In this document: piece by piece, positions 1 through 64,000 of the stretch | Layout of the letters: each line of letters starts with the position of its first letter | Numbering within the stretch: the first letter of the stretch is position 1 | Assembly: GCF_000214415.1 (NCBI RefSeq) | Contig: NC_015562.1 | Span: 1,403,130-1,467,129 of the forward strand | Source of the DNA: Methanotorris igneus Kol 5 | Lineage (GTDB): Archaea > AGJL01 > Methanococci > Methanococcales > Methanococcaceae | Reading direction: 5' to 3' | DNA length: 64,000 bases | Program-made: the position numbers and the translations under genes | Notes under the pieces: generated by a model | What the model saw: the letters and a program-made list of their open reading frames with translations, nothing else | The model's database searches: none | Told to the model about the DNA's origin: nothing

Positions 1-3
1 GAT

Positions 4-15
4 CATCCCTCCTCT
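4..15 (-). promoter_or_regulatory. Possible ribosome binding site and start of the next cdh-operon gene
   Basis: Read on the minus strand, a purine-rich AGAGGAGGG is followed at once by ATG ATC at the window edge. It lies about 50 bases downstream of cdhB, so another gene of the same operon probably begins here or just outside the window. The spacing to this ATG is unusually short, so the true start may be further on. Confidence 0.3.
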
Positions 16-67
16 TACCTAAATGATGAATAAAAACAAAAAATTGATGCTTAAGCAAAAACTATCT

Positions 68-499
68 TTATAAGGCATCAACTAACTTTTTAATAACCTC
101 AACATGCTCATTTTTCTCCATGTTTGGGAGTGAGTAGCATGCATTTGGGTGATAGTAGGGGTCAATTGTCACAGTTATTACGGAAGAGAAGTGTTTCAAA
201 TGTGTTAATGCCTGGGCGAGGTAATAATAAGTAATTCCAATGAACAATGCCAAATCATGTTCTCCTTTTGCAAGATATTTCATAATATCCAGCAAGTTCA
301 TCTCCTTTGGCGTATGGATTTTTTTCATGTTTAATTTGCTCAGAATTTCCTCAACGTCCTTATCCAACTTACACCCAACAATTAAGATAGGATTTTTGCT
401 CCTTTTTATCATCTGAATTAATATAGTTGGGGAGACAACATCAGCATGGTTTAAATTTGTCCCAGCAGTTGGTTGGTATGGAGTAGTTCTATCAATCAT
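68..499 (-). CDS. cdhB: CO dehydrogenase/acetyl-CoA synthase epsilon subunit (CdhB)
   Basis: This is the small epsilon subunit that pairs with CdhA in the archaeal acetyl-CoA decarbonylase/synthase complex of the cytoplasm. The protein is about 143 residues and starts MIDRTTPYQPTAG, followed by a Rossmann-like segment (NPILIVGCKLDKDVEEIL near residue 35). I chose the ATG at 499 because GGTGA lies five bases before it; an upstream in-frame ATG at 526 has no such site. It follows cdhA by 45 bases on the same strand, in the usual A-B order. It carries no cofactor-binding cysteines, as expected for this subunit. Identification rests on family resemblance and on the position next to cdhA. Confidence 0.9.
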   Translation of the reverse strand: MIDRTTPYQPTAGTNLNHADVVSPTILIQMIKRSKNPILIVGCKLDKDVEEILSKLNMKKIHTPKEMNLLDIMKYLAKGEHDLALFIGITYYYLAQALTHLKHFSSVITVTIDPYYHPNACYSLPNMEKNEHVEVIKKLVDAL

Positions 500-544
500 T
501 CTTTTCACCATAAGTTGTTTTATCAAAAAAATTGTATTGAAGGT

Positions 545-2893
545 CTAGTAGATTATTGTTGGCTCTTTTGGAATTTTTTCCCTTGGTTTCCAACCTTTTT
601 CTTTTAAATAATCCATAACTTTGTCTTTTATCATGAATGGAATATCTTGCTCAGTTCTCACGAATTTCTCCAAATCAGGTGGCATCATTCCAAAGTATTT
701 CTCATAAACGCTTACGTAGTGGTAGATTTTCATTGCCCTTCCTTTTGGACTGTCATTTGGTCTCATGCAGAGTTTTGGAATCATGCAGATACATTCTTCT
801 ACTGTTTCTGCAGTCACAATCAAATGTTCTGGGGCTGGTTCAATCTTCATTATTTCTCCAGTTCTTTTGTCTAAGACCTCAAAGTCCTTTCCGTCACTCA
901 AATACATCCTTCTGTATTTTGCTGCATGTGGCCCAACTATGACTGGGATTCCCCATCTGTTTACTCCAGTAGCGATTGCCGCTGCTTTTTGACTCATAGC
1001 TCCCCATGCAATACCAACAGCTCCGACTCTGTTCAATATGTAGTCCGCAACTTGCTCAAAGTTTCCTCTCAATGGAACTTTTGCAAAGATGTTGGCTATT
1101 TTTATTGCTGCTCCGGTTATGTGGCAGTTACTTAAACAGCTTCCAACATTTACTAACCCACCAGCTTCAAAACTTCCGCCATATTTTTCATAAAGTGTTT
1201 TTCCATCTTCATCTTTCCACATTCCAATTGACATTGCCGCACATCCACTTGCAACAACAATGTATTTCCTCTCTAAGAATTCCTTTGCTATCTTTGCAAC
1301 CTCTTCTTCACCGTTTGGATGGTTGGAACATCCGACTAACGCAACAACTCCTGGAATGTCCCCAAATACAATTGGGGCCCCAACTCTTCTTATTTCAACG
1401 TCTTGTATTGGCCCTCTTCCTGCCCTTATTTTAAATTTCATGTCTTTTATGAAGTATTCTCCAACCTTTGTTGTCATGCTAACAATTGGCAAGTTTCTCT
1501 CACATTCACATTCACATCTACCGCAGCTGTAACATTTTTTGTATAACTCAACAAATTTGTCAAATTTGCCTTGTTTTGCCTCAATCATCGCCTCTTTTAC
1601 CTCAAATGAGTTTGGACATACTCTGTTACACCATCCGCACTCTGTACATTTCTTTGCAAGTTCTACAACTTCATTTAAGTCAGGCAAGCATTTTTTGTCC
1701 TTTCTCTCTTTTGAAATTATTTTAGCCAATTCTACGGCAACTTTTCCTACCTTCTCTTCATCTAAAATTAAAGCCGCCCTATTTCTCAAGATATAATTTA
1801 TCATTTCATCTTCACTTAAATGGGAAATATCTTCTAAGCCCAAGCACATCTTTTCGTTTGTTGCTATCAAAACAGCCCCAGTTTTTAATGTTTCCTCTAA
1901 TATATCTGTTCTAATACACTGCTCATCAACAACAACCACATCAGCAACTCCGCTCCTAACAAACATCAACTGCCTTGATAAAGGACCAACAATTTTTGCC
2001 CCCTCATTGTATCTTGTTATATCCAATGCAGTACAACAAATTCCACAAACTTCTATCTCATCATCTAACCCGTTTTCTTCCAAATAATCTATAATATACC
2101 TACCAGGAACGACATTATGCCCTATACACAAAATTACTGGTTTGTTTTTGTCTATTGTTCCAAGACCTAAATCAACAAGTGGTGCATCTTCATCTCCTTT
2201 TGGCATATTAAGACCAACAATTTGAGCAATATCTCCCACTTCTCTCGCTAAATCGTCAATCATCCCAGCATGCATTGCCTTACTCTCAAAATCAAGGTAA
2301 TCTCCTTCTTGTCCTGTGTGTGTTGCAGAGAGTAAATGGGTTATTTGCTCTTCACAATAATCTAAAACTTTCTCTAAATCTCCAAGTGTTTTTGGTTTTA
2401 TTCCAGTGACAGTTCTGGTTATTGGTGCCTCAACATCTATATTATTGCCTAAGTTAATTGGATAGTCCTTACCTAACTTTTCTATTAAGTAATGAACAAG
2501 GTGCCTACTGTGGGCTGTGTGGCATGCAGCCCCTATACAACATGCAATTAAAACAATTCTTGCCTGTTGTTTTTTAATATCTAATCCACAGGCCCCCTTC
2601 TTTCCTCTACTCAAGTCACACTTTCCAAAAGTACATAGACAACACATGTCACAAATTGGCATGTAGAATGGAGGGTACCTCTTCAATAGTCTAAAGTCCC
2701 ATTTCCTTAATGTAGGAACTTTTGGCATTGGTGTGGGTCCCATTGGCTCCCAATCTTCTTCCTCAACTTCCTCCCCAAATTTTATGGTTCCTTTTATTTT
2801 GAAGTTTTTTAATTTCAATAATGGGGATGACATTGATTTTATATCTCCTTCCATTCTCACAGTTCCACCATCGGTAATTGTCGAATTTATCAT
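545..2893 (-). CDS. cdhA: CO dehydrogenase/acetyl-CoA synthase alpha subunit (CdhA)
   Basis: This is the nickel-iron CO dehydrogenase subunit, which interconverts CO and CO2 with ferredoxin as the electron carrier. The 782-residue protein contains a cysteine-rich N-terminal segment (CDMCCLC...[14 protein letters not shown], about residues 81-102), a conserved [14 protein letters not shown] stretch, and two ferredoxin-type 4Fe-4S motifs ([12 protein letters not shown] and [11 protein letters not shown], about residues 415-465). Further conserved cysteine clusters ([29 protein letters not shown]) fit the C-cluster ligands. Length and motif order match methanogen CdhA. The annotated ATG lacks a strong ribosome site; an in-frame ATG at 2854 behind GGTGGAACTGTGAGA is a credible alternative. 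It is separated from cdhC by 312 bases that carry their own promoter-like sequence. Confidence 0.95.
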
Positions 2894-3205
2894 TATTAAT
2901 CATTAACAATTTTACTTGGTAACTAATTTTTTACGTGTCATATAAATATTTTGTTATGAAAAATTTTCAAAAAGTATTACCATGGCGTTTTTGTAGGAAT
3001 CAAATAAATTAATTACGCATTTATTCAACCTACTGTAAAAAATTTTGATGATTTGCAAATTTATCAATTTATATGTTTAAATAAAAACATATAAAAATAC
3101 GCATTTTTTAATTTATTCTACAGAAAAATTTTTGATTTGCAAAATTTATAAATTTAAATATACAATTGCAAAAAAGACAAAAAATAAAAAGAAATTGGGA
3201 TGTAA
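2894..3205. promoter_or_regulatory. cdhA upstream region with tandem TACGCA-containing repeats
   Basis: This gap of 312 bases between cdhC and cdhA holds no gene. Two imperfect direct copies of a block of about 60 bases lie at 3014-3073 and 3098-3158. Each begins TACGCATTT and contains AAAATTTT(T)GAT and ATTTGCAAA before an A/T run. On the minus strand an A/T-rich TATA-like stretch (about 2941-2952) lies roughly 50 bases upstream of cdhA. The repeats may be operators for the adjacent Lrp-type regulator, which is inference. Confidence 0.45.
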
Positions 3206-5398
3206 TTATTTTTTAACATTGAAGTTTATAACAATCTTCACATTCTTCATTATTATTTGAATACCTCTATCTTTTGCAATATCTAATATTGTTTCTCCAA
3301 CTTCGATACCTTTTTCTTCTTTAACCTCTTCTACTTTTTCTTCTTCAGTTTCTTCAGCTTTTTTCATTACTGGATGTCCTTTCTCTTCTAAGAACTTTGC
3401 CAATTCTTCAGTGTTTGATACGTCTTCTTCTGTTGCAATTTTGTCATATAAATCCTCAGGTATTGCATCTTTTACCTTTTCCTTCAAGTCCTTTGGAAGC
3501 CAAACAACCCTTTGCCAACCCCCATCTCCCTGCAGGAATTTCGGAGACCTCATGTACTCTATTGCAATTCCAACGAATCCTGGAACTTGTTTTCCACCAC
3601 TGCACTGGCCTGCAAGTGATGAGAATGGCAAACCAAATGGTGTCTCTCCTTTAAAGTTTCTATCTACAACTCCAAACCCATCAACCTCAGGAATGTAAAA
3701 TGCTATTGCCTCAAAACACCCACAAGACGTGCATGGGCTTGTTAATGCACTATGCATTGCAATTTCTTTAACACTTCCTTGAGACCTACTTTCCACAACC
3801 TCATTAACTCCTGAATAGATACCCAATTTTTCATCAAGTAGTTCTCCTTTTGGAACTTCAAATATTGGCCCCTCTGGATCTATTTTTGCTGCTGCTCTTG
3901 CGTCAAAATAGCTTATACTTCCACACAATGAAGGTCTATCTGGGGTTATAATACAGACGTGTGTAGGGGCAAAGCTTTGACACATTACACATCCATAGAA
4001 TACATCAACATCCTCCTCACTCAACTCCCTTGCCCTCGCATCCCTCTCAGCATATATTTTTCTTGCCTCTTCGAGGATTTCTTTAACTTTTTCTTCATCA
4101 GTTATGATTTTAACCTTACATTTTTCAATTATTGGGAAGTGTTCTTTGAATAGCGCTTTTACTACCTCCGCAATATGCTTTAACCTTAATCCCTTATTGA
4201 ATGAGTTTTTATTTATCCTAATCCAAACTTGGTCTCTTTGGTTTAAGTGCATAACTCCCTCAATGTAGTTTAAGAACTCATGGATTCTTCTCTCTAAAAC
4301 TCCTTCAATATCCTTTTCTAATCCTTTTCCACTAACTTCAACAACTATTGCAAATGGATTTCTGCTCCCCTCTTCCATCTCATCTAACTCTTTTCCAATA
4401 ACCTCAATACCCTCCTCGACATCATCTTTAACCAAAACTAACTCACAACCATAACTCTTAGGCCCTGCTAATTCAACATGCATATCTGGTCCTCTAACTC
4501 TCTCCCCTTCATTCATTGGTCCTACTGAAACTGGAATATCAAATTCAGTAACTTTAACCTCAACTCCCTTCATTTTCAAAGCATTTTCAACAATATTTTC
4601 AATATCTGAGCTTTCTAATGCCCCCTCAATAACTGGAACTGGGTTGTTTGTTATAACTGGAACTCCTGCTTTTATACATCCTGCCCCTGCTGCAAGTGTT
4701 ATATCATCAATATCTCCCAATGCTACAACAATTGCCGGAACTCTATTCTTTATGTAGTCAATTATCTCCTCCGTCTTTCCTGGCTCAATACCTCCAAAGA
4801 TTAGTGGGGCTCTTATAGCAAGGTTTGCCGCATGTGCTGCAGAAGTTATGCTATCTCCAAGTGGAACCAACAATTTATCCAATCCATATTCTATTCCTGC
4901 TTCATCCATTTCCTTAACTATTTCCCCAACAAACAAAGCCAAAATATTTCTCTTCCTTATATCATCAATTAATTTTCTTAATTTCTCCTCATCTCCAACC
5001 TTTCCAATAACAACCAAAATTGCTGGGATTTTTCCTTCTACAAGTGGAACCCCTAAGCCCCTTAAGGTTTCATCTGGAATAAAGCCAACGTAGGGTTCTT
5101 TGTATGGTTTTTCTTCTGTTGCGTATTTTAACGCCTCTAACGCCTCCGCACACAATAGTGTTACAACTCCTGCATCAAGAGCATTTTCCAACGTCTTTTC
5201 ATCTTTAATTTCAAGTGAATTTATTAACTCTCTCAATTCGTTAATATCTTTTACTTTTTTTCCCAAAAGCCCATATATTAAAGGAAGATTGTAGTTTGTT
5301 CCCTTATAGCCAACTTCTTTATTTTCTATATCTTTTAATGCATCTTTTGTTAAATTCAATACTTTCTTTGCCCCTTTAATTATATTTTCAACAACCAT
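3206..5398 (-). CDS. cdhC: Acetyl-CoA synthase beta subunit (CdhC), long form
   Basis: This subunit makes acetyl-CoA from CO, a methyl group and CoA at the nickel-iron A-cluster. Numbered from the ATG at 5398 (chosen because GGTGAAATTA precedes it), the protein is 730 residues. The cysteines C470, C473, C482 and C492 and the motif C559-G-C561 have the same spacing as the A-cluster ligands of Moorella AcsB (506, 509, 518, 528 and 595-597). An N-terminal domain of about 300 residues precedes the catalytic part, as in bacterial AcsB and unlike the shorter Methanosarcina CdhC. The C-terminus has a Glu/Lys-rich linker and about 40 extra residues that I do not recognise. It lies downstream of the Lrp and V4R genes on the same strand. 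Confidence 0.95.
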   Translation of the reverse strand: MVVENIIKGAKKVLNLTKDALKDIENKEVGYKGTNYNLPLIYGLLGKKVKDINELRELINSLEIKDEKTLENALDAGVVTLLCAEALEALKYATEEKPYKEPYVGFIPDETLRGLGVPLVEGKIPAILVVIGKVGDEEKLRKLIDDIRKRNILALFVGEIVKEMDEAGIEYGLDKLLVPLGDSITSAAHAANLAIRAPLIFGGIEPGKTEEIIDYIKNRVPAIVVALGDIDDITLAAGAGCIKAGVPVITNNPVPVIEGALESSDIENIVENALKMKGVEVKVTEFDIPVSVGPMNEGERVRGPDMHVELAGPKSYGCELVLVKDDVEEGIEVIGKELDEMEEGSRNPFAIVVEVSGKGLEKDIEGVLERRIHEFLNYIEGVMHLNQRDQVWIRINKNSFNKGLRLKHIAEVVKALFKEHFPIIEKCKVKIITDEEKVKEILEEARKIYAERDARARELSEEDVDVFYGCVMCQSFAPTHVCIITPDRPSLCGSISYFDARAAAKIDPEGPIFEVPKGELLDEKLGIYSGVNEVVESRSQGSVKEIAMHSALTSPCTSCGCFEAIAFYIPEVDGFGVVDRNFKGETPFGLPFSSLAGQCSGGKQVPGFVGIAIEYMRSPKFLQGDGGWQRVVWLPKDLKEKVKDAIPEDLYDKIATEEDVSNTEELAKFLEEKGHPVMKKAEETEEEKVEEVKEEKGIEVGETILDIAKDRGIQIIMKNVKIVINFNVKK

Positions 5399-5461
5399 TA
5401 ATTTCACCACCAAAATTAATTTATAACGATTAATCATTACAAATGTTTTTCAACTACAAAC

Positions 5462-5491
5462 TATATATTATAGTAAATTACGCAGTGCGTA
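5462..5491 (-). promoter_or_regulatory. cdhC promoter with a 13-bp palindrome
   Basis: On the minus strand a TATA-like element (5462-5472) lies about 65 bases upstream of the cdhC ATG. The perfect palindrome TACGCAGTGCGTA (5479-5491) sits immediately upstream of it. A further half-site, TGCGTA, is at 5579-5584, and the same hexamer recurs upstream of cdhA. A site abutting the TATA box is well placed for a regulator, for which the neighbouring Lrp-like gene is the obvious candidate. This assignment is inferred. Confidence 0.5.
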
Positions 5492-5667
5492 TTTTTATTG
5501 ATGATTATTTACAAAAGTAGCAAAAATTTGCAAAAAATTATTTGCAAGATTAAGAATTATCAAAAGAAAATGTATAAATGCGTAGTAAAAAAATGGGGTT
5601 TTTAAAGCTTTCTATTTTTGATTTTGAGTAATATTTTTCCTGTTTTTTTGAATATCAAAAACATAAT

Positions 5668-6117
5668 TTAGATTGGAATCTTATGACCATCTTTTAAGAT
5701 GTTGAGAACGAGAGTGACCTTACAACCGTTCACATTAACAAGCGGATATATCTTTTCACTTAAAAATCTCCCCAGTTCCTCCATATCTTCAAGAACAACC
5801 ACACATACAGCATCATACTCTCCAGTGGTTTGATAAAGTTGGGTTATCTCATCATAACTTTTCAAAATCTCAAGGGTTTTCTTTACCTCAGAAGGTTTTA
5901 AATAAAGTCCTAAAATTGCAATAACATCTTTTCCTAATTTGTGGGGATTTACTGATATATGGAATCCGTTTATTATTCCATTTTCCTTCATCTTTTTTAT
6001 CCTTGCTCTAACTGTTCCTTCACTAATTTTTAACTCCCTTCCAATTTCCCTATATGATTTTCTACCATCTTCCTGCAAGATTCTTAGTATTTTTAAATCA
6101 ATTTTATCAAGATTCAT
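5668..6117 (-). CDS. Lrp/AsnC family transcriptional regulator
   Basis: This DNA-binding regulator of 149 residues has the two usual parts of the family. The N-terminal helix-turn-helix contains YREIGRELKISEGTVRARI (about residues 22-40), and the C-terminal part is a RAM-type ligand-binding and oligomerisation domain (about 65-149, with VIAILGLYLK and YDAVCVVVLE strands). The ATG follows GGTGAAATA. It lies 12 bases after the V4R gene and just upstream of cdhC on the same strand, so it probably controls the cdh genes in response to a metabolite. The effector is unknown. Confidence 0.88.
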   Translation of the reverse strand: MNLDKIDLKILRILQEDGRKSYREIGRELKISEGTVRARIKKMKENGIINGFHISVNPHKLGKDVIAILGLYLKPSEVKKTLEILKSYDEITQLYQTTGEYDAVCVVVLEDMEELGRFLSEKIYPLVNVNGCKVTLVLNILKDGHKIPI

Positions 6118-6128
6118 TATTTCACCGT

Positions 6129-6641
6129 TTACCAGTATCTTCTCTCCCCAATTTTGACATAAAACTCACAGTAATCATCTCCTTTACCACAACATTTTGT
6201 CTCCGTAACCTTAACATGTCTCTTTAATTTACTTTCCAAAGTTCCACTAATCAACCCTGCCTCAAAATGACACAATGTAGTTCCAACATTTGGGGCATTG
6301 TAGCAAGAGACACACTCTCTCAATGATAAAATCATCTCATCATCGTCAATTTTCTCTATTCCCAATATTCCAATTTTTGTCTTTTTTAATATTTCAGCAA
6401 AATTCTCTAATAACTCGGTTGGGGAGTTTTCGACGTAATTTGATATTACGCTCTTTCCAATGTCTTTACCTATATTGTATATTATCGCTTCAATTCCACA
6501 CCCTGCCGTTAAAATACCTATCCTCACTGCCTGAAATATTGACAATGGAATTAAATCTCCCAAATCTCTCTTTGGTGAATTATTTTTTATTAAATTATGT
6601 ATATTCTCATCTATTCTCTTCATCAAGAGGTACTTATCCAT
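6129..6641 (-). CDS. V4R (4-vinyl reductase) domain protein, cysteine-rich
   Basis: This is a protein of about 170 residues starting MDKYLLMKRIDE; the ATG at 6641 is preceded by GGTGGTGAGATC. The C-terminal half resembles the V4R domain, a small-molecule-binding fold found in bacteriochlorophyll and regulatory proteins. It has clustered cysteines (CVSCYNAP, TTLCHFEAGLISG, TKCCGKGDDYCEFYV) that suggest a metal or iron-sulfur site. It is followed by the Lrp-like regulator with a 12-base gap, so the pair could act as sensor and regulator for the cdh genes. The exact role is unknown. Confidence 0.75.
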   Translation of the reverse strand: MDKYLLMKRIDENIHNLIKNNSPKRDLGDLIPLSIFQAVRIGILTAGCGIEAIIYNIGKDIGKSVISNYVENSPTELLENFAEILKKTKIGILGIEKIDDDEMILSLRECVSCYNAPNVGTTLCHFEAGLISGTLESKLKRHVKVTETKCCGKGDDYCEFYVKIGERRYW

Positions 6642-6716
6642 GATCTCACCACCAATAAAAATCATAAAATGATTATACATAATTTTTATGTATTATAACG
6701 ATAAAGATTGATGGTT

Positions 6717-6896
6717 ATGAAAATTAGAGATATAGCATTGGAATTTGTTTCATGCATAGTTATAGGTATTGTGGTTGGTTATATAATAGGGGCCCAAACT
6801 AACAATATGATTTATGTAGTTATTGGTCTATTAATTGGTATCTTAGCTGGAATTTCACGGTTTATTAAATTTATAAGGAATTATAAACAGTGGTGA
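6717..6896 (+). CDS. Small membrane protein of unknown function
   Basis: This reading frame of about 59 residues starts MKIRDIALEFVSC and has two hydrophobic segments (FVSCIVIGIVVGYIIGA and MIYVVIGLLIGILAGI) joined by a short polar turn. It ends RFIKFIRNYKQW. This is a two-helix hairpin like that of small AtpI/AtpZ-type proteins, but I cannot name it. It starts divergently from the V4R gene and ends four bases before truB, whose ribosome site overlaps its stop, so translation is probably coupled. In-frame ATG codons at 6711 and 6717 are both possible starts. Confidence 0.6.
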   Translation: MKIRDIALEFVSCIVIGIVVGYIIGAQTNNMIYVVIGLLIGILAGISRFIKFIRNYKQW

Positions 6897-6900
6897 TATA

Positions 6901-7917
6901 TTGACAAAAATCGAAAATGTTCAAAATTATCCTAATTTTTCTTCAGAGAAAGAGGAACTAATAATTAAAGAAGAGGCAGAGACGAATGAAGAGTATGGAT
7001 GCAATCCATATGAAAGAAAAATAGAAGACCTATTAAAAAGTGGTGTAGTTGTTATTGATAAACCTTCCGGTCCTACATCACATGAGGTCTCTACATGGGT
7101 AAAGAAGATATTAAATTTAAAAAAGGCGGGACATGGTGGGACATTAGACCCAAAGGTAACTGGTGTCTTGCCAATTGCATTAGAGAATGCTACAAAATGC
7201 ATTCCTATGTGGCACATCCCTCCAAAAGAATATATTTGCTTAATGCATTTGCATAGGGATGCGGATGAGGAAAAAATAAGGGAAATATTTAAGGAATTTG
7301 AAGGGAAAATACTGCAGAGGCCTCCTTTAAAGGCAGCGGTGAAGAGGAGTTTAAGGATAAGAAAGATACATAAATTAGAGATATTGGATATTGATGGGAG
7401 AGATATTTTGTTTAGAGTTAAATGTCAATCAGGAACTTACATAAGGAAGTTAGTTGATGATATGGGGGAGGCATTAGGAACCTCTGCCCATATGCAGGAA
7501 TTGAGAAGGGTAAAAAGTGGGGTTTTTGAGGAAAATGATGCGGTTTACTTGCAAGATTTAGTTGATGCATATCATTTTTGGAAAGAAGATGGTGATGAGG
7601 AGGAGTTAAGGAGAATAATAAAGCCAATTGAATATGGGTTGAGGCATTTAAAAAAGGTTGTTGTTAAAGATTCAGCAGTTGATGCAATATGCCATGGAGC
7701 AGATGTTTATGTTAAAGGAATCTCTAAGTTGAGCAAGGGAATTGGGAAGGGAGAGATTGTTTTAGTTGAAACTTTAAAAGGAGAGGCAATTGGAGTGGGG
7801 AAGGCATTGATGAACACAAAGGAGATTTTAAAGGCAAATGAAGGTGTTGCTGTTGATGTAGAGAGGATTTATATGGAACCAAATACATATCCAAGAATGT
7901 GGAAAAGGAAGAAGTAA
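6901..7917 (+). CDS. truB: Archaeal tRNA/rRNA pseudouridine synthase (TruB/Cbf5)
   Basis: This is the catalytic subunit of the archaeal H/ACA RNA-guided pseudouridylation complex, also able to modify U55 of tRNA. The 338-residue protein has the catalytic region GHGGTLDPKVTGVLPI (about residues 79-94, with the active Asp in TLDP), KPSGPTSHEVSTW upstream, and the RCQSGTYIRKLVDD-type motif near 178. A C-terminal PUA domain begins about residue 250 (VVVKDSAVDAICHGADVYVKG). The start is TTG, four bases after GGTGATA. The first 40 residues are a poorly conserved acidic leader. Confidence 0.93.
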   Translation: MTKIENVQNYPNFSSEKEELIIKEEAETNEEYGCNPYERKIEDLLKSGVVVIDKPSGPTSHEVSTWVKKILNLKKAGHGGTLDPKVTGVLPIALENATKCIPMWHIPPKEYICLMHLHRDADEEKIREIFKEFEGKILQRPPLKAAVKRSLRIRKIHKLEILDIDGRDILFRVKCQSGTYIRKLVDDMGEALGTSAHMQELRRVKSGVFEENDAVYLQDLVDAYHFWKEDGDEEELRRIIKPIEYGLRHLKKVVVKDSAVDAICHGADVYVKGISKLSKGIGKGEIVLVETLKGEAIGVGKALMNTKEILKANEGVAVDVERIYMEPNTYPRMWKRKK

Positions 7918-8016
7918 TTTATCAATTGGCGATATAAGACCAATATGAGAAATAACAAACCATATTAAACTTAAATTCAAAATAGTAATTTAGAAAGTCA
8001 AAATAAACGTGTTAAG

Positions 8017-8394
8017 ATGATAATTATGAAAATTATAAAAAGTGAATACGACAAAATTAAACCATATGTTACCAAAGATGGTTCAATAATTCGTGAATTA
8101 ATGCATCCAAGTGTTCATGGAGATGTAAAACAAAGTTTGGCAGAAGCGATTGTTCCAGTAGGTTCTAAAACTTTATTACATAAGCATCATGAATCTGAGG
8201 AAATATATTACATTTTGGAAGGCAAAGGGTTGATGACATTAGGTAACGAAAAATTTGAAGTTAAAAAAGGAGATACTATATGCATCCCTCCTGAAACCCC
8301 TCATAAGATTGAAAATATAGGTAAGGTTCCTTTAAAGATCTTGTGTTGTAGTTTTCCACCATATTCTCATGAGGATACAGAATTAATGGAGTAA
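8017..8394 (+). CDS. Cupin-domain protein
   Basis: This is a small single-domain cupin of about 125 residues. The metal-site motifs are HKHHESEEIYYILEGKG (residues 49-65) and the second cupin motif PPETPHKIENIG (about 87-98), which supply the usual His/His/Glu/His set. Cupins of this kind are isomerases, dioxygenases or sugar-binding proteins, and the sequence alone does not decide the reaction. Two in-frame ATG codons (8017, 8026) are possible starts. It stands alone between truB and a decayed gene. Confidence 0.8.
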   Translation: MIIMKIIKSEYDKIKPYVTKDGSIIRELMHPSVHGDVKQSLAEAIVPVGSKTLLHKHHESEEIYYILEGKGLMTLGNEKFEVKKGDTICIPPETPHKIENIGKVPLKILCCSFPPYSHEDTELME

Positions 8395-8471
8395 CTTATT
8401 GATTTTTTATGTTTACTGATTAATGTGGATTTTATGGAGAAGTAGTATGCAATAAATAATGTCAAAGTTAG

Positions 8472-8591
8472 GTTTATGAGATATATGAGGTTGTTTCAGA
8501 GGTTTATAAGGATAGTTCAAAAATTTTCAAACCAACACGAAATCCAAATGAAAAATCCCAAATAGAGTTAATTCTTAAAAATTTAAAATAA
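8472..8591 (+). pseudogene. C-terminal remnant of an unidentified gene
   Basis: After an in-frame stop at 8469, 39 codons read through [13 protein letters not shown] and [18 protein letters not shown] to a TAA. Their composition is protein-like (amphipathic, charged) and unlike the surrounding A/T-rich spacer. There is no start codon or ribosome site, so this looks like the 3' end of a deleted gene. I do not recognise the family. Confidence 0.35.
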
Positions 8592-8679
8592 ATTTTCTAA
8601 ATCGTAACTTATTTATATTATGCTATAAAATATTATCTTGAGCAGGATAATATTGATAGGTATAATCTTGGTGATTCTA

Positions 8680-10044
8680 ATGTTTATAAATAGAAAAGAA
8701 GAACTATCTTTTTTAGAAAAACTTTACAAATCAAACAAAAAAGAAGTTTTAATTTTATATGGAAGGAGAAGAGTCGGAAAAACTGAACTTATAAAGCAAT
8801 TTATAAAAAATATTAATTCAGAGAATGTTATTTATTTTTTGGCAGATAAAAGTGGATTAAAAACAAATGCAGAGAGGTTTTATGAAAAAGCTGCTAAAAA
8901 ATTCAATTTACCAAAGGTTAAAGTGGATGATTTTAGGGATGCATTTAATCTTTTAAAAATAATCCCAAATAATAGGATAGTTGTGGTTATTGATGAATTC
9001 TCATATTTATTAGAGGACAAAAATACTTCAGCAATTTTTCAGCATATAATTGATGAGATTTTGGATGATAGGTTTTTTATAATTCTTTGCGGTTCTCTTG
9101 TTGGATTGATGGAGAGTTTAATGAGCTACAAAAATCCACTGTATGGGAGGAGAACAGCCCAACTAAAACTATCTCCATTAAATTTTTTACATGTTAGAGA
9201 GTATTTTAAGAATACTGATATTGAGACGGTTGTTAAAATCTATTCTGTAACTGGAGGCATTCCAATGTATTTTAAGCTTTTTAAAGGGGAGGATTTTGAG
9301 AAGGAATTAAATGAGGTTGTTTTTTCAAAAACATCTATTTTGTATGAAGAGGTAGAATTTATTTTGAGGGAAGAGGTTGGAGATGTTCATAGGTATTATT
9401 TAATCCTTGAAGCACTTGCTAAGGGCTATAATAGAGTTAGTGAGATTTCGAGTGTTACAGGCGTTGAAGCAAAGGATTTACCAAAATATTTGAGAGTTTT
9501 GATGAGTTTGGATTTGGTTGAGAGGGAGATTCCAATAACTGAGGGTCTGAAGAGTAAGAAGGGGAGGTATAAGATAAAGGATAATTTCTTTAGGTTTTGG
9601 TTTAGGTTTGTGTATCCAAATAAGAGTGAGATTGAAATTGGAACTTATGAAATGGATTATTTATCTTTTAATAAATATGTTGGAGAGGTTTTTGAGTATA
9701 TAGCTAAAGAGTTTTTAATTGAGTTGAACAAAAATGATAACTTGCCATTTAAGTTTTCAAAGATTGGTAGATGGTGGCATAAGGGAGAGGAGGTTGATTT
9801 AATTACCTTGAATGAAAATGAGAGAAAGGCATTATTTGTTGAGGTAAAATGGAAGGAGTTAAGTGTTAAGGAAGTTTATGGTATTTTTAAGGATTTGGAG
9901 AGGAAATCTGAATTAGTTGGGTTGAAGGAGTATGATAAATATTATTGTGTTTTTTGTAAGGGAATTAAAGGGAAAATAGAGTTAGATGTGAATTATTTAG
10001 TGTTTGATTTAGAGAGTTTAGAGCAGTACTCAGTTAGTGAATAA
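8680..10044 (+). CDS. Archaeal P-loop ATPase with DUF234/nuclease-like C-terminus
   Basis: This 454-residue protein belongs to the archaeal ATPase_2 family. It shows a Walker A motif (YGRRRVGKTEL, about residues 26-36), a Walker B motif (VVVIDEFSYL), a winged-helix segment in the middle (YNRVSEISSVTGVEAKDLPKYL) and a DUF234-type C-terminus. The latter contains a PD-(D/E)XK-like pattern (GEEVDLITL followed by ALFVEVKWKE). I chose the ATG at 8680 because GGTGA lies five bases upstream; the longer TTG-initiated form has no ribosome site. Such genes are numerous in methanogens and often occur in mobile or defence regions, but no member function is established. Confidence 0.85.
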   Translation: MFINRKEELSFLEKLYKSNKKEVLILYGRRRVGKTELIKQFIKNINSENVIYFLADKSGLKTNAERFYEKAAKKFNLPKVKVDDFRDAFNLLKIIPNNRIVVVIDEFSYLLEDKNTSAIFQHIIDEILDDRFFIILCGSLVGLMESLMSYKNPLYGRRTAQLKLSPLNFLHVREYFKNTDIETVVKIYSVTGGIPMYFKLFKGEDFEKELNEVVFSKTSILYEEVEFILREEVGDVHRYYLILEALAKGYNRVSEISSVTGVEAKDLPKYLRVLMSLDLVEREIPITEGLKSKKGRYKIKDNFFRFWFRFVYPNKSEIEIGTYEMDYLSFNKYVGEVFEYIAKEFLIELNKNDNLPFKFSKIGRWWHKGEEVDLITLNENERKALFVEVKWKELSVKEVYGIFKDLERKSELVGLKEYDKYYCVFCKGIKGKIELDVNYLVFDLESLEQYSVSE

Positions 10045-10134
10045 TTCAACAAGTAATAGAGCTAATAAATCAAAAAAATTTAATATATGTGCTGATTAAG
10101 ATTTATTAAGTTAAATGTTCTGTGGGGGGAGGTT

Positions 10135-12252
10135 ATGGATGTAAAAAAATGTTATAAAAATGGATTAAAGTATCTTAATGAAGGAAAATTTAATAAAGCA
10201 AGTAAATATTTGGATAAGGTAATTGAGTATTATGAGAAAAAACTAGGAATAAAATCACATAAAGATTATAAAAATTTAGTTGATAAATTAAAGAATTTAA
10301 ATGAAGAAGAAATTGGCGTATTTATTGGTGCTTGGATTAATAGGGAAATAGCAAATAGTGGGGGCATATTGGTATATAGTGAAAAAATTAACAGAAAATT
10401 AGAAGGACTTAAAGCAATAATAGAACCATGGTTTGATGAAGGCACAAGGCATTTCAATGAAAAGAAATATGAAGAATCTATTAAATATTTTGATAAAATA
10501 ATTAAAGTTTATGAAATGTTTTTTGGAGTGTTATCTGATGGGGATTATAATAAATTACCTAACAAATTATTAAAATCAATTAATAAAAGCCATAAAAAAG
10601 ATGATATTGATAAAAAATTAATCAAATCCTATGAAGAGTTTTTAAATTACTCAAATTATAAAATCTACGAAAATGAAAAAAATAAATTATCAGATTTATC
10701 TTGGTCTATATTAAAAGGATATTTTGAAAGATTACTCAATAATAATTATAACCAAAATAAGATTAAATATAATAAAAATATAGAATTATTTTCTTATGCA
10801 TGGAATAATAAAGGAATCGCACTTGCAAGATTAAAAAAATATAAAGAAGCAATAGAATGTTTTGAAAAGGCATTAGAAATAAATCCTGACTTTCATGATA
10901 CTATCATTGATTTATACCAATATCTAAAACAGAACTTATGTTCAAAAGATAAAATCGATAAAGATGGATTTATAAAAATTTTTGGATTATTATGTGAAAT
11001 TGCATTTTACATAATGGATCTTAAAAAAGAACTAATGGTTTCAGATAAAGAAGTGATTTATCACTACACTAAACCGATAGTTATAAAAAATCTTTTAGAA
11101 GGTTTTCATTTTAGGTTGTACAATGTGTCTTATATGAACGACCCTGAAGAGGGTAAAACATTTTTAAGAATGATTGCTAATGAAAAATTAAGTTTGGATA
11201 ATCTAAAATATATTTATGAAATTGAACATGAACTTGATATACAAAATTTTAAAGAAAGTGGAGAATTCCAAGCATTTATTGGAAGTTTTGTAGTTGATGA
11301 TTATGAAGGAGATAATTTATTCTTATGGAGGACTTATGGAAAAGATGAAAATAAAGAAGAAGCAAAAGGGGTTTGTATTGGTATAAAAAAAGATTTTTTT
11401 GATAATAAGCATGACTATTTAGAAACTTCTAAAAATATTGGACTTGGGAGCGATATTGGAGATATATTTTGTCTATATTATGTAATTTATTATGAAGATG
11501 ATGAAACGGAAGATAAAAAACATTCTAATGACTCAAAATTTGAAAAATTAAAAAATACTTTAAAAGAAATAGATAAGTTAATAAGTTTATTAATTCAAGA
11601 GCTAAATGAAATCAATAGAAATAATCATCAAAAATTAATTGAATATTCACAAAGCCTAATGGAACTCATAGATAATATCATAATTAAACACAAAGAAAAA
11701 GATGAATTAGAAAAAATTGGGGATGTTTTAAGATGGGTTATACTATTTAAATTATTACAGATGAGAATAACAACAAGACAAAATTACTATAAATACCTAA
11801 AAATATTGAATGAGGTAACGACATCCTTTATAGAAAATAACAAAGATAAAATTCCTACAGAGTTAATTAAAAAATTAGAAGAATTTAATAGCATTACTTG
11901 TGAGGTATTAAAAACCTATGAACCGATAAGAACACTTATAAAATCTCTATTGGATGAAATTAGATACTTAGTAAAATCCAAATATTACAAAGAAGAAAAA
12001 GAATGCAGGGTTGTGAAGGTTTATAATCTAAAATTCCACAAAGATAAAATAAAATTAGATACAAATCACACTCCGCCAAGATTATATGTTGAAATAGAGA
12101 AAGATTTAAGGGAGTATATTAAAGAAATTATTCTTGGGCCAAAGGTAGAAAATAAAGAACATTGGAAGCTATATTTAGAATATCTTAAAAATAAAGACCC
12201 TAAAAAATATGGAAAAATAGAAATTAAACGTTCAAACTGCAACTTTAGATAA
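10135..12252 (+). CDS. TPR protein with DUF2971-like domain
   Basis: This is a 705-residue, very Lys/Asn/Glu-rich protein. TPR-like helices lie at about residues 1-60 and 95-130, and a clear TPR at 222-262 (NNKGIALARLKKYKEAIECF). From about residue 305 a region resembles DUF2971: it opens EVIYHYTKPIVIKNLL and RLYNVSYMNDPEEGKT, and later has FLWRTYGKD and GVCIGIKKDFF. The domain is split by an inserted helical segment (about 455-600) and closes with YYKEEKECRVVKVY. DUF2971 proteins are of unknown activity and occur in variable gene neighbourhoods. The ATG follows a strong GGGGGGAGG site. There is no obvious operon partner. Confidence 0.7.
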   Translation: MDVKKCYKNGLKYLNEGKFNKASKYLDKVIEYYEKKLGIKSHKDYKNLVDKLKNLNEEEIGVFIGAWINREIANSGGILVYSEKINRKLEGLKAIIEPWFDEGTRHFNEKKYEESIKYFDKIIKVYEMFFGVLSDGDYNKLPNKLLKSINKSHKKDDIDKKLIKSYEEFLNYSNYKIYENEKNKLSDLSWSILKGYFERLLNNNYNQNKIKYNKNIELFSYAWNNKGIALARLKKYKEAIECFEKALEINPDFHDTIIDLYQYLKQNLCSKDKIDKDGFIKIFGLLCEIAFYIMDLKKELMVSDKEVIYHYTKPIVIKNLLEGFHFRLYNVSYMNDPEEGKTFLRMIANEKLSLDNLKYIYEIEHELDIQNFKESGEFQAFIGSFVVDDYEGDNLFLWRTYGKDENKEEAKGVCIGIKKDFFDNKHDYLETSKNIGLGSDIGDIFCLYYVIYYEDDETEDKKHSNDSKFEKLKNTLKEIDKLISLLIQELNEINRNNHQKLIEYSQSLMELIDNIIIKHKEKDELEKIGDVLRWVILFKLLQMRITTRQNYYKYLKILNEVTTSFIENNKDKIPTELIKKLEEFNSITCEVLKTYEPIRTLIKSLLDEIRYLVKSKYYKEEKECRVVKVYNLKFHKDKIKLDTNHTPPRLYVEIEKDLREYIKEIILGPKVENKEHWKLYLEYLKNKDPKKYGKIEIKRSNCNFR

Positions 12253-12366
12253 CTCCATTTGCGAGTGGAAAAATGTTCAAACCAAAGTTACCATAAACCC
12301 AATCAAGAATATAAAATAGCTAACAAGATATATATAAATTTAAATAGAGAGAATGTGTTATTGATA

Positions 12367-12426
12367 ATGAAAAAACTTCTAAAAACCATAAGACCAAAAA
12401 GCAAACATGGAGGAGGAGAAAAATGA
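12367..12426 (+). CDS. 19-residue ORF translationally coupled to the ferredoxin gene
   Basis: The peptide reads MKKLLKTIRPKSKHGGGEK, and its TGA overlaps the ATG of the following ferredoxin (ATGA arrangement). It is very basic, and its Gly-Gly-Gly-Glu codons also form the ferredoxin gene's ribosome binding site. It may be a leader peptide, a small real subunit or chance. The overlap is the main argument for it. Confidence 0.4.
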   Translation: MKKLLKTIRPKSKHGGGEK

Positions 12427-12617
12427 TAAGCATAAACGAAAACTTCTGTAAAGGATGTGATATATGTATTGAGGTATGTCCAAAGAAGGTTTTCGAAAAA
12501 TCTAAAAAATTAAATAAAAAAGGTATTTACCCACCAATCCCAGTAAATGAAGATAAATGCGTAAAATGCATGCTGTGTGTTTTGCAGTGCCCAGACCAAG
12601 CAATATCTGTTGAATGA
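12423..12617 (+). CDS. Two-cluster 4Fe-4S ferredoxin, KorD/VorD-like
   Basis: This 64-residue electron carrier has two CxxCxxCxxxCP motifs (CKGCDICIEVCP at 9-20, CVKCMLCVLQCP at 46-57) separated by the KKGIYPPIPVNEDK insert typical of the delta subunit of archaeal 2-oxoacid:ferredoxin oxidoreductases. The ATG follows GGAGGAGG. KorB and KorC lie some 43 kb away in this window without a delta subunit, so this gene could supply KorD; a free-standing ferredoxin is the alternative. Confidence 0.88.
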   Translation: MISINENFCKGCDICIEVCPKKVFEKSKKLNKKGIYPPIPVNEDKCVKCMLCVLQCPDQAISVE

Positions 12618-12651
12618 TTATTGAATTGAATAATTATTGAATTGTGGGAGT

Positions 12652-13527
12652 ATGAAAATCATCCCAATTGCAAGTGAAAGTTTAGGAGTTAGGAGTTTAG
12701 CCACTTATGTTGAAACAGAAGATGTTAAAGTTTTAATAGACCCTGGTGTAGCAATAGCACCAAAGAGATATGGCTTACCCCCAAATGAAATAGAATTTGA
12801 GCAATTGAGAAAAATAAGGGAAAAATTAAATAATTTTGCCAAAGAATGTGACATTATAACCATCTCCCACTACCATTATGACCACTACACGCCATTTCAT
12901 GATGATGAGTACTTAGATTCAAAAGATTATGCAAAAACTCTCTACAAGGATAAAATTTTACTCATAAAACACCCAACAGAATTTATAAACCGAAGTCAAA
13001 TGAAAAGGGCAAAGGTTTTCTTAGAGAATGTCAAAAACATAGCAAAAGAAATAAACTATGCAGATAACAAAACCTTCCGCTTCAAAAATACCCAAATTAA
13101 ATTTTCTCCACCATTCCCACATGGAAAAGATGCTAAGTTAGGGTATGTTTTGCTAACAACTATAAAAGATAAAAACTTCACATTCCTCCACGCTTCTGAT
13201 GTCCAAGGAGTTATTTTTGATGAGTTAAAGGATTATATAATAAATGAATGCCCAGATTTAATAATAATGAGTGGTCCTCCAACTTATTTAATAAACAGAT
13301 TTGGAAAAGAGAATCTAAAAAAGGTAGATGAAAATTTAATAGACATATTAAAAAATACAGATGCACAGCTGATTTTAGATCATCACTTTTTGAGAGATAA
13401 AAACTACAAAGAAAAACTGAGTGTAGATTTTAAAACAATTGCAGAATATATTGGGGAAGAAAATTACTTATTGGAGGCATATAGGAAAGATATAAAAGAC
13501 GGAAAGCAAATAAACTTTAAACCTTAA
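12652..13527 (+). CDS. Metallo-beta-lactamase-fold protein, UPF0282 family
   Basis: This 291-residue cytoplasmic protein has the MBL metal motif HYHYDHY (in ITISHYHYDHYTPF, about residues 79-92), a late LDHHFLRD metal ligand segment and the family opening MKIIPIASESLGVRS. It matches the archaeal UPF0282 family, whose substrate is unknown. I chose the ATG at 12652 because GTGGGAG precedes it. Its 3' end overlaps the stop of the convergent CofE-like gene by 11 bases. Confidence 0.85.
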   Translation: MKIIPIASESLGVRSLATYVETEDVKVLIDPGVAIAPKRYGLPPNEIEFEQLRKIREKLNNFAKECDIITISHYHYDHYTPFHDDEYLDSKDYAKTLYKDKILLIKHPTEFINRSQMKRAKVFLENVKNIAKEINYADNKTFRFKNTQIKFSPPFPHGKDAKLGYVLLTTIKDKNFTFLHASDVQGVIFDELKDYIINECPDLIIMSGPPTYLINRFGKENLKKVDENLIDILKNTDAQLILDHHFLRDKNYKEKLSVDFKTIAEYIGEENYLLEAYRKDIKDGKQINFKP

Positions 13528-14377
13528 CAACAACAACGGGAGTATGTTCTAACTCCTCTAAAATCTCAATGGTAATTTCAAAGGTGTTATATTTCTTCAT
13601 AACATCGTGGATGGATTTCGTTGTTATGTGAGACCTATCTGCTAAATCCGCTATTTTTAATATCTTCTCTAATGGATATTTTTTATAAATCTCATTTCCA
13701 GCAATGGCTAATGGTGTAGCCCCAACTAATCCACCAACACCCAATCTTTTCCCAATTTTTCCAATAATATATCCCAAAACACCAATCCCGCTAATAATTC
13801 CATCGATTGCATAAGGAAGAGCGGTTACATACCACTTAAAAAACCTATACGTTGCATCGGTATCTACAACCATAACAACAACATCAACATCAAACTCCTC
13901 TTTTATTTTTTTATGTAATTTCTCTGCCCATTTTTTTGGTTCTTTTGGTAATAAAGAGGCATAACTTCCAGGAACATTTGTTAAATCAACCCCTCCCTCT
14001 GATGCAGGTTTTAAAGCATATATTAAACCAACATGGTCAATAACCACTTGTTTATGCCTCAACGTCTCTTTTTTTGGCATCTTTCTTAGGTTTTTTACTC
14101 TATCCTTTCTTGTTCCCAATAAAGGTCCTAAAATATAACCCCACAAATACTTTGACCAATAGTAGGTAAAGTATGCCCAAAATTTTGGTTTTACCTCCCT
14201 CTCATCAACAAAATTGTTCTCACTTGTTGAAACCATCTTCTCACTTAACACCACAAAGTCTCCATCATTTAATTTTATATTGCTATTTTTTAAACTTTCA
14301 ATGACTATTGGTATAAAGTTCTCTCCTGGTTTGATATATCTCGTTTTTATTGGATATGCTTTCATCATCTCAACCAT
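13517..14377 (-). CDS. CofE-like (F420-0:gamma-glutamyl ligase family) protein
   Basis: The protein is about 286 residues and related to coenzyme F420-0:L-glutamate ligase. It keeps the opening YPIKTRYIKPGENF, the acidic core DGDFVVLSEKMVSTSENNFVDERE, DVVVMVVDTDATYRF (about 163-177) and the glycine-rich GIGVLGYIIGKIGKRLGVGG. It differs from true CofE by an insert rich in aromatic residues (FWAYFTYYWSKYLWGYILG) and is probably a paralogue of unknown substrate. The start is uncertain: in-frame ATGs lie at 14413, 14377, 14368 and 14365, and the first would overlap the upstream gene. It follows the RNase J-like gene in the same operon. Confidence 0.75.
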   Translation of the reverse strand: MVEMMKAYPIKTRYIKPGENFIPIVIESLKNSNIKLNDGDFVVLSEKMVSTSENNFVDEREVKPKFWAYFTYYWSKYLWGYILGPLLGTRKDRVKNLRKMPKKETLRHKQVVIDHVGLIYALKPASEGGVDLTNVPGSYASLLPKEPKKWAEKLHKKIKEEFDVDVVVMVVDTDATYRFFKWYVTALPYAIDGIISGIGVLGYIIGKIGKRLGVGGLVGATPLAIAGNEIYKKYPLEKILKIADLADRSHITTKSIHDVMKKYNTFEITIEILEELEHTPVVVVKV

Positions 14378-14390
14378 AAATAATAAATTT

Positions 14391-15926
14391 TTAAATCTCC
14401 AAACTTTCTCCATTGTTTAATAAAACAACGCTCTCTCCAAAAGCCCATCTGAATAATTCAGGATTTTCAGTATGCACTGGAATTATGTAGTCAGGATCTA
14501 TCTTTTCAATAACCTCCCTCAGCCCTTCTTTTGAAATATGCCCTGATGTATGGAGTCCTTTTTCAAATATTGGTTTCCCATTTTCATCAACTTTAAAACC
14601 ATAAATTTCAAAGTTAAAGTGTTTAAGCCAATTCCACAATCTTAAAAAGCTAAACTCCTGCTCTTCCCCAAATGCCTCACTTGAAGAATAGATATAAATC
14701 CCCCCATCTGGATTAACATCCAATAGGTGTGGCATATCATAGAATGAGAAGCATAAAATATAGTTCTCACAATTTTCTCTAATTTCAAATGGAGAGATGA
14801 TATAATTACAATATAAGTCTAAAATCTCTTTTTCCCATTTCTGTTGAGTGGCTTTAAGATTTTCATAAATTTTTACATCATCATCAATTATATCAATATT
14901 AGCCACTTCTTTTAAAGCCCATAAGAAATAGGCGTCTTTTGTAGTTATAACCAATTCCCTGCCAGTTTTTTTAGCAATTTCTTTAAAAATTTCTAATCTT
15001 TCAAAATTTCTTGGTGAAAAATCAGCAATAACTAACCCTTTAGCATCTTCAATGATTTTTAAAGAGTTGTTATAAACATCCTCCTCACTAACATTGACAT
15101 CATTATCCCTATTAACTCTTGTCCCTTCTGTAATTAAAACACTTGCATTTTTAGCCTCTTTAATAAATTTTCTTGTTTTATTCTTATTTTTCCCATGTTC
15201 CCTAAAATCCCCTGTATATGCTACACTTACATCACCTTCAACAATATAACCAACAGCCCCATAGATTGAATGATCCACCTCAAATGCCTTAATTTCAAGT
15301 CCCAAGTCTTCTTCATATAGCGTTTTAACTTCATTTTGGTTAATTTTCTTCACTTTATTAGATGAGTTCTGCCCAGGTCTATAAAAGATAAATTCTTCAA
15401 TATTTTTATTGTCATCTGTAAGAATAATTTTTCTTGAACAGTAGGGGGATTTTCTATCTGATTCAAGAACATGGCCACTTTCATCTTTTGGTTTTTTTAT
15501 ACTATAGTAAGGCAAATCCATCCCTAAGTGTTTGCCAGTTGAAGTATCTCTTAATGCCTTTAGAATTGTCATTGTTATTGAAGATCCAACCATAGGAATT
15601 TCTTCATTGAGAATAGCAATGTTTCCAACATGGTCAAGATGAGCATGGCTTATTAAAACAGCATTAATAGGAATTTTTGGATACCTATAAATATCTAAAT
15701 CTTTGGGAATTAAATCACTTCTGTAAATGTTTAGTTTTGGTATTAAATTGAGATGCCACAAATCATAAATACCTCTTGCAGACCTTTCATTTAAATATTC
15801 CTCATAATATTTTGAGTAATTGGCAAAATTCATTCCAAAATCTAAAAATAGCCCATTATCTCCCTCTTTTATATAAATTTTATTTCCACCTATTGTATTT
15901 GCCCCATCATAGATGGTTATTTTCAT
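14391..15926 (-). CDS. RNase J/beta-CASP-like metallo-beta-lactamase protein
   Basis: This protein of about 511 residues has the MBL motif SHAHLDHVGNI (about residues 70-80), a second metal motif (VDHSIYGAVGYIVEGDVSVAYTGDF) and the C-terminal signature SGHISKEGLREVI...DYIIPVHTE found in RNase J and beta-CASP nucleases. It therefore probably acts on RNA or another phosphodiester. The middle region (about 120-200) is longer than in RNase J, and a Cys-containing insert (SPYCSRKI) is present. The ATG at 15926 follows GAGGGGGAAG and lies inside the end of the upstream membrane-protein gene, so the two are coupled. Confidence 0.8.
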   Translation of the reverse strand: MKITIYDGANTIGGNKIYIKEGDNGLFLDFGMNFANYSKYYEEYLNERSARGIYDLWHLNLIPKLNIYRSDLIPKDLDIYRYPKIPINAVLISHAHLDHVGNIAILNEEIPMVGSSITMTILKALRDTSTGKHLGMDLPYYSIKKPKDESGHVLESDRKSPYCSRKIILTDDNKNIEEFIFYRPGQNSSNKVKKINQNEVKTLYEEDLGLEIKAFEVDHSIYGAVGYIVEGDVSVAYTGDFREHGKNKNKTRKFIKEAKNASVLITEGTRVNRDNDVNVSEEDVYNNSLKIIEDAKGLVIADFSPRNFERLEIFKEIAKKTGRELVITTKDAYFLWALKEVANIDIIDDDVKIYENLKATQQKWEKEILDLYCNYIISPFEIRENCENYILCFSFYDMPHLLDVNPDGGIYIYSSSEAFGEEQEFSFLRLWNWLKHFNFEIYGFKVDENGKPIFEKGLHTSGHISKEGLREVIEKIDPDYIIPVHTENPELFRWAFGESVVLLNNGESLEI

Positions 15927-16236
15927 CTTCCCCCTCAAAGACATTTTTTAACTTTATTAATGAATTTCTTAATATTATTAATGCAATTGTTAATATAATT
16001 CCATCAATTGGAGCAAGAATTAAGATGATTATAAGAACTGGAAAGGCAATATACCAAAAGTACTTCCAAGTGACAATCTTAAAGATTAGGTATGCATAAG
16101 CCACTAAGAAGATAATAAAGGAAATTGCATAACATATTAAACCAAGGATTCCTTTAAGCCCAACCCCAATAAGTGTAAAAATAAACCCTACAAACACTAA
16201 AACTAAAAATTTAAATAAAGTTTTTAAAAATCCCAT
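15907..16236 (-). CDS. Multi-pass membrane protein of unknown function
   Basis: This 109-residue protein has about four hydrophobic helices (residues 4-24, 28-50, 58-75, 78-92) and a charged C-terminus ending FEGEDENNHL. I do not recognise it. It sits 6 bases after mcrC and overlaps the start of the RNase J-like gene by 20 bases, so it is part of a same-strand run from mcrB. The context does not show whether it belongs to the defence genes. Confidence 0.65.
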   Translation of the reverse strand: MGFLKTLFKFLVLVFVGFIFTLIGVGLKGILGLICYAISFIIFLVAYAYLIFKIVTWKYFWYIAFPVLIIILILAPIDGIILTIALIILRNSLIKLKNVFEGEDENNHL

Positions 16237-16242
16237 TTAGTT

Positions 16243-17466
16243 TCACCAAAATTTATTTAGCAATTTATCAATGGCATTTAAAAACTCCTCATCCATCTCA
16301 TTATTTTTTAATGTTTCAAGGTTATATACTAAGAGATAAAGCTCAGTTTCATCAAAGAACTTACAGTAATCAACATTTGTTTTGAAATTGTTATAATTTT
16401 TAAACTTTGGGAATATCAAAGCTGAAGGAACTTTATATTTTTTAGCATAAGTGTAAATTTGCCTAAGGATGTCTGGAGAAAGATTTTCTTCAATTTCTTT
16501 GTATTTTGCATCTAATACAAGCTTTACTTCTCCATTTTTATATACTATAAAGTCAGGTTTTTGTTTTATTTTATCTAAATATTTTGTTTCTTTAAGTAAA
16601 TTAAATTCTTCCTGATAGCCAATGGAAAATTTTCTTTTTAGTATGTTGCATATAAACCTCTCAAACAATTCATTCATATCTATGAAGAAACCAACATTAT
16701 CTTCCCCTCTAAGTTCTCCTAAGGAGGTTAGTACTATTTTAGCTAAATTAAAGGATTTTTTGAATCTATTGTTTAATCTTGTGAATTTAACCTTTTTAAA
16801 ATCTTCAACATTTATCTTTTTTAGTTCAATACCATCAAATATTAACATTAGTTCACTTAGATATTTTTTGTTTGTCCTTATTTTTGTTTTCCTTAAAGAA
16901 GTTGCAACTGCATAATAAAATATCTGATTCAATAAATTATTTTCATCAAATAAGAAATATTCAACAAAAAATCTATCTCTTTGATGAGGAAGTTTTCTTA
17001 TCTCCTTCTCAATCAACAACTTTCCTTTTAGAAATTTTTCTTCCCCTCTAATTTTAATATACTCCTTATAAATTCCTCTTTTTATTTCTTCCAATAGAGA
17101 TTTTGCAAATAGATAAATGAAAATTTCATAAAAGGCTTTTGATAGACTGTTTATTGCTCTAACTTCTTTCTCTTCTAATTTTAAATCAAAGGCAAAGTTA
17201 AGCATATTCAGGAAGAGATATTCTTTTTCTTCACTATTTTTAAAGATTTTTGGTAAAATTTGAATAGAAACATCTTTTATAGAAGCAAATCCAACATAAT
17301 TGTTGGCTTTTATTTTGTTATGGTAAAGGGTGAATATTTTATCTTCAGATCCACCATTTATTTTTTTAAATAAATTAAAAATTTCTTCTTTTTCATTTAG
17401 GTTTAGTTCATTCTTTAGCTCTTCTATATCTTTCTCCTGATATTCATAAAAAGTAATTAAATTCAT
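16243..17466 (-). CDS. mcrC: McrC-type restriction nuclease subunit
   Basis: This 407-residue protein is the partner of McrB in a type IV, modification-dependent restriction system. The N-terminal half is the McrC fold (FYEYQEKDIEELK at the start; VGFASIKDVSIQILPKIF). The C-terminal half has the PD-(D/E)XK nuclease signature KPDFIVYKNGEVKLVLDAKYKE (about residues 305-326), where D and DxK are the expected catalytic residues. The ATG at 17466 follows GTGATTGATT and nearly touches the mcrB stop, so the two genes are coupled. Family members need McrB GTPase activity to cut DNA. Confidence 0.88.
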   Translation of the reverse strand: MNLITFYEYQEKDIEELKNELNLNEKEEIFNLFKKINGGSEDKIFTLYHNKIKANNYVGFASIKDVSIQILPKIFKNSEEKEYLFLNMLNFAFDLKLEEKEVRAINSLSKAFYEIFIYLFAKSLLEEIKRGIYKEYIKIRGEEKFLKGKLLIEKEIRKLPHQRDRFFVEYFLFDENNLLNQIFYYAVATSLRKTKIRTNKKYLSELMLIFDGIELKKINVEDFKKVKFTRLNNRFKKSFNLAKIVLTSLGELRGEDNVGFFIDMNELFERFICNILKRKFSIGYQEEFNLLKETKYLDKIKQKPDFIVYKNGEVKLVLDAKYKEIEENLSPDILRQIYTYAKKYKVPSALIFPKFKNYNNFKTNVDYCKFFDETELYLLVYNLETLKNNEMDEEFLNAIDKLLNKFW

Positions 17467-17468
17467 AA

Positions 17469-19484
17469 TCAATCACTTAATATCTTATTGATAGCATTTT
17501 TGAACTCTTCTCCAGTTAACCTTTTTATTTCATAAGAGTTTTCCTTTTCCTCAATAAAATCTTTAAGAATCTCTTTTAATCCATCAACATCTCCATAGAA
17601 ATACTCCTCCAATAGTGGGATAATTTCATGATACCAAACAAACTCTAAATCTTCAAGAGTTTCAACACCTAAGAAATATGAATGCCCTATCCTATGGTCT
17701 CTATCTTTTAATTTCATGAGTTTTTCATTTAGAGATTTTAATAACTCTGCTAAATTAATTCCTTCAATTTGTTTATTTTTAGCATTATTCTCAATTAGTT
17801 CATAATTTGGCTCAACTTCTAAGAATCCAAACCTTCTCCTTAAAGCAATATCTAATAATGCTATACTCCTATCTGCAGTGTTCATAGTTCCAATTATATA
17901 TAGATTTGGAGGGACTGCAAAAGGCTCTTTTGAATAAGGTAACTCAACAATAATTTCATTGTCCTCACTTAGCCTCTTATCTTTCTCTAAGAGAGTTATT
18001 AACTCCCCTAAGATATTGGAAATATTCCCCCTGTTTATCTCATCTATTACTAAATAGAACTTTTGAGCATTTTGGAAATCTTCTTTTTTAAAGACATTTT
18101 TTGTTTCTTTATGTTCTTTGAGTTTTTCAATGACTATTTCTTTTATGGTTTCATAGTTAGGATTATATTCTAATTTTTCATTTTGAGAGTCTTTTATATT
18201 ATTGTTGATTATTTCTTTTAGTTCTTTATATAATGCAAAGTAATAGGAATCATAACTAGTATGCCTTATTTTATCATTTACATCTTTTGGACCGTTTATT
18301 CTTTCACCTTCAATTAAATCCTTTTCGAACATGTCCTTTAAAAATGGAATATTTAACGGGTAATATTCATTTACACTTTCATTTGGTTTTATTAATATAT
18401 TCGAGATTTTTTCGTTTTTGTATTTATAATCAAGTATTTTGAATTTTTTACCCATTTTAGTTTTTAATACACTACCAACAGGATATTTATCTTCAAATTC
18501 CTTTAAAGCTTTATCTAACAACCTATCTAAATCTATTTCCTTTTTAATATCTTCTTTATCTTTTAGAGCTTCCCAAATTGCTAAAATACACATTTTTTTA
18601 AATATTCCATCCTCAACTTCATAAGTTATATTTCCATCTTCAGTTGTTTTTGGCTTAAGTCCTTCTATAAAATCTTCATAGGAGTAAGATTGATGGAAAG
18701 TTATAAATTTATAATATCCTTTACCCTCTACATATTTTAAAGCTGAATGTGTTTTCCCTGTCCCTGGAACTCCATATAATATTATCTGCCTCTTTTTATC
18801 TAAGATTTTGTCCATTTTTTCTTTTATTTCTGGTGGAACAGTATTGGAGTCACTTATTATATTATTACTAGTACTATTTTTAGAATTATTAGGTTTGGGT
18901 ACTTCTCCATATTCATATAAAGCATAAGAAGTTTTGATACTATCCTCAATATTTCTTACATTTTCTGAAATTTTCTTAAATACATTGATAGCATCTTCAT
19001 AATTTCCTTTTGCACCTGCAAGATGGATATTCACTAAACCTAATTTTTCAATAGCATCTGATATTTTATGATTTAGGGGTATGAACCATTCAGGTTTTAA
19101 AATATGTCCTAATGTAGAAACCACAGTTATACTGGCAGATTTTGTACCTTTATCAGATAAGAGGTTCTTGAAAGCATTATATGCATCATCCTTAGTTTCT
19201 GCTGATTTTACATTTCTAATAAATTCTATTAATTTTTCTCTTGTAGGCTCATCTCTCAGAGCTTGTGAAAAATTTGATGGAAATCCAGTTTCTATATAAC
19301 ATATGCTTGTTGCTTTACCTACAATATCTCTCCAACCTTCATCATATTTTTTATTCTTCAATTCATCTAACTTTTCAACCAATTCATTTTTAATACTCTT
19401 AAGAATTTCTTTAATTTCTTCAACTTTATTTTTATCAATATTTCCATATTTTTTAATAATTTCTTCAAGATTTGTAATTTCCAT
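17469..19484 (-). CDS. mcrB: McrB-type GTPase of a modification-dependent restriction system
   Basis: This protein of about 671 residues has an N-terminal DNA-recognition-type region (about 1-190, with GWRDIVGKATSICYIETGFP) that is not the classical DUF3578 domain of E. coli McrB. After a Ser/Asn-rich linker comes the McrB AAA+ motor: Walker A YGVPGTGKTHSALKY (about residue 238), FHQSYSYEDFIEGLKP, Walker B LVIDEINRGNISNILGELI, sensor MNTADRSIALLDIALRRRF. I preferred the ATG at 19484 because AAGGCGATA precedes it. McrC follows at once. The N-terminal domain probably sets which modified base is recognised. Confidence 0.88.
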   Translation of the reverse strand: MEITNLEEIIKKYGNIDKNKVEEIKEILKSIKNELVEKLDELKNKKYDEGWRDIVGKATSICYIETGFPSNFSQALRDEPTREKLIEFIRNVKSAETKDDAYNAFKNLLSDKGTKSASITVVSTLGHILKPEWFIPLNHKISDAIEKLGLVNIHLAGAKGNYEDAINVFKKISENVRNIEDSIKTSYALYEYGEVPKPNNSKNSTSNNIISDSNTVPPEIKEKMDKILDKKRQIILYGVPGTGKTHSALKYVEGKGYYKFITFHQSYSYEDFIEGLKPKTTEDGNITYEVEDGIFKKMCILAIWEALKDKEDIKKEIDLDRLLDKALKEFEDKYPVGSVLKTKMGKKFKILDYKYKNEKISNILIKPNESVNEYYPLNIPFLKDMFEKDLIEGERINGPKDVNDKIRHTSYDSYYFALYKELKEIINNNIKDSQNEKLEYNPNYETIKEIVIEKLKEHKETKNVFKKEDFQNAQKFYLVIDEINRGNISNILGELITLLEKDKRLSEDNEIIVELPYSKEPFAVPPNLYIIGTMNTADRSIALLDIALRRRFGFLEVEPNYELIENNAKNKQIEGINLAELLKSLNEKLMKLKDRDHRIGHSYFLGVETLEDLEFVWYHEIIPLLEEYFYGDVDGLKEILKDFIEEKENSYEIKRLTGEEFKNAINKILSD

Positions 19485-19503
19485 TACTATCGCCTTAATC
19501 ATT

Positions 19504-19523
19504 TATAGTTGCGAATTTTTTAA
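19504..19523 (+). repeat. Fragment of the TATAGTTG...GCGAATTTTTTAA repeat
   Basis: The sequence TATAGTTG-CGAATTTTTTAA just upstream of mcrB matches the terminal repeat found at 56207 and 58505 except for a four-base deletion. The rest of the 170-base gap between mcrB and the helicase gene is A/T-rich spacer with no gene. Confidence 0.4.
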
Positions 19524-19654
19524 ACTTATTTATATATTAATGAATTTAAATAATTTTTATTCTTAAGGGTGGTGCATAATTTATACATCTAAATTTATGT
19601 CCTAACAGCTCTTATTTACCTAATTATTAATTAGTATTAATAAGGAAAGGAATA

Positions 19655-22600
19655 CTAAATTTCTACTAATTCTAACAATATTTTTATTTTCTCTTCAACA
19701 CAATTCAAATCCTCTGGAGTGGAGATAATAACTACTTTCTCATCTAACTTAGCATTATCTATATCTCCTAATTTGATTATCTTATATCCCTCTTTTTTAT
19801 AAATTTCCTCTTTCTCTCTCTGTCTAAGTCTATAATCTAAGCTATCCACGCCATAATGTTCCCATAGAATTTCTTTATCTCCTAAGCATAGTTTAAAGTC
19901 TGGTAAAACTCCCAATTTTAAATACTCAGAGATTGGCTCATATTCATATTCTATTCCTAACTTATGAAAAATATCTGCCAACTTCTTCTCATCTTCACTC
20001 CTAACCTTTTCTCCTCTCTCAGTTTCTATAGCTCTCTCTTCATAAAAAGGAATTAAAGAGTCAATATCAAAATTGTCAAATAAATTAGTTTTTCTATTTC
20101 TTAACTCCGAGTTATAGACATTAATTAAATTCTCTAAACTCTCTTCAACAATTATCCATAATCTTTTTTTAGCCCTTGTTACTGCTGTATAAAGCATTTC
20201 CTTTGAGACAAATTTGTTTAATCCTTTAGGAATAGCAACTATTATATTTTCAAAACCACTACCTTGGCTTTTGTGTATGGTTATGGCATAGGCATGTTCT
20301 ATATTATCATCACTAACATATACATAAGGTCTTCTTTCATTTTCATCAGAATAGAATTTTATTGCATATTTTTTATAATTTTTATTGTAGAAATATACAT
20401 AACCCATCATCCCATTATAAATCCCTTTTTTGTACTTATTTTTAGTCTGAATAACTTTATCAGCTACATACTTATTTCCATAGAACAAATTTAATTTCAT
20501 TTTGTCTCTATATTTTTCAGGGACAAACTTTGAATCTTGCCTTATATAGAGGTTAATTATGTAAGAGTTTAGCTCTCCCTTTGTTTTTGTTGGAGATAGG
20601 ATCTCTAACTTATCATCAAATACAGCAAATTCAAAGAAATTATCTTTGCTGTTCTCCTCCAATATTTTCTCTATAGCATCTTCTAAAGCTTTTAATAAAT
20701 TATCTTTAACAACTTCAATTGTTATAACCTCTTTCTCTCCATCTCTTATTCTATAAATTTCTTTATTATCTAAAACTTCTTTTTCTTTTAATAACTCCTC
20801 TAACTTAATCTTTCTTTCTTCTCCATCCATTAAGAATATTTCTGAAAACTCAGCAATTTTCTTAGATTCAGATCTTAGTGGAATCTCTAATTTTGCTATA
20901 GCATCTTTATTAACCCTCTCTAAGTATCTGTAAATATCATGGAATGGCTTTCCAGCATCTACTGGGGGTAGTTGGTTAATGTCTCCAACAAATACCAGAT
21001 GCTTCTCTATATCAACACATTTAAATAAATTCCCTAATATTTTAGTGTCTATCATAGAGCTCTCGTCTAATATTAGGACATAGACCTTTTTCTTTGCATT
21101 TTCTGGAACATCTCTCAATACAAAGAAATCAAAATTAAAATAATCACTAAATTCTTGGGCTATAAATCTATGGATAGTCATTACTTTGACATTATTTATT
21201 TTCTTCTCCTTTAATTTCTCTCTAATAACCATTGCTGATTTTCCAGTAGGAGTTAGGATATAGATATCCTCATAACCATATTTATCCTTTAAAATTTTTA
21301 CTAAAGTAGATATTACAGTTGTTTTCCCTGTTCCTGCTGGGCCAGTTAAAATGCCAACTCTATTTTTTAATAGCTTTTCAACAGCTTCTATTTGCATTTC
21401 TATAGCTTTCTTATAATCTTCATCTTCTTTTTTCTCATTTCTCAAAAGCTTTTCTATTTCCTCTTTACTAACCCTAAGTTCTTCTTTTGGTTTATCAAGC
21501 ATTTTATTAATAGTTTCTTCTATAACCCTCTCACTTTCTTTTATGTCTTTTAAAGTAAACAATTTTACTTTCTCATTTCCAATAATCTTCTCCTCAATAA
21601 CTACTTTCTCTTTTATAATTTCCTCATTCTTCTCAATCATCTCTAAAAATTCTTTAAAGCTAATGTCTACCCCAATTTTATCAAAAATATTTTTAACCTC
21701 TCCAGTAGTTACTGTTGTATGCCCGTGCTTTAGTAGCCTCTTTAAAATCTCAACTAATAAAGCTCTTATCCTGTAAGGGTTATGTTTATCAAAATCTTTA
21801 ACTCTCCTCTGTTCCCAGGAATCTACTTCAATAAAACTAAATCCAGAAAAATCTTCCTTCTCTTTTAAATCTTCAACTAAGACATAGGGATTTTCTAAAA
21901 TTTCCTCTAAGCTAATGAATCCTTTTTTTATTTGTTCCTTTATTATTTTAATGTCATAAGCCATTAAATCATAGTACACTGCATAGTTTAATAAGAATTC
22001 TTTAAACTCATTTTTAAAGTCACTGTTCTCTTTTCTTTTTTCTAAACTCTCTTTTAATTCCTTATAAAGCTCCTCTTCTTTATTACTCTCAACAGCTTCA
22101 AAATATTTTGAATAAGCTTCTTTATCACCTAAATAGTATATCACTGCTGGCAATCCAGGGTATTTGTATTCTCTACCCTCTAATTCACTGATAACATTTT
22201 TTATTCTATCTAAAAACTTATCAAAATCCTTCATTACCCATGGCCTAAAAGCTTTATTTCCTTTTAGATACTCCATAAAGTCTGGATATTCCTCAATAAA
22301 TTTATTAAATCCTTCTAAAATTTCTATAGCTTTTTTTAATATTTCTATTAGGGTTTTATCAGTTATAATATTACACATCCCTCTAAAGTACCTACTGAAA
22401 TCTTCAACATCAAAAACAACTAAATGTTCAAACTCTTTATAGTCTAAATTTTTATCTTTACAAAACTCTATAAACTCCTGATAAGGTAGAGTAAATACAA
22501 TATCCTCTAAATCAAAGTCTATTTCAAAACCTAATTTGTTCTTATTTTTTTCATCTTTATTTATTATTTCTTTAATCTTTACACAGCCAATTATAACCTT

Positions 22601-22960
22601 ATTATCAGACAAAGGATTTTCTCTCACATGTATAACAGTGTATTTTCCTTTAACATAATCCAATATTTCCTTAAACCTTTCAACATTTGAGAATAATAAT
22701 GTTGGAATTCTACCAACTCTATTTCCTCCCTCTTTAATTACATTATTATTCTCAATGAACATTACTGATTCATGGCATGGCATTCCTTTAGGGATAGTGC
22801 TAATGACTCCTGAAGGGTTGTTTAAGCATAATTTTGAATTATATTTATTAAATTTTACATACTTAAAGCTTTCACAGTATCTATTCTCCTCTGGCTTTCT
22901 ACAAAATCTACCATTCCATCCTGAGTCATGCCAAGCTACTAAAGAAACTAAGTTCTTCAT
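19655..22960 (-). CDS. RecD-like helicase with N-terminal WHDSGWNG domain and C-terminal nuclease-like domain
   Basis: This 1101-residue protein combines three parts. An N-terminal region has the motif WHDSGWNGRFCRKPEENRYC (about residues 10-29) and further cysteines. The centre is a superfamily 1B helicase of RecD type: Walker A TGPAGTGKTTVIS at about 540, LILDESSMID, FVGDINQLPPVDAG, ITIHKSQGSGF, TAVTRAKKRLWI. The C-terminal 90 residues carry a PD-(D/E)XK-like pattern (LPDFKLCLGDKEILWEHYG, then REKEEIYKKEGYKII). The ATG at 22960 follows GGTGAT. It ends an operon with the 173-residue and TPR genes, and the architecture suggests DNA processing against foreign DNA. Confidence 0.82.
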   Translation of the reverse strand: MKNLVSLVAWHDSGWNGRFCRKPEENRYCESFKYVKFNKYNSKLCLNNPSGVISTIPKGMPCHESVMFIENNNVIKEGGNRVGRIPTLLFSNVERFKEILDYVKGKYTVIHVRENPLSDNKVIIGCVKIKEIINKDEKNKNKLGFEIDFDLEDIVFTLPYQEFIEFCKDKNLDYKEFEHLVVFDVEDFSRYFRGMCNIITDKTLIEILKKAIEILEGFNKFIEEYPDFMEYLKGNKAFRPWVMKDFDKFLDRIKNVISELEGREYKYPGLPAVIYYLGDKEAYSKYFEAVESNKEEELYKELKESLEKRKENSDFKNEFKEFLLNYAVYYDLMAYDIKIIKEQIKKGFISLEEILENPYVLVEDLKEKEDFSGFSFIEVDSWEQRRVKDFDKHNPYRIRALLVEILKRLLKHGHTTVTTGEVKNIFDKIGVDISFKEFLEMIEKNEEIIKEKVVIEEKIIGNEKVKLFTLKDIKESERVIEETINKMLDKPKEELRVSKEEIEKLLRNEKKEDEDYKKAIEMQIEAVEKLLKNRVGILTGPAGTGKTTVISTLVKILKDKYGYEDIYILTPTGKSAMVIREKLKEKKINNVKVMTIHRFIAQEFSDYFNFDFFVLRDVPENAKKKVYVLILDESSMIDTKILGNLFKCVDIEKHLVFVGDINQLPPVDAGKPFHDIYRYLERVNKDAIAKLEIPLRSESKKIAEFSEIFLMDGEERKIKLEELLKEKEVLDNKEIYRIRDGEKEVITIEVVKDNLLKALEDAIEKILEENSKDNFFEFAVFDDKLEILSPTKTKGELNSYIINLYIRQDSKFVPEKYRDKMKLNLFYGNKYVADKVIQTKNKYKKGIYNGMMGYVYFYNKNYKKYAIKFYSDENERRPYVYVSDDNIEHAYAITIHKSQGSGFENIIVAIPKGLNKFVSKEMLYTAVTRAKKRLWIIVEESLENLINVYNSELRNRKTNLFDNFDIDSLIPFYEERAIETERGEKVRSEDEKKLADIFHKLGIEYEYEPISEYLKLGVLPDFKLCLGDKEILWEHYGVDSLDYRLRQREKEEIYKKEGYKIIKLGDIDNAKLDEKVVIISTPEDLNCVEEKIKILLELVEI

Positions 22961-22979
22961 CTCTATCACCTCAACCTAA

Positions 22980-23501
22980 TTAATTTTTTAAATATTTCAT
23001 TATTCTATCTTCTAAAACATGAATTTCCTGTAAAAATCTTTTACTTCCAATTTCTTTCCTTTCTCTACCATTATTGCCCTTCTTTACCCAACCCATTTGG
23101 CTAAATCTAATTTTAATTCTCCTATCAGATATTACCATTTTACCATCAACATAAACTTTAAAGAATGGAGCATTTTTAAAACCAGATTTTTTATATAACT
23201 CTATCTCAAAATTATTTAGGAAATAATTAAATTTCTCTTTCAACTTACCATCTATTTTTTGATAAACTCTAGCTAACGCTATTGTTAGAGTATCAACAAT
23301 TATTTTGTCATTAACTTCAACTCCAACAATCATTTCTTTTTCATCTTCAACTATACTACTATCTAACACTTCATCAGACAAATCTAAATCTTTTACTTCT
23401 TCAAATTTTTTAATAATATATCTTTTAACTTCATCATCATTATTAATAACAAAAATTCTCTTTTCACTTTCAATTTTTTCTAATATACTTTCATTTGCCA
23501 T
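22980..23501 (-). CDS. Uncharacterised 173-residue protein in the helicase operon
   Basis: I do not recognise this protein. It is highly charged, with an acidic N-terminal half (DEVKRYIIKKFEEVKDLDLSDEVLDSSIVEDEKEM) and a basic C-terminal half (RRIKIRFSQMGWVKKGNNGRERKEIGSKRF) that could contact nucleic acid. No membrane segment or metal motif is visible. The ATG follows a strong GGGGGGAGGAC site. The helicase-nuclease gene starts 19 bases after it, so the two are probably co-translated and work together. Confidence 0.7.
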   Translation of the reverse strand: MANESILEKIESEKRIFVINNDDEVKRYIIKKFEEVKDLDLSDEVLDSSIVEDEKEMIVGVEVNDKIIVDTLTIALARVYQKIDGKLKEKFNYFLNNFEIELYKKSGFKNAPFFKVYVDGKMVISDRRIKIRFSQMGWVKKGNNGRERKEIGSKRFLQEIHVLEDRIMKYLKN

Positions 23502-23555
23502 AATGTCCTCCCCCCATAGTTTTTTTAAGTGAAATACTTTTTTACCATACTTTTT

Positions 23556-23639
23556 TTATATATATTCCATAAAATCTTTCCAAAGTTTTAATCTTCTTTT
23601 TAATTCTGGGATTTTATTTTCTATAATTTTAACTGTCAT
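23556..23639 (-). CDS. 27-residue ORF overlapping the TPR gene stop
   Basis: The peptide MTVKIIENKIPELKRRLKLW... (27 residues, ending FMEYI) starts at an ATG that overlaps the TGA of the TPR gene (ATGA). It predicts a basic amphipathic helix. It may be a small partner protein or the start of a truncated gene. There is no separate ribosome site, so translation would depend on the upstream gene. Confidence 0.35.
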   Translation of the reverse strand: MTVKIIENKIPELKRRLKLWKDFMEYI

Positions 23640-25552
23640 TTCCTATCATTCCTTCTTCTTACATACTCAACTACTTTTACAACATCCTCTAAGAGCGTAC
23701 TACATTCCTCCAATCCCTCAGGTACTTTATACTCCTCCCCACTTAGTATTGAAAGTAAAGCATCAGTTAGTGGCCACTCACTACGGTCAATTAGATCAAG
23801 AAACTTTTTAGCCTCTTCGACTGTCAAATTTCCCCCAACTAAGTCAAGGGCTACTTTTAAAGCATAAATATCAGTATTTACATCTCCGGTCATTTTTATT
23901 ATTCTATCAATATCTTCATTGTATAGCGTCACATGTCCAAACTCATGTTGGGTTTTGTAGTGAATACAAATTGACTTTATCATGCATCTAACTGCATCCC
24001 TCTTTTTTCCTAAATCTGCATAAGTTAGGGCTAAATTGTGCATTATCAAACCTTTCTCCTTTGGGGTCTTTGCATATTCTAAAGCCTTTTTAAGTATAGG
24101 CAAAGCTTCCTCAGAACGGTTCATCTCATAATAATGAGTACCTAAGTTGTTTAAGGTTATTGAATGAAACTTAGGAACTATTCCAAGTTTTATGGCTTTT
24201 TCATTAAACTCAACAGCCATTTTTAGATACTTCTCAGCCTCTTCAGGATAGTTTTGCTGTGGAGAATAAATCAGTGAAACTGATGTTGCAATATCAGAAG
24301 CCCTTATGTAATATTTCGCTGCCAGTTTTTTGTAAACTGGAAGTTTTGCATTTTCAAAAATTTCGTATATTTTCCTTAAAAATTCATCGCTACTAAATTT
24401 TTCATGCTCTTTTTCATAATACTCAGCTATGCTAATAAGTAGTTTTAAATATCCATCTGCATAGATGGTTTTTTCCTTTTCCCAAGCGCTTTCATACGCA
24501 TTTATGAGTTCATCTAAATCTTCCTCAGAGAATCCCTTTTCAAAAAATTCTTCAACTGTAATTCCTTCTGGTTTAACGAGCTGTTTAAGGTCTATTTTTT
24601 TACGTTCTTTTTTACGTTCTTTCTTTTCATTCTTTTTATTTCTGTCTTTTTTGAATTTAAACTCCATACCATAATATAACGCTCCATAAACCTCATGATA
24701 AATACCTAACTCAGAAGCTATTCTTTCTAATGTATTTACTAACTTATAGTTCAGCTCATTCCCATAGTTTGCTTTTATGTAACTTTCCACTTCAAAAGTA
24801 TCTATAATCATACGATTCAAAATTGGCATCTCATGTTTTCTTTCATTAATCACCTTACACAACTTCTCACATAATTTTCCATATTTTTCTAATATCTCTT
24901 CATCTTCATATTTATTCGGTTTTTTCTCATAGTATTCAGCAACACTTATGAGTAATTTTGCGTATCCATCTGCATAAAGTGTTTTTTCCTTTTCCCAAGC
25001 GCTCTCATACGCATCTATGAGTTTATCTAAATCTTTCTCGGAAAATCCTTTTTCAAAAAATTCTTCAACTGTAATTCCTTCTGGTCTAACATTCAATGGA
25101 TTTAGCATATAATTACATATTCTTTCAGCCTTTTCACAAATAGGTCTCAAAACCTTCCAATATGTTAGTTTTCTATTTTTTTCCTTTTGTTTAAATTCTT
25201 CTAAATTTACTTCATATTTTCCATCAGAGTTTATTTTAACCAATCTGCCTGTAATCTCCTCTAATGTCTGCTCTAAGGGACACCATACCATAGAACTTAC
25301 CATTTTTTCATACTTGTCCTTTTCTACAAGATATATGCAGTAAAGGAAAGCCCTTAGTTCTTTTATACTCACTCCATCAGCATATCCTGCGTATTGTTGA
25401 AGATAATATATAACCGTGGCTATCATTGGACGCCTTCTAACAGATGCAAAATTGCCCCAATCCATACATTTATCTGATTCTCTAAGTTTTTTAAGACAGT
25501 TTTCAATTTCATCTTTTCTTTGCTCGTAGAGTTCCATTAAAGGGGTTTTCAT
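23636..25552 (-). CDS. TPR-repeat protein with an internal domain duplication
   Basis: This 638-residue helical protein has no recognised enzyme motif. Residues 157-210 and 328-381 are nearly the same sequence (GITVEEFFEKGFSE.DLD.LI, AYESAWEKEKT.YADGY), so a unit of about 171 residues has been duplicated, with a Lys/Arg-rich linker (about 301-323) before the second copy. TPR repeats follow (AEKYLKMAVEFNEKAIKLG, ITLNNLGTHYYEMNRSEEAL, LIMHNLALTYADLGKKRDAV, about 430-530). The ATG follows GGGGTGG. It heads the operon with the 173-residue protein and the helicase-nuclease, suggesting a sensor or scaffold role. Confidence 0.72.
   Translation of the reverse strand: MKTPLMELYEQRKDEIENCLKKLRESDKCMDWGNFASVRRRPMIATVIYYLQQYAGYADGVSIKELRAFLYCIYLVEKDKYEKMVSSMVWCPLEQTLEEITGRLVKINSDGKYEVNLEEFKQKEKNRKLTYWKVLRPICEKAERICNYMLNPLNVRPEGITVEEFFEKGFSEKDLDKLIDAYESAWEKEKTLYADGYAKLLISVAEYYEKKPNKYEDEEILEKYGKLCEKLCKVINERKHEMPILNRMIIDTFEVESYIKANYGNELNYKLVNTLERIASELGIYHEVYGALYYGMEFKFKKDRNKKNEKKERKKERKKIDLKQLVKPEGITVEEFFEKGFSEEDLDELINAYESAWEKEKTIYADGYLKLLISIAEYYEKEHEKFSSDEFLRKIYEIFENAKLPVYKKLAAKYYIRASDIATSVSLIYSPQQNYPEEAEKYLKMAVEFNEKAIKLGIVPKFHSITLNNLGTHYYEMNRSEEALPILKKALEYAKTPKEKGLIMHNLALTYADLGKKRDAVRCMIKSICIHYKTQHEFGHVTLYNEDIDRIIKMTGDVNTDIYALKVALDLVGGNLTVEEAKKFLDLIDRSEWPLTDALLSILSGEEYKVPEGLEECSTLLEDVVKVVEYVRRRNDRK
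24410..25084 (-). repeat. Internal duplication in the TPR gene
   Basis: The blocks 24923-25084 and 24410-24571 encode copies of one 54-residue segment with few substitutions, and the DNA is also alike (for example TTCAAAAAATTCTTCAACTG occurs in both). The rest of the duplicated unit has diverged. Confidence 0.7.
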
Positions 25553-25817
25553 TAATAACCACCCCTATTAAAATTATTTAAAACTTAGTTTCATTGGAAA
25601 TATTTTCTCCAAAGTCTATACCCCCTATCATAACTGAAATTAAAGATAAATACTCTTCTATCGGATTTTATACACTGGTTTCTTTAATACAACTTAAAGA
25701 AGCACCTACTTTCCTTTTTATACGGTTCAATAAATAAAATCTCCTCTTTAAACTTTTTAACAATATTATATCGCCTAATTTTTTAAAGGTTCCACAATGT
25801 CATCCCCCAATTTATTT
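25553..25817. other. Spacer with no supported gene
   Basis: These 265 bases lie between the TM2 gene and the TPR gene. Short minus-strand stretches of codons exist, but none has both a start and a ribosome site. I see no structured RNA or repeat here. Confidence 0.4.
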
Positions 25818-26108
25818 TTATTTTTCACTAAAAATCACGGAATAAAGTCTTGCATTGTAGTCCTTTGCAGATTTGTAGGCAACATAAATCCCATAAATGT
25901 ATGGTATGAGAAAAAACCAAAATGTTAGTAATATTATTATACCTTTCCCAACTTTTCCAAGATACATTTGTCCTGCTCCAGGTATTAAGGCACTAAGCAA
26001 TACAGCAATTCCCACACTCTTCTTTTTCTGCTCATAATAGACAATTCTCTGTGTTTTATCCATATCCTTTACAAACTCTTTAATCTGCATAAATTCTGTT
26101 TCATCCAC
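25818..26108 (-). CDS. TM2-domain membrane protein
   Basis: This small membrane protein of about 96 residues has a charged N-terminus (VDETEFMQIKEFVKDMDKTQRIVYYEQKK) followed by a TM2 domain: helix 1 with ALIPGAGQMYLGKVGKG, a turn, and helix 2 IIILLTFWFFLIPYIYGIYVAYKSAKDYN. The function of TM2 proteins in archaea is unknown. I chose the GTG at 26108 because GGGGGGT lies six bases before it, whereas the ATG at 26123 has no ribosome site. It follows the amidotransferase gene on the same strand but is separated from the TPR gene by a spacer. Confidence 0.75.
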   Translation of the reverse strand: MDETEFMQIKEFVKDMDKTQRIVYYEQKKKSVGIAVLLSALIPGAGQMYLGKVGKGIIILLTFWFFLIPYIYGIYVAYKSAKDYNARLYSVIFSEK

Positions 26109-26139
26109 TCTATTACCCCCCATATTTTGAATTCTCTAA

Positions 26140-27186
26140 TTATGACCATCTCAACTCCTTAAGTTTTTTATCAATCTCTGCCCTCCTCTCTGGTTTAGTA
26201 TAAAATGTTGCCTCCAAATCATTCCAATCAACAGTATCTCTACCATCTTGCTTAATGTACTCCTTATCTAACAAACTTCTAATCCCAATTTTTACAACAG
26301 ACTCATCATACTCAATATTTTGAGGTAAATCATTAAGATTTTTAATAATATCCCTTAAACTAACCCTGTGTGGACTTTCTCTAAGAATCTTTAATATTTT
26401 CAATTCCAAATCACTCAATCTCTTATTGGAATAAATCATTTCCCCATTTTTAAACACTATAAGCTCCCCATTCTTAAAAGGTTGCCAATTTTCATTAGTT
26501 AGTGGATTTGTGGCTATTATGAATCCTTCTTCTTTTGGATTTTTTATATCCCCTAAATTTACAGTATAATCTTCATCTATTAATTTAATTGGTTTATAGG
26601 GCGGCGTTCTCTTTAAGAAATATAAATTTCTCCTTCCTTCATAATCTTTATAAGCAAACAAATATTCCCCATCAGAAAACAGGCAATTAAATGGACCACA
26701 AGAGTTAATCTCATAAAGTATATCTAATAGAGCATCAAATCCCTCCCCGCCCCATTCAATTTTATTATTTTTAATTTGGGACAACAAATAGCAGAATGCA
26801 TATTCTGAATCTGTTTCTCCGATTGGGTAGAATTCATCAAGTTCTAAATCCCAATAATCATATAAAGTGCCATTGTGGGCAAAAACTATTTCTTTATCAC
26901 CTAATTTTCTAACAAATGGATGTGTATTGACATAAGACACTTTTCCAGCACTGGCTTTCCTTATATGGGCAATGAATATCTTTGATTTTATATTGATCCA
27001 TCTAACACACTTGGCTAATAAAGCATCATTCATTTTAATTGGCTCTTTTATTACTCTAACAAACTCATCTGGATAGAATGCAATCCCCCAACCATTTGGG
27101 TGCATATTACTTCTCTGCTTAAAGCTATTCAGAGATAACCCAACATTAACTTTCTTATTAAAACAAATTCCCAATAATTCACACAT
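26140..27186 (-). CDS. Class II glutamine amidotransferase-like protein
   Basis: The 348-residue protein begins MCELLGICFNKK, so Cys2 is the N-terminal nucleophile after Met removal. It has the family motifs HPNGWGIAFY, FIAHIRKASAG, THPFVRKLGDKEIVFAHNGTL and GETDSEYAFCYLL, as in YafJ/EgtC-type glutaminases. The last 90 residues look like a winged helix (LSDLELKILKILRESPHRVSLRDIIKNL), which is unusual and suggests DNA or RNA contact or regulation. It starts 2 bases after the gamma-glutamylcyclotransferase stop, so the two form an operon around glutamine or gamma-glutamyl chemistry. The physiological substrate is unknown. Confidence 0.82.
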   Translation of the reverse strand: MCELLGICFNKKVNVGLSLNSFKQRSNMHPNGWGIAFYPDEFVRVIKEPIKMNDALLAKCVRWINIKSKIFIAHIRKASAGKVSYVNTHPFVRKLGDKEIVFAHNGTLYDYWDLELDEFYPIGETDSEYAFCYLLSQIKNNKIEWGGEGFDALLDILYEINSCGPFNCLFSDGEYLFAYKDYEGRRNLYFLKRTPPYKPIKLIDEDYTVNLGDIKNPKEEGFIIATNPLTNENWQPFKNGELIVFKNGEMIYSNKRLSDLELKILKILRESPHRVSLRDIIKNLNDLPQNIEYDESVVKIGIRSLLDKEYIKQDGRDTVDWNDLEATFYTKPERRAEIDKKLKELRWS

Positions 27187-27188
27187 AT

Positions 27189-27551
27189 TTACCCCTCATA
27201 GTAGTCTTTATAATCCCCAGATTTTACTAAAGTTCCATAAGGTTCAGGATAAAAGTATAGCCAAGCCTCTATCTCTTCCCCATTTTCTAAGATTATTGGG
27301 ACTTTCTTCCTTTTATAGTGGTAAGGATGTCCTTCAAGAGCATCTATCCTTTCTAAGGTCTCTTCATCAACCTCATACACCTCCCCAACTATATGAGATA
27401 CCTTTTCATCTTCCACAACATAGGGGATTATATCAGCATACATAGCATATTTTTCTTTAGTTTTTCCTTTTCCAATGAATTTGGAGTTTTTTAATAACCT
27501 ATTGTTCCATAAGCCCCTCCTTAAAGTTCCATAAACAAAAACATATTCCAT
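27189..27551 (-). CDS. Gamma-glutamylcyclotransferase (AIG2/GGCT-like) protein
   Basis: This 120-residue enzyme-like protein has the GGCT fold motifs VFVYGTLRRGLWNN (residues 4-17), the glutamate-containing DALEGHPYHYKRKKV (about 72-86, catalytic Glu expected here) and AWLYFYP. Members cyclise gamma-glutamyl groups to release pyroglutamate. The ATG at 27551 follows GGTGA. It lies immediately before the class II amidotransferase on the same strand and diverges from the CARF-like regulator. Confidence 0.83.
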   Translation of the reverse strand: MEYVFVYGTLRRGLWNNRLLKNSKFIGKGKTKEKYAMYADIIPYVVEDEKVSHIVGEVYEVDEETLERIDALEGHPYHYKRKKVPIILENGEEIEAWLYFYPEPYGTLVKSGDYKDYYEG

Positions 27552-27684
27552 AATTTTCACCATTCTAAAATGTCAAAAATATATGGTGAAATATATAAAA
27601 TATAATATTCACTATATTAGTAAGCTTACCATACTTACTATTCTTATTATTCTTATTATTATTAATGTTAATTGTGGTGAAACA

Positions 27685-28659
27685 ATGGATGAGGTAGGTA
27701 AAATCAGAGGAGGAGTTCATATAGCAGTTCAAGGATATGAAGTTGATAGAATCACTGAAGTTCCAATTAAAAGAAGGGCTGAAAAAGTTTATTTAATTTG
27801 TATGCCAGAGGAAGAAGATTCAGAAAGAGGAAAAGAATTTAAAAATATGATTATAGAAAGATTTGAGAAAAATAAAATTGATTATGAAATCCTTGAGGCT
27901 AATATATTTAATTTGGATGAAATTGCTAAGAAAATAAAATATGCAATAAATAAAGAAAGAAAGGAATTTGAAGAGGTTAAATTTTATATAAATGTCTCCT
28001 CTGGCTCTACAATTGGATGCATTGCTGGAATAACATGTGCAATGATTTTAAATAAAGAAAACTCAAAAATAATTCCATATTATGTAATTCCAAAAAAACT
28101 ATTAGATAGTTTGAGTGATGAAGAATGTAAAAAGTTGAAGGAAGAATATAAATATCTCCCAAGAAGTTTTGGAGTTAAGAATGTATTATTAATTTATCCA
28201 TTTAATATAAGCCTCCCAAGGGAAGAGTTGTTAATATTTTTAAAATTCATTAATAGGGCAGGAGATAGAGGATTAACTATAAAGGAGTTAAGCATCTTAA
28301 CAAGGGAAGAATTTTTAGATGTAAATTTAAATAATGAAGAGAGTATAAGGAGATTAATTAAAGCCATTGAACATATAAACTCAAATCCTTCAAGAATTAG
28401 AATTGAGAGATATAAAAGAACTATTCAAAAATTATTAGAGATAGTTGGGGATGATAAAGAGGAGCTAAATAAGATTGTCAATTGGAGAAATAGAACAAAA
28501 TTCTCAGAAAATAAAACTCCACAAAGTGATCTTGTCTGGGTTAATAAGAATGTTGTAGAAAAACTTAAGGAATTTGAGTTAATAGTGGATGAGAAAATAG
28601 GAAGGTCAAGATATATTAAAGTAAGTGAGAAAGGGAAAATGTTGCTAAATTATATTTAA
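27685..28659 (+). CDS. CARF-like domain winged-helix regulator (HFX_2341/DUF6293-like)
   Basis: This 324-residue protein has an N-terminal Rossmann-like domain (GGVHIAVQGYEVDRI at residues 8-22; then FYINVSSGSTIGCIAGITCAM at about 104-124) of the kind found in CARF and DUF6293 regulators that sense nucleotide ligands. Two C-terminal winged-helix-like regions follow (DRGLTIKELSILTREEF and a final KVSEKGKMLLNYI). I chose the ATG at 27685 because GGTGAAAC precedes it; the upstream hydrophobic extension has no ribosome site. No CRISPR array or cas gene is visible, so it is an orphan regulator. The downstream two-gene nuclease cassette may be its target. Confidence 0.75.
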   Translation: MDEVGKIRGGVHIAVQGYEVDRITEVPIKRRAEKVYLICMPEEEDSERGKEFKNMIIERFEKNKIDYEILEANIFNLDEIAKKIKYAINKERKEFEEVKFYINVSSGSTIGCIAGITCAMILNKENSKIIPYYVIPKKLLDSLSDEECKKLKEEYKYLPRSFGVKNVLLIYPFNISLPREELLIFLKFINRAGDRGLTIKELSILTREEFLDVNLNNEESIRRLIKAIEHINSNPSRIRIERYKRTIQKLLEIVGDDKEELNKIVNWRNRTKFSENKTPQSDLVWVNKNVVEKLKEFELIVDEKIGRSRYIKVSEKGKMLLNYI

Positions 28660-28788
28660 ATTATACACCATTACATCCTTTTTTTCTTTCAATAACTTTA
28701 TTAAAGATTTTTGTAAATCTTGTGGCAAAAATTAAAATAATGTTAAAATAAAACCATCCAAATAAAAATGATATGAACAGTGGTTCTT

Positions 28789-29907
28789 ATGGAAGTTACA
28801 AATAGAGCTGAATTAGTAGAATTGTTAGAAGTCAATATGAAAAGGAGCTATGAGGATATTTTGGACGATACAAAATTAGAACCAGAACAAAATATCCCAA
28901 AAACATACATTATAGAATCTAATTTAAATGTAAAATACTTAAAAAATTTGGGTATTCAAATAAAAAGTTTAGAGGATTACAGGCTGTATCATATAAAATT
29001 TGGAGAGGCAACATATTACTTAGATGCTATTGACGATAGATTTTGGATTTTTTATTCTTTACAGAAATCAGAAATTTCAGATAAATATATAAATAAATTA
29101 ATATCTCCACTAAAGTCAAGATTGGATAATTTGTGGCTTCCAAATAGTATTTTAAAAAGTCTATTGGATAACTACACAATAAGAGGAGTTGCAACAAAGT
29201 TTATAGGTTCACCAGTGGTGGATGAAGAGTCCAACAGGTTGTCAATAGATAGTTTAGGTTATGAGGCATATGAATTAATAAAAGCAATAAATGAGATTTC
29301 AGAGGAGGATTTAAGAAATATTACAAACGAAAAAATAAAGAGATCATTAAAGAACTTATTAAAAGTAAAAAACTATCTAAGGTTATCAAAAGCTAAAATA
29401 AAATTTGAAGATGAAGAAAATGATGAATTTGTTTTAGAGGATGTATATTATTGGGGAAAATTCACAGTTAAAGGGAATGATATAAATAAACACTTCAAAA
29501 TTGTCAATAGAGTCCTGGATGAATACAAAGATAAACTGAATTTAATTGAGAGTTCATTAATTGATATAGAGTCTGATAATATAGGGGATAAAACCCCATT
29601 ATTATATGAATTTAAGAAGGATATTGAGGATTTAGAGGCCTTTGTAAGCTATCTAACCTCTTTAAAACAGCCATTTAAAATATTTGGCATTCCCATGAAA
29701 GTTGAGGAAGATATGTTCTATATTTCAGCAGTTGATTTGCACAATGGAGATAATTTCGATTTGGAAATAACTCCTTGGTGGATTAGGATGTATCTACCAA
29801 AGGGCTCCTGTGGTAATACTGCTTTAAGGTTGCTAACTAACTTACAACAAACCCACGATGCCAACACATACTTAGAGGTGGGTATTAATGAAGAAAAAAT
29901 CAAATGA
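28789..29907 (+). CDS. Uncharacterised protein, first gene of a two-gene nuclease cassette
   Basis: I do not recognise this 372-residue protein. It starts MEVTNRAELVELLEVNMKRSYEDILDD, is acidic and mixed alpha/beta, and has a C-terminal block with DNFDLEITPWWIRMYLPKGSCGNTALRLL. No P-loop or nuclease motif is evident. The ATG at 28789 is preceded by GTGGTTCTT. It overlaps the next gene, which has a PD-(D/E)XK-like motif, by 20 bases. The pair therefore behaves as one unit, possibly a specificity or sensor subunit with its nuclease. Confidence 0.7.
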   Translation: MEVTNRAELVELLEVNMKRSYEDILDDTKLEPEQNIPKTYIIESNLNVKYLKNLGIQIKSLEDYRLYHIKFGEATYYLDAIDDRFWIFYSLQKSEISDKYINKLISPLKSRLDNLWLPNSILKSLLDNYTIRGVATKFIGSPVVDEESNRLSIDSLGYEAYELIKAINEISEEDLRNITNEKIKRSLKNLLKVKNYLRLSKAKIKFEDEENDEFVLEDVYYWGKFTVKGNDINKHFKIVNRVLDEYKDKLNLIESSLIDIESDNIGDKTPLLYEFKKDIEDLEAFVSYLTSLKQPFKIFGIPMKVEEDMFYISAVDLHNGDNFDLEITPWWIRMYLPKGSCGNTALRLLTNLQQTHDANTYLEVGINEEKIK

Positions 29908-31165
29908 TTTTATTGGTAGCGAACATATATACAAACTCCAATCAAAGCACACAAAGTTAGTAAACCTACTATTAAATCTTACCTGGCCAAATAAAAAGTT
30001 TCCTAACCCACTATATAAACTTGGCTATGAACCTAAAAAAGGTTATTGTATAGATGTGGAACTTCAATTAGATGAAAAAAGAATGGCAAATCCAGATATT
30101 ATTCTAATAAATGAGAAAAAAGGGCACATTCTATTTTTTGAATGTAAATCTAACACTGTAAAAGAAGAGCAGGCCAATAGATACCAATTTTTAATAAGCA
30201 ATCTCAATGATATTATTAACTTAAATATTAGAGAATTTCCTTTAAAAGAAAAACCGGGGGAGTTCGTAGGTGATGTGTCATACATCTCATTTGATGACTT
30301 GACAAACAATCCTATTTTAAAAAAATTTAATGAATTTCAAATTTTAAAAGTTGATGCTAAAGAACAGAACGGAAAAATTGAGAAAATAAAAAGAATTGTA
30401 TTAAAAAGGGGAAAATATAAGGTAAATGAATTAAATGATATATTTCCTATTGAAATAGATGATAAACATAAACCTTCTTTTATAATGTATCCAATTGATA
30501 TAAAAAATGGTCATGAATACATAATATTGGAAATGTATATTTTAAATGCTTTAATAACTTTAGCAACGGCAGGGCATGAAATTCCTGAGGAAGGCATGAT
30601 TTTTAGTGAAGATATTATCTTAAAAAAGGGCAATTATAAAATTAATGCTGATATTGCTGATATAGAAGAGATTAAAAACTTCTTTGAGGAACATAGAGAT
30701 AAAATAAAAAATGTTGAAAGCTCTGATAGTATTGAAATTTTAGAAGATATTGTGATATGTAAAAAAGGAGAACCTTTAGAAAAATGGCATATTAAAGTTA
30801 TTGATGTTTTTAATGTATGTATTGACATGAATAAGCTCGAAAAAAGGGGTTTTACCCCCGGTAAGTTATTAGACATCTTTAGACATAGGTTTGGATTAAT
30901 TTCTTTAAATTATATGTATAGAAAAGATAAGAATATATTGTTAAAAAAAATAGAAGAAATTTTGAAAAGTATTATTTCTACTGATAAATTTGAAAAATTA
31001 TTGGAATATGAAAAGCGTAAAAAGAAATCAATCTGGAAAATTAGAGTCATGAAAAATTCAAGACAAATAGAAGCTTTTAGATATAAATGTTTTGAAATAA
31101 TTCAAACGAGAATTGAAAAAGCTTACACCAAGCAGATGACTTTGGATAAATTTTTAAATAAATAA
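29888..31165 (+). CDS. Predicted PD-(D/E)XK nuclease-like protein
   Basis: The 425-residue protein carries an N-terminal pattern typical of restriction-type nucleases: GYCIDVELQLDEKRMANPDIILI followed by GHILFFECKSNT (about residues 45-85), with D...ExK as candidate catalytic residues. The remainder is mixed alpha/beta with a basic C-terminus (KRKKKSIWKIRVMKNSRQIEAFRYK). I know no family name for it. The ATG follows GAGGTGGGTATTA inside the end of the upstream gene, showing tight coupling. A defence role is inferred from motif and context only. Confidence 0.68.
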   Translation: MKKKSNDFIGSEHIYKLQSKHTKLVNLLLNLTWPNKKFPNPLYKLGYEPKKGYCIDVELQLDEKRMANPDIILINEKKGHILFFECKSNTVKEEQANRYQFLISNLNDIINLNIREFPLKEKPGEFVGDVSYISFDDLTNNPILKKFNEFQILKVDAKEQNGKIEKIKRIVLKRGKYKVNELNDIFPIEIDDKHKPSFIMYPIDIKNGHEYIILEMYILNALITLATAGHEIPEEGMIFSEDIILKKGNYKINADIADIEEIKNFFEEHRDKIKNVESSDSIEILEDIVICKKGEPLEKWHIKVIDVFNVCIDMNKLEKRGFTPGKLLDIFRHRFGLISLNYMYRKDKNILLKKIEEILKSIISTDKFEKLLEYEKRKKKSIWKIRVMKNSRQIEAFRYKCFEIIQTRIEKAYTKQMTLDKFLNK

Positions 31166-31296
31166 AGGTTTTACTATTGATAATCTTTTGATAATTTTTA
31201 TTTTATTATTTACTAACCTGTACTATGGTGATAACCTAATATATTTAATAATTTATTATTGACAATCTTTCTAACTTTCTAATTTAAGGTGAAATT

Positions 31297-32520
31297 ATGT
31301 ATTTGACAAAAGAAGAAGAAAAAATATTGGATGGGGAATATGGAGAAATCTTAAGGAGATGTATGAACTTATTAGTTTCTTTGGGGGACATTTATGGAGC
31401 TGAAAGATTAATTCCCATAACTTCATCCCAAATATCGGGAGTTTCATATAAAACTATTAAAGATGTTGGCTTAGAGTTTTTAGAGGATTTTGCTAAGGAG
31501 AATGTTAAAGTTAAGGTTCATTCAACATTAAATCCAGCAGGCATGGACTTGGATAAATGGAAAGAACTTGGAATTAAAGAAGAGTTTGCTGAAAAGCAGT
31601 TAAGAATAATAGATGCATTTAAAAAAATGGGAGTTGAGATTAGTTGCACTTGCACACCTTATTTAATAGGAAATCTTCCAAAATTTGGTGAGCATATAAG
31701 TTGGGCTGAGAGTTCTGCAGTCAGTTTTGCAAACTCTGTCTTAGGGGCTAAAACTAATAGAGAAGGGGGACCCAGTGCTTTAGCCTCTGCTATATTGGGA
31801 AAGACTCCTTACTATGGCTATCATTTAGATGAGAATAGGAAGGCAGAAGTTATGATAAAACTTGATGAAGAATTATTAAATTTATTAAAAAGTTTAAAAT
31901 TTGGAGAGAGTTTTTATGGAGCTTTGGGCTATTTAATTGGAAAGATGGTAAAAAATGGAGTTCCATACTTTGAAAATTTATATAAATTAAATCCAAGTAA
32001 TGACAATTTAAAAAGCTTAGGAGCAAGTATGGCAGCCAGTGGGGGAGTTGCCCTATATCACGCTAAAGAACTAACTGCTGAATGTAAAGTGAAAGAGGTT
32101 GTTGACGATAAAATTGAAAAGATATCCATTGGGATTGAAGAGATAAAGGAATCTTATGAAAAGTTAAATACAACCAACGATAAGCCAGATTTAATTTGCA
32201 TTGGATGTCCTCACTGTAGTTTAATGGAAATTAAGGAGATAGCGGAATTTATAAAGAAACATGATATAAAATTAGATTGTGATTTCTGGATTTGCACATC
32301 TCTACATACGAAGGCGATATTGGATAGGATGGGCCATACAAGGATTATAGAAAAAGCTGGGGGGAGGGTAGTTAAAGATACATGCATGGTAGTGGCTCCA
32401 ATTGAGGAAATAGGGTATAAAAAAGTTGCGACAAACTCTGGTAAAGCAGGGGTTTATTTGCCAAGTTTCTGTAAGAGTGAGGTTATTTATGGGGACATTA
32501 AAGATATTCTTAAAAATTAA
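31297..32520 (+). CDS. Phosphomevalonate dehydratase large subunit (aconitase X)
   Basis: The 407-residue protein is the large subunit of AcnX-type aconitase. In archaea this enzyme dehydrates 5-phosphomevalonate to trans-anhydromevalonate phosphate in the modified mevalonate pathway to isoprenoid lipids. Family motifs visible are ITSSQISGVSYKTI, STLNPAGMD (about residue 72), CTCTPYLIGNLPKFGEHISWAESSAVSFANSVLGAKTNREGGPSAL (about 118-165) and ICIGCPHCSLMEI (about 303-315), with Fe-S-type cysteines. The ATG follows AAGGTGAAATT. The small subunit is not in this window. Confidence 0.9.
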   Translation: MYLTKEEEKILDGEYGEILRRCMNLLVSLGDIYGAERLIPITSSQISGVSYKTIKDVGLEFLEDFAKENVKVKVHSTLNPAGMDLDKWKELGIKEEFAEKQLRIIDAFKKMGVEISCTCTPYLIGNLPKFGEHISWAESSAVSFANSVLGAKTNREGGPSALASAILGKTPYYGYHLDENRKAEVMIKLDEELLNLLKSLKFGESFYGALGYLIGKMVKNGVPYFENLYKLNPSNDNLKSLGASMAASGGVALYHAKELTAECKVKEVVDDKIEKISIGIEEIKESYEKLNTTNDKPDLICIGCPHCSLMEIKEIAEFIKKHDIKLDCDFWICTSLHTKAILDRMGHTRIIEKAGGRVVKDTCMVVAPIEEIGYKKVATNSGKAGVYLPSFCKSEVIYGDIKDILKN

Positions 32521-32636
32521 TCTACATGTCCTAATTTGTGATTAACTCTGAGAATTGCTATCTGTTGTTTATTAACAACGCCAGGAAATTCAATAACCCA
32601 TGATATGTAATTGTCTCTACCATTAATATGCTTAGT
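32517..32636 (-). pseudogene. C-terminal remnant of an unidentified gene
   Basis: On the minus strand 39 codons after an in-frame stop at 32637 read TKHINGRDNYISWVIEFPGV and then NKQQIAILRVNHKLGHVD to a TAA overlapping the AcnX gene's end. The composition is clearly protein-like, but no start codon or ribosome site exists. It is probably what is left of a gene deleted when neighbouring DNA was inserted. The remaining bases up to the methyltransferase start at 32832 hold no gene. Confidence 0.35.
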
Positions 32637-32831
32637 TTAAAATACTCAGTTAAAACATACGGGGAGCCTTAATATTAAATTCTATATCTATTTTATGTGT
32701 TTTTGATTTATGGAGTTTTTAAAGACTTTTTTCCTAACTACACAAAGACATGTTACAAAACCGTAAAATATAAATATCAAATATTACCAATTATGGAAAT
32801 CATAGTAATTAATAATATAAATTGTGATAAA

Positions 32832-33578
32832 ATGGTGAATAATATTAAAGAAGAAATTAGAGCATACTGGGACTTTAGGAGTGATTCCTATGACAATTCT
32901 CCTGGCCATTCTGGTTTTGTAGATATTTGGAAAACTGTTTTATCTGAAATTTTTAAAAGGAAAATGAAGATCCTCGATGTTGGGTGTGGGACGGGTTTTT
33001 TATCTTTAATTTTGGCTGAGTTAGGGCATGAGGTTGTTGGAATTGATTTGTCTGAAGGAATGTTAAATAAAGCGAGAGAGAAAGCAAAGAATTTGGGATT
33101 GGATATCGAGTTTATGGTAGGAGATGCAGAAAACCTGCCCTTTGAAGATAATACCTTTGATGCTGTTGTTAATAGGCACCTGTTATGGACACTTCCAAAT
33201 CCAGATAAGGCAATTATGGAATGGGCAAGGGTTGTAAAAAGAGGTGGTAAAGTTGTTGTCATAGATGGAAAATGGCGTAAAAATTCCTTCAATGAGTCAT
33301 TAAGGACTATTTTTAGATATTTGGCAGTAGCGATCTATGAAAAAAGAAACCCCTTCCAAAATATGGGCTATAAAGAAGAAGTGGCTAAAATGCTGCCATT
33401 CAATGGAGGAACGGATGCTGAAAATATAGTCAAACTATTTAAAAATGCAAATTTGGATGAAATAAAGGTTAATGATTTAAGTTGGATTAAAGAAACCCAG
33501 AAGAAGAATTTGCCATTGTTATATAGATTAGCATGGGGAAACACCCATTATTATCTCGTTGAGGGTTTTAAAAAATAA
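32832..33578 (+). CDS. SAM-dependent methyltransferase, transporter-linked copy 1
   Basis: This class I methyltransferase of 248 residues resembles the UbiE/type 11 group. It has motif I ILDVGCGTGFLSL, the acidic VVGIDLSEGM, the GDAENLPFEDNTFD motif and a motif-IV-like NRHLLWTLPNPDKA. The ATG at 32832 follows GTGATAAA; a much longer upstream reading frame has no ribosome site. A 213-base stretch (32953-33165) is almost identical in DNA to the second methyltransferase gene at 42692-42904, while the flanks differ. It lies directly upstream of the first ABC importer, so it may methylate the transported compound or a derivative; the substrate is unknown. Confidence 0.85.
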   Translation: MVNNIKEEIRAYWDFRSDSYDNSPGHSGFVDIWKTVLSEIFKRKMKILDVGCGTGFLSLILAELGHEVVGIDLSEGMLNKAREKAKNLGLDIEFMVGDAENLPFEDNTFDAVVNRHLLWTLPNPDKAIMEWARVVKRGGKVVVIDGKWRKNSFNESLRTIFRYLAVAIYEKRNPFQNMGYKEEVAKMLPFNGGTDAENIVKLFKNANLDEIKVNDLSWIKETQKKNLPLLYRLAWGNTHYYLVEGFKK

Positions 33579-33604
33579 AAAATAAAGATAAAACAAAAAT
33601 CCCT

Positions 33605-33640
33605 GCCGATGAGGTCTTGTCAATTTTTGATGACCGAGGC
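33605..33640 (+). ncRNA. Kink-turn hairpin in the leader of the first importer operon
   Basis: The transcript can fold as GCC (33605-33607), a three-base loop GAU, tandem GA (33611-33612), GGUC (33613-33616), a 15-base apical loop region, GACC (33632-33635), GA (33636-33637) and GGC (33638-33640). This is exactly the kink-turn arrangement of C-stem, NNN, sheared G.A/A.G pairs and NC-stem. It ends 28 bases before the start codon of the substrate-binding protein. Kink-turns bind the archaeal protein L7Ae, so a regulatory leader is plausible, but no experiment is implied. Confidence 0.55.
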
Positions 33641-33668
33641 GTGTATATATAAGATCTGAGGTGATTAC

Positions 33669-35285
33669 ATGAAAAAATTGGTGGTTATATTTTCTACTGC
33701 CATATTACTTATAGCAAGTTGTGTCATGATAGCAGGCTGTGTAGGTGAAAGTTCAACATCTAAAGCACCAGTAAATACTCAGGCACAAACTAACACAAAT
33801 GAGAAATCCACCACCACTACTGAGCCACAATATAAAGATACTTTTGTCTTAGGATATGGAAAAGATCCAAGGCTAAAAGGAGGGCCATGGGGAATTGGTT
33901 TTTTCCCAAAGACTCATGTGCTTGAGAGATTGGTTGAATATGATATAAAAAATGATGATGTTATTCCTTCCTTAGCAGAAAGTTGGGAGATAAAAGATGG
34001 AGGAAAAACCATAATCTTCCATTTAAAGAAAGGGATAAAGTTCTCTGATGGTACTGATTTCAATGCATATGCTGTTAAATTCACAATAGATAGAATGATT
34101 GCAAGAGGGCACTCTTTAGCTCCAAAAGGAGCCGATGTTATTGATAACTATACAGTGGCTATTCACTTTGATAAACCAGGATTCTTTAACCTTGTAAAGA
34201 TGGCAGAATTCCACTTGGGTATTATGTCTCCAACATCAGTTAAACCTGTTGGAGATCCAAATGGAACTTTAGTTAAGCCTATTGGAACTGGACCATTTAA
34301 AGTTGTTGATTATAAAGAGGATCAATATGCAACATTTGAGCCAAACATGTATTGGTATAAAGCAAGAGACACAACTCCTAAGTTTAAAAAGTTCATTCTG
34401 AAAGTTATACCTGATGAGAATACAAGAATTATGGCTTTGAGAAGTGGAGAAGTTGATGCTATCTCAGACTATGTGCATGGAGGGGCTGCATATACACCAA
34501 GAAACCAGTTAAGTGTATTGGAGAAAGAAGGATTTAAAGTATTTAAGGGAAATATTCCTCTAACATGGGTTATTGCATTCAACTATAAGAAAGCACCATT
34601 CAATGATTCAGAGTTAAGAAAGGTTGTTAGTTTGGCAATAAATAGAGATGAAATTGTGAAGATATTTGACAGACAAGTTAGGCCAGCGTGGAATGGAATG
34701 TTCCCACCAGAAGCTCCAGGGATGAAAGAAGCTGGAATCAAATATGAATACAATCCAGAGAAAGCTAAGGAAATATTAAAGAAAAAAGGATTATTAGGAT
34801 TAAAGGTTAGAATCTTAGTTAATAAAAACCAGGAAGATCAAATACTTGTAGCTCAGTTAATACAACAGCAGTTAAAGAAAGCAGGATTTGACCCAGTATT
34901 GGATATAGTTGAGAGTGGGGTTTATCAGAAAAAGAGAGATGCCGGAGATTATGATATGAGGTTGTATTACATTGGAGGAACAGATAGAAGATTTTACTTA
35001 AGGTTATACTGGAGATTCTATCCAGGAGGAAAATGGGATGCATATGAAAGTGAGAGAGTCTGTAGTTTATGTAAAGATATATTAGAAAATCCTGAAAACT
35101 TTGACAAAGAGAAAAGAAAACAGAAATTAATAGAATTCTATAAAGCTTTATATGATGAGATGGGAGTTGTTCCATTATACCATGATGTAATGACAGTTGT
35201 AGCAAGTCCAAATGTAGATGTAGATAAAGCCCACTTGTTCAGATTTGGTGAGCCAGTATTCTACTATGTTGGGGTTAGAAAATAA
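33669..35285 (+). CDS. ABC importer substrate-binding lipoprotein (SBP_bac_5 family), copy 1
   Basis: This 538-residue extracellular binding protein belongs to the dipeptide/oligopeptide/nickel family (DppA/OppA/NikA). The signal peptide ends with the lipobox IAGC (residues 22-25) and is followed by a Ser/Thr/Gln linker. Family motifs include LVEYDIKNDDVIPSLAESWEI, FHLKKGIKFSDGTDFNAYAVKF, GTGPFKVVDY and VRPAWNGMFPPEAPG. The ATG follows GAGGTGATTAC. It heads the operon with two permeases and two ATPases. The ligand (peptide, opine-type metallophore or nickel complex) cannot be deduced. The neighbouring nitrogenase-like genes make a metal complex or a reductase substrate attractive. Confidence 0.9.
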   Translation: MKKLVVIFSTAILLIASCVMIAGCVGESSTSKAPVNTQAQTNTNEKSTTTTEPQYKDTFVLGYGKDPRLKGGPWGIGFFPKTHVLERLVEYDIKNDDVIPSLAESWEIKDGGKTIIFHLKKGIKFSDGTDFNAYAVKFTIDRMIARGHSLAPKGADVIDNYTVAIHFDKPGFFNLVKMAEFHLGIMSPTSVKPVGDPNGTLVKPIGTGPFKVVDYKEDQYATFEPNMYWYKARDTTPKFKKFILKVIPDENTRIMALRSGEVDAISDYVHGGAAYTPRNQLSVLEKEGFKVFKGNIPLTWVIAFNYKKAPFNDSELRKVVSLAINRDEIVKIFDRQVRPAWNGMFPPEAPGMKEAGIKYEYNPEKAKEILKKKGLLGLKVRILVNKNQEDQILVAQLIQQQLKKAGFDPVLDIVESGVYQKKRDAGDYDMRLYYIGGTDRRFYLRLYWRFYPGGKWDAYESERVCSLCKDILENPENFDKEKRKQKLIEFYKALYDEMGVVPLYHDVMTVVASPNVDVDKAHLFRFGEPVFYYVGVRK

Positions 35286-35310
35286 CCCTTTTTAATTTTT
35301 TGGTGAAATC

Positions 35311-36246
35311 ATGATCAGATATCTATCAAAAAGGATTTTACATGCAATAATAACTATTTTAGGAATTTCATTAATCTCTTTTTCTTTACTTTATATATTC
35401 CCTGGAGATCCTGTGGAGTTGGTAATAAGAGTAAATACTGGAATGGAGCCAACACCAGAGATGATAGAGAAATATAAACATGAATTTGGTTTGGATAAAC
35501 CAATCTATATTCAATACATTAACTGGCTTTCACATGCTATCAGAGGAGATTTTGGAACCTCTTGGAGCACAGGAGAGCCAGTTATGAAAGTTATATTAGA
35601 TAGATTACCAGCCTCTATGCAGTTATTCTTTCCAACATTCATTTTATCTATAACTTTTGCTATTGTTCTTGGCATCCTATCGGCAATTTATAAAGATAGA
35701 TTTGTTGATAATTTTTGCAGGATAATCTCAATTATTGGGATAAGTATCCCACACTTTTGGTCAGGATTAATACTCATTTGGATCTTTGCAGTTTGTTTAA
35801 AAATACTCCCAGCATTTGGTTATGGAACTTTGAAGCATATGATTCTCCCAGTTTTAACATGGACTTTATCTTTTATGGCTATTAAAACAAGGTTTGTCAG
35901 ATCTACTTTATTGGAAGTAATGGGTGAAGATTATATAACAACTGCAAGGGCTAAAGGTTTGTCAGATAAGGATGTTGTTATAAAACATGCATTTAGGAAT
36001 GCATTAATTCCAATAATTACATATTTCTCTTTGAGTATTAGCCATCTTATTATAGGGGCTGTTGTTATAGAGGCATTATTTGCCTGGCCTGGTTTAGGAT
36101 CATTACTTGTAAAATCTGTGTTTGAAAGAGACTTTCCCGTTGTTCAGGCTTTAGTGTTTATCAGTGGAGTTTTAATTGTAACTGTCAATTTAGTTGTTGA
36201 TATCCTCTATGCCATTATTGATCCAAGGATAAGGTATGAGGGATAA
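35311..36246 (+). CDS. ABC importer permease, DppB-like, copy 1
   Basis: This is the first membrane subunit of the Dpp/Opp/Nik-type importer, 311 residues with about six helices. The N-terminus MIRYLSKRILHAIITILGISL is typical of DppB. The coupling EAA motif reads TTARAKGLSDKDVVIKHAFRNALIPI (about residues 210-235), and the C-terminus ends DILYAIIDPRIRYEG. The ATG follows GGTGAAATC and starts 25 bases after the binding-protein gene. The second permease follows after two bases. Confidence 0.92.
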   Translation: MIRYLSKRILHAIITILGISLISFSLLYIFPGDPVELVIRVNTGMEPTPEMIEKYKHEFGLDKPIYIQYINWLSHAIRGDFGTSWSTGEPVMKVILDRLPASMQLFFPTFILSITFAIVLGILSAIYKDRFVDNFCRIISIIGISIPHFWSGLILIWIFAVCLKILPAFGYGTLKHMILPVLTWTLSFMAIKTRFVRSTLLEVMGEDYITTARAKGLSDKDVVIKHAFRNALIPIITYFSLSISHLIIGAVVIEALFAWPGLGSLLVKSVFERDFPVVQALVFISGVLIVTVNLVVDILYAIIDPRIRYEG

Positions 36247-36248
36247 TT

Positions 36249-37088
36249 ATGATCTTCAAAAACAAAAAATTCTTTTTTGGATTTTTAATTATATTTTCTA
36301 TGATTATTTTAGGAATCTTAGCCCCAGTTATAGCCGAAGATCCTTACAAAACAGACATGCTTAAAAGATTGTCTCCACCATCCTTAGAGCATCCTTTTGG
36401 AACAGATCAGCTTGGAAGGGACATATTTTCAAGGGTTATTTATGGAGCAAGGGTAACTTTACTAGTTTCATTTGCTGTATCTTTACTCTCTCTAACCATA
36501 GGTAGCCTAATTGGAGCTTTAAGTGGATACTTTGGTGGAGTTATAGATGACATACTTAGCAGGATCACTGATATCTTCTTATCAATCCCTGAAATTGTGT
36601 TAAACATAGCTATGGTTGGAGTCTTGTCAGTATCTTTGAACCTAAGTTCATCAATATTTATTGTGATCTTAGCCATTGTAATTACAAATTGGGTTACATA
36701 TGCAAGGATTACAAGGGGTTTAGTTTTATCCTTAAAAGAGAGCGACTTTGTTCTTTTAGCAAAATCTTCTGGGGCAAATGATCTCTATATTTTATTGAAA
36801 CATATCTTGCCAAATGCTTTATTACCAATTATAGTTTTAGTTACCTTGAATATTGGAAATGTTATCATGACAATATCAACCTTAGGATTCTTAGGTCTTG
36901 GAATTCAGCCACCAACACCTGAATGGGGGGCTATGCTAAACTCAGGAAAAAATTACATAATGACTTCTCCCTGGGTTGTAGTATTTCCTGGATTGGCTAT
37001 AATGCTTGCAATCCTTGGATTTAATTTGATGGGCGATTGTCTGAGAGATATATTCGAACCTAAATCAAGGAGGTCTGTTTATGGGTAA
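36249..37088 (+). CDS. ABC importer permease, DppC-like, copy 1
   Basis: This is the second membrane subunit, 279 residues. It has the DppC signatures LSPPSLEHPFGTDQLGRDIFSRVIYGARVTL (about residues 40-70), the EAA loop FVLLAKSSGANDLYILLKHILPNALLPI and GFLGLGIQPPTPEWGAML. The gene overlaps the ATP-binding subunit by 8 bases, whose AAGGAGG site lies inside its end. It is part of a complete five-gene transporter. Confidence 0.92.
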   Translation: MIFKNKKFFFGFLIIFSMIILGILAPVIAEDPYKTDMLKRLSPPSLEHPFGTDQLGRDIFSRVIYGARVTLLVSFAVSLLSLTIGSLIGALSGYFGGVIDDILSRITDIFLSIPEIVLNIAMVGVLSVSLNLSSSIFIVILAIVITNWVTYARITRGLVLSLKESDFVLLAKSSGANDLYILLKHILPNALLPIIVLVTLNIGNVIMTISTLGFLGLGIQPPTPEWGAMLNSGKNYIMTSPWVVVFPGLAIMLAILGFNLMGDCLRDIFEPKSRRSVYG

Positions 37089-38031
37089 TCTTTTAGTTGT
37101 TAATGATTTGCACGTTGATTTTTTGCTTGGGGATATTAAAGTAAAAGCAGTTAATGGTGTAAATCTTGAAATAAAAGAAGGGGAAACACTATGCCTTATC
37201 GGAGAAAGTGGAAGTGGGAAATCAGTTTTAGGTCTATCGATATTGAAATTGTTACCAAGTAATGTGAATATTAGCGGTAGTATATTATTTAATAATAAAG
37301 ATTTATTGAAATTGCCTGAAAAAGAATTAAGAAAAATTAGGGGAAAGGAAATAGCATGGGTTCCACAGAGTCCATCGACATCTTTAAATCCAGTATTAAA
37401 AGTGGGCTATCAAGTTGCAGAGCCTATGATGTTGCATCTTAATATGGATAAAAAAAGTGCATGGAGTAAGGCAGTTAATTTGTTGAACTTTTTTGGAATA
37501 TATCCAGCAGATAAACGAGCAGAGGAATATCCACATCAGTTTAGTGGAGGAATGAGACAGAGAGCTCTGGTGGCAATGGGGACATCAACAAAACCAAAAC
37601 TCATCATTGCAGATGAACCAACAAAAGGTGTGGATTTAATAAAAAAAGTAAATGTGGTTAAACTATTTGAGCAAATCAAAAGGAATAACGATAAGTTATC
37701 TTTGCTGTTAATCACTCATGATATTCCCTTTGCAAAAAAACTTGCCGATAGGGTTGGAGTTATGTACTGTGGTCAAGTGGTGGAAGTCAGCAATGCCGAA
37801 ACTTTCTTTGATGAGCCTTTACATCCATACTCTAAGGCATTGATTAATGCCCTCCCTTCAAGAGGATTAAAACCTATTAAAGGTTCTCCTCCAAGCATGG
37901 TGAATCCACCAAAGGGATGCAAATTTCATCCAAGATGTGAGTTTGCAACAGAAAAATGTCGTAATGAGGAGCCACCATTTATTGAGTATAACGGCAATTT
38001 TGTGAGGTGTCACTTATATGATAAAAGGTAA
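37081..38031 (+). CDS. ABC importer ATP-binding protein, DppD/OppD-like
   Basis: This 316-residue ATPase has Walker A GESGSGKS (about residues 46-53), signature motif FSGGMRQRA, Walker B LIIADEPTKGVD and the oligopeptide-transporter C-terminal extension GCKFHPRCEFATEKC, whose cysteines are usual in this family. The signature has no LSGG but FSGG, and Walker B has DEPTKGVD instead of DEPTTALD. The 59 bases covering Walker A (37166-37224) are identical to those of the next gene. It overlaps that gene by 14 bases. Confidence 0.92.
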   Translation: MGNLLVVNDLHVDFLLGDIKVKAVNGVNLEIKEGETLCLIGESGSGKSVLGLSILKLLPSNVNISGSILFNNKDLLKLPEKELRKIRGKEIAWVPQSPSTSLNPVLKVGYQVAEPMMLHLNMDKKSAWSKAVNLLNFFGIYPADKRAEEYPHQFSGGMRQRALVAMGTSTKPKLIIADEPTKGVDLIKKVNVVKLFEQIKRNNDKLSLLLITHDIPFAKKLADRVGVMYCGQVVEVSNAETFFDEPLHPYSKALINALPSRGLKPIKGSPPSMVNPPKGCKFHPRCEFATEKCRNEEPPFIEYNGNFVRCHLYDKR

Positions 38032-38953
38032 AAACTTAACAAAAGTTTTTGAATCTGGAATATTTTCAAAACGCAAATTTATTGCGGTGGATAATGTTGA
38101 TATTGAAATAAAAGAAGGGGAAACACTATGCCTTATCGGAGAAAGTGGAAGTGGGAAATCAACACTTGGCAAAATGCTTTTAAATTTAATTAAGCCCACC
38201 AATGGCGAGGTTATATTTAACAATTACAATATTACAAAAATGAAACAAACTGAGCTCCGAAAAATCAGAAGGTATATGCAGTTAATTCCTCAGTATCCAG
38301 ATAGTGCATTAAATCCCAGATGGACAATAAAAAATAGCATTCTTGAACCTTTAAGGATTCACAAACTTATCGATAAAAATAACGAGCAGGAAAAACTGGA
38401 AGAACTTATAGAGACTGTCGGATTAAAGAAGGAGCACTTAGACAGATATCCACATGAGTTAAGCGGAGGGGAATTGCAAAGGGCAGTTATAGCAAGGGCA
38501 ATATCATTGAAACCAAAGTTTATCGTATGTGATGAACCAACATCGATGTTGGATGTTTCGGTTCAGGCGTCAATTATTAATTTGCTACTAAATTTACAAA
38601 AAAAGTATAATATATCATATTTGTTTATTACTCATGATTTGGAAATAGCAAATATCGTTGGACAGAGATTTGCTGTGATGTATGGCGGACAGATACTTGA
38701 AGAAGGAAATAAAATCATGGATAAACCACTTCATCCATATACTGAACTACTTGTTAAATCAACTACTATGGATATTGAAAATATCAATGAATTACTGGAT
38801 AAAACTGAAACTGAAATTAAAAAATCCAATAACAATAGAGGATGCAAATATTATCATCTCTGCCCATATCATGACGAAAAATGTTTAAAAGAAAATCCGC
38901 CAGTTGTTGAAGTCGATAAAAATAGAAAGGTTAGATGTTTCAGATATGTCTAA
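38018..38953 (+). CDS. ABC importer ATP-binding protein, DppF/OppF-like
   Basis: This second ATPase of the transporter is 311 residues, with Walker A GESGSGKST, signature LSGGELQRAVIARAI, Walker B FIVCDEPTSMLDVS and the cysteine-rich tail GCKYYHLCPYHDEKCLKENPP. The two ATPases form the usual heterodimer. They are the only ATPases in the cassette, so they may also power the second set of permeases downstream. A T-rich run follows the stop. Confidence 0.92.
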   Translation: MIKGKNLTKVFESGIFSKRKFIAVDNVDIEIKEGETLCLIGESGSGKSTLGKMLLNLIKPTNGEVIFNNYNITKMKQTELRKIRRYMQLIPQYPDSALNPRWTIKNSILEPLRIHKLIDKNNEQEKLEELIETVGLKKEHLDRYPHELSGGELQRAVIARAISLKPKFIVCDEPTSMLDVSVQASIINLLLNLQKKYNISYLFITHDLEIANIVGQRFAVMYGGQILEEGNKIMDKPLHPYTELLVKSTTMDIENINELLDKTETEIKKSNNNRGCKYYHLCPYHDEKCLKENPPVVEVDKNRKVRCFRYV

Positions 38954-38958
38954 ATTAA

Positions 38959-38970
38959 TTTTTTATTTTT
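38959..38970 (+). terminator. Oligo-T terminator after the first importer operon
   Basis: The run TTTTTTATTTTT begins a few bases after the stop codon of the second ATPase gene. Archaeal transcription commonly ends at such T tracts. No hairpin is needed or seen. Confidence 0.4.
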
Positions 38971-39044
38971 AACTAATAATATTTATATATAAATTTTGAA
39001 TATTTTATAATAACTTTATTGTCATTTAGAAACATATAGTAACA

Positions 39045-39055
39045 TTTATATATAG
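39045..39055 (+). promoter_or_regulatory. Probable promoter of the second transporter operon
   Basis: A TATA-like TTTATATATAG lies about 70 bases upstream of the second binding-protein gene, in a 164-base gap with no gene. Transcription would start near 39078, leaving a leader of about 40 bases with the GGTGAT ribosome site at its end. Confidence 0.45.
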
Positions 39056-39117
39056 TTTATAATACATTATGGGTTACATATTTTAAGAAATTTAAGAAAT
39101 TTTAAAAAGGTGATACT

Positions 39118-40710
39118 TTGAATATGAAGAGAATTGGAATTCTCCTATTATGTGGACTGCTTATATTCACAGTAGCGATGTGTGGATGCACTACAGCAAC
39201 AGAAACCACTACACAACCACAAACTAATGCAAATACTAATACAAATACCCAAATACAGAATCAAATAAAACCGCAGGTATTGACATTAGGAGCTCAGAAC
39301 GATTTCAAAGATTCGTTTGAAAGTAAAAGTTTAGTATTTGACACTTTGATGAAATACAATGATGACTTCTCCCCAAAACCAAATATTATAGAGAGTTGGG
39401 AAGTTTCAAAAGATAAGAAAACCTATATTCTCCATATTAGGAAAGGAGTTTATTTCACAAATGGAAAAGAGGCTAATGCCGATGTCGTTAAATTCTCACT
39501 TGAGTATTGGGCACCATACAGATACTGTAGATACATAAAATATCTTGATAGCATAGAAAAAATTGATAACTATACTTTAAAACTCAAATTTAAGGAACCT
39601 TATGCACCATTGTTAGAAGAACTTCCAAGAATATACTTAACTTTGCCAGAGACTGTAGATGATAAAGGAAATATCATAAAATGGATTGGAACTGGGCCAT
39701 TCATATTAAAAGAATATCAAAAAGGCCAAAAAGCTGTTTTAGTAAGAAATGATAACTATTGGAACAAAGAAAAGATACCTAAAATTGAAAAAGTCATTTG
39801 GAAAGTGATCCCTGACGAGAATGCAAGAATCATGGCTCTAAAGAGTGGGGCTGTAGATGCAATTGGAGTGACAGAGCATTATTTATCAGTTCCTGCTCAG
39901 AGAATTCCGGAATTACAAAAAACGCCAGGATTAAAAGTAATGATTGCAGATAAGGGAACTATTGAAACATATTGTTTCAATTACAAAAAAGGACCGCTAA
40001 CTGATAAAAGGGTTAGGCAGGCAATTGCCTATGCAATTGATAGAGAAGGAATATCTAAAAATTTATTCAATGGAATTCCACAACCAACAGGACATTTACT
40101 ATTGCCAGAATTTAAGAACGGGCCAAAAAATGTTAAACCATACTACTACAACCCAGAAAAAGCTAAGCAACTCCTTGCAGAGGCAGGTTATAAAGACACA
40201 AATGGAGACGGCATATTAGAAGATAAAGATGGAAAGCCATTAAGATTAACATTAATAACAGGAAATACACAAATGGAAAGAGACACAGCGGTGTATATAC
40301 AAAAAAACTTAAGAGACATTGGTATTGACCTAAATATTGTATGTTTGGAAAAGAAAGCAAGAAAAGAAAGAGCCAAAAAAGGAGATTGGGACATCTGTAG
40401 AACACATCCTTGGGTTGCTCCACCTGTTAGATACCTAAAATGGAGATGCATGGATGATGGATACGACAGTTTTGGGATTAAATTTGGAGTAAATGACAGA
40501 GTCAAGGAATTAATTAATATAATATACACTGGAAGTGATGAAGAAATTAAAAATGCATGGAATGAACTTTGGAAAATAGAATACGACTTTTGTCCAGCCA
40601 CTGGGCTTTATGTTAGGCCAAGGGTGTTTGTCTTTAAAGACAATATAAAAGGATTTAGATTTGATCCAGATGTTGGATGTATTGATCTAAGTAATGTCAC
40701 AATAGAATAA
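39118..40710 (+). CDS. ABC importer substrate-binding lipoprotein (SBP_bac_5 family), copy 2
   Basis: This is a second Dpp/Opp/Nik-type binding protein, 530 residues. The signal peptide ends in AMCGC (about residues 20-24) and is followed by a Thr/Gln/Asn linker. Family segments include YILHIRKGVYFTNGKEANADVVKFSLEY, WIGTGPFILKEYQKGQKAVLVRNDNYW, RQAIAYAIDREGISKNLFNGIP and YNPEKAKQLLAEAGY. It shares fold but little sequence with copy 1, so the ligands may differ. The start is TTG three bases after GGTGAT; an in-frame ATG at 39124 is also possible. It is followed by two permeases but no ATPases. Confidence 0.9.
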   Translation: MNMKRIGILLLCGLLIFTVAMCGCTTATETTTQPQTNANTNTNTQIQNQIKPQVLTLGAQNDFKDSFESKSLVFDTLMKYNDDFSPKPNIIESWEVSKDKKTYILHIRKGVYFTNGKEANADVVKFSLEYWAPYRYCRYIKYLDSIEKIDNYTLKLKFKEPYAPLLEELPRIYLTLPETVDDKGNIIKWIGTGPFILKEYQKGQKAVLVRNDNYWNKEKIPKIEKVIWKVIPDENARIMALKSGAVDAIGVTEHYLSVPAQRIPELQKTPGLKVMIADKGTIETYCFNYKKGPLTDKRVRQAIAYAIDREGISKNLFNGIPQPTGHLLLPEFKNGPKNVKPYYYNPEKAKQLLAEAGYKDTNGDGILEDKDGKPLRLTLITGNTQMERDTAVYIQKNLRDIGIDLNIVCLEKKARKERAKKGDWDICRTHPWVAPPVRYLKWRCMDDGYDSFGIKFGVNDRVKELINIIYTGSDEEIKNAWNELWKIEYDFCPATGLYVRPRVFVFKDNIKGFRFDPDVGCIDLSNVTIE

Positions 40711-40747
40711 TATTATTTATTCTTTTATCTTTTTTAGGGTGTGGTTT

Positions 40748-41683
40748 ATGAAAGGCTTTATAATAAAGAGATTATTTTTAATCATCCCTACGGCGATAGC
40801 AGTTTCATTGATTTCATTTTCTTTGCTTTATTTCTCCCCTGGAAATGCTGCAGAGATTATATTAGAGCAAAAATCTCCAGACGCAGGGCCAAATAGTGAG
40901 CTTGTTAAAGAATATGAAAAAAAGCTTGGATTGGACAAACCATTTTATGAACTCTACTTAATTTGGCTTAGTAAAGTATTAAGAGGAGATTTTGGAACAT
41001 CATTACAAAACGGAGAACCTGTTATTGATGAAATAATGGCAAGATTACCATATACACTCATGCTAATGTTAGGGGCTACTGTTGTTTATTTAATATTGGG
41101 AATTTTGATGGGTGTGTTATCTGCAGTTTATAAAGACAGTTTTATTGATAATATTGTTAGAGCTTATGCATCAATAAACATGTCTATACCAAACTTTTGG
41201 TTGGCATTATTGCTAATATGGATCTTTTCTGTAAAACTTAGAATCATTGATACTTTTGGATATAATGGGGTATATAGTTTAATCCTCCCTTCATTGGCAT
41301 TAGGATTAGGAATGGCTGGATCATTGGCGAGGGTTTTGAGAGTCTCTATCCTTGAAGTGTTTAACAGTGATTATGTATTAACAGCAAGAGCCAAGGGGCT
41401 CTCAGAACGAATCATTATTCTTAAACATGTATTAAAGAATGCTTTTCTCCCAGTTATAACTTTGATAGGTATGAAAACCACGTATTTACTTGGTGGAAGT
41501 GTTATAGTTGAGAGTATTTTTGGATGGCCTGGGATAGGAAGTTATCTCATTGAAGCCATAAATGCAAAAGATTTTCCTGCAGTTTCAGGTACTGTCTTCA
41601 TAATTGGAATTTTGGTTGTTATTGCAAATTTAATAGTTGATATATCCTATACAATCTTAGATCCAAGGATTAGGTATGGTTAA
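40748..41683 (+). CDS. ABC importer permease, DppB-like, copy 2
   Basis: This 311-residue DppB-type permease has the N-terminal helix MKGFIIKRLFLIIPTAIAV, the EAA motif TARAKGLSERIIILKHVLKNAFLPVI and the end ILDPRIRYG. The ATG at 40748 follows AGGGTGTGGTTT. It pairs with the next permease to form a second channel that lacks its own ATP-binding genes and probably uses the upstream pair. Confidence 0.9.
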   Translation: MKGFIIKRLFLIIPTAIAVSLISFSLLYFSPGNAAEIILEQKSPDAGPNSELVKEYEKKLGLDKPFYELYLIWLSKVLRGDFGTSLQNGEPVIDEIMARLPYTLMLMLGATVVYLILGILMGVLSAVYKDSFIDNIVRAYASINMSIPNFWLALLLIWIFSVKLRIIDTFGYNGVYSLILPSLALGLGMAGSLARVLRVSILEVFNSDYVLTARAKGLSERIIILKHVLKNAFLPVITLIGMKTTYLLGGSVIVESIFGWPGIGSYLIEAINAKDFPAVSGTVFIIGILVVIANLIVDISYTILDPRIRYG

Positions 41684-41706
41684 GAGCTCATGTTAAGGGG
41701 TCTAAT

Positions 41707-42513
41707 ATGAATAAAAGGTTTATTTTATCACTATCTATGGTTGTTTTAATATTCCTTGTCTCAATATTGTCTCCATATATTTTTAAAGATGTGAATAAAA
41801 TAGACTTCACTGAAAAACTTCAAAAGCCAAGTTTAGAACATCCATTTGGGACGGATAATTTTGGTAGGGATTTATTTAAAAGAACATTATGTGGTTTGAG
41901 GATTTCTCTTATTCTTGCTGTTTGTATTGAGGCAATATCATTAATTATTGGAATATCTCTTGGATTGATAGCAGGGTACTATGGTGGAATTGTTGATGAA
42001 ATAATTAGTAGAATTATAGATATAGTAATAGCATTTCCAAACATCATTTTTGCCTTGGCTATAGTCTCAATATTTGGGCAGAGTATGGTTGTGTTGGTTT
42101 TGGCTTTATCTTTATTAGGTTGGGCAAGTTATGCAAGAATCATAAGGGGAGAGGTTTTATCTTTAAAAGAGAGGGATTTTGTTACCCTAGCAAGAACCTC
42201 TGGAGGAAGTAATTTCTATATATTAATTAAGCACATCCTCCCAAATGCAATAATTCCAATAATCCCTCTTGCAACTCTAATGATTGGACATTCTGTATTA
42301 TCTATAGCAGGCTTAAGTTTTCTTGGATTTGGAGTTCAGCCTCCAACTCCTGAATTAGGGCTTATGTTGAAAGAGTCTGTAACTTACATTGATACAGCCC
42401 CTTGGATGATGATCTTTCCAGGTTTGGTGTTATCGTTCTGTGTATTGATGTTTAATACTATTGGTGATGCATTAAGAGACATTTTAGACCCAAGAGAGAA
42501 TAGAATTGAATAA
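41707..42513 (+). CDS. ABC importer permease, DppC-like, copy 2
   Basis: This 268-residue DppC-type permease has KLQKPSLEHPFGTDNFGRDLFKRTLCGLRISL, the EAA loop FVTLARTSGGSNFYILIKHILPNAIIPII and FLGFGVQPPTPELGLMLKE. The ATG follows AAGGGGTCTAAT. The second methyltransferase gene begins 52 bases downstream with its own GGTGAT site. Confidence 0.9.
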   Translation: MNKRFILSLSMVVLIFLVSILSPYIFKDVNKIDFTEKLQKPSLEHPFGTDNFGRDLFKRTLCGLRISLILAVCIEAISLIIGISLGLIAGYYGGIVDEIISRIIDIVIAFPNIIFALAIVSIFGQSMVVLVLALSLLGWASYARIIRGEVLSLKERDFVTLARTSGGSNFYILIKHILPNAIIPIIPLATLMIGHSVLSIAGLSFLGFGVQPPTPELGLMLKESVTYIDTAPWMMIFPGLVLSFCVLMFNTIGDALRDILDPRENRIE

Positions 42514-42564
42514 AAAATAATAAAAATTGAAGTTATTATAATACTAAAATGGAAAGGTGATAAA

Positions 42565-43200
42565 ATGAATATTAAGGAGTATATAAAATCAAGATGGAAC
42601 GAACATGCAAAGAACTATGACAAAATTCCAGCCCACGGAGTGAATTCTGAAAAGGATAAGAAAGTTGTTAAAAATGCTTTAAAGGAGATACTTAAAAGGA
42701 AAATGAAGATCCTCGATGTTGGGTGTGGGACAGGTTTTTTATCTTTAATCTTGGCTGAGTTAGGGCATGAGGTTGTTGGAATTGATTTGTCTGAAGGAAT
42801 GTTAAATAAAGCGAGAGAGAAAGCAAAGAATTTGGGATTGGATATCGAGTTTATGGTAGGGGATGCAGAAAACCTACCCTTTGAAGATAATACCTTTGAT
42901 GCTATTGTGGAGAGGCATATATTATGGACGCTCCCAAATCCTAAGAAGGCAATTAAAGAATGGATGAGGGTTTTAAAAGATGGAGGAAAAATAATATTAA
43001 TTGAAAGTGAGAGTAGAGGGGTTAATGTTGCCAAGCATCATTATGATGATGATAAGGTTATAAAAAATTTGCCTTTTTCAAATGGGTTAGATTTGGAAAG
43101 ATTCAAAGAAATAGCAAATGAATGTAATTTGACATTTAAAGTAGAAACTCTAGACTGTGAGAAGATAAATTTAATGATTGTTTGTGAAAAAACCTGTTAA
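42565..43200 (+). CDS. SAM-dependent methyltransferase, transporter-linked copy 2
   Basis: This is a 211-residue class I methyltransferase starting MNIKEYIKSRWNEHAKNYDK. Its motif I (ILDVGCGTGFLSL) and the following motifs are the same as in the gene at 32832. The central 213 bases (42692-42904) differ from that copy at only about four positions, three of them silent third bases, whereas N- and C-terminal parts are unrelated in DNA. This pattern indicates recent recombination between the two. The gene lies between the second permease and the nitrogenase-like genes, suggesting that methylation belongs to the same pathway. Substrate unknown. Confidence 0.85.
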   Translation: MNIKEYIKSRWNEHAKNYDKIPAHGVNSEKDKKVVKNALKEILKRKMKILDVGCGTGFLSLILAELGHEVVGIDLSEGMLNKAREKAKNLGLDIEFMVGDAENLPFEDNTFDAIVERHILWTLPNPKKAIKEWMRVLKDGGKIILIESESRGVNVAKHHYDDDKVIKNLPFSNGLDLERFKEIANECNLTFKVETLDCEKINLMIVCEKTC

Positions 43201-43337
43201 TTTTCTTTATTTTATTGAAGTGAAGTATAATTAGGAAACTCTGAATATATTAATAATTTAGTAATAAACAATAAATATTATGTAATAATTTATGTTAAAT
43301 TACATTAAAAATGTTAATAAGATAATTGGTGATTTAA

Positions 43338-44552
43338 GTGGAACCTTTGCAGGGTTGTAGAATGATTGGTGCCGTTAGGGCATTTAATGGAATACTTGAT
43401 GGATATATAATACTTCACTCACCACCGGGATGTCACTCTGGTGTGATGATGTTGGAAGTTTTACAGGATAACAGTGATTGGAGAGTTGCAGTTTCTGGAA
43501 TGCATCAAAGGGATTTGGTTTATGGTGCAGAGAACAAGTGTTTATTGGCAATAAAAAAGGTATATGAGACTATTAAACCAAATTTTATTGTTGTTATGGA
43601 TTGCTGTTCATCTGGTATTTTAGGGGAAGATTTAGAAAGTGTTGTGAATATGGCAAAGAGGGAGATTGGCGAAGATATGGATATAATCTATTTTAGTGGA
43701 GCAGGATACCACAGTTTGGCGTATTTGGGTTATGAAGAAGCATTAAAATCATTAGTTCAATTTATGGAACAAAAAGAAACCATTCCAAACTCAATAAATT
43801 TAATTGGCATAAAAATAGATGATTTCAAAGCTAAGGAAGATATTGAAGAAATAAAAAGAATTTGTAGCAATGCAGGAGTTAATATAAATTCTATTTTAAC
43901 CTGCGACACTTTCGATTCAATAAAGAATGCTCCAAATGCTGAATTAAATGTCGTCTTTGGAGATGGAATTAAATTGGCAGAATTAATGAAAAAGAAATTT
44001 GACATCCCATATGTTGTTGTTGATTATCCATATGGCTTAAATGGAACCTTGGAGTTTTTAAACTCGCTAAATGAGTATGTTAATGTTGATTTTAAGTTTG
44101 TTGAAGAGGAAAAGAAGAGGATAATCAAAACTGTTGAAAAGGTTCAGTTCTATTTAAAAGGATTCTACGGCATGAACTCCGCAGTAGTTGGAGATTATAA
44201 GGCATTTGGATTTGCCAAATTTTTGTCTGATGAGATTGGGTTTGACATTGATACCTTGGGAATTTCAAAATTTTACAATATCGACAGCAAAATAAAGGAA
44301 ATTAAGCATATCGTGGAAAATGTTGTTATAGACGACAGAAAGGAACTGGAAGATAAAATTATGGAAAATGATATTGAGATACTGTTTGGTTCCAGTTATG
44401 AAAAGAAAATAGCACAAAATAAAAACATACCATTAATAAGGTTCTCCTATCCAGTGGTTGATGAAATATCTTTAAGTAATACTCCACTTGCTGGATTTAG
44501 GGGTGTTTCTGTAATTATTGAAAGAATTATAAATGAAATTATAAAAGCATAA
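43338..44552 (+). CDS. Nitrogenase-like component 1 subunit, NifK-like
   Basis: This 404-residue protein belongs to the nitrogenase component 1 superfamily (NifD/K/E/N, BchN/B, CfbD). Cys7 (EPLQGCRM), Cys32 (ILHSPPGCHSG) and Cys89/Cys90 (VVMDCCSSGILGED) occupy the positions of the P-cluster ligands, and the C-terminal GFRGVSVIIERI resembles the end of NifK/NifN. It is much shorter than true NifK (about 510-520 residues) and lacks its N-terminal extension. The start is GTG four bases after GGTGAT. It overlaps or abuts the NifD-like gene. The presence of both a K-like and a D-like subunit distinguishes it from homodimeric CfbD. The reaction is unknown. Confidence 0.82.
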   Translation: MEPLQGCRMIGAVRAFNGILDGYIILHSPPGCHSGVMMLEVLQDNSDWRVAVSGMHQRDLVYGAENKCLLAIKKVYETIKPNFIVVMDCCSSGILGEDLESVVNMAKREIGEDMDIIYFSGAGYHSLAYLGYEEALKSLVQFMEQKETIPNSINLIGIKIDDFKAKEDIEEIKRICSNAGVNINSILTCDTFDSIKNAPNAELNVVFGDGIKLAELMKKKFDIPYVVVDYPYGLNGTLEFLNSLNEYVNVDFKFVEEEKKRIIKTVEKVQFYLKGFYGMNSAVVGDYKAFGFAKFLSDEIGFDIDTLGISKFYNIDSKIKEIKHIVENVVIDDRKELEDKIMENDIEILFGSSYEKKIAQNKNIPLIRFSYPVVDEISLSNTPLAGFRGVSVIIERIINEIIKA

Positions 44553-44563
44553 TGGGTGGCGAT

Positions 44564-45967
44564 ATGCAGTATAAAGAACAGAAAATAAGGATTTGTTCAA
44601 ACCTTCCACTGCATAGGCAAAGCGGTATTCCTGGAAAGGTTTGTGGGGCTTTAAGGATTGCAAATCAAATAAAAGGATGTATCCCAATACTCCATTCACC
44701 AGTAGGCTGTGCATTTCAAAGGAAGATAAACACTTTTGCACCTTATGAGATAACCTATAATTTACCTTGCACAAATTTAACAGAGGTTGATACAGTTTAT
44801 GGCGGTCATGAGAAATTGGTAGAAAAGATTTTAGAGGTTAATAAAAAATACCATCCTGAACTCATATTAATTATCTCAACATGTGCCCCAGATTTGATTG
44901 GAGAGGACTACGATATTACATTGGATGAAGTCAGAGATATGATTGATGCAAAAATTATATATGACACAGGAAATGCAAAGAGAGCTCCCGTTGGCATGCA
45001 AAGTGTATTATATTCATTAGCCACTCAGGTAATGGAGGAACAGGATAAAATTGAAAAAAGTCTGAATATCTGCAAACTTTCATACCATAGAACAGATTTA
45101 GTTGATGAATTTGTAGATATTTTGAAAGAGATGGGAGCTCATGTCAATGGAGTTTATTTCAACAACAACACCGTTGAAGATATAAAAAACATTCCAAGGG
45201 CTGAGCTCAATTTGGTAGATTTTCCAGCAGATTGGGTTTTGTATGTTGAGAAGAAATTTGGGACAAAATATCTTGTACCTCCCCGGCTGAAAATAGAGGA
45301 CTCTCTAACAACCTTAAATGGATTTGCCAAATATTTGTATGCTATTGCTGATATCTTAGATTTAGATACTAATGTGATTGAAAAAAGAAAAAAGGAAGCA
45401 GATGAAAAACTTGAAAAATATAGGAATAAATTAAAAGGTAAAAAAATAGCAAGTGGATTTTCAGTTCATGGGGGAGCAATGCAAACATTGATTGAAGATG
45501 TAGGAATGGAATGCCCTGTTTTAATATTAAAAACTAGAAGAATGAGTTTAATGATGAAAGAAAATGCTATTAAGCATATATCCAATTCAATGATAAGATT
45601 TATTGAAAATCATCAAGGATATGCCCCAGAAGTATTGATAAATCCAACTACTGAGGAAGAAATAAAGGCAATGAAGGAACATGGTATTGAATTGTGCGTA
45701 GGTGGAATGGAAAATAACATGTTTGAATATTTAAGAAACGGCATAAAATTATTCGATATGAGGAGGATGATGCAGATATCAAAAATGGGTTTTAGCAATT
45801 CTATAAATATAGCAAGGGAGGCCTATAAAATCATCTCCAAAGAACCAAAATCACACTTACTATTGGGAAATATAGATTATTCAATGAAATATCCAAGTTT
45901 ATCAAACTACTGGGCAAACATTGTTGATATATTCCAAACATGCTGGTATTGTGATTATAAGGACTGA
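44564..45967 (+). CDS. Nitrogenase-like component 1 subunit, NifD-like
   Basis: This protein of about 467 residues, numbered from the ATG behind GGGTGGCGAT, has Cys27 (GIPGKVCGALRIA), Cys49 (LHSPVGCAFQRK) and Cys107 (IISTCAPDLIGEDYD). The NifD-type LPCTNLTEVDTVYGGHEKL comes between the second and third. These match the three P-cluster cysteines of NifD. In the second half FSVHGGAMQTLIEDVGMECPVLILKTRR and GIELCVGGMENNMFEYLRNGIKLFDMRR replace the FeMo-cofactor region. The exact Cys/His cofactor ligands of NifD are not evident. Together with the K-like subunit it should form a heterotetramer that reduces an unidentified substrate or carries an unidentified cofactor. Confidence 0.82.
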   Translation: MQYKEQKIRICSNLPLHRQSGIPGKVCGALRIANQIKGCIPILHSPVGCAFQRKINTFAPYEITYNLPCTNLTEVDTVYGGHEKLVEKILEVNKKYHPELILIISTCAPDLIGEDYDITLDEVRDMIDAKIIYDTGNAKRAPVGMQSVLYSLATQVMEEQDKIEKSLNICKLSYHRTDLVDEFVDILKEMGAHVNGVYFNNNTVEDIKNIPRAELNLVDFPADWVLYVEKKFGTKYLVPPRLKIEDSLTTLNGFAKYLYAIADILDLDTNVIEKRKKEADEKLEKYRNKLKGKKIASGFSVHGGAMQTLIEDVGMECPVLILKTRRMSLMMKENAIKHISNSMIRFIENHQGYAPEVLINPTTEEEIKAMKEHGIELCVGGMENNMFEYLRNGIKLFDMRRMMQISKMGFSNSINIAREAYKIISKEPKSHLLLGNIDYSMKYPSLSNYWANIVDIFQTCWYCDYKD

Positions 45968-46006
45968 TCAAAATTATTTTATAAAAATAAGAATAAGGGT
46001 GGTATT

Positions 46007-46879
46007 TTGAAACAGATCGCTTTTTATGGGAAAGGGGGAATTGGTAAATCGACGACTGTCTGTAATATAGCGGCGGCATTGGCAGATGAGGGGAAAAGGG
46101 TTATGGTTGTTGGTTGTGATCCGAAGCATGATTGTACATCGAATTTAAGGGGAGGAGAAGAGATTCCAACGGTTTTAGATACGTTGAGGGAGAAGGGTAT
46201 GGAGAAACTCAGTTTGGAGGATGCAATAGAGGGAAAAAAGATTGAAATGGATGAGATTGTTTATAAGGGATATAAGGGTATTTATTGTATTGAGGCAGGG
46301 GGTCCTAAACCGGGTTATGGGTGTGCTGGGAGGGGTGTTATTGTTGCTATTGATTTGTTAAAGAAGATGAATGTTTTTGAAGAGTTGGGAGTTGATGTTG
46401 TTTTATATGATGTCCTTGGGGATGTTGTTTGCGGTGGATTCGCGATGCCTTTGAGGATGGGGTTGGCTGAGCAAATTTATATTGTTACTTCTTCCGATTA
46501 CATGGCTATGTATGCTGCAAACAATATTTGCAGAGGGATGAAAGAATTTGCAAAAAGAGGTGGAAGTAGGTTAGGTGGTTTAATTTATAACGTTAGGGGT
46601 TCTTTGGATGCGGAGGATATTGTTACTGAGTTTGCTAAAAAATTGGGAACTGAGATTATTGGTAAAATTCCAAATTCTTTGTTAATTGCTGAGGCGGAGA
46701 TTGAGGGTAAGACGGTTATTGAATATGCCCCAGACAGTGAGATTGCATCAATTTATAGAGAACTTGCTAAGAAGATTTACAAAAATAAAAATGGAGTTAT
46801 CCCAAATCCATTGGAAAACAAGGAATTAATGCAAATTGGATTGGCTATTAAGGAAAGGATTAAAAAAATGAGGAACTAA
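46007..46879 (+). CDS. NifH-like iron protein (nitrogenase reductase family)
   Basis: This 290-residue ATP-dependent electron donor has the P-loop GKGGIGKST (residues 8-16), [10 protein letters not shown], the 4Fe-4S cysteines Cys106 (GYGCAGRG) and Cys142 (VVCGGFAMP), and [12 protein letters not shown] switch residues. It is closest in style to NifH/NflH. The start is TTG after GGTGGTATT, 40 bases after the NifD-like gene, so the three genes form a K-D-H operon. It would deliver electrons to the upstream component 1. It could be a CfbC-type protein for F430 synthesis, but the paired K and D genes argue for another reaction. Confidence 0.9.
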
Positions 46880-46975
46880 TTTAGTGTTAATTTATTCGCA
46901 AATTAATCTTATTTACAACATTTTTATTTCATTGTTATTTATTTATATTTACTAAAATGCATAAGGGCGATACCA

Positions 46976-47902
46976 TTGGATGTATTATCCTATTTAACTC
47001 AAACAATCCTTTTATCATCAGTTGGGATTATTATTGCAGGAATCATTGAAGAAACAAATCTATTGTCCATAATTAAGAAAATAACAAAACCATTGTGTTT
47101 AATCTCAAATTTACCTGAAGAATGTGTAGTGGCGTTATTAGGGAATTTTATAAATCCAACAGTTGGAAAATCCATGCTTGCCAAATTCTACAAAGAAAAT
47201 AAAATAAATAGTAGGGAAACTATAGTTACAACAATAATTAGTCCATTACCAATAATTTTAGGGGAAAGCATATTTAGAGTGCAACTACCCCTTGCAATTG
47301 TTCTCCTTGGATATAAATTAGGGACAATATACGTGCTTTTTAATATGCTTTCTGGATTTTTAATGGCTTTAATTGGAATTATATATTCGAATATCGCTTT
47401 TGAAAGAAAATTTTTAAACATCGATACCAACAACAATGAAAAAATTATATTTAATAGGGCTGTTATTACAAAAGGCATAAAAAAATCTATAAAACTTCTA
47501 AAAAAAGTAATTCCTATGATTGTAATATTTACATTACTAATACATTGCCTAATGACTTTTGGTTTAATAGATATTATAAAAGAGATATTCACACCAATAT
47601 TTAGCATATTGGATTTACCGGGAGAAGCAGTAATGGTTTTAGTTGCAAATTTTGCCCATTTCTCCGCAGGATATGCTACTGTGAGTATTTTGATAAAGAA
47701 TGGTGTGTTAAATGAGAAGCAGGCACTACTAACGCTGTTAATTGGAAATATAATTGGAATAACCATGATATATTTAAAGCACTCTATAGGGACTTATGTT
47801 GCATTATTTGGTAGATTTGGCTTAAAATTAGCCATGATTAATTATACAATATCGATAATTATAAAAATTTTTTTAATAATGCTCATAATGTTAATGTTCT
47901 AA
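46976..47902 (+). CDS. Nucleoside-recognition (gate) domain membrane protein
   Basis: This protein of 308 residues has about eight hydrophobic segments and two gate-domain halves (LGNFINPTVGKSMLAKFYKENKI at about residue 60; LVANFAHFSAGYATVSILIKNGVL at about 220). Proteins of this pfam07670 type include nucleoside and spore-maturation transport proteins, but archaeal members are uncharacterised. The start is TTG after GGGCGATACCA. It is downstream of the nitrogenase-like genes on the same strand, separated by 96 bases, and a functional link is uncertain. Confidence 0.8.
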   Translation: MDVLSYLTQTILLSSVGIIIAGIIEETNLLSIIKKITKPLCLISNLPEECVVALLGNFINPTVGKSMLAKFYKENKINSRETIVTTIISPLPIILGESIFRVQLPLAIVLLGYKLGTIYVLFNMLSGFLMALIGIIYSNIAFERKFLNIDTNNNEKIIFNRAVITKGIKKSIKLLKKVIPMIVIFTLLIHCLMTFGLIDIIKEIFTPIFSILDLPGEAVMVLVANFAHFSAGYATVSILIKNGVLNEKQALLTLLIGNIIGITMIYLKHSIGTYVALFGRFGLKLAMINYTISIIIKIFLIMLIMLMF

Positions 47903-47986
47903 AAATTAAAAATTAAAATAACTGAGGTCAGGAAATGGTTCTCTTCATAATCAGCACATCGATGTCTCATCATCCCTCATTATATT

Positions 47987-48107
47987 TATAGTCTCGGACA
48001 GAAATTATATGGCAAAACCTTGTTTTGTCATTAAATTTTGGTTTTGAATATAAAACCATAATAATTTTCCAATGGTAATTTTCCACTTATTAACGTCCGG
48101 GACTATA
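47987..48107. mobile_element. 121-bp inverted-repeat element (MITE-like)
   Basis: The gap of about 326 bases before cbiF contains TATAGTCTCGGAC at 47987-47999 and, in inverse orientation, GTCCGGGACTATA at 48095-48107 (12 of 13 match). The interior is A/T-rich with short self-complementary pieces and no gene. This could be a miniature transposable element or a structured RNA. The rest of the gap shows no gene. Confidence 0.4.
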
Positions 48108-48228
48108 ATACAATACAACAGAGGAACATGAACACCACTTATAACGCAAACGATTATACAATATCCAAATACATAGTCATCCTCGATTTTTGTAATGGAT
48201 TATGTCATATAAAAACTTGAGGGAGAAA

Positions 48229-48999
48229 ATGGATGATTGTAAAAAAGTAGTCATTGTAGGTGCAGGTCCAGGAGACCCAGAGTTGATAACATTAAAGGGA
48301 AAAAAGGCAATAGAAAATGCAGATGTAATAATATACGCTGGTTCATTGGTTAATAAAGAACTTTTGAAATACAACAAAAAGAACGCAAGGATATATAACA
48401 GTGCAACAATGGATTTGGAAGAAATAGTTAAAATTATGGTTGAAAATGTCAAAAAAGGCCTAAATGTTGTTAGATTGCACACAGGGGATCCCTCCATTTA
48501 TGGGGCAATTAAGGAGCAGATTGATGAGTTAAAAAAGCATGGCATAGATGTTGAAATAATTCCTGGAGTTACCTCATTATTTGCTGCAGCAGCATCCTTA
48601 AAGGTAGAACTTACTTTGCCAGATGTTTCCCAAACAGTAATCATTACAAGACCAGAAGGAAGGACTCCAATGCCAGAGAAGGAAAAATTAAGGGATTTAG
48701 CAAAGCACAATGCAACAATGGCAATATATTTGGGAGTTTCAATGATTGACAAGGTTTGCAGAGAGTTGATAGAAGGGGGTTACAAAGAAGATACGCCTGT
48801 TGCAGTGGTTTATCATGCATCATGGGAAGATGAAAAGATTATTGTTGGAACTTTGAAGGATATAGCAGAGAAGGTTAAAAAAGAAGGCATAAAAAAGACA
48901 GCCCTAATTATTGTTGGAGAGGTTTTAAATCCAAGACATTATGCATATTCAAAACTTTACGATAAAGAATTTGAGCATGAATATAGGAAAAAGAAATAA
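48229..48999 (+). CDS. cbiF: Cobalt-precorrin-4 C11-methyltransferase (CbiF/CobM)
   Basis: This 256-residue enzyme methylates C11 of cobalt-precorrin-4 in the anaerobic corrin pathway, which supplies the corrinoid used with the CO dehydrogenase complex. Motifs are VGAGPGDPELITLKG (residues 10-24), IIYAGSLVNKELL, HTGDPSIYGAIKEQIDEL (about 86-103), PGVTSLFAAAASLKVELTLP and ITRPEGRTPMPEKE. I preferred the ATG at 48229 because GAGGGAG precedes it; 48202 is an alternative in-frame start. It stands alone rather than in a cobalamin operon. Confidence 0.93.
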   Translation: MDDCKKVVIVGAGPGDPELITLKGKKAIENADVIIYAGSLVNKELLKYNKKNARIYNSATMDLEEIVKIMVENVKKGLNVVRLHTGDPSIYGAIKEQIDELKKHGIDVEIIPGVTSLFAAAASLKVELTLPDVSQTVIITRPEGRTPMPEKEKLRDLAKHNATMAIYLGVSMIDKVCRELIEGGYKEDTPVAVVYHASWEDEKIIVGTLKDIAEKVKKEGIKKTALIIVGEVLNPRHYAYSKLYDKEFEHEYRKKK

Positions 49000-49033
49000 T
49001 CAAAAAAGTTAATTTACTTAATTTCCTAATTAT

Positions 49034-49237
49034 TTATTCATTTTCAATCTCCTCAATTTTTTCAAGTATTATCCTCAAATCTGTCTTTTTTGTTATATCC
49101 TTCTCTTCCTTAAGGAGGTTGTTTATCTTTTCTTTTAACTCCTCTAAATCCTTTGAATTCAATATAAGTTCTTTTGCATATTCCAAGTTTGACACATAAG
49201 GCAAGGCCTCAGTCAAAACCAATTCTAATTTATCCAT
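49034..49237 (-). CDS. Small coiled-coil-like protein of unknown function
   Basis: This 67-residue protein (MDKLELVLTEALPYVSN at the start) is predicted mostly helical and rich in Glu, Lys and Leu, ending ILEKIEEIENE. I do not recognise it. The ATG follows GAGGGATAAT, which overlaps the stop of the DUF2304 gene, so the two are translationally coupled. It probably works with that membrane protein. Confidence 0.65.
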   Translation of the reverse strand: MDKLELVLTEALPYVSNLEYAKELILNSKDLEELKEKINNLLKEEKDITKKTDLRIILEKIEEIENE

Positions 49238-49238
49238 A

Positions 49239-49589
49239 TTATCCCTCATTTTTATCTTTTGGTTCATATCTATCTTTAATTGCTATTTCCCTAACGACCT
49301 TCGTAATTTCTCTCTCCAAATGTTCCATTTTTGCATACATCCTATATATTAAGTAGAATAGGGCTACTATGCTTAGGTAAATTATAGCATCTACACCCCT
49401 CCCTACACCAAGAACCCTTGCTAAGTAATCAAGTGTTTGAGGAAATACCAATACAACAACAACCAAAGTCCAAACAAATATCCAAAATATTCCTTCATCC
49501 AAGTTCATGTTCCTATTCCTTATCTGCAAAATAACTCTTGATAATGCAAACAATGCAAACAATATTCCAAATATTTGTATAATTTCCAT
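49239..49589 (-). CDS. DUF2304 family membrane protein
   Basis: This 116-residue protein has three hydrophobic segments (residues 3-20, 35-52, 67-84) and the DUF2304 pattern LDEGIFWIFVWTLVVVVLVFPQTLDYLARVLGVGRGVDAIIYLSIVALF. A charged helical tail (MEHLEREITKVVREI) follows. In other organisms DUF2304 genes lie next to glycosyltransferases, but none is adjacent here. The ATG follows GGAGGGATACGT. It is divergent from pyrB. Confidence 0.8.
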   Translation of the reverse strand: MEIIQIFGILFALFALSRVILQIRNRNMNLDEGIFWIFVWTLVVVVLVFPQTLDYLARVLGVGRGVDAIIYLSIVALFYLIYRMYAKMEHLEREITKVVREIAIKDRYEPKDKNEG

Positions 49590-49723
49590 ACGTATCCCTC
49601 CTATGAAAAGATATGGATGGAGCGAAGTATCCTATTTCTTTGATGAAACTTTTTAAAAATTTCACTGAATCTCATAACATCCCACCGTATTAGGAATAAA
49701 TATAAAATAAAGCCTATAAATAA

Positions 49724-50656
<933 letters not shown>

Positions 50657-50782
50657 CCAATATCTATGTTTTATTTATTAGTTAAGGTATTTTGTCAGTA
50701 GTTAATTTTTTATATTATAAATTCAATAAAACTTTTGGCTCGCATGGCAAAGTATATATATGTCTCTTTTTTATTATTGGGT

Positions 50783-50933
50783 TATAGTTGTTTGCATATA
50801 AATAATATAAATACATAAATATAAATAAAATTTGAAAAATGTGGTTCTTTATTAAAAATTTTACCTTCATTTGTCATTCTTATAAAAGAATTGTGCAATT
50901 AAATAAATGCAAGAAATTCCACAAACAACTATA
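50783..50933. mobile_element. 151-bp inverted-repeat element of the TATAGTTGT family
   Basis: The 353-base gap between pyrB and rps8e contains TATAGTTGTTTG (50783-50794) and its exact inverse CAAACAACTATA (50922-50933). The interior is A/T-rich without a gene. The ends resemble the repeats at 56207, 58268 and 58505. The right end lies 13 bases upstream of the rps8e TATA box. The remaining bases of the gap show only the promoter. Confidence 0.45.
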
Positions 50934-50946
50934 CTTCAAGTTAAAG

Positions 50947-50955
50947 TTTATATAT
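50947..50955 (+). promoter_or_regulatory. Promoter of the S8e gene
   Basis: TTTATATAT lies about 60 bases upstream of the S8e ATG. Transcription would start near 50978, leaving a short leader that contains TTTAGGGTG as ribosome binding site. Confidence 0.5.
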
Positions 50956-51009
50956 CCCAATGGGAATAAACAATCTACTAACTACTTAAAACAGGTTTAG
51001 GGTGTTAAT

Positions 51010-51399
51010 ATGGGAGTATGGCAAGGAAAGAGTAGAAGAAAGCCAACAGGTGGAAAATACAAAATGGCAAGAAAAAAGAGAAAGTATGAAATGGGAAGAG
51101 AACCAACAGAAACACTTTTATCAGAAGAAATAAGGATGAAAATTATTAGATGTAGAGGAGGAAATAGAAAAGTTAGATTATTAAGAACAAACTATGCAAA
51201 CGTTTTAGACCCAAAAACAGGAGTTTGTAAAAAAGTTGCAATTAAAACCGTAGTTGACAACCAAGCAAACAAACACTACATCAGAAGAAACATCATTACA
51301 AAAGGAGCAATTATTGAAACAGAGTTAGGTTTAGCAAAAGTAACATCAAGACCAGGACAAGACGGAGTTGTCAACGCTGTTTTAATTGAGCAACAATAA
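51010..51399 (+). CDS. rps8e: 30S ribosomal protein S8e
   Basis: This 129-residue basic protein of the small ribosomal subunit starts [18 protein letters not shown] and contains [12 protein letters not shown] and [22 protein letters not shown], all typical of archaeal S8e. Family members contact the 16S rRNA. It is a single gene with its own promoter, and a T-rich run follows it. Confidence 0.97.
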
Positions 51400-51405
51400 G
51401 ATGAA

Positions 51406-51424
51406 TTTCTATTTTTTATTTTTC
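51406..51424 (+). terminator. T-rich terminator after S8e
   Basis: The stretch TTTCTATTTTTTATTTTTC follows the S8e stop within ten bases, as expected for an archaeal oligo-T termination site. Confidence 0.4.
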
Positions 51425-51546
51425 GTCATAATTCTTAATTTTTTACATTATCCAAATCTAAAAATTTAAATAAATGAATAAATTATTTTAAATAAATAAT
51501 CCATGCTTAATTATGTTTATGTGTTGTGTATAGTATTGGTGAGAAA

Positions 51547-52557
51547 ATGTTATTGGAAAGGTATCTAAAAGTTTCTGAAAATAAACTACCAGCAAAATTT
51601 TTAATCTCAAAATCAATAAAGGTTGACAATTTTGCTAAGAAAGATATTGACGAACTTTGGGAAATGCATAAAAATGCAATGGATGAATTTAAAGAAACAA
51701 CAAATATAAAGGACATTAAAATAACCCATCCCAATTTGTTGGACTTAAAGATAGAGATAGCAAAGAAAATCTTTGAAAATTGTCATTTTTGTGAGCATAA
51801 GTGTTATGTAAATAGAAAGAAAGAGTTGGGATTTTGTAAAATTGGAGAAAGTTATTATTCATCCGAATTTTTGCACTATGGTGAAGAGGACGTTTTAATA
51901 CCTTCCCACACAATATTTTTTTGTGGATGCAATTTTAAATGTGTATTTTGCCAAAATTGGGAAATTTCACAGATTTATTTTGAGAATCTTCCAGTTGAAA
52001 ACTACTGCAAAAAAGTTAACCGCAAACTAATGGCAAAGATTATAGAGGAAAAAAGAGCAATATCCAAAAACGTAAATTTTGTGGGAGGGGAGCCAACGCC
52101 CCACTTACTAACAATTTTGGAAATCCTAAGGCATGTTAATGTAAATATTCCAGTGGTGTGGAATTCAAATATGTATATGAGTGAGGAGGCAATGCATCTA
52201 TTAGATGGGGTCGTTGATTTATGGCTGAGTGATTTTAAGTTTGGAAATGATAGGTGTGCTGAGAGGTTATCTAAGATAAAAAATTACTGCAAAGTTGTAA
52301 AAAGAAACCACTTGATGATAAAGGGTGAAGATATTATAATTAGACACTTGGTTATGCCAAATCACTTAGAGTGTTGCACTGAGAGAATATTTAAGTGGAT
52401 TGGAAAGCATTTAGATGCAAAGGTAAATGTAATGTTCCAATACAGACCAGAATATAAAGCTATTCTTTATGAGGATATAGACAGAGCGTTAAATCATGAA
52501 GAGATGGCAAAAGCACTTTTGTTGGCTAAAAAATATGGGTTAGATACTGATATTTAA
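51547..52557 (+). CDS. Radical SAM protein, PflX-like (COG1313 type)
   Basis: This 336-residue radical SAM protein has the cluster motif CGCNFKCVFCQNW (about residues 125-137, CxxxCxxC). It is preceded by the zinc- or iron-type cysteine set CHFCEHKCYVNRKKELGFC (about 79-97), as in PflX/PflA-like proteins. The GGEPT motif (FVGGEPTPHLLTIL) follows. Substrates of this subfamily are unknown, though activation of glycyl radical enzymes has been proposed. The ATG at 51547 follows GGTGAGAAA. It is a single gene. Confidence 0.87.
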   Translation: MLLERYLKVSENKLPAKFLISKSIKVDNFAKKDIDELWEMHKNAMDEFKETTNIKDIKITHPNLLDLKIEIAKKIFENCHFCEHKCYVNRKKELGFCKIGESYYSSEFLHYGEEDVLIPSHTIFFCGCNFKCVFCQNWEISQIYFENLPVENYCKKVNRKLMAKIIEEKRAISKNVNFVGGEPTPHLLTILEILRHVNVNIPVVWNSNMYMSEEAMHLLDGVVDLWLSDFKFGNDRCAERLSKIKNYCKVVKRNHLMIKGEDIIIRHLVMPNHLECCTERIFKWIGKHLDAKVNVMFQYRPEYKAILYEDIDRALNHEEMAKALLLAKKYGLDTDI

Positions 52558-52586
52558 CAATAAAACATAATAATTGGGGAGTTAAT

Positions 52587-52652
52587 ATGAAAACTGCAAT
52601 AATATATATCTCTATCCATCATAAAAATACTGAAAAAAATGATTTATACTAA
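52587..52652 (+). pseudogene. Truncated flavodoxin N-terminus
   Basis: Behind a GGGGAG ribosome site an ATG opens MKTAIIYISIHHKNTEK, the usual first strand and phosphate-binding loop of a methanogen flavodoxin. It then stops after 21 codons (NDLY, TAA). No continuing flavodoxin sequence is seen in any frame in the 200 bases before lysS, so this is a deleted gene whose start survives. The rest of this 299-base gap is A/T-rich spacer. Confidence 0.5.
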
Positions 52653-52856
52653 AGTTATCTTATGTTTGAATTTTTGAATTATAGTTATGTACTTATTAGT
52701 GAACTTTTAATAGACCCTCTTTTCAATTTTAAATAATTTGACTAAAATTAGGGCAAAATTTTTATTTAAGATTGTGTTTATTTTGATAATTAACTATTTT
52801 TGTCTTTTAGGATAACCCATATAAATTTTAAAAAATTATATTAAGGAGGCGATGAC

Positions 52857-54455
52857 TTGCATTGGGCAGATGTAATTGCTGAAAAAGTGATAAAAAAGAG
52901 AGATGTGGATAAATACGTAGTTGCTTGTGGAATAACACCCTCAGGACATATACACATAGGAAATGCAAGGGAAACCCTCACAGCAGATGCAATTTATAAG
53001 GGATTATTAAATAAGGGCGTTGATGCAGAACTTATATTCATTGCAGATACCTACGACCCATTGAGGAAAGTATATCCATTCTTACCAGAGAGTTATGCAG
53101 AGTATGTAGGAATGCCAATAAGTGAAATCCCTTGCCCAGAAGGGTGCTGTAAGAGTTATGCAGAACACTTTTTAACCCCATTCTTGGAAAGTTTGGATGA
53201 TTTGGGAATTGAGCTAACAACATACAGAGCAGATGAGAACTACAAAAAAGGTATCTACGATGAAAAAATAAAGATTGTATTGGAAAATAGGGATAAAATA
53301 AAAAACATCTTAGACGAATTTAGAAAGAGGGCAAAACAAGAACCATTACCAGAGGACTGGTATCCATTGAATGTTGTTTGTGAGAAGTGTGGCAAGTTGA
53401 ATATAACAAAAATCATAAGTTATAACAAAGAAGAGCAAACAGTAACATACAAATGCAGTTGTGGGCATGAAAATACAGTTAAACCATTTAAAGGAAGAGC
53501 AAAACTCCCATGGAGAGTGGATTGGCCAGCAAGGTGGAGTATATTTGGGGTTGTTGTTGAGCCAATGGGTAAAGATCACGCAGCGGCTGGAGGTTCTTAC
53601 GATACTGGTGTGAGAATAGCGAGGGAAGTATTCAACTATATCCCACCAGAGAAAGTTGTTTATGAGTGGATACAGTTGAAGGTTGGAGATGTTGTTAAAC
53701 CAATGTCATCCTCATCAGGAGTGGTGTTTGCTGTTAAAGATTGGGAAAAAATTGCACATCCAGAAATTTTGAGGTATTTAATGCTTAGGAGTAAACCAGC
53801 AAAACACATTGACTTTGATTTGAAGAAGATACCAGATTTAGTTGATAACTATGATAATTTGGAGAGATTCTACTTTGAAAATAGAGATAGAGATGATTTA
53901 AATGAAAACGACATTGAAAAATTGAGGATGTATGAACTCTCCACCCCAAGAATCCCAGAAAAAATGCCTTTACAAGTGCCATATAGGTTCTGCTCCATCA
54001 TTGCTCAACTCGCTATGAAAGATGATAAGTTGGATATGGACAAGGTGTTTGAGATATTAAAGAGGAATAACTATGATTTGGACAACATCACCGAATATGA
54101 CATAGAAAGGTTAAAAGATAGGTTGATGATGGCGAGAAATTGGGCATTGGAGTACGGAGAGAAGTTGGTTATAATTAGTGAGGAAGAGGCAAAGAAAATA
54201 TACAATGAATTGGATGACAAACAAAAAGAATGGATTAAATACTTTGGAGAAAAAATTAAAGATATCGAATTTGATGCCTTAAACATACATGAACTTATTT
54301 ATGAGACAGCAAAAGAAGTTGGATTGGAGCCAAAGAAGGCATTCTTAGCGTCCTATAAAATATTATTAGGAAAGAGATACGGGCCTAAATTGGGAAGTTT
54401 CTTAGCGACTCTTGGTAGAGAGTTCGTTGTTAAGAGATACGGTATGTTTAAATAA
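52857..54455 (+). CDS. lysS: Lysyl-tRNA synthetase, class I
   Basis: This 532-residue enzyme charges tRNA-Lys and is of the class I form found in many archaea and few bacteria. The HIGH-like motif is PSGHIHIGN (about residues 28-36), the KMSKS-like motif [10 protein letters not shown] (about 280-289), and a four-cysteine zinc site CEKCGKLN...[10 protein letters not shown] lies at about 176-201. The start is TTG after GGAGGCGATGAC. A T-rich run follows the stop. Confidence 0.96.
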
Positions 54456-54457
54456 AT

Positions 54458-54476
54458 CTTTTCTTTTTTTTCTTTT
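54458..54476 (+). terminator. T-rich terminator after lysS
   Basis: The run CTTTTCTTTTTTTTCTTTT begins two bases after the lysS stop, a good archaeal termination tract. Confidence 0.45.
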
Positions 54477-54547
54477 GGATAATTATATAAATTCAAAAAA
54501 CTATAATCAAAATCAATAGATCTTTTAATTTATCTAATGGTGATTTG

Positions 54548-55318
54548 ATGATTGAAGTTATTGTATATGAGGAACTTAGAGGAAACAAAAAAGATGTTGT
54601 TGAGGAGGAATTTGAAAAAGCAATTAATGAATTAAAAGAAAAATACAATGCTAAACTTTTGTCTATTGAGAATGAGGAAGAAGGTAATTTATACACTAAG
54701 GTTGGAGAGTTGGAGATAAAGTTTGAGTCATTTTTGGATTATATAGATTTTTGCTTAAAGCATGGTGCTGATGTTGAGGTAATATCTCCCCCAAAATTAA
54801 AGATGGATTCAAAAGAGTTTGGTAATGCTATCGCTCACATCATCCAATTCTTTAGCAATTTCTGCAAAAAATACAACGTTGGATTTAATGTTGTTGTGAG
54901 GGAGGAAAAAGATATAGATATTGATAAATATAGAGAAGGTATTTATGATGAAGATGACATACATGAGTTACAAGAGGAAGGATATTTAAGAGTAAAGGCA
55001 GTATTTGAGGTTGAGGGAAAATCAGAAGAAGTTGTAATAAAAAATATTATCCTATCCTTAGACAACAATATCCACATAAATAAGATTATAACTAAAGTAT
55101 TGGAGGATAGGGCAGAGGGATTTCATGGATTGGTAGCAGTTGATATGCTCTGCAAACCTTTTGAGATAGTAGAGATAGCATATAAGTTCTTACCTGTTGC
55201 AGTAGTTATTGAAGGAGATAAAGAAATTGAATTGGATATTTCAGAATTGCAAGATATCGGGAATGAGTTGTCTGGAGCAGTGTTTGAACTAAGCCATGCG
55301 GTAAAATTGCGGAGATAA
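54548..55318 (+). CDS. Conserved methanogen protein of unknown function
   Basis: I do not recognise a function for this 256-residue soluble protein. It begins MIEVIVYEELRGNKKDVVEE, is acidic, has mixed alpha/beta composition and ends ELSGAVFELSHAVKLRR. No metal or nucleotide motif is visible. The ATG is preceded by GGTGAT. It sits between lysS and korB on the same strand, and I see no chemical clue to its role. Confidence 0.7.
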   Translation: MIEVIVYEELRGNKKDVVEEEFEKAINELKEKYNAKLLSIENEEEGNLYTKVGELEIKFESFLDYIDFCLKHGADVEVISPPKLKMDSKEFGNAIAHIIQFFSNFCKKYNVGFNVVVREEKDIDIDKYREGIYDEDDIHELQEEGYLRVKAVFEVEGKSEEVVIKNIILSLDNNIHINKIITKVLEDRAEGFHGLVAVDMLCKPFEIVEIAYKFLPVAVVIEGDKEIELDISELQDIGNELSGAVFELSHAVKLRR

Positions 55319-55382
55319 TTGATGATGTTTAGTAAAAAGATAAGGATAAGTTAAAAATAATATTATAATGAGGTGATAACAA

Positions 55383-56183
55383 ATGCATCCATCTTTAAAG
55401 TATATGAGAACAGATAGATTACCACACATATTTTGCTCAGGATGTGGAAACGGGATTGTAATAAACTGCTTTTTAAATGCCATTGAAAAACTCAACATAA
55501 AGCCAGAAGATTACATTGCAGTTTCAGGAATTGGTTGTTCTTCAAGAATTCCAGGTTATTTGTATTGTGACTCTTTGCACACAACACACGGAAGACCTAT
55601 TGCATTTGCTTTAGGTATAAAGGTAGCAAGACCAGACAAAAAGATTGTTGTATTCACAGGAGATGGAGATTTAGCAGCAATAGGAGGAAATCACTTCATC
55701 CATGGGTGTAGGAGAAATATAGACATGACAGTCATCTGTATTAACAACAACATATATGGGATGACTGGAGGGCAGTGTTCACCAACAACACCACACAAGA
55801 AGAAAGCAACAACAGCACCTTATGGAAACCCAGAAAATCCAATGGACTTATGTAAATTGGCTGAAGCAGCAGGGGCAACTTACGTAGCAAGATGGACAAC
55901 AGCCCATCCAATACAATTAGTAAACGCAATAAAGAAAGCACTTCAAAAGAAAGGCTTTTCATTTATTGAGGTTGTTTCCCAATGTCCAACATACTATGGA
56001 AGATTTAATGTATCAAGAAAACCAGCTGAAATGATGAAATTCCTAAAAGAAAGCTCTATCACCATCAACAGAGCAAAAGATATGTCAGAGGAAGAGTTGA
56101 ACGGAAAAATCATTGTTGGGGAGTTTGTGGATATTGAAAAACCAGAATTTATCGAAGAATTGAAAAAACTTCAACAAGAATAA
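55383..56183 (+). CDS. korB: 2-oxoacid:ferredoxin oxidoreductase beta subunit (KorB)
   Basis: This thiamine-pyrophosphate subunit of 266 residues belongs to the 2-oxoglutarate type of 2-oxoacid:ferredoxin oxidoreductase. It has the 4Fe-4S cysteine motif FCSGCGNGIVINC (about residues 19-31), the TPP-binding FTGDGDLAAIGGNHFIHGCRRNIDMTVICINNNIYGMTGGQ (about 93-132) and a further cysteine (SQCPTYYGR). The ATG follows GAGGTGATAACAA. KorC lies downstream after 208 bases; the alpha subunit is not in this window. Confidence 0.93.
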   Translation: MHPSLKYMRTDRLPHIFCSGCGNGIVINCFLNAIEKLNIKPEDYIAVSGIGCSSRIPGYLYCDSLHTTHGRPIAFALGIKVARPDKKIVVFTGDGDLAAIGGNHFIHGCRRNIDMTVICINNNIYGMTGGQCSPTTPHKKKATTAPYGNPENPMDLCKLAEAAGATYVARWTTAHPIQLVNAIKKALQKKGFSFIEVVSQCPTYYGRFNVSRKPAEMMKFLKESSITINRAKDMSEEELNGKIIVGEFVDIEKPEFIEELKKLQQE

Positions 56184-56206
56184 GAGGCATTACCGAGCGT
56201 AGCGAG

Positions 56207-56230
56207 TATAGTTGTGTGCGAATTTTTTAA
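56207..56230 (+). repeat. Solo copy of the TATAGTTGTGTGCG repeat
   Basis: TATAGTTGTGTGCG plus AATTTTTTAA (24 bases) is found exactly, in inverse orientation, at 58482-58505. It lies just after korB in a 208-base gap that has no gene. Confidence 0.55.
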
Positions 56231-56391
56231 AGGTTGTTTAAACTACGGTTAATTTTAATATTGGGCATTTAATTATGTAAGTAATGTATTGTTATCAATG
56301 AAAACCACAACCAACTTAAAATTTTAACTTAAATTTTTAAAACTTATATTTCAAAATTTATGGCATAATGATGTAATAAAGGAGGGCAAAC

Positions 56392-56955
56392 ATGAGAAAA
56401 GAAATAAGGTTGTCCGGATTTGGTGGGCAAGGGATTATATTGGCAGGAGTTATCTTAGGAAGAGCAGCATCTTTATATGATGGAAAAGAGGCAGTTCAGA
56501 CACAATCCTACGGTCCAGAGGCAAGAGGAGGAGCAAGTAAATCAGAGGTAGTTATTGATGATAAGCCAATTGACTTCCCAAAGGTTATAAAACCAGATAT
56601 TCTGGTCTGTATGTCCCAGCCAGCATTTGATAAATATGTTAATGATGTAAAGGAAAATGGATTTTTACTTATTGATGAGGATTTAGTTTCAGCAGTGGAT
56701 GTTCCAAATGTAAACCTATACAAGATTCCATTTACAAGAATTGCAAATGAAGAAGTTGGTTTGGGAATTGTGGCAAATATTGTGATGTTAGGGGCTTTAA
56801 CAAGAATCACTGGTATTGTTTCAAAAGAGAGTATGGAAAAAGCAATCTTAGATAGTGTTCCAAAAGGAACTGAAGAAAAGAACTTATTAGCATTTAATAA
56901 GGGTTATGAATACGCTGGAAAATTTAATGGCAAAACCAAAGGTTTTGCCGTATAG
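56392..56955 (+). CDS. korC: 2-oxoacid:ferredoxin oxidoreductase gamma subunit (KorC)
   Basis: This gamma-domain subunit of 187 residues starts MRKEIRLSGFGGQGIILAG and has the family stretch QTQSYGPEARGGASKSEVVI and ILVCMSQPAFDKY. It binds the CoA end of the reaction in the KorABCD complex. The ATG follows AAAGGAGGGCAAAC. It probably works with KorB immediately upstream. The ornithine cyclodeaminase-type gene follows. Confidence 0.93.
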   Translation: MRKEIRLSGFGGQGIILAGVILGRAASLYDGKEAVQTQSYGPEARGGASKSEVVIDDKPIDFPKVIKPDILVCMSQPAFDKYVNDVKENGFLLIDEDLVSAVDVPNVNLYKIPFTRIANEEVGLGIVANIVMLGALTRITGIVSKESMEKAILDSVPKGTEEKNLLAFNKGYEYAGKFNGKTKGFAV

Positions 56956-56988
56956 ATAATTGAACAAAAAAAATAAATGTGGGATATT

Positions 56989-58257
56989 ATGTTCATGAGA
57001 GAAATTGAGTTGAGAGGGCATATAATAGATAGCTTAATCCTTCCAAAGGTATTTGACAAAATTTTGGATTTAGGTGGGGACTATAAGGTTTTAGAATTTG
57101 AGATTGGAAAGAGGAAGACGGATCCATCTTACGCAAAGATATTGGTTATTGGAAGAGATGAAGAACATGTTGATGAGATTTTAATGGAACTTAGGGACAT
57201 TGGGGCAGAGATTCCAGAGATTGAAGAAGTTGAGTTGAAAGAAGCAGAGAGAGATATGGTTTTGCCTGATGGCTTCTATTCAACAACCAACCACCCAACA
57301 TTCATAAGGTATAAAGGAGAGTGGATCGAAGTAGAGAATCCAAAAATGGACGGAGTTATTGTTGTTTATCCAGAGGAAAAGAGGGCAGAGGTTAAAACAA
57401 TAAGGAAAGTTAAGAAAGGGGACTTAATTGTTGTTGGGCATAAGGGAATTAGAGTCATCCCACCAGAAAAACCAAGGGAAAAAGGAGAATTATTTGAATT
57501 TATGAAATCAGAGGCCTCTTCCGAAAAACCAAAAGAAACAATAATAAGAAAAATAGCGAAGGAAATGTATGCAATAAGAGAAGAGTATAGAAAGACAGGA
57601 AAAGGGGGTATTGTAGTCGTTGGGGGGCCAGCAATAGTGCACACAGGAGCTGGGGAGGCATTGGCTAAGTTAATAAGGATGGGTTATGTTCAGGCATTAT
57701 TTAGTGGAAACGCACTTGCTACACATGATATTGAGTGGGCATTATATGGAACTTCACTCGGCGTTAATATAGAAACTGGAAAACCCGTCTCAGGAGGGCA
57801 TAGGCATCATTTGTATGCAATAAATACCATAATGAAGGCAGGAAGTATAAAGGCAGCAGTAGAAAAAGGGATATTGAAGAAAGGAATTATGTATGAATGC
57901 ATAAAGAATAATGTTCCATACGTATTGGCTGGAAGTATTAGGGATGATGGGCCTTTACCAGATGTCATAACAGATGTTGTTGAAGCACAAGATAAAATGA
58001 GAGAGATGCTAAAAGGTAAAAAAATGGTTTTAATGCTTTCGACAATGCTACACTCAATAGCAACAGGTAATTTGCTCCCATCTTATGTAAAAACCATCTG
58101 CGTTGACATAAACCCAGCAACAGTTACAAAATTGATGGATAGGGGAACTTCCCAAGCTATTGGAGTAGTTACTGATGTTGGTGTATTCTTACCTATGCTC
58201 GTTGAAGAGTTGGAAAGGTTAGAAAAAGAGAATAAAAAGAAAAATAATGAAAAATGA
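56989..58257 (+). CDS. AgrE/ArgZ-type ornithine cyclodeaminase (LOR/SDH-domain protein)
   Basis: This 422-residue protein has an N-terminal LOR/SDH conserved domain (about 1-110, [17 protein letters not shown]) and a C-terminal Rossmann-type domain with [20 protein letters not shown] (about 195-215), [21 protein letters not shown] and [14 protein letters not shown]. This matches the archaeal family in which conversion of ornithine to proline with release of ammonia has been reported. The ATG at 56989 follows GTGGGATATT; 56995 is also possible. It lies 33 bases after korC. Confidence 0.82.
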
Positions 58258-58267
58258 AAAATAAGAA

Positions 58268-58505
58268 ATAGTTGTGTGCGTTAGAAATTTAGGCGAAAAC
58301 TCCGCAGGAGTTTTCGCTGCTCGAACCTTCGGTTCGATTAGGCGAAATCAAAGATTTAGCTGCTCGAAGCTTCGCTTCGATGAACATAACTTCAATAAAA
58401 TTTGTGAATATTAGGTTCTCAATTTCAAAATTTAAAAGAGGAAAAATGACCTCTTAAAATTTAATAAGTTGTTATAAAAGCTTAAAAAATTCGCACACAA
58501 CTATA
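58268..58505. mobile_element. 238-bp inverted-repeat element with three internal hairpins
   Basis: ATAGTTGTGTGCG (58268-58280) faces its inverse CGCACACAACTAT (58492-58504), bounding an element in the 273-base gap after the ornithine cyclodeaminase gene. Inside are the hairpin GCGAAAACTCC-GCA-GGAGTTTTCGC (58293-58317, perfect 11-bp stem), TCGAACC-TTC-GGTTCGA (58321-58337) and TCGAAGC-TTC-GCTTCGA (58364-58380). A weaker GCGAAATC/GATTTAGC stem lies between the last two. No gene is present. Confidence 0.55.
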
Positions 58506-58530
58506 ATTAGAACAATAAATAAGTGATATA

Positions 58531-59184
58531 ATGATAGCCAAAAGGGTGGAAGATTCAAAAAATTTAATTATAAAGGCAATATCCACAATATCAGAAATAG
58601 AGAGAATGGGAAAGCCATCCGCAGATAGCAAAACAATATCCTACAAAGATGCAAAAGCTGGGAAAATAAATGTCGATGAGTTCAAAAAGGCAATCTATGC
58701 ATTGATTGAGGCAGATGAGTTCTTATACAAAAAGGCCCCATTGCATGAACTTAATGAGGAAGAGGCAAAAGAATTTTGTAGGTTAATTTTAAAGGCAGAA
58801 AGGCATTTGAACAATGTTTTAAAGGACTTTGGATTTGAATTTGAAGAGAAGGAAATTGACAAAAATGCATTATACATTGTATCAAATAAAAAATTGTTTA
58901 GAAAGTTGAAGGATAAGAATCCAGATTTAAATGTTATCTGCACAGAAGGTATGTTGGATATAGAGGACATGAAAACAATAAATCCAAACATTCCAGAGAA
59001 AGCATTGGAAGGAATTAAGAAGAAAATAGAAATAACAAAAAACAATATTGCAAAGAGAATTGAAAAAACGAAACCTTCAAAAGTTGTAGTAGTTGTTGAG
59101 GATAAGGCAGATGAGCTCATTTACAACAGAGCAAAAGAACTTTATAATGCTGATAAGATTGATGTTAATGAACTCCTGGAGTAA
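58531..59184 (+). CDS. Conserved methanogen protein (possibly DUF2100)
   Basis: This 217-residue soluble protein begins [20 protein letters not shown]. It has [23 protein letters not shown] (about 39-61), a Glu/Lys-rich helical middle and a C-terminal [22 protein letters not shown]. The length and pattern recall the methanogen-specific DUF2100 family, but I am not certain. The acylphosphatase gene follows after 13 bases. No function is known. Confidence 0.68.
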
Positions 59185-59197
59185 TGGTGATGTTTTT

Positions 59198-59617
59198 ATG
59201 CCAACAACCTACGAGCTAAAAATATATGGCAAAGTTCAACATGTTGGATTTAGAGATAGGGTTGAAAATATTGGACGGGGTTTGGGGATTGATGGGGTAG
59301 TTTATAATCATAAGGATGGAACTGTTAGAATATTGGCTAACTTTGATGATGAAGAAATTAAAGAGTTGTTTAAAAAGAATATTAAGGTACTGGAAAAGAA
59401 GGATAAATTAATTAAGATTGAGAAAATAGAGGAAAAAGAATTAAATGCATATATTGAGTTTCCAGATGGGATTAATAGGATTTCAGCAGATGACTTAATT
59501 GAATTAAATAAGAAGTTGGATGAAGGGGTTAAATATATAAAACTGATTTTTGGAGAAATGGAAAAAATGAATGAAAAATTAGATAAAATCGTAGAATTAT
59601 TAGAGAAAAAACTTTAA
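59198..59617 (+). CDS. Acylphosphatase-domain protein with C-terminal extension
   Basis: This 139-residue protein has the acylphosphatase core [36 protein letters not shown] (about residues 9-45), including the catalytic Arg of VGFR and the Asn of YNHKDG. These enzymes hydrolyse the carboxyl-phosphate bond. About 50 further residues form a charged helical tail ([18 protein letters not shown]) not seen in small acylphosphatases. The ATG follows GGTGATGTTTTT. Confidence 0.85.
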
Positions 59618-59678
59618 GACCTTAAAAACTAACCTTAAAAGGTTTTGCCAAAAATTTTTTATTGTTGAGGTGGTTTAT

Positions 59679-60788
59679 TTGATTGAGGACAAAATAAGGG
59701 ATATAGTTAAACAATTCAAGCCCTACGTCCCAGGAAAATCAAAGGAAGAAATTGCAAGGAAATACGGAATAAAACCAGAAGAAATTATTAAATTGGGTTC
59801 AAATGAAAATCCTTGGGGTCCTTCACCAAAAATTAAGGAAGAAATATTGAAGGAAATTCCAAAACTCCATCAATATCCAGAACCCGTTAGCCCAGAGTTG
59901 TTAGAGGAGTTGAGTAAATTCTTAGATGTGCCAAAAGAGAACATCATCGTTGGTGGAGATGGAGCAGATGAGGTAATCGACACAATAATGAGGACTTTTA
60001 TTGACAAGGGAGATAATGTTGTCATCCCAATCCCAACATTTACACAATATGCCATATCGGCAAAGATTTATGGGGCAGAAATAAGATATGCAAAATTTGA
60101 TAAAGAAAAGGACTTTCAATTGGATGTTGAGAGTGTCCTAAATAATATAGATGAAAGAACAAAAGTTATCTTTCTTTGCACACCAAACAATCCAACAGGA
60201 AACGTTATTGACAAAAAGGACATTGAAAAAATTATAAACTCAACTGATGCTCTTGTTGTTATAGACCATGCATATATAGAATATGCGAAGAAAGAGTATG
60301 ATTTAACAAAATGGGCATTAAAATACGATAACGTCTTAGTTTTGAGAACATTTTCGAAGGTATTTGGTTTAGCAGGGCAGAGAATTGGTTATGGTATAAC
60401 AAATGAGAAAATAGTTAATTACATGATGAGGGTTAAGCCAATATTTAGCTTAACAAGATTAAGCCAGATTTGTGCAATAACTGCCTTAAGAGATAAAGAG
60501 TTTTTTGAAAAATGTGTAAAAGATGGAATAAAAAGTAGGGAAATGCTCTATGAGGGGTTGAAGAAATTTAAGGACTTAAAGGTCTATCCATCTGAAGCAA
60601 ATTATGTACTTGTTGAACTTAAAACAATGACATCAAAAGAGTTCTGCGAAGAACTCTTAAAAAGAGGAGTTATTGTCAGAGATTGTTCATCCTTTGATGG
60701 TTTGGGAGATAATTATGTTAGAATTTCAATTGGAACATTTGAAGAGAATGAGAGGTTCTTAAAAATATTAGAAGAAATTGTTGAATAA
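59679..60788 (+). CDS. hisC: Histidinol-phosphate aminotransferase (HisC)
   Basis: This 369-residue PLP enzyme converts imidazole-acetol phosphate and glutamate to histidinol phosphate. Motifs are [15 protein letters not shown] (N-terminus), [13 protein letters not shown] (about 39-51), [14 protein letters not shown] (about 170-183), [13 protein letters not shown] and the PLP lysine in [18 protein letters not shown] (about 225-242). Length is normal. I preferred the TTG at 59679 because GAGGTGG lies five bases before it. It is a single gene away from other histidine genes. Confidence 0.93.
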
Positions 60789-60973
60789 TTGTACTTGTAT
60801 TTAATTTTTAAAACTACTTTTTTTATTCTATTTTATATAAAAATATTTTGGTTTATTTTTAAACAGAAATTTTTAAATATAGTTTTTGATATGACATAAA
60901 ATCTGTTATATTTTTTAAATTTAAGATTTTGAACGACACTTTAGATTATTAAAGTAGTTATGTGGTGATAAAG

Positions 60974-61068
60974 ATGAGGAAATATTTGATACTTTCATAA
61001 TTATTATTGTTAGCACTTCCCTTTATTACCTACTGATGTGAAATAATTTTGAGGTACAACAGTGTGAT
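60974..61068 (+). pseudogene. Decayed lipoprotein signal sequence
   Basis: Behind GGTGATAAAG an ATG opens MRKYLILS, then meets a TAA. The same frame continues LLLLALPFITY, a second stop (TGA) and C. This reads as a lipoprotein signal peptide of the type found in the next gene with two stops in it, so it is likely a dead paralogue. The remaining part of this 283-base gap is A/T-rich spacer. Confidence 0.35.
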
Positions 61069-61071
61069 ACA

Positions 61072-61539
61072 ATGTGGTCTAATTATAAAATCTACATAAT
61101 AACGATTATTGGAATGCTGTTTTTAACCGGGTGTATAAAAAATAATTCAACTAAATCATCCAACAATGAATCTGAAATCATTACAATAAAAATAACAGTA
61201 CTGTATGATAATCCAGTATCAAAAAACTACTTACTGCCAAAAAATGAGCCAAATAGTGTATCTTTATATGAATATGTAAAAAATGAAAGTATCCCCGGAG
61301 CATCATATTTCAAAAAGTTAAAAACATTCCCTCTAAAAAAGGTTGGAAGTAACAAATATGTGGCTATTATACAACTAAATATTTCAGATCTACATGAAAA
61401 CTATACCTATTGTATAGGGTATCCTCCATTAAACTACATTGATAAAAATACATGTTTGGTAATAAAAGTAACTAATAACATGCCAAGAGAAATAAATGGC
61501 ACTATTCATTATTGGAGGTCACAACTGGCAATAGGGTGA
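61072..61539 (+). CDS. Small secreted lipoprotein upstream of a C25 protease
   Basis: This 155-residue protein has a signal peptide (residues 1-18, MWSNYKIYIITIIGMLFLTGC) with lipobox LTGC, followed by a Ser/Asn-rich linker and a beta-rich part ending INGTIHYWRSQLAIG. I do not recognise the domain. The ATG follows GTGATACA. Its TGA overlaps the ATG of the following protease gene, so it is probably a partner at the cell surface. Family unknown. Confidence 0.7.
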   Translation: MWSNYKIYIITIIGMLFLTGCIKNNSTKSSNNESEIITIKITVLYDNPVSKNYLLPKNEPNSVSLYEYVKNESIPGASYFKKLKTFPLKKVGSNKYVAIIQLNISDLHENYTYCIGYPPLNYIDKNTCLVIKVTNNMPREINGTIHYWRSQLAIG

Positions 61540-64000
61540 TGAATATGAAAAAATACACTGGATTTGTAATAGGAGTGTTGTTACTAATAATATTCCAAAT
61601 ATCATATGCTGAAAATTCTGATACATATACCTTAACTATAGATAGCTATAAAATTAAAAATATAGACAATAATTCACAACTTATATTAATAGATGGATTT
61701 AACAATGGGAACTCCCCTGGAAATCCTATGTTGCCATATAAACAGTATGACATACTACTTCCATTAAACTGTGATTTATCAAGTGTAAAATTGGAAATAG
61801 TAGAAACTGAAGGATGTTATATTAATAAAACTCTAAATATCCCGCCTGCACCACCATATGTGGCAAACATTGTTAATAAGACCATAATTAGTTATGGAAG
61901 TAACAAAAATATAAAGAATGGATACAATTTAGATATATATAGCGTTAATAAACTTTATCCAAGTAAACCTATCTCAATAGTTCACAAAGGTCAGCTTAGA
62001 GAAGCTAAATTGGTTAGGGTAGTATTTACACCAGTGCAGTATAATCCAGTAGAGAAGAAAGCTTACATAAACAAAAAAGTTGTTTTTAAAATATCATATA
62101 ACTTATTAGGCACCAGTTCCTCAACTGAAAAAGGATATGTGATGTCTCCACAGACATATAAACTACTGAATAACTATAATATCCTAAATAAAAATGTACT
62201 AAAAGAAACTACATTACCAAATAGCAACACTAATGCCATATATGATTATGTAATTGTAACAACAAATGATATTGTAAAGTACTCAAGTCAATTAAATAAC
62301 AATAACTTTGTTAATTATTTAAAATTTAAAGGATATAATCCTTTAATTATTACTGAAGATGATTATGGATATGAAACTGGACAGCAAAGAGCCATAAATA
62401 TTAGAAACTGGCTTAGAAACCACTATCTGACTTACGGAATAAAATATGTGTTACTAATAGGAAACCCAGATCCTGATGACCCCTTGAATAGTTCAGATAG
62501 CTATGGAGATATACCAATGATGATGTGTTATCCAAGATATGGTGCTGGGGACGACGATGAAGATTGTCCAACAGATTACTTCTATGCAGATTTAACCGGA
62601 AATTGGGATTCTGACGGAAATGGTATATATGGTGATCCTAATGATACTGTAGATTTTTATCCTGAAGTATTTGTTGGTAGGATTCCTGTGTATAATAATG
62701 ATTATGGGGCATTAGATGCTATATTATATAAAATAATGACTTATGGAAACACTTATGGAGATTGGAGAAAAAATGTAATGTTGCCAATGGCGATTTCAAA
62801 TTATGAAAATGAAGATGGATATAATAGAACAGATGGTAGGGATTTACCAAAATATTTAATTGAAAATTCACTAAATCAAAATGGATTTTCTCATTACGTA
62901 ATGTATGAAAGAAGTGGTATAAATCCAGTTCCTACTACTGCTCCATACTACAATGCACCAATAAATAAGTCAAATGTCATTAATGAATGGAACAATGGTT
63001 GTGGGATAGTATTTTGGTGGGGACATGGCTATCATAAAATAGTATATAGGGAAATATGGGTTGAAGATGATGGAGATGGTGTACCAGAATCTAATGAGAT
63101 GAGTTGGATAAGTTTCTTAAACTCTTATGATACTTTAAAGCTAAATAATGATAAACCAGCAATAACCTATCAATGTTCATGTTCAAATGGCTACCCAGAA
63201 GACAGTGATAATTTAGGATATGCTTTATTAAAAAGAGGGGCTATTGCTACAGTTTCAGCTTCAAGAGCATCTTGGTATAAACCAGGGTATTGGTCACCCA
63301 ATGGAGATCCAGACAATGCAGAAATTGGATACGAGTTTGTTAAAAGAGTGGTGGATGGACATCCTGTTGGTGAAGCTTTATATTTAGCAAAAAGTTCTTT
63401 TAGAAATAATCTTGATTCATGTGATATAATGAATTTAATGGATTTTAATTTATATGGAGATCCTTCTTTGACTATAAATGAAAATAGCAATTATACTCCA
63501 CCAAACTATTATGTAATTAATAAGCTTCCTTATACCATAATTCAAAGTGGATATTATGTGTTAAATACTTCCTGTGAAAACCTCAATACAACCGCTATAA
63601 CCATAGATGCAGATAATGTTGTATTGGATGGGAACGGGGAGGTTTTAGATGGATATTGTGCAGATACCTATCCTACTGGAATCATAGTAAATGGACATAA
63701 AAATATCACAATAAAGAATCTAACTGTTAAAGAATTTTGGGATGGAATCTCCCTTTACAGTTCATCAAATAACACAATAACAAATGTAAATGCTTCAAAT
63801 AATAATCATTATGGAATCCGCCTTGACAGTTCATCAAATAACACAATAACAAATGTAAATGTTTCAAATAATAATGATTGTGGAATCTTCCTTGACAGTT
63901 CATCAAATAACACAATATCAAATGTAAATGCTTCGAATAATAATGGTAGTGGAATCTACCTTTGGGATTCATCAAATAATAATACAATAACAGATGTAAT
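61539..64000 (+). CDS. Secreted gingipain-like (C25) protease with NosD-type beta-helix repeats, partial
   Basis: This reading frame is open to the window end (over 815 codons) and starts MNMKKYTGFVIGVLLL, a signal peptide ending about residue 24. The middle part resembles the C25/gingipain family: NTNAIYDYVIVTTNDIVKY, KYVLLIGNPDPDD, FYPEVFVGRIPVYNND. The probable catalytic His is in VFWWGHGYHK and the probable catalytic Cys in ITYQCSCSNGYPED. After about residue 640 come NosD-type right-handed parallel beta-helix repeats (SSNNTITNVNASNNN), 23 residues each. It overlaps the lipoprotein gene by three bases. A surface or secreted protease is likely; the C-terminus is not visible. Confidence 0.78.
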   Translation, partial: MNMKKYTGFVIGVLLLIIFQISYAENSDTYTLTIDSYKIKNIDNNSQLILIDGFNNGNSPGNPMLPYKQYDILLPLNCDLSSVKLEIVETEGCYINKTLNIPPAPPYVANIVNKTIISYGSNKNIKNGYNLDIYSVNKLYPSKPISIVHKGQLREAKLVRVVFTPVQYNPVEKKAYINKKVVFKISYNLLGTSSSTEKGYVMSPQTYKLLNNYNILNKNVLKETTLPNSNTNAIYDYVIVTTNDIVKYSSQLNNNNFVNYLKFKGYNPLIITEDDYGYETGQQRAINIRNWLRNHYLTYGIKYVLLIGNPDPDDPLNSSDSYGDIPMMMCYPRYGAGDDDEDCPTDYFYADLTGNWDSDGNGIYGDPNDTVDFYPEVFVGRIPVYNNDYGALDAILYKIMTYGNTYGDWRKNVMLPMAISNYENEDGYNRTDGRDLPKYLIENSLNQNGFSHYVMYERSGINPVPTTAPYYNAPINKSNVINEWNNGCGIVFWWGHGYHKIVYREIWVEDDGDGVPESNEMSWISFLNSYDTLKLNNDKPAITYQCSCSNGYPEDSDNLGYALLKRGAIATVSASRASWYKPGYWSPNGDPDNAEIGYEFVKRVVDGHPVGEALYLAKSSFRNNLDSCDIMNLMDFNLYGDPSLTINENSNYTPPNYYVINKLPYTIIQSGYYVLNTSCENLNTTAITIDADNVVLDGNGEVLDGYCADTYPTGIIVNGHKNITIKNLTVKEFWDGISLYSSSNNTITNVNASNNNHYGIRLDSSSNNTITNVNVSNNNDCGIFLDSSSNNTISNVNASNNNGSGIYLWDSSNNNTITDV
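63759..64000 (+). repeat. 69-base tandem repeats encoding the beta-helix
   Basis: The sequence AGTTCATCAAATAACACAAT (or close variants) recurs at 63759, 63828, 63897 and about 63966, a period of exactly 69 bases or 23 codons. Each unit encodes a turn of the parallel beta-helix. Confidence 0.8.

Follow-up and report, generated by a model that had tools for sequence, protein, structure and literature searches.

Modification-dependent restriction enzymes with PUA-superfamily sensors include the EVE–HNH enzyme VcaM4I (PMC7897488), and EVE/YTH–McrB provides another example of such a sensor (PMC7641849). Among catalogued defence candidates, PDC-S68 of the PADLOC collection is a single-gene phage defence candidate, and our literature search found no paper naming it. 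This study concerns a window of 64,000 nucleotides from Methanotorris igneus Kol 5 (contig NC_015562.1), in which a sequence-only reading had described a candidate defence operon of three genes beside McrBC, encoding a TPR protein, a 173-residue protein and a helicase–nuclease, and had matched it to no named system. The latter statement is superseded, since by profile comparison the helicase is PDC-S68, itself only a catalogued candidate. The probable explanation is that it is a restriction-type defence protein of this candidate family that targets DNA and stands alone, and that its gene, along with a short one related to McrB, was shuffled into a pre-existing McrBC (type IV restriction) island. 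The features of the region are as follows.

14391..15944, minus: beta-CASP metallo-beta-lactamase (MBL; RNase J-like), McrBC-associated
15907..16236, minus: small membrane protein, with relatives in the islands of genomes G029 (37%) and G001 (36%)
16243..17472, minus: McrC nuclease (PF10117, 216 bits, 9.7e-64)
17469..19502, minus: McrB GTPase (AAA_5, PRK11331)
19655..22969, minus: PDC-S68 helicase–nuclease by profile and M. jannaschii-like homologue; intact ORF, 1104 aa from GTG
19658..20032, minus: its C-terminal PD-(D/E)XK-like nuclease domain, residues 980–1104; conserved motifs, weak profile match
20135..21397, minus: its SF1B RecD-type helicase core, residues 525–945; all motifs present
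22325..22960, minus: its N-terminal WHDxxW[ND]GxxCxxP/Cys domain, residues 4–215; candidate PUA/EVE-like sensor
22980..23501, minus: 173-aa protein; intact ORF, residues 97–136 resembling part of the McrB N-terminal region of G029
23556..23639, minus: 27-codon ORF, mcrB remnant by sequence identity, abutting the TPR stop codon with a 4 nt overlap
23636..25552, minus: TPR protein (TPR_10/TPR_12), 638 aa, with internal duplication
24397..24577, minus: repeat copy 1 in the TPR gene, 181 nt
24910..25090, minus: repeat copy 2 in the TPR gene, 181 nt, direct, 84% identical to copy 1
25109..25468, minus: N-terminal domain of the TPR protein, residues 29–148; elsewhere a stand-alone gene upstream of mcrB
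25645..25731, minus: possible decayed fragment of a 173-aa-like gene; weak, 44% across 32 aa, interrupted by a stop codon
25818..26123, minus: TM2-domain protein (PF05154)
26140..27186, minus: class II glutamine amidotransferase (GATase; PF13230, 7e-83)
27189..27563, minus: gamma-glutamylcyclotransferase (GGCT; PF06094, 3.3e-29)
27583..28659, plus: divergent CARF–wHTH (HFX_2341-like) regulator (PF19810; PADLOC CARF3, 418 bits)

The helicase and its family

The ATG at 22960, which would give a protein of 1101 aa, is probably the start of the helicase, as it lines up with the point where the M. jannaschii-like homologue (57% identical) begins. The Pfam domains AAA_19 (6.6e-30), AAA_30, HHH_RecD2 and UvrD_C_2 (8.8e-15) were found, the Walker A/B and HKSQG motifs are conserved, and the residues that are invariant in the N-terminal, helicase and nuclease parts of the family are all kept. 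Three PADLOC models of PDC-S68 match the protein with 409.7, 361.4 and 335.5 bits; PDLC05065 (410 bits) covers residues 159–1068 and also matches the N-terminus, and thus spans nearly the whole length, whereas typeIV_RecD scores 141 bits, far below. Through the common helicase core, PADLOC also matched GajB, MkoA and others, and these matches were not taken as membership.

PDC-S68 is marked by the WHDxxW[ND]GxxCxxP N-terminus and a PD-(D/E)XK-like C-terminus, and occurs in many bacterial and archaeal phyla. Because a single-sequence helicase scan of genome contigs gave no confirmed relative, bacterial and archaeal genomes were scanned with the motif WHDxxW[ND]GxxCxxPxxN..C, a membership feature derived in this analysis from the PDC-S68 family. 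The scan returned 116 stretches, of which the 80 listed cover many phyla, and most of the complete ORFs encode about 1200–1300 aa with the architecture of the window helicase. Neighbours in bacteria, as raw counts without background control, were Methylase_S (5), HipA (3), AbiEii, HsdM, YhcG and AIPR; these bacterial loci showed neither a fixed partner gene nor a match to the McrB/McrC references. Together with the adjoining McrBC and the CARF regulator of the island, these defence-type neighbours bear out the expected proximity to defence genes.

Among Methanococcota, the helicase is sporadic (seven of 36 genomes), and is not the universal housekeeping gene that would have spoken against a defence role. 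Genomes were counted as carriers only on a match to the N-terminal motif or over the whole length, since control genomes also matched through the RecD core. Damaged copies occur, with stops in G022 and a frameshift in G026. It is therefore unlikely that the helicase serves in chromosomal repair or recombination, as an enzyme of the RecD2 type that lies near McrBC by chance: its core is of this type and scores 267 bits with TIGR01448, but this is under the curated RecD2 cut-off of 500, as the 191 bits with RecD of RecBCD (TIGR01447) are under the cut-off of 310, and the extra terminal domains, the patchy and partly damaged copies and the McrBC linkage in both genomes holding helicase and McrC all argue against it.

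The terminal domains

The RecD-type helicase, the WHD/Cys N-terminus and the PD-(D/E)XK-like C-terminus recognized in the sequence-only reading were all recovered, with motifs conserved in 66 homologues. In the C-terminal domain, E994, P1023-D1024-F1025 and W1036-E1037-H1038-G1040 are about 86–95% conserved in this set; the third motif is E-x-H-like (WEHxG) and not E-x-K, with the lysine absent from its expected place. T7 endonuclease I gives a weak alignment with the C-terminal profile (E 0.4), TPD/DrmE_C matches are weak, and the PADLOC model HEAT_CxxC_PDDEXK matches residues 979–1077.

In the N-terminal domain, W13-H14-D15-W18-G20-C23-P26-N29-C32-C65 are invariant across the 66 homologues. 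The structure prediction that had been suggested for this domain yielded an AlphaFold (AF2) model with a pLDDT of 82.8, but its fold matches, consistently to EVE/SRA/YTH/ASCH proteins of the PUA superfamily, were weak, none reaching E ≤ 0.001. The EVE profile scored 24.6, compared with 20.9 for the highest of 200 shuffles, and also exceeded all family decoys, the match being weak (E 0.002–0.005, for a single comparison). Pfam gave no significant PUA-family match, a viral fold library nothing significant and a sequence-profile search of the PDB no match for this domain. Being weak but consistent, the PUA-superfamily matches suggest a modified-base sensor on a helicase–nuclease, and the domain may be a PUA/EVE-like sensor of modified bases or DNA form. 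The broader proposal, that the whole PDC-S68 family possesses an N-terminal PUA-superfamily (EVE/YTH/SRA-like) modified-base reader plus an extra invariant, possibly metal-binding, WHD/Cys segment, is put forward tentatively, as rather less than an even chance. If the reader were real, each PDC-S68 protein would be a modification-dependent restriction machine in a single chain, with a RecD motor as its base; the literature searched gave no description of a modified-base reader, RecD motor and nuclease in one chain.

We infer sensing, DNA cleavage and an antiviral function for the helicase. After loading onto foreign DNA through the N-terminal Cys/WHD domain, the protein would translocate and unwind by means of its RecD-type motor and then cut the DNA with the PD-(D/E)XK-like domain at its C-terminus.

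The McrBC island and its chimeric junctions

As the sequence-only reading described, the three genes are intact, tightly spaced ORFs on one strand, adjoining mcrB and mcrC on that same strand, and the TPR gene is internally duplicated, with TPR Pfam matches at residues 465–531. Genome G031 carries the same McrC/beta-CASP/GATase/GGCT/CARF island, with DNA 93–95% identical on both sides of a replaced stretch, 7.3 kb of the window being exchanged for 1.9 kb. DNA identity begins at 18845, and the N-terminal ~219 aa of McrB are unlike those of the G031 relative. The 27-codon ORF, noted in the sequence-only reading as an overlap ORF, does overlap the TPR stop codon; it matches the mcrB interior in the same reading frame in G031 (61/69 nt, 88%) and G001 (54/62 nt), and judged from this identity it is a 69-bp mcrB remnant, a recombination scar and no gene. 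The near-identical G031 island with its replaced 7.3 kb, together with this scar, indicates that the PDC-S68 gene was shuffled into the McrBC island.

The genes beside the helicase point towards McrBC. The beta-CASP MBL adjoins McrBC in G001, G029 and G031 and an mcrB fragment in G142, and also occurs in the island of Thermococcus barophilus plasmid pTBMP1. The TPR protein is 65% identical to a pTBMP1 protein and compares at 62%/56% with a Thermococcales chromosome protein. Two other archaea encode the N-terminal domain of the TPR protein by itself, in a gene immediately ahead of mcrB; this gene adjoins McrB/McrC in one (L188:9437-9853) and lies between MBL and an mcrB fragment in the other (L189:9485-9916). 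The 173-aa protein matches the McrB N-terminus of G029 (49% over 41 aa, E 6e-6), the only convincing relative found in plasmids, phages, viral contigs and 297 genomes; its AF2 model (two-sequence alignment, pLDDT 70, pTM 0.69) gave no meaningful fold match. The possible decayed fragment upstream of the TPR gene has an E value of 0.001 for the 360-bp stretch and 0.37 for the window. The TPR and 173-aa genes would thus belong to the variable specificity side of McrBC and would not be partners of the helicase.

A dedicated antiviral module of TPR sensor, small 173-aa adaptor and helicase–nuclease effector would account for the common strand, the tight spacing and the G-rich ribosome-binding-like sequences ahead of the TPR and 173-aa genes, and the spacing of 10 nt from the 173-aa gene to the helicase would be compatible with their co-expression. 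Such a module is improbable, because none of the six other helicase-bearing Methanococcota genomes has the TPR or the 173-aa gene, bacterial loci have no fixed partner, in Thermococcales it is McrBC, MBL or ADP-ribosylglycohydrolase genes, without a PDC-S68 helicase, to which the TPR gene is linked, and the mcrB scar separates the TPR and 173-aa genes. The sequence-only reading had itself held that lack of co-occurrence elsewhere would tell against the set, and the set as a conserved unit was rejected, with no co-occurrence found in any other genome; of the proposed defence operon, the defence-type helicase–nuclease beside McrBC stands.

McrC occurs in ten of the 36 Methanococcota genomes and together with PDC-S68 in two, and in four the helicase lies away from McrBC. 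In the M. jannaschii-like genome, two unrelated genes take the place of the TPR and 173-aa genes beside the helicase. Also improbable is an accessory of the window McrBC, for instance degrading DNA after McrBC cleavage. In its favour, the two genomes with both have the helicase and McrC no more than ~10 kb apart, and the helicase occupies the syntenic island slot in the M. jannaschii-like genome; against it, the helicase is present without McrC in five of the seven helicase-bearing Methanococcota genomes and without McrB/McrC matches at bacterial loci.

Comparison with known systems

The stand-alone PDC-S68 reading agrees with the family in that the profile, N-terminal motif included, matches over nearly the full length, and in the helicase with a C-terminal PD-(D/E)XK-like domain; compared with typical members, the window protein is ~100–150 aa shorter, mostly ahead of the helicase core, and lies within an McrBC island. 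It resembles RecD2 and RecD in its SF1B core with HHH_RecD2 and UvrD_C_2 domains, but adds the N-terminal Cys domain and the C-terminal nuclease-like domain. With McrBC, the N-termini of which differ among McrB relatives as specificity domains do, it shares island and strand; it is no McrBC component, having a RecD-type motor instead of an AAA+ GTPase and a predicted nuclease as part of its own chain. A possible PUA-like N-terminal domain, indicated by weak fold and profile signals and joined to a predicted nuclease in one chain, recalls the PUA-sensor restriction enzymes, whereas here the candidate sensor belongs to a helicase of the RecD type and is accompanied by an extra invariant Cys/WHD segment. 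The pTBMP1 island likewise unites TPR (65%), beta-CASP MBL (69%), GATase, GGCT and McrB-like genes, but DUF2357 replaces McrC, an ADP-ribosylglycohydrolase is present and the stretch examined holds no PDC-S68 helicase.

In conclusion, the apparent operon is split into parts of different history. The 69-bp scar and the 93–95% identical sister island are direct DNA evidence of specificity/effector cassette swapping in restriction islands of hyperthermophilic archaea, including exchange with Thermococcales. For PDC-S68, a widespread and uncharacterised defence candidate, the analysis offers the testable idea that the conserved front domain may read modified bases.

Family and distribution of the helicase-nuclease

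The three genes that the sequence-only reading had combined into a candidate defence operon are real ORFs in the window, all on the minus strand:

23636-25552, minus strand, ORF of the TPR protein, 638 residues
22980-23501, minus strand, ORF of the 173-residue protein
19655-22969, minus strand, ORF of the helicase, 1104 residues from GTG and 1101 from ATG

The ATG start is the position that aligns with the start of the best homologue. The set had been called unmatched to any named system, but the helicase matches the PADLOC PDC-S68 profile with 410 bits over residues 159-1068, its N-terminus being matched separately, and on this profile the helicase-nuclease is assigned to an existing candidate family. 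For RecD2 (267 bits, curated cut-off 500) and RecD (191 bits, curated cut-off 310) it stays under the threshold. PDCs are products of a guilt-by-embedding screen, and the majority are unvalidated (PMC12988326); a literature search found no paper that names PDC-S68.

Genome contigs were scanned at the DNA level for W-H-D-x-x-W-[ND]-G-x-x-C-x-x-P, and 116 stretches matched. Among the matches listed, many bacterial phyla and some archaea are represented, and most complete ORFs have ~1200-1300 residues and share the helicase and the WEHxG C-terminus. W13, H14, D15, W18, G20, C23, P26, N29, C32 and C65 are invariant in an alignment of 66 sequences, and all ten are retained in the window helicase. 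The C-terminal domain, which retains E994, PDF1023-1025 and WEHxG1036-1040, aligns weakly with T7 endonuclease I (profile comparison, E 0.4) and has weak Pfam matches including TPD, DrmE_C and DUF790; it is likely to be a PD-(D/E)XK-like nuclease whose third motif is without its usual lysine.

The helicase occurs in seven of 36 Methanococcota genomes, and some copies are damaged (stops in G022, a frameshift in G026). It is not a family-wide housekeeping gene, the possibility that the sequence-only reading had set against its own proposal. Among 106 proteins flanking the genome-contig homologues, type I specificity subunits are commonest (5), followed by HipA (3), with single matches to AbiEii, HsdM, YhcG, AIPR and MutH; no recurring partner gene was found among them. 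Defence-type families are present, and from raw neighbour counts an enrichment is suggested only.

The N-terminal domain as a candidate base reader

The question of greatest interest is whether the PDC-S68 N-terminal domain reads modified bases. The AF2 model of the N-terminal 345 residues has a pLDDT of 82.8 and a pTM of 0.84. No PDB match to it reached E 0.001; the compact alignments among the best 50 matches fall mostly in one superfamily, that of PUA-like readers of modified bases and their relatives, comprising 1zce (probability 0.47) and 2gbs, which we take to be EVE domains, the SRA domains of UHRF1/2 and SUVH5/6/9, YTH, an ASCH protein and Lon N-domains. Two PDC-S68 members also match LON_substr_bdg weakly. 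When compared with a profile of 20 EVE domains, the N-terminal profile obtained a score of 24.6 (E 0.0047), and the alignment pairs SLVFFYAK..NP..VLVGVGRI with GDLVFFYHS...IVGIAEV. The best of 200 column shuffles scored 20.9 and the reversed profile 12.7; ten unrelated family decoys did not exceed 19.1, nor did helicase segments past the N-terminal region exceed 14.2. Model and profile together provide a lead, not proof, that the domain may be PUA/EVE-like. EVE and YTH domains serve as specificity modules of McrB and modification-dependent nucleases (PMC7641849, PMC7897488), and an EVE/YTH-like N-terminal domain would fit the McrBC island setting.

Linkage to McrBC and assembly of the island

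The window genome, a single Methanococcota contig of 1,854,197 bp, carries McrB and McrC 3' of the helicase on the same strand; genes for a small membrane protein and for a β-CASP metallo-β-lactamase (MBL) come next. On its upstream side, the TPR gene is preceded by genes for a TM2 protein, a class II glutamine amidotransferase (GATase) and a γ-glutamylcyclotransferase (GGCT), and by a divergent gene for a CARF-wHTH regulator (27583-28659; HFX_2341-like, DUF6293), 91% identical to its counterpart in G031, a genome of another Methanococcota family; cyclic-nucleotide-linked regulation is possible. The RNase J-like MBL (window 14391-15944; L044, L182, L189, L190, L193) is repeatedly tied to McrBC: the two are adjacent in four Methanococcota genomes, a Thermococcales genome has the MBL next to an mcrB fragment, and the MBL also occurs in the island of the Thermococcus barophilus plasmid pTBMP1; a literature search for McrB together with β-CASP found no paper. 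A γ-glutamyl ligase-like gene (13517-14413) lies beside the window MBL, GATase accompanies McrBC/MBL islands of Methanococcota and Thermococcales (window 26140-27563; L182:6585-7897; L191:11284-11910) and GGCT joins it in most of them; γ-glutamyl chemistry in defence islands is possible.

McrC is present in 10 of the 36 genomes. It occurs together with the helicase in the window genome and G022, within ~10 kb in both, for which the chance is roughly (20 kb/1.8 Mb) × (20 kb/1.5 Mb) = ~1.5e-4; this linkage argues that the helicase is drawn to restriction islands, without needing McrBC. The G022 order, in one direction, is McrB, McrC, TmtA-like ATPase, TmtA/MkoA-like SF1 helicase and PDC-S68 (L017:1-12164); the Tiamat-like protein there is split into two ORFs, and the PDC-S68 gene is the stop-damaged copy.

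Neither the TPR nor the 173-residue gene was found in the six other helicase-bearing Methanococcota genomes, and on this distribution the three genes do not appear to be a unit. In an M. jannaschii-like genome, the helicase is accompanied by two different genes (278 and 374 residues) where the window has the TPR and 173-residue genes, behind the same GATase–TM2 pair; these two genes adjoin McrBC in G029 and G001 with no helicase between them and McrB.

Window 14390-18845 and 26138-28664 are 92.8% and 94.9% identical to G031 DNA. Because the identity is 93-95% (L190:2882-11658 versus window 14390-28664), a very recent horizontal exchange of the island between two Methanococcota families is suggested. 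The 7.3 kb between the matching flanks (McrB N-terminus, helicase, 173-residue, TPR and TM2 genes) is replaced in G031 by 1.9 kb that code for another McrB N-terminus. The G031 McrB N-terminal region (L190:5577-8594) includes a stretch matching PADLOC PDC-S02 (59 bits), and the window has another N-terminus: the McrB specificity domains have been swapped. Of the 27-codon ORF that follows the TPR gene, 61 of 69 nt match the interior of G031 mcrB in the same frame, and 54 of 62 nt match G001 mcrB; an mcrB reading frame therefore once lay 3' of the TPR gene. The 173-residue and helicase genes now stand between this remnant and the present mcrB. Residues 97-136 of the 173-residue protein have their sole relative in the N-terminal region of G029 McrB (49% over 41 residues, E 6e-6); that 25645-25731 is a decayed fragment resembling the 173-residue gene is a weak possibility. 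The helicase-nuclease gene was probably shuffled into a chimeric McrBC island, and the proposed operon would be a by-product of this event.

Relatives of the TPR gene and the pTBMP1 island

Residues 29-148 of the TPR protein correspond to a stand-alone gene of ~140 residues. In one archaeal genome (G124) this gene directly precedes mcrB; in another (G142) it is flanked by the MBL and an mcrB fragment. The full protein has one relative encoded on a Thermococcales chromosome (62%/56% identity) and one on pTBMP1 (65%); in Thermococcales, an ADP-ribosylglycohydrolase is linked to the TPR gene on both plasmid and chromosome (L187:8945-11549; L182:7900-10413). The pTBMP1 island resembles that of the window in holding MBL (69%), GATase (36%), GGCT (40%) and McrB-like genes, and additionally holds DUF2357.

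Follow-up and report, generated by a model that had tools for sequence, protein, structure and literature searches.

A nitrogenase-like operon of Methanotorris igneus linked to a solute importer and a methyltransferase: candidate reductase of an imported metal chelate

In a 64,000-nucleotide stretch of the genome of Methanotorris igneus Kol 5 (hereafter the window), a heat-loving, methane-making archaeon, we describe an operon in which two nitrogenase component-1-like subunits, K and D, and a NifH-like protein, H, lie between a methyltransferase gene, MT2, and a gene for a Gate-domain membrane protein, with a solute importer (importer 2) upstream. Judged by sequence, K-D-H is an uncharacterised group IV nitrogenase-like (NFL) system, made up of a component-1 pair and a NifH-like protein, without the FeMo-cofactor ligands and falling into none of the named clades of D or K. 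From its gene content, order, clade, cysteine pattern and co-occurrence, we propose, at a probability of roughly 40%, that importer 2-MT2-K-D-H-Gate serves the uptake and processing of an organic compound that binds metal, in the course of which an ATP-driven reductase would act on the imported, methylated metal chelate. A search of open-access papers found none on this operon.

Thirteen genes, all on the + strand, fill positions 32832-46879, and inspection of the sequence bore out the order given in the initial annotation, from MT1 through a complete Nik/Opp importer (importer 1), another binding protein followed by two permeases (importer 2) and MT2 to K, D and H (Table 1). That annotation ended the operon at H, leaving out Gate, which is the last gene of the conserved unit. 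Intergenic gaps are -1 bp between K and D, 39 bp between D and H, 96 bp between H and Gate and 137 bp between MT2 and K. Importer 2 consists of an SBP_bac_5 protein and two permeases, without an ATPase gene of its own; the best NCBIfam model for its binding protein, SBP2, is NikA (250 bits, under the cut-off of 393), and against solved chains the top match is a 'peptide-binding protein' (9pl3), followed by NikA chains. H also passes the NifH model TIGR01287 (431.9 bits, cut-off 394.35). The block shared by MT1 and MT2 is apparently the product of a recent exchange between both genes. No RNA element, cobalamin riboswitch included, was found in the window at gathering scores.

Table 1. Features of the Methanotorris igneus Kol 5 locus, in window positions.
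Feature	Coordinates	Strand	Evidence
MT1, class-I SAM methyltransferase	32832..33578	+	Pfam Methyltransf_11, 108.7 bits
110-bp block in MT1	33012..33121	+	identical to 42751-42860 (MT2), within a 309-bp block at 90.3% identity
SBP1, family-5 solute-binding lipoprotein, importer 1	33669..35285	+	PF00496, 264 bits
Permease B, importer 1	35311..36246	+	PF00528; NCBIfam Opp2B nickel permease 356.5 bits, cut-off 350
Permease C, importer 1	36249..37088	+	PF00528
ATPase D, importer 1	37081..38031	+	PF00005 and oligo_HPY
ATPase F, importer 1	38018..38953	+	PF00005 and oligo_HPY
SBP2, solute-binding lipoprotein, importer 2	39118..40710	+	PF00496 (SBP_bac_5), 315 bits
Permease B, importer 2	40739..41683	+	PF00528; kept in G023, G035
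Permease C, importer 2	41707..42513	+	PF00528; kept in G023, G035
MT2, class-I SAM methyltransferase, core unit	42565..43200	+	Methyltransf_11, 109.2 bits
K, NifK-like component-1 subunit	43338..44552	+	family models, alignments, AlphaFold model
D, NifD-like component-1 subunit	44552..45967	+	family models, alignments, AlphaFold model
H, NifH-like ATP-dependent electron donor	46007..46879	+	NCBIfam PRK13230 536.7 bits, cut-off 350
Gate-domain membrane protein, last gene of conserved unit	46976..47902	+	PF07670, 63 bits

Close orthologs of D occur in four of the 36 genomes of the class, each with adjacent K and H, and a methyltransferase of the MT2 family precedes K in all four Methanococcales operons, the window's included. 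Gate follows H immediately in three of these four; loci with this order include L037, L039, L075 and L076, and in L041 Gate takes the form of two small ORFs, both encoded on the other strand. Two further genomes hold remnants, one with MT2 adjoining Gate and K-D-H absent (G024), the other with an H fragment between fragments of MT2 and Gate (G030), the pattern that decay of a single operon would leave. SBP2 is truncated in G023, and no importer adjoins K-D-H in G034. An MT1 ortholog lies directly after atpF in L149 and L150, and SBP1 orthologs were found in 3 of the 35 other genomes of the class. MT1 and importer 1 form a separate operon in relatives, with MT2-K-D-H-Gate as the conserved unit, and importer 1 was rejected as part of that unit since it is separable. 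The original picture of one K-D-H operon with two importers and two methyltransferases is overstated as regards importer 1 and MT1. A cbiF-like gene downstream (48202-48999, TP_methylase) was rejected as a linked tetrapyrrole gene, as L037, L039 and L041 all lack a match to it next to the operon.

Cluster-ligand positions were assigned by profile alignment of K and D to the NifD and NifK of the same genome, and for D were checked across 37 sequences. Five of the six P-cluster cysteine positions are kept over the two subunits, namely K Cys7, Cys32 and Cys90 at the beta-70, beta-95 and beta-153 positions and D Cys53 and Cys111 at the alpha-88 and alpha-154 positions; the initial annotation, which had all of them retained, fails at alpha-62, where D has Gly28. 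Phmmer alignments had placed K Cys32 at beta-70 with beta-95 missing, an assignment overturned by the profile alignments. Three residues after Gly28, D carries Cys31, present only in the four Methanococcales sequences among the 37 aligned, and an extra cysteine, Cys73, is conserved in 34 of the 37. Replacement of the FeMo-cofactor region, also claimed earlier, is evident at both ligands: the segment aligned to alpha-275 has no cysteine in any of the 37 D sequences, and that aligned to alpha-442 has no histidine in window D, several Halobacteriota rows carrying one nearby. Both NifH cluster cysteines are present in H, as had been noted, within GYGCAG and DVVCGG, which we take to be the NifH Fe-S cluster cysteine motifs. 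Window D and K thus differ from the Mo, V and Fe nitrogenases (NifDK, VnfDK, AnfDK) in lacking the alpha-275 cysteine, the alpha-442 histidine and the sixth P-cluster cysteine, and they fall outside the Nif/Vnf clade.

The phylogeny placed K and D inside no reference clade, in line with the expectation that they lie outside CfbD and other characterised groups. In a careful K tree (36 rows, without CfbD), the window protein sits in a 20-row clade with support 100/99, to which no Nif, Vnf, Mar or Bch reference belongs. Quick K and D trees put CfbD outside the clade holding the window proteins, where it forms a long branch, weakly with clade B in the K tree and beside another long branch in the D tree. 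NifE, NifN and the Bch (DPOR/COR) references are likewise placed elsewhere, as are MarD and MarK in both K and D trees (L124, whose D matched PDB 9FMG, and L126, assigned by similarity to L124). The trees contained neither Anf nor Isr sequences; 26 of 75 rows were dropped from the quick K tree (fusions, partials, near-identical rows and nif copies) and 12 of 59 from the D tree (L043, L050-L052, L058-L060, one of L067, L078, L095, L097 and L098). On the strength of these trees we rejected the view that K and D are paralogs of CfbD, Mar, Bch or Nif proteins. H clusters with the same relatives as K and D, with MarH as its nearest reference: MarH (L126) joins a group of 21 rows formed by H proteins of window type and of clade A (SH-aLRT 90) and is outside the window's own 12-row H group (support 91). 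This placement leans towards Mar, a counterpoint to the reading as a reductase of a metal chelate.

DPOR (BchLNB) and COR (BchXYZ) are ATP-driven reductases built from three subunits, with no metal cofactor in the active site. By VIA-align, the nearest structure to the AlphaFold model of K (pLDDT 90.8) is BchB, a subunit of protochlorophyllide reductase (Z 43.7, against 40.8 for MarK), yet the trees separate the two and the best score against the BchB/N/Y/Z models is 162 bits (K against BchB, cut-off 490). Ranked by Foldseek E-value, NifK (1mio_B) is just ahead of ChlB, and the resemblance to BchB may reflect the short length of K. For D (pLDDT 82.1) we claim no nearest fold, because NifEN, Mar and DPOR fall within about 2 Z units of one another and the first 26 residues of the model are unreliable.

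CfbCD, the Ni-sirohydrochlorin a,c-diamide reductase, resembles the window system in being nitrogenase-like, in occurring in methanogens and in its nickel context, but it has one homomeric CfbD subunit where the window has two, both under the cut-off of the CfbD model TIGR03282 (D 46 bits, K 53 bits, cut-off 268). The CfbD-like gene of the same genome is located elsewhere, apart from K-D-H; close D orthologs are confined to 4 of 36 class genomes; and the clade has members in Clostridia, which to our knowledge lack F430. These observations make a second F430-type enzyme, a CfbCD paralogue that reduces or tailors coenzyme F430 or a precursor alongside nickel import, quite improbable, despite a host that is a methanogen by its kin, importers of nickel type and the precedent of CfbCD (named in an excerpt of PMC11423573), a nitrogenase-like enzyme that reduces a nickel tetrapyrrole.

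Methylthio-alkane reductase, Mar (MarHDK), and isethionate reductase, Isr (IsrHDK), resemble the window system in belonging to group IV and, for Isr, in having importers at the locus. Excerpts of the primary reports describe an Fe8S9C cluster of Mar on Cys270, analogous to NifD Cys275 (PMC12552129), and place Isr beside Mar and Nfa (PMC11423573). K-D-H could similarly cleave a C-S (or other C-heteroatom) bond of an imported compound reductively and in this way salvage sulfur or methyl groups. Such chemistry has precedents in group IV, namely Isr, at a locus with Ssu and Tau importers (PMC11423573, in part), and Mar (PMC12552129, in part); the methyltransferases would suit methyl-sulfur chemistry, and the MarH placement agrees. 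Nevertheless, we consider it unlikely, given that the Cys270-type ligand (alpha-275 position) is absent in D, that no NifB/MarB-like radical SAM gene was found in 43338-47902, and that MarD and MarK form a separate clade in trees built without Isr.

The nickel character of the importers also bears on whether K-D-H might be a NifEN-like scaffold or reducer building a metallocofactor from imported nickel or cobalt. Permease B of importer 1 passes a nickel-permease cut-off, SBP2 is near NikA chains, and the best NCBIfam model for D is NifE (103.4 bits, below the cut-off of 505); in addition, a gene judged by eye to be NifB-like follows D-K-H in one relative, L088, and metal transport coupled to cofactor assembly was suggested in the excerpted text of Dos Santos et al. 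(PMC3464626). Set against this, D lacks the cofactor cysteine and, in the window, the histidine, the operon encodes no separate acceptor enzyme, and NifE and NifN branch elsewhere, leaving cofactor assembly rather unlikely.

Of the 72 loci of the wider group, counting the window, 39 have an importer permease nearby, against 0 of 18 nif controls, and 26 have any methyltransferase nearby, against 1 of 18. A methyltransferase encoded on the same strand as K, D or H and no more than 400 bp away was present in 4/4 Methanococcales and 7/26 Halobacteriota W-type loci versus 0/18 controls, and same-family methyltransferases lie inside several archaeal operons; clade-A Clostridia had one nearby in 0 of 10 loci. 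These counts are not a significance test, because the 72 loci are related and similarity-chosen, many on short contigs and with several genomes contributing more than one locus, and 13 of the 18 controls belong to the class of the window genome; for large genomes they are lower bounds, as only the best few candidates per genome were scored. Outside Methanococcales the importer is nearly always BtuC-type, as in L142 (BtuF-BtuC-ATPase-MT-D-K-H-MT-K-H-D, in transcription direction) and L136 (BtuF-BtuC-ATPase-MT-PNPOx-D-K-H-D-K-H-H), although a Nik/Opp-type binding protein (168 bits) adjoins a Halobacteriota K-H pair in L139. The predicted co-occurrence in relatives holds for importers and methyltransferases as such, not for the importer type, nor for an importer in G034. 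That K-D-H acts alone beside chance neighbours, with unrelated importers and methyltransferases, would fit the separability of importer 1 and MT1, the lineage-dependent importer type and the importer-free G034, but the permease and close-methyltransferase counts against the nif controls make it very unlikely.

The window operon is a variant of importer-linked nitrogenase-like genes that were already noted in 2012 and are uncharacterised. The excerpted text of Dos Santos et al. 2012 (PMC3464626) describes nitrogenase-like pairs without both FeMo-cofactor ligands, some beside ABC transporters (Clostridium, Methanocorpusculum), which like ours comprise two component-1 subunits and a NifH-like protein with P-cluster-type cysteines; to call the reductase 'undescribed', as was done at first, is too strong for this reason. 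The same excerpts do not mention a link to a methyltransferase, Gate or CobN, and the window differs further in its lost alpha-62 cysteine and its Nik/Opp-type importer.

Several relatives carry genes of tetrapyrrole or corrinoid metabolism. CobN-like genes lie near 7 of 72 wider-group loci (the match at L071 being two short fragments) versus 0 of 18 nif controls, CbiZ adjoins D-K in L042, and in L088 a cobalamin riboswitch (104.5 bits) stands directly upstream of D-K-H and a second (55.9 bits) precedes the BtuF-C-D genes of that locus; among bacterial loci scanned, 1 of 23 has such a riboswitch. CobN as a specific marker was rejected, as CobN-like proteins occur in 32 of the 36 class genomes; the window genome has two such genes, both far from the K-D-H operon. 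Together, the chelatases, CbiZ and the one riboswitch beside relatives weakly hint at a tetrapyrrole or corrinoid substrate. As a counterpoint, the window's own importers are of Nik/Opp type, not BtuF-C-D. HmuS, a CobN-like heme de-chelatase, is encoded in an operon with a BtuC-type importer, and the presence of a CobN-like protein in an uptake operon is a feature it shares with some relatives of the window operon. However, HmuS works with NADH rather than a nitrogenase-like donor (PMC12583661, in part), and the window stretch examined contains no CobN-like gene.

In the proposed uptake-and-processing line, the importer with its binding protein would bring an organic metal-binding molecule into the cell, where MT2 may methylate it or its product using SAM. 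H would hydrolyse ATP and pass single electrons to a heterotetramer of composition D2K2, in which they would be relayed by an Fe-S cluster at the D-K interface, presumably held by the five conserved cysteines and perhaps by D Cys31 or Cys73. From there, electrons would go directly to the substrate, in the cavity that houses FeMo-co in nitrogenase; our best guess for this substrate is a tetrapyrrole-like ring (a corrinoid, a porphyrin or a metal complex of one), by comparison with DPOR, COR and CfbCD. Transport of the metal or product set free in the reaction would fall to the Gate protein.

Comparable gene layouts in bacteria and other archaea suggest reduction of something imported, perhaps a vitamin-B12- or heme-like ring. 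A more far-reaching version, which we regard as doubtful, is that anaerobic archaea and some Clostridia have an undescribed ring-processing pathway, built like bacteriochlorophyll synthesis, that acts on an imported metallo-tetrapyrrole with an importer, a CobN/ChlH-like chelatase, a SAM-dependent methyltransferase and either a single nitrogenase-like reductase or two acting in succession, for metal salvage or a new cofactor; the window-type enzyme would bring to it a new P-cluster-like site that has lost the alpha-62 ligand and where Cys73 (or Cys31 here) perhaps substitutes. How Archaea use HmuS/CobN/ChlH homologs is stated to be unclear in the excerpted text of PMC12583661, and the repeated adjacency of CobN-like genes to archaeal members of the wider group opens a joint function to testing. 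The reaction is known for few nitrogenase-like enzymes, and that this clade travels with importers and methyltransferases indicates where to look for its substrate. If our reading is correct, a nitrogenase-like reductase would be added to metal or tetrapyrrole acquisition.

All thirteen genes assigned to this operon by the initial annotation were found on the forward strand, in the order and of the families expected, and a gene for a Gate-domain (PF07670) membrane protein downstream of H makes a fourteenth; the genome around the window is one contig of 1,854,197 bp. An Aconitase X (PF04412) gene lies outside the unit. A 309-bp block is 90.3% identical (110 bp exact) between the methyltransferase genes MT1 and MT2, whose ends differ; this looks like recent gene conversion within the SAM-binding core.

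D orthologs occur in 4 of the 36 genomes of the class, and a phylum-wide search returned the same 36 genomes. A methyltransferase precedes K in all four Methanococcales operons; Gate directly follows H in three, with two Gate fragments nearby on the opposite strand in the fourth genome (G035), and importer 2 permeases are present in three, genome G034 having no importer beside K-D-H. In G023, the binding protein SBP2 is truncated, its C-terminal half continuing in frame from an N-terminus of radical-SAM-like sequence (judged by eye), so that the importer there is probably broken. Importer 2 has no ATPase gene and presumably borrows its ATPase from elsewhere. MT2 orthologs also occur in two genomes without K-D-H: MT2 adjoins Gate in G024, and in G030 pieces of MT2 and Gate flank an H fragment of 74 aa; such remains would be expected if a single operon had lost its middle genes. 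SBP1 orthologs were found in 3 of 35 other genomes; the order SBP1-permB-permC-ATPases-MT1 in G001 and G035 is found at a distance from K-D-H or in a genome lacking K-D-H, and G013 has SBP1 with MT1 located elsewhere. Since this block is separate in relatives, the window holds two importer and methyltransferase blocks, only the second of which belongs to K-D-H: the proposed linkage of both sets to the reductase genes holds for importer 2 and MT2, and not for importer 1 and MT1.

Window D is 85% identical to the same-genus copy versus 94% to copies in two other genera, and the K-D-H copies of loci L037 and L039, from two different genera, are nearly identical to each other by tree branch lengths; together, these sequence relationships suggest recent transfer of K-D-H between genera.

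In a K tree of 36 rows, from which CfbD was left out, the window falls within a 20-row clade (support 100/99), beside second copies from genomes of the Halobacteriota, meaning here the phylum to which the Methanosaeta genome G037 belongs (6 rows, 99/97). Identity of the window to the window-type Halobacteriota rows is 37–50% for K and 30–38% for D. The D tree gives a clade of 27 rows (SH-aLRT 99) from which the references for CfbD, Nif, Vnf, Mar and Bch are all excluded, in line with the separate placement supposed initially. In the H tree the window forms a group of 12 rows (support 91) together with those Halobacteriota rows, and MarH joins this group and the clade-A H proteins (21 rows, support 90), so that H may be related to Mar. 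The Mar references are Treponema and Chlorohelix pairs from plasmid records, the Treponema D being taken as Mar by its full-length match to the R. rubrum Mar structure 9FMG (an entry that PMC12552129 confirms) and the Chlorohelix pair by similarity. The wider clade B, mostly from Clostridia, has its D-K pair, H and BtuF-C-D importer genes in a single run (e.g. L049, L084). Strong K-profile matches were found in at least 13 of 237 and 16 of 225 genomes of other groups (E 1e-70), and in at least 10 of 392 and 4 of 391 (E 1e-75); these search groups overlap, and the counts are lower bounds as the best few candidates per large genome were scored.

The best NCBIfam match of K is BchB (162 bits, below the cut-off of 490) and that of D is NifE (103 bits, below 505), and H exceeds the cut-offs of the NifH model (431.9 versus 394) and the PRK13230 subfamily (536.7 versus 350). 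For the predicted K model (pLDDT 90.8), VIA-align gave BchB of DPOR as closest (Z 43.7, rmsd 2.5, 395 residues; MarK 40.8), and Foldseek, ranked by E-value, placed NifK (1mio_B) narrowly ahead of ChlB; structure comparison of the D model (pLDDT 82.1) yielded no clear nearest fold. Cysteines were mapped, in Azotobacter nitrogenase numbering, on alignments of D (37 sequences) and K (38 sequences) and by profile alignment with NifD and NifK of the same genome. In K, Cys7, Cys32 and Cys90 correspond to beta-70, beta-95 and beta-153; in D, Cys53 and Cys111 correspond to alpha-88 and alpha-154, and Gly28 occupies alpha-62. D Cys73 is kept in 34 of 37 sequences and Cys31 in 4 of 37. The alpha-275 region has a Cys in none of the 37 aligned D sequences, and the alpha-442 region of the aligned window D has no His. 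A cysteine thus stands at five of six P-cluster positions, and the ligands of the active-site cofactor have been lost, which confirms the altered FeMo-cofactor region described initially and corrects the accompanying statement that all P-cluster cysteines are kept, alpha-62 being the exception. The archaeal clade-A pairs of L042, L045, L046, L066 and L070 retain the alpha-62 Cys, and in K beta-95 alone. At four loci, Asp replaces the alpha-154 Cys in D proteins adjoining the most window-like K copies, reminiscent of the Asp ligand of DPOR.

Neighbouring genes were counted with HMMs built here on the stretch fetched around each of 72 loci, which form five groups and include the window, with 18 nif loci, 13 from the window's own class, as control; because many stretches reach contig ends, loci are related and selection was by K similarity, the counts are descriptive and not tests. 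Importers and methyltransferases do recur near relatives, as proposed, but the importer type differs, the Nik/Opp type being found mainly in Methanococcales. A Nik/Opp-type binding protein (168 bits) lies beside a window-type K-H pair on a 6-kb Halobacteriota contig (L139), and L054, from Acidaminobacter, is alone among the bacterial loci compared in having BtuF-C-D as well as Nik/Opp importers beside D-K.

Loci with each neighbour, by group.
Group	Importer permease	Nik/Opp-type permease	Any methyltransferase	Gate	CobN-like
Methanococcales	3/4	3/4	4/4	4/4	0/4
Window-type Halobacteriota	7/26	none	15/26	3/26	3/26
Clade-A archaea	7/10	none	5/10	4/10	3/10
Clade-A Clostridia	8/10	none	0/10	0/10	0/10
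Clade B	14/22	1/22	2/22	3/22	1/22
nif control	0/18		1/18	0/18	0/18

Transcription order is BtuF-BtuC-ATPase-MT-D-K-H-MT-K-H-D in L142 and BtuF-BtuC-ATPase-MT-PNPOx-D-K-H-D-K-H-H in L136 (ATPases named by eye). A clade-A system followed by a window-type system occurs in at least seven loci (L064, L065, L067, L068, L127, cut by a contig end, L133 and L136), as if two reductases acted in sequence. A Clostridiales contig (L098) carries six component-1 genes in tandem, of clade-A and nif-like types. The Methanococcus-type locus L042 combines two Gate genes, CobN-like, radical SAM, D, K, CbiZ and BtuC, and L043 and L044 are similar. The genome of the window has two CobN-like genes: one (L120) stands beside a radical SAM gene similar by eye to that of L042, with a BtuF-like protein nearby, and the other (L121) has a ChlI-like AAA gene in its vicinity (by eye). 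In L088, from the order of Clostridium gallinarum, one cobalamin riboswitch ends about 160 bp 5′ of a D-K-H operon of clade A, which is followed by a NifB-like gene (by eye), and a second lies upstream of a BtuF-C-D importer; a third is further out. None of 22 other bacterial loci scanned had a cobalamin riboswitch.

Coordinates of features in the window, its genome and the compared loci.
Feature	Sequence	Positions	Strand	Remark
Gate, fourteenth gene	window	46976-47902	+	96 bp 3′ of H
Aconitase X	window	31297-32520		311 bp 5′ of MT1
MT1 common block	window	32931-33239
MT2 common block	window	42670-42978
CobN-like locus	window genome (L120)	534000-553999
CobN-like locus	window genome (L121)	602000-621999
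SBP2 fusion	L039 (G023)	9023-10498
MT2-Gate relic	L147 (G024)	8003-9662
MT2-H fragment-Gate relic	L148 (G030)	5287-7099
Alpha-154 Asp D	L137	1754-3259
Alpha-154 Asp D	L138	654-2195
Alpha-154 Asp D	L142	5461-6945
Alpha-154 Asp D	L144	3798-5294
Nik/Opp-type binding protein	L139	259-2046
Two importers with D-K	L054	5974-16256
Six component-1 genes	L098	1939-11682
Cobalamin riboswitch 1	L088	12722-12927		104.5 bits
Cobalamin riboswitch 2	L088	7935-8129		55.9 bits
Cobalamin riboswitch 3	L088	18030-18154	-

The genes, clade, cysteine pattern and neighbours of K-D-H are established. Nitrogenase-type H proteins hydrolyse ATP and hand electrons to the D-K cluster, and the window H would do likewise; since the FeMo-cofactor ligands are missing, the substrate may be reduced directly within the D-K cavity, by analogy with DPOR. 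This substrate would be imported, would be or become methylated, and would probably be a metal chelate of the tetrapyrrole type; for the whole line, in which K-D-H reduces such a chelate, we estimate a probability of about 0.4. The bolder proposal of a full ring-processing pathway seems unlikely.

The consulted parts of the literature describe nitrogenase-like pairs without FeMo-cofactor ligands, and pairs adjoining ABC transporters, from 2012 (PMC3464626), and the group IV cases with known reaction encountered there are Mar, Isr and CfbCD (PMC12552129, PMC11423573). The reductase is therefore not undescribed in kind, as the initial annotation had it; no account of the methyltransferase/Gate/CobN link, the tandem systems or the alpha-62 ligand loss was found in the open-access literature searched. 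We rate K-D-H as a variant of an already known, uncharacterised nitrogenase-like kind.
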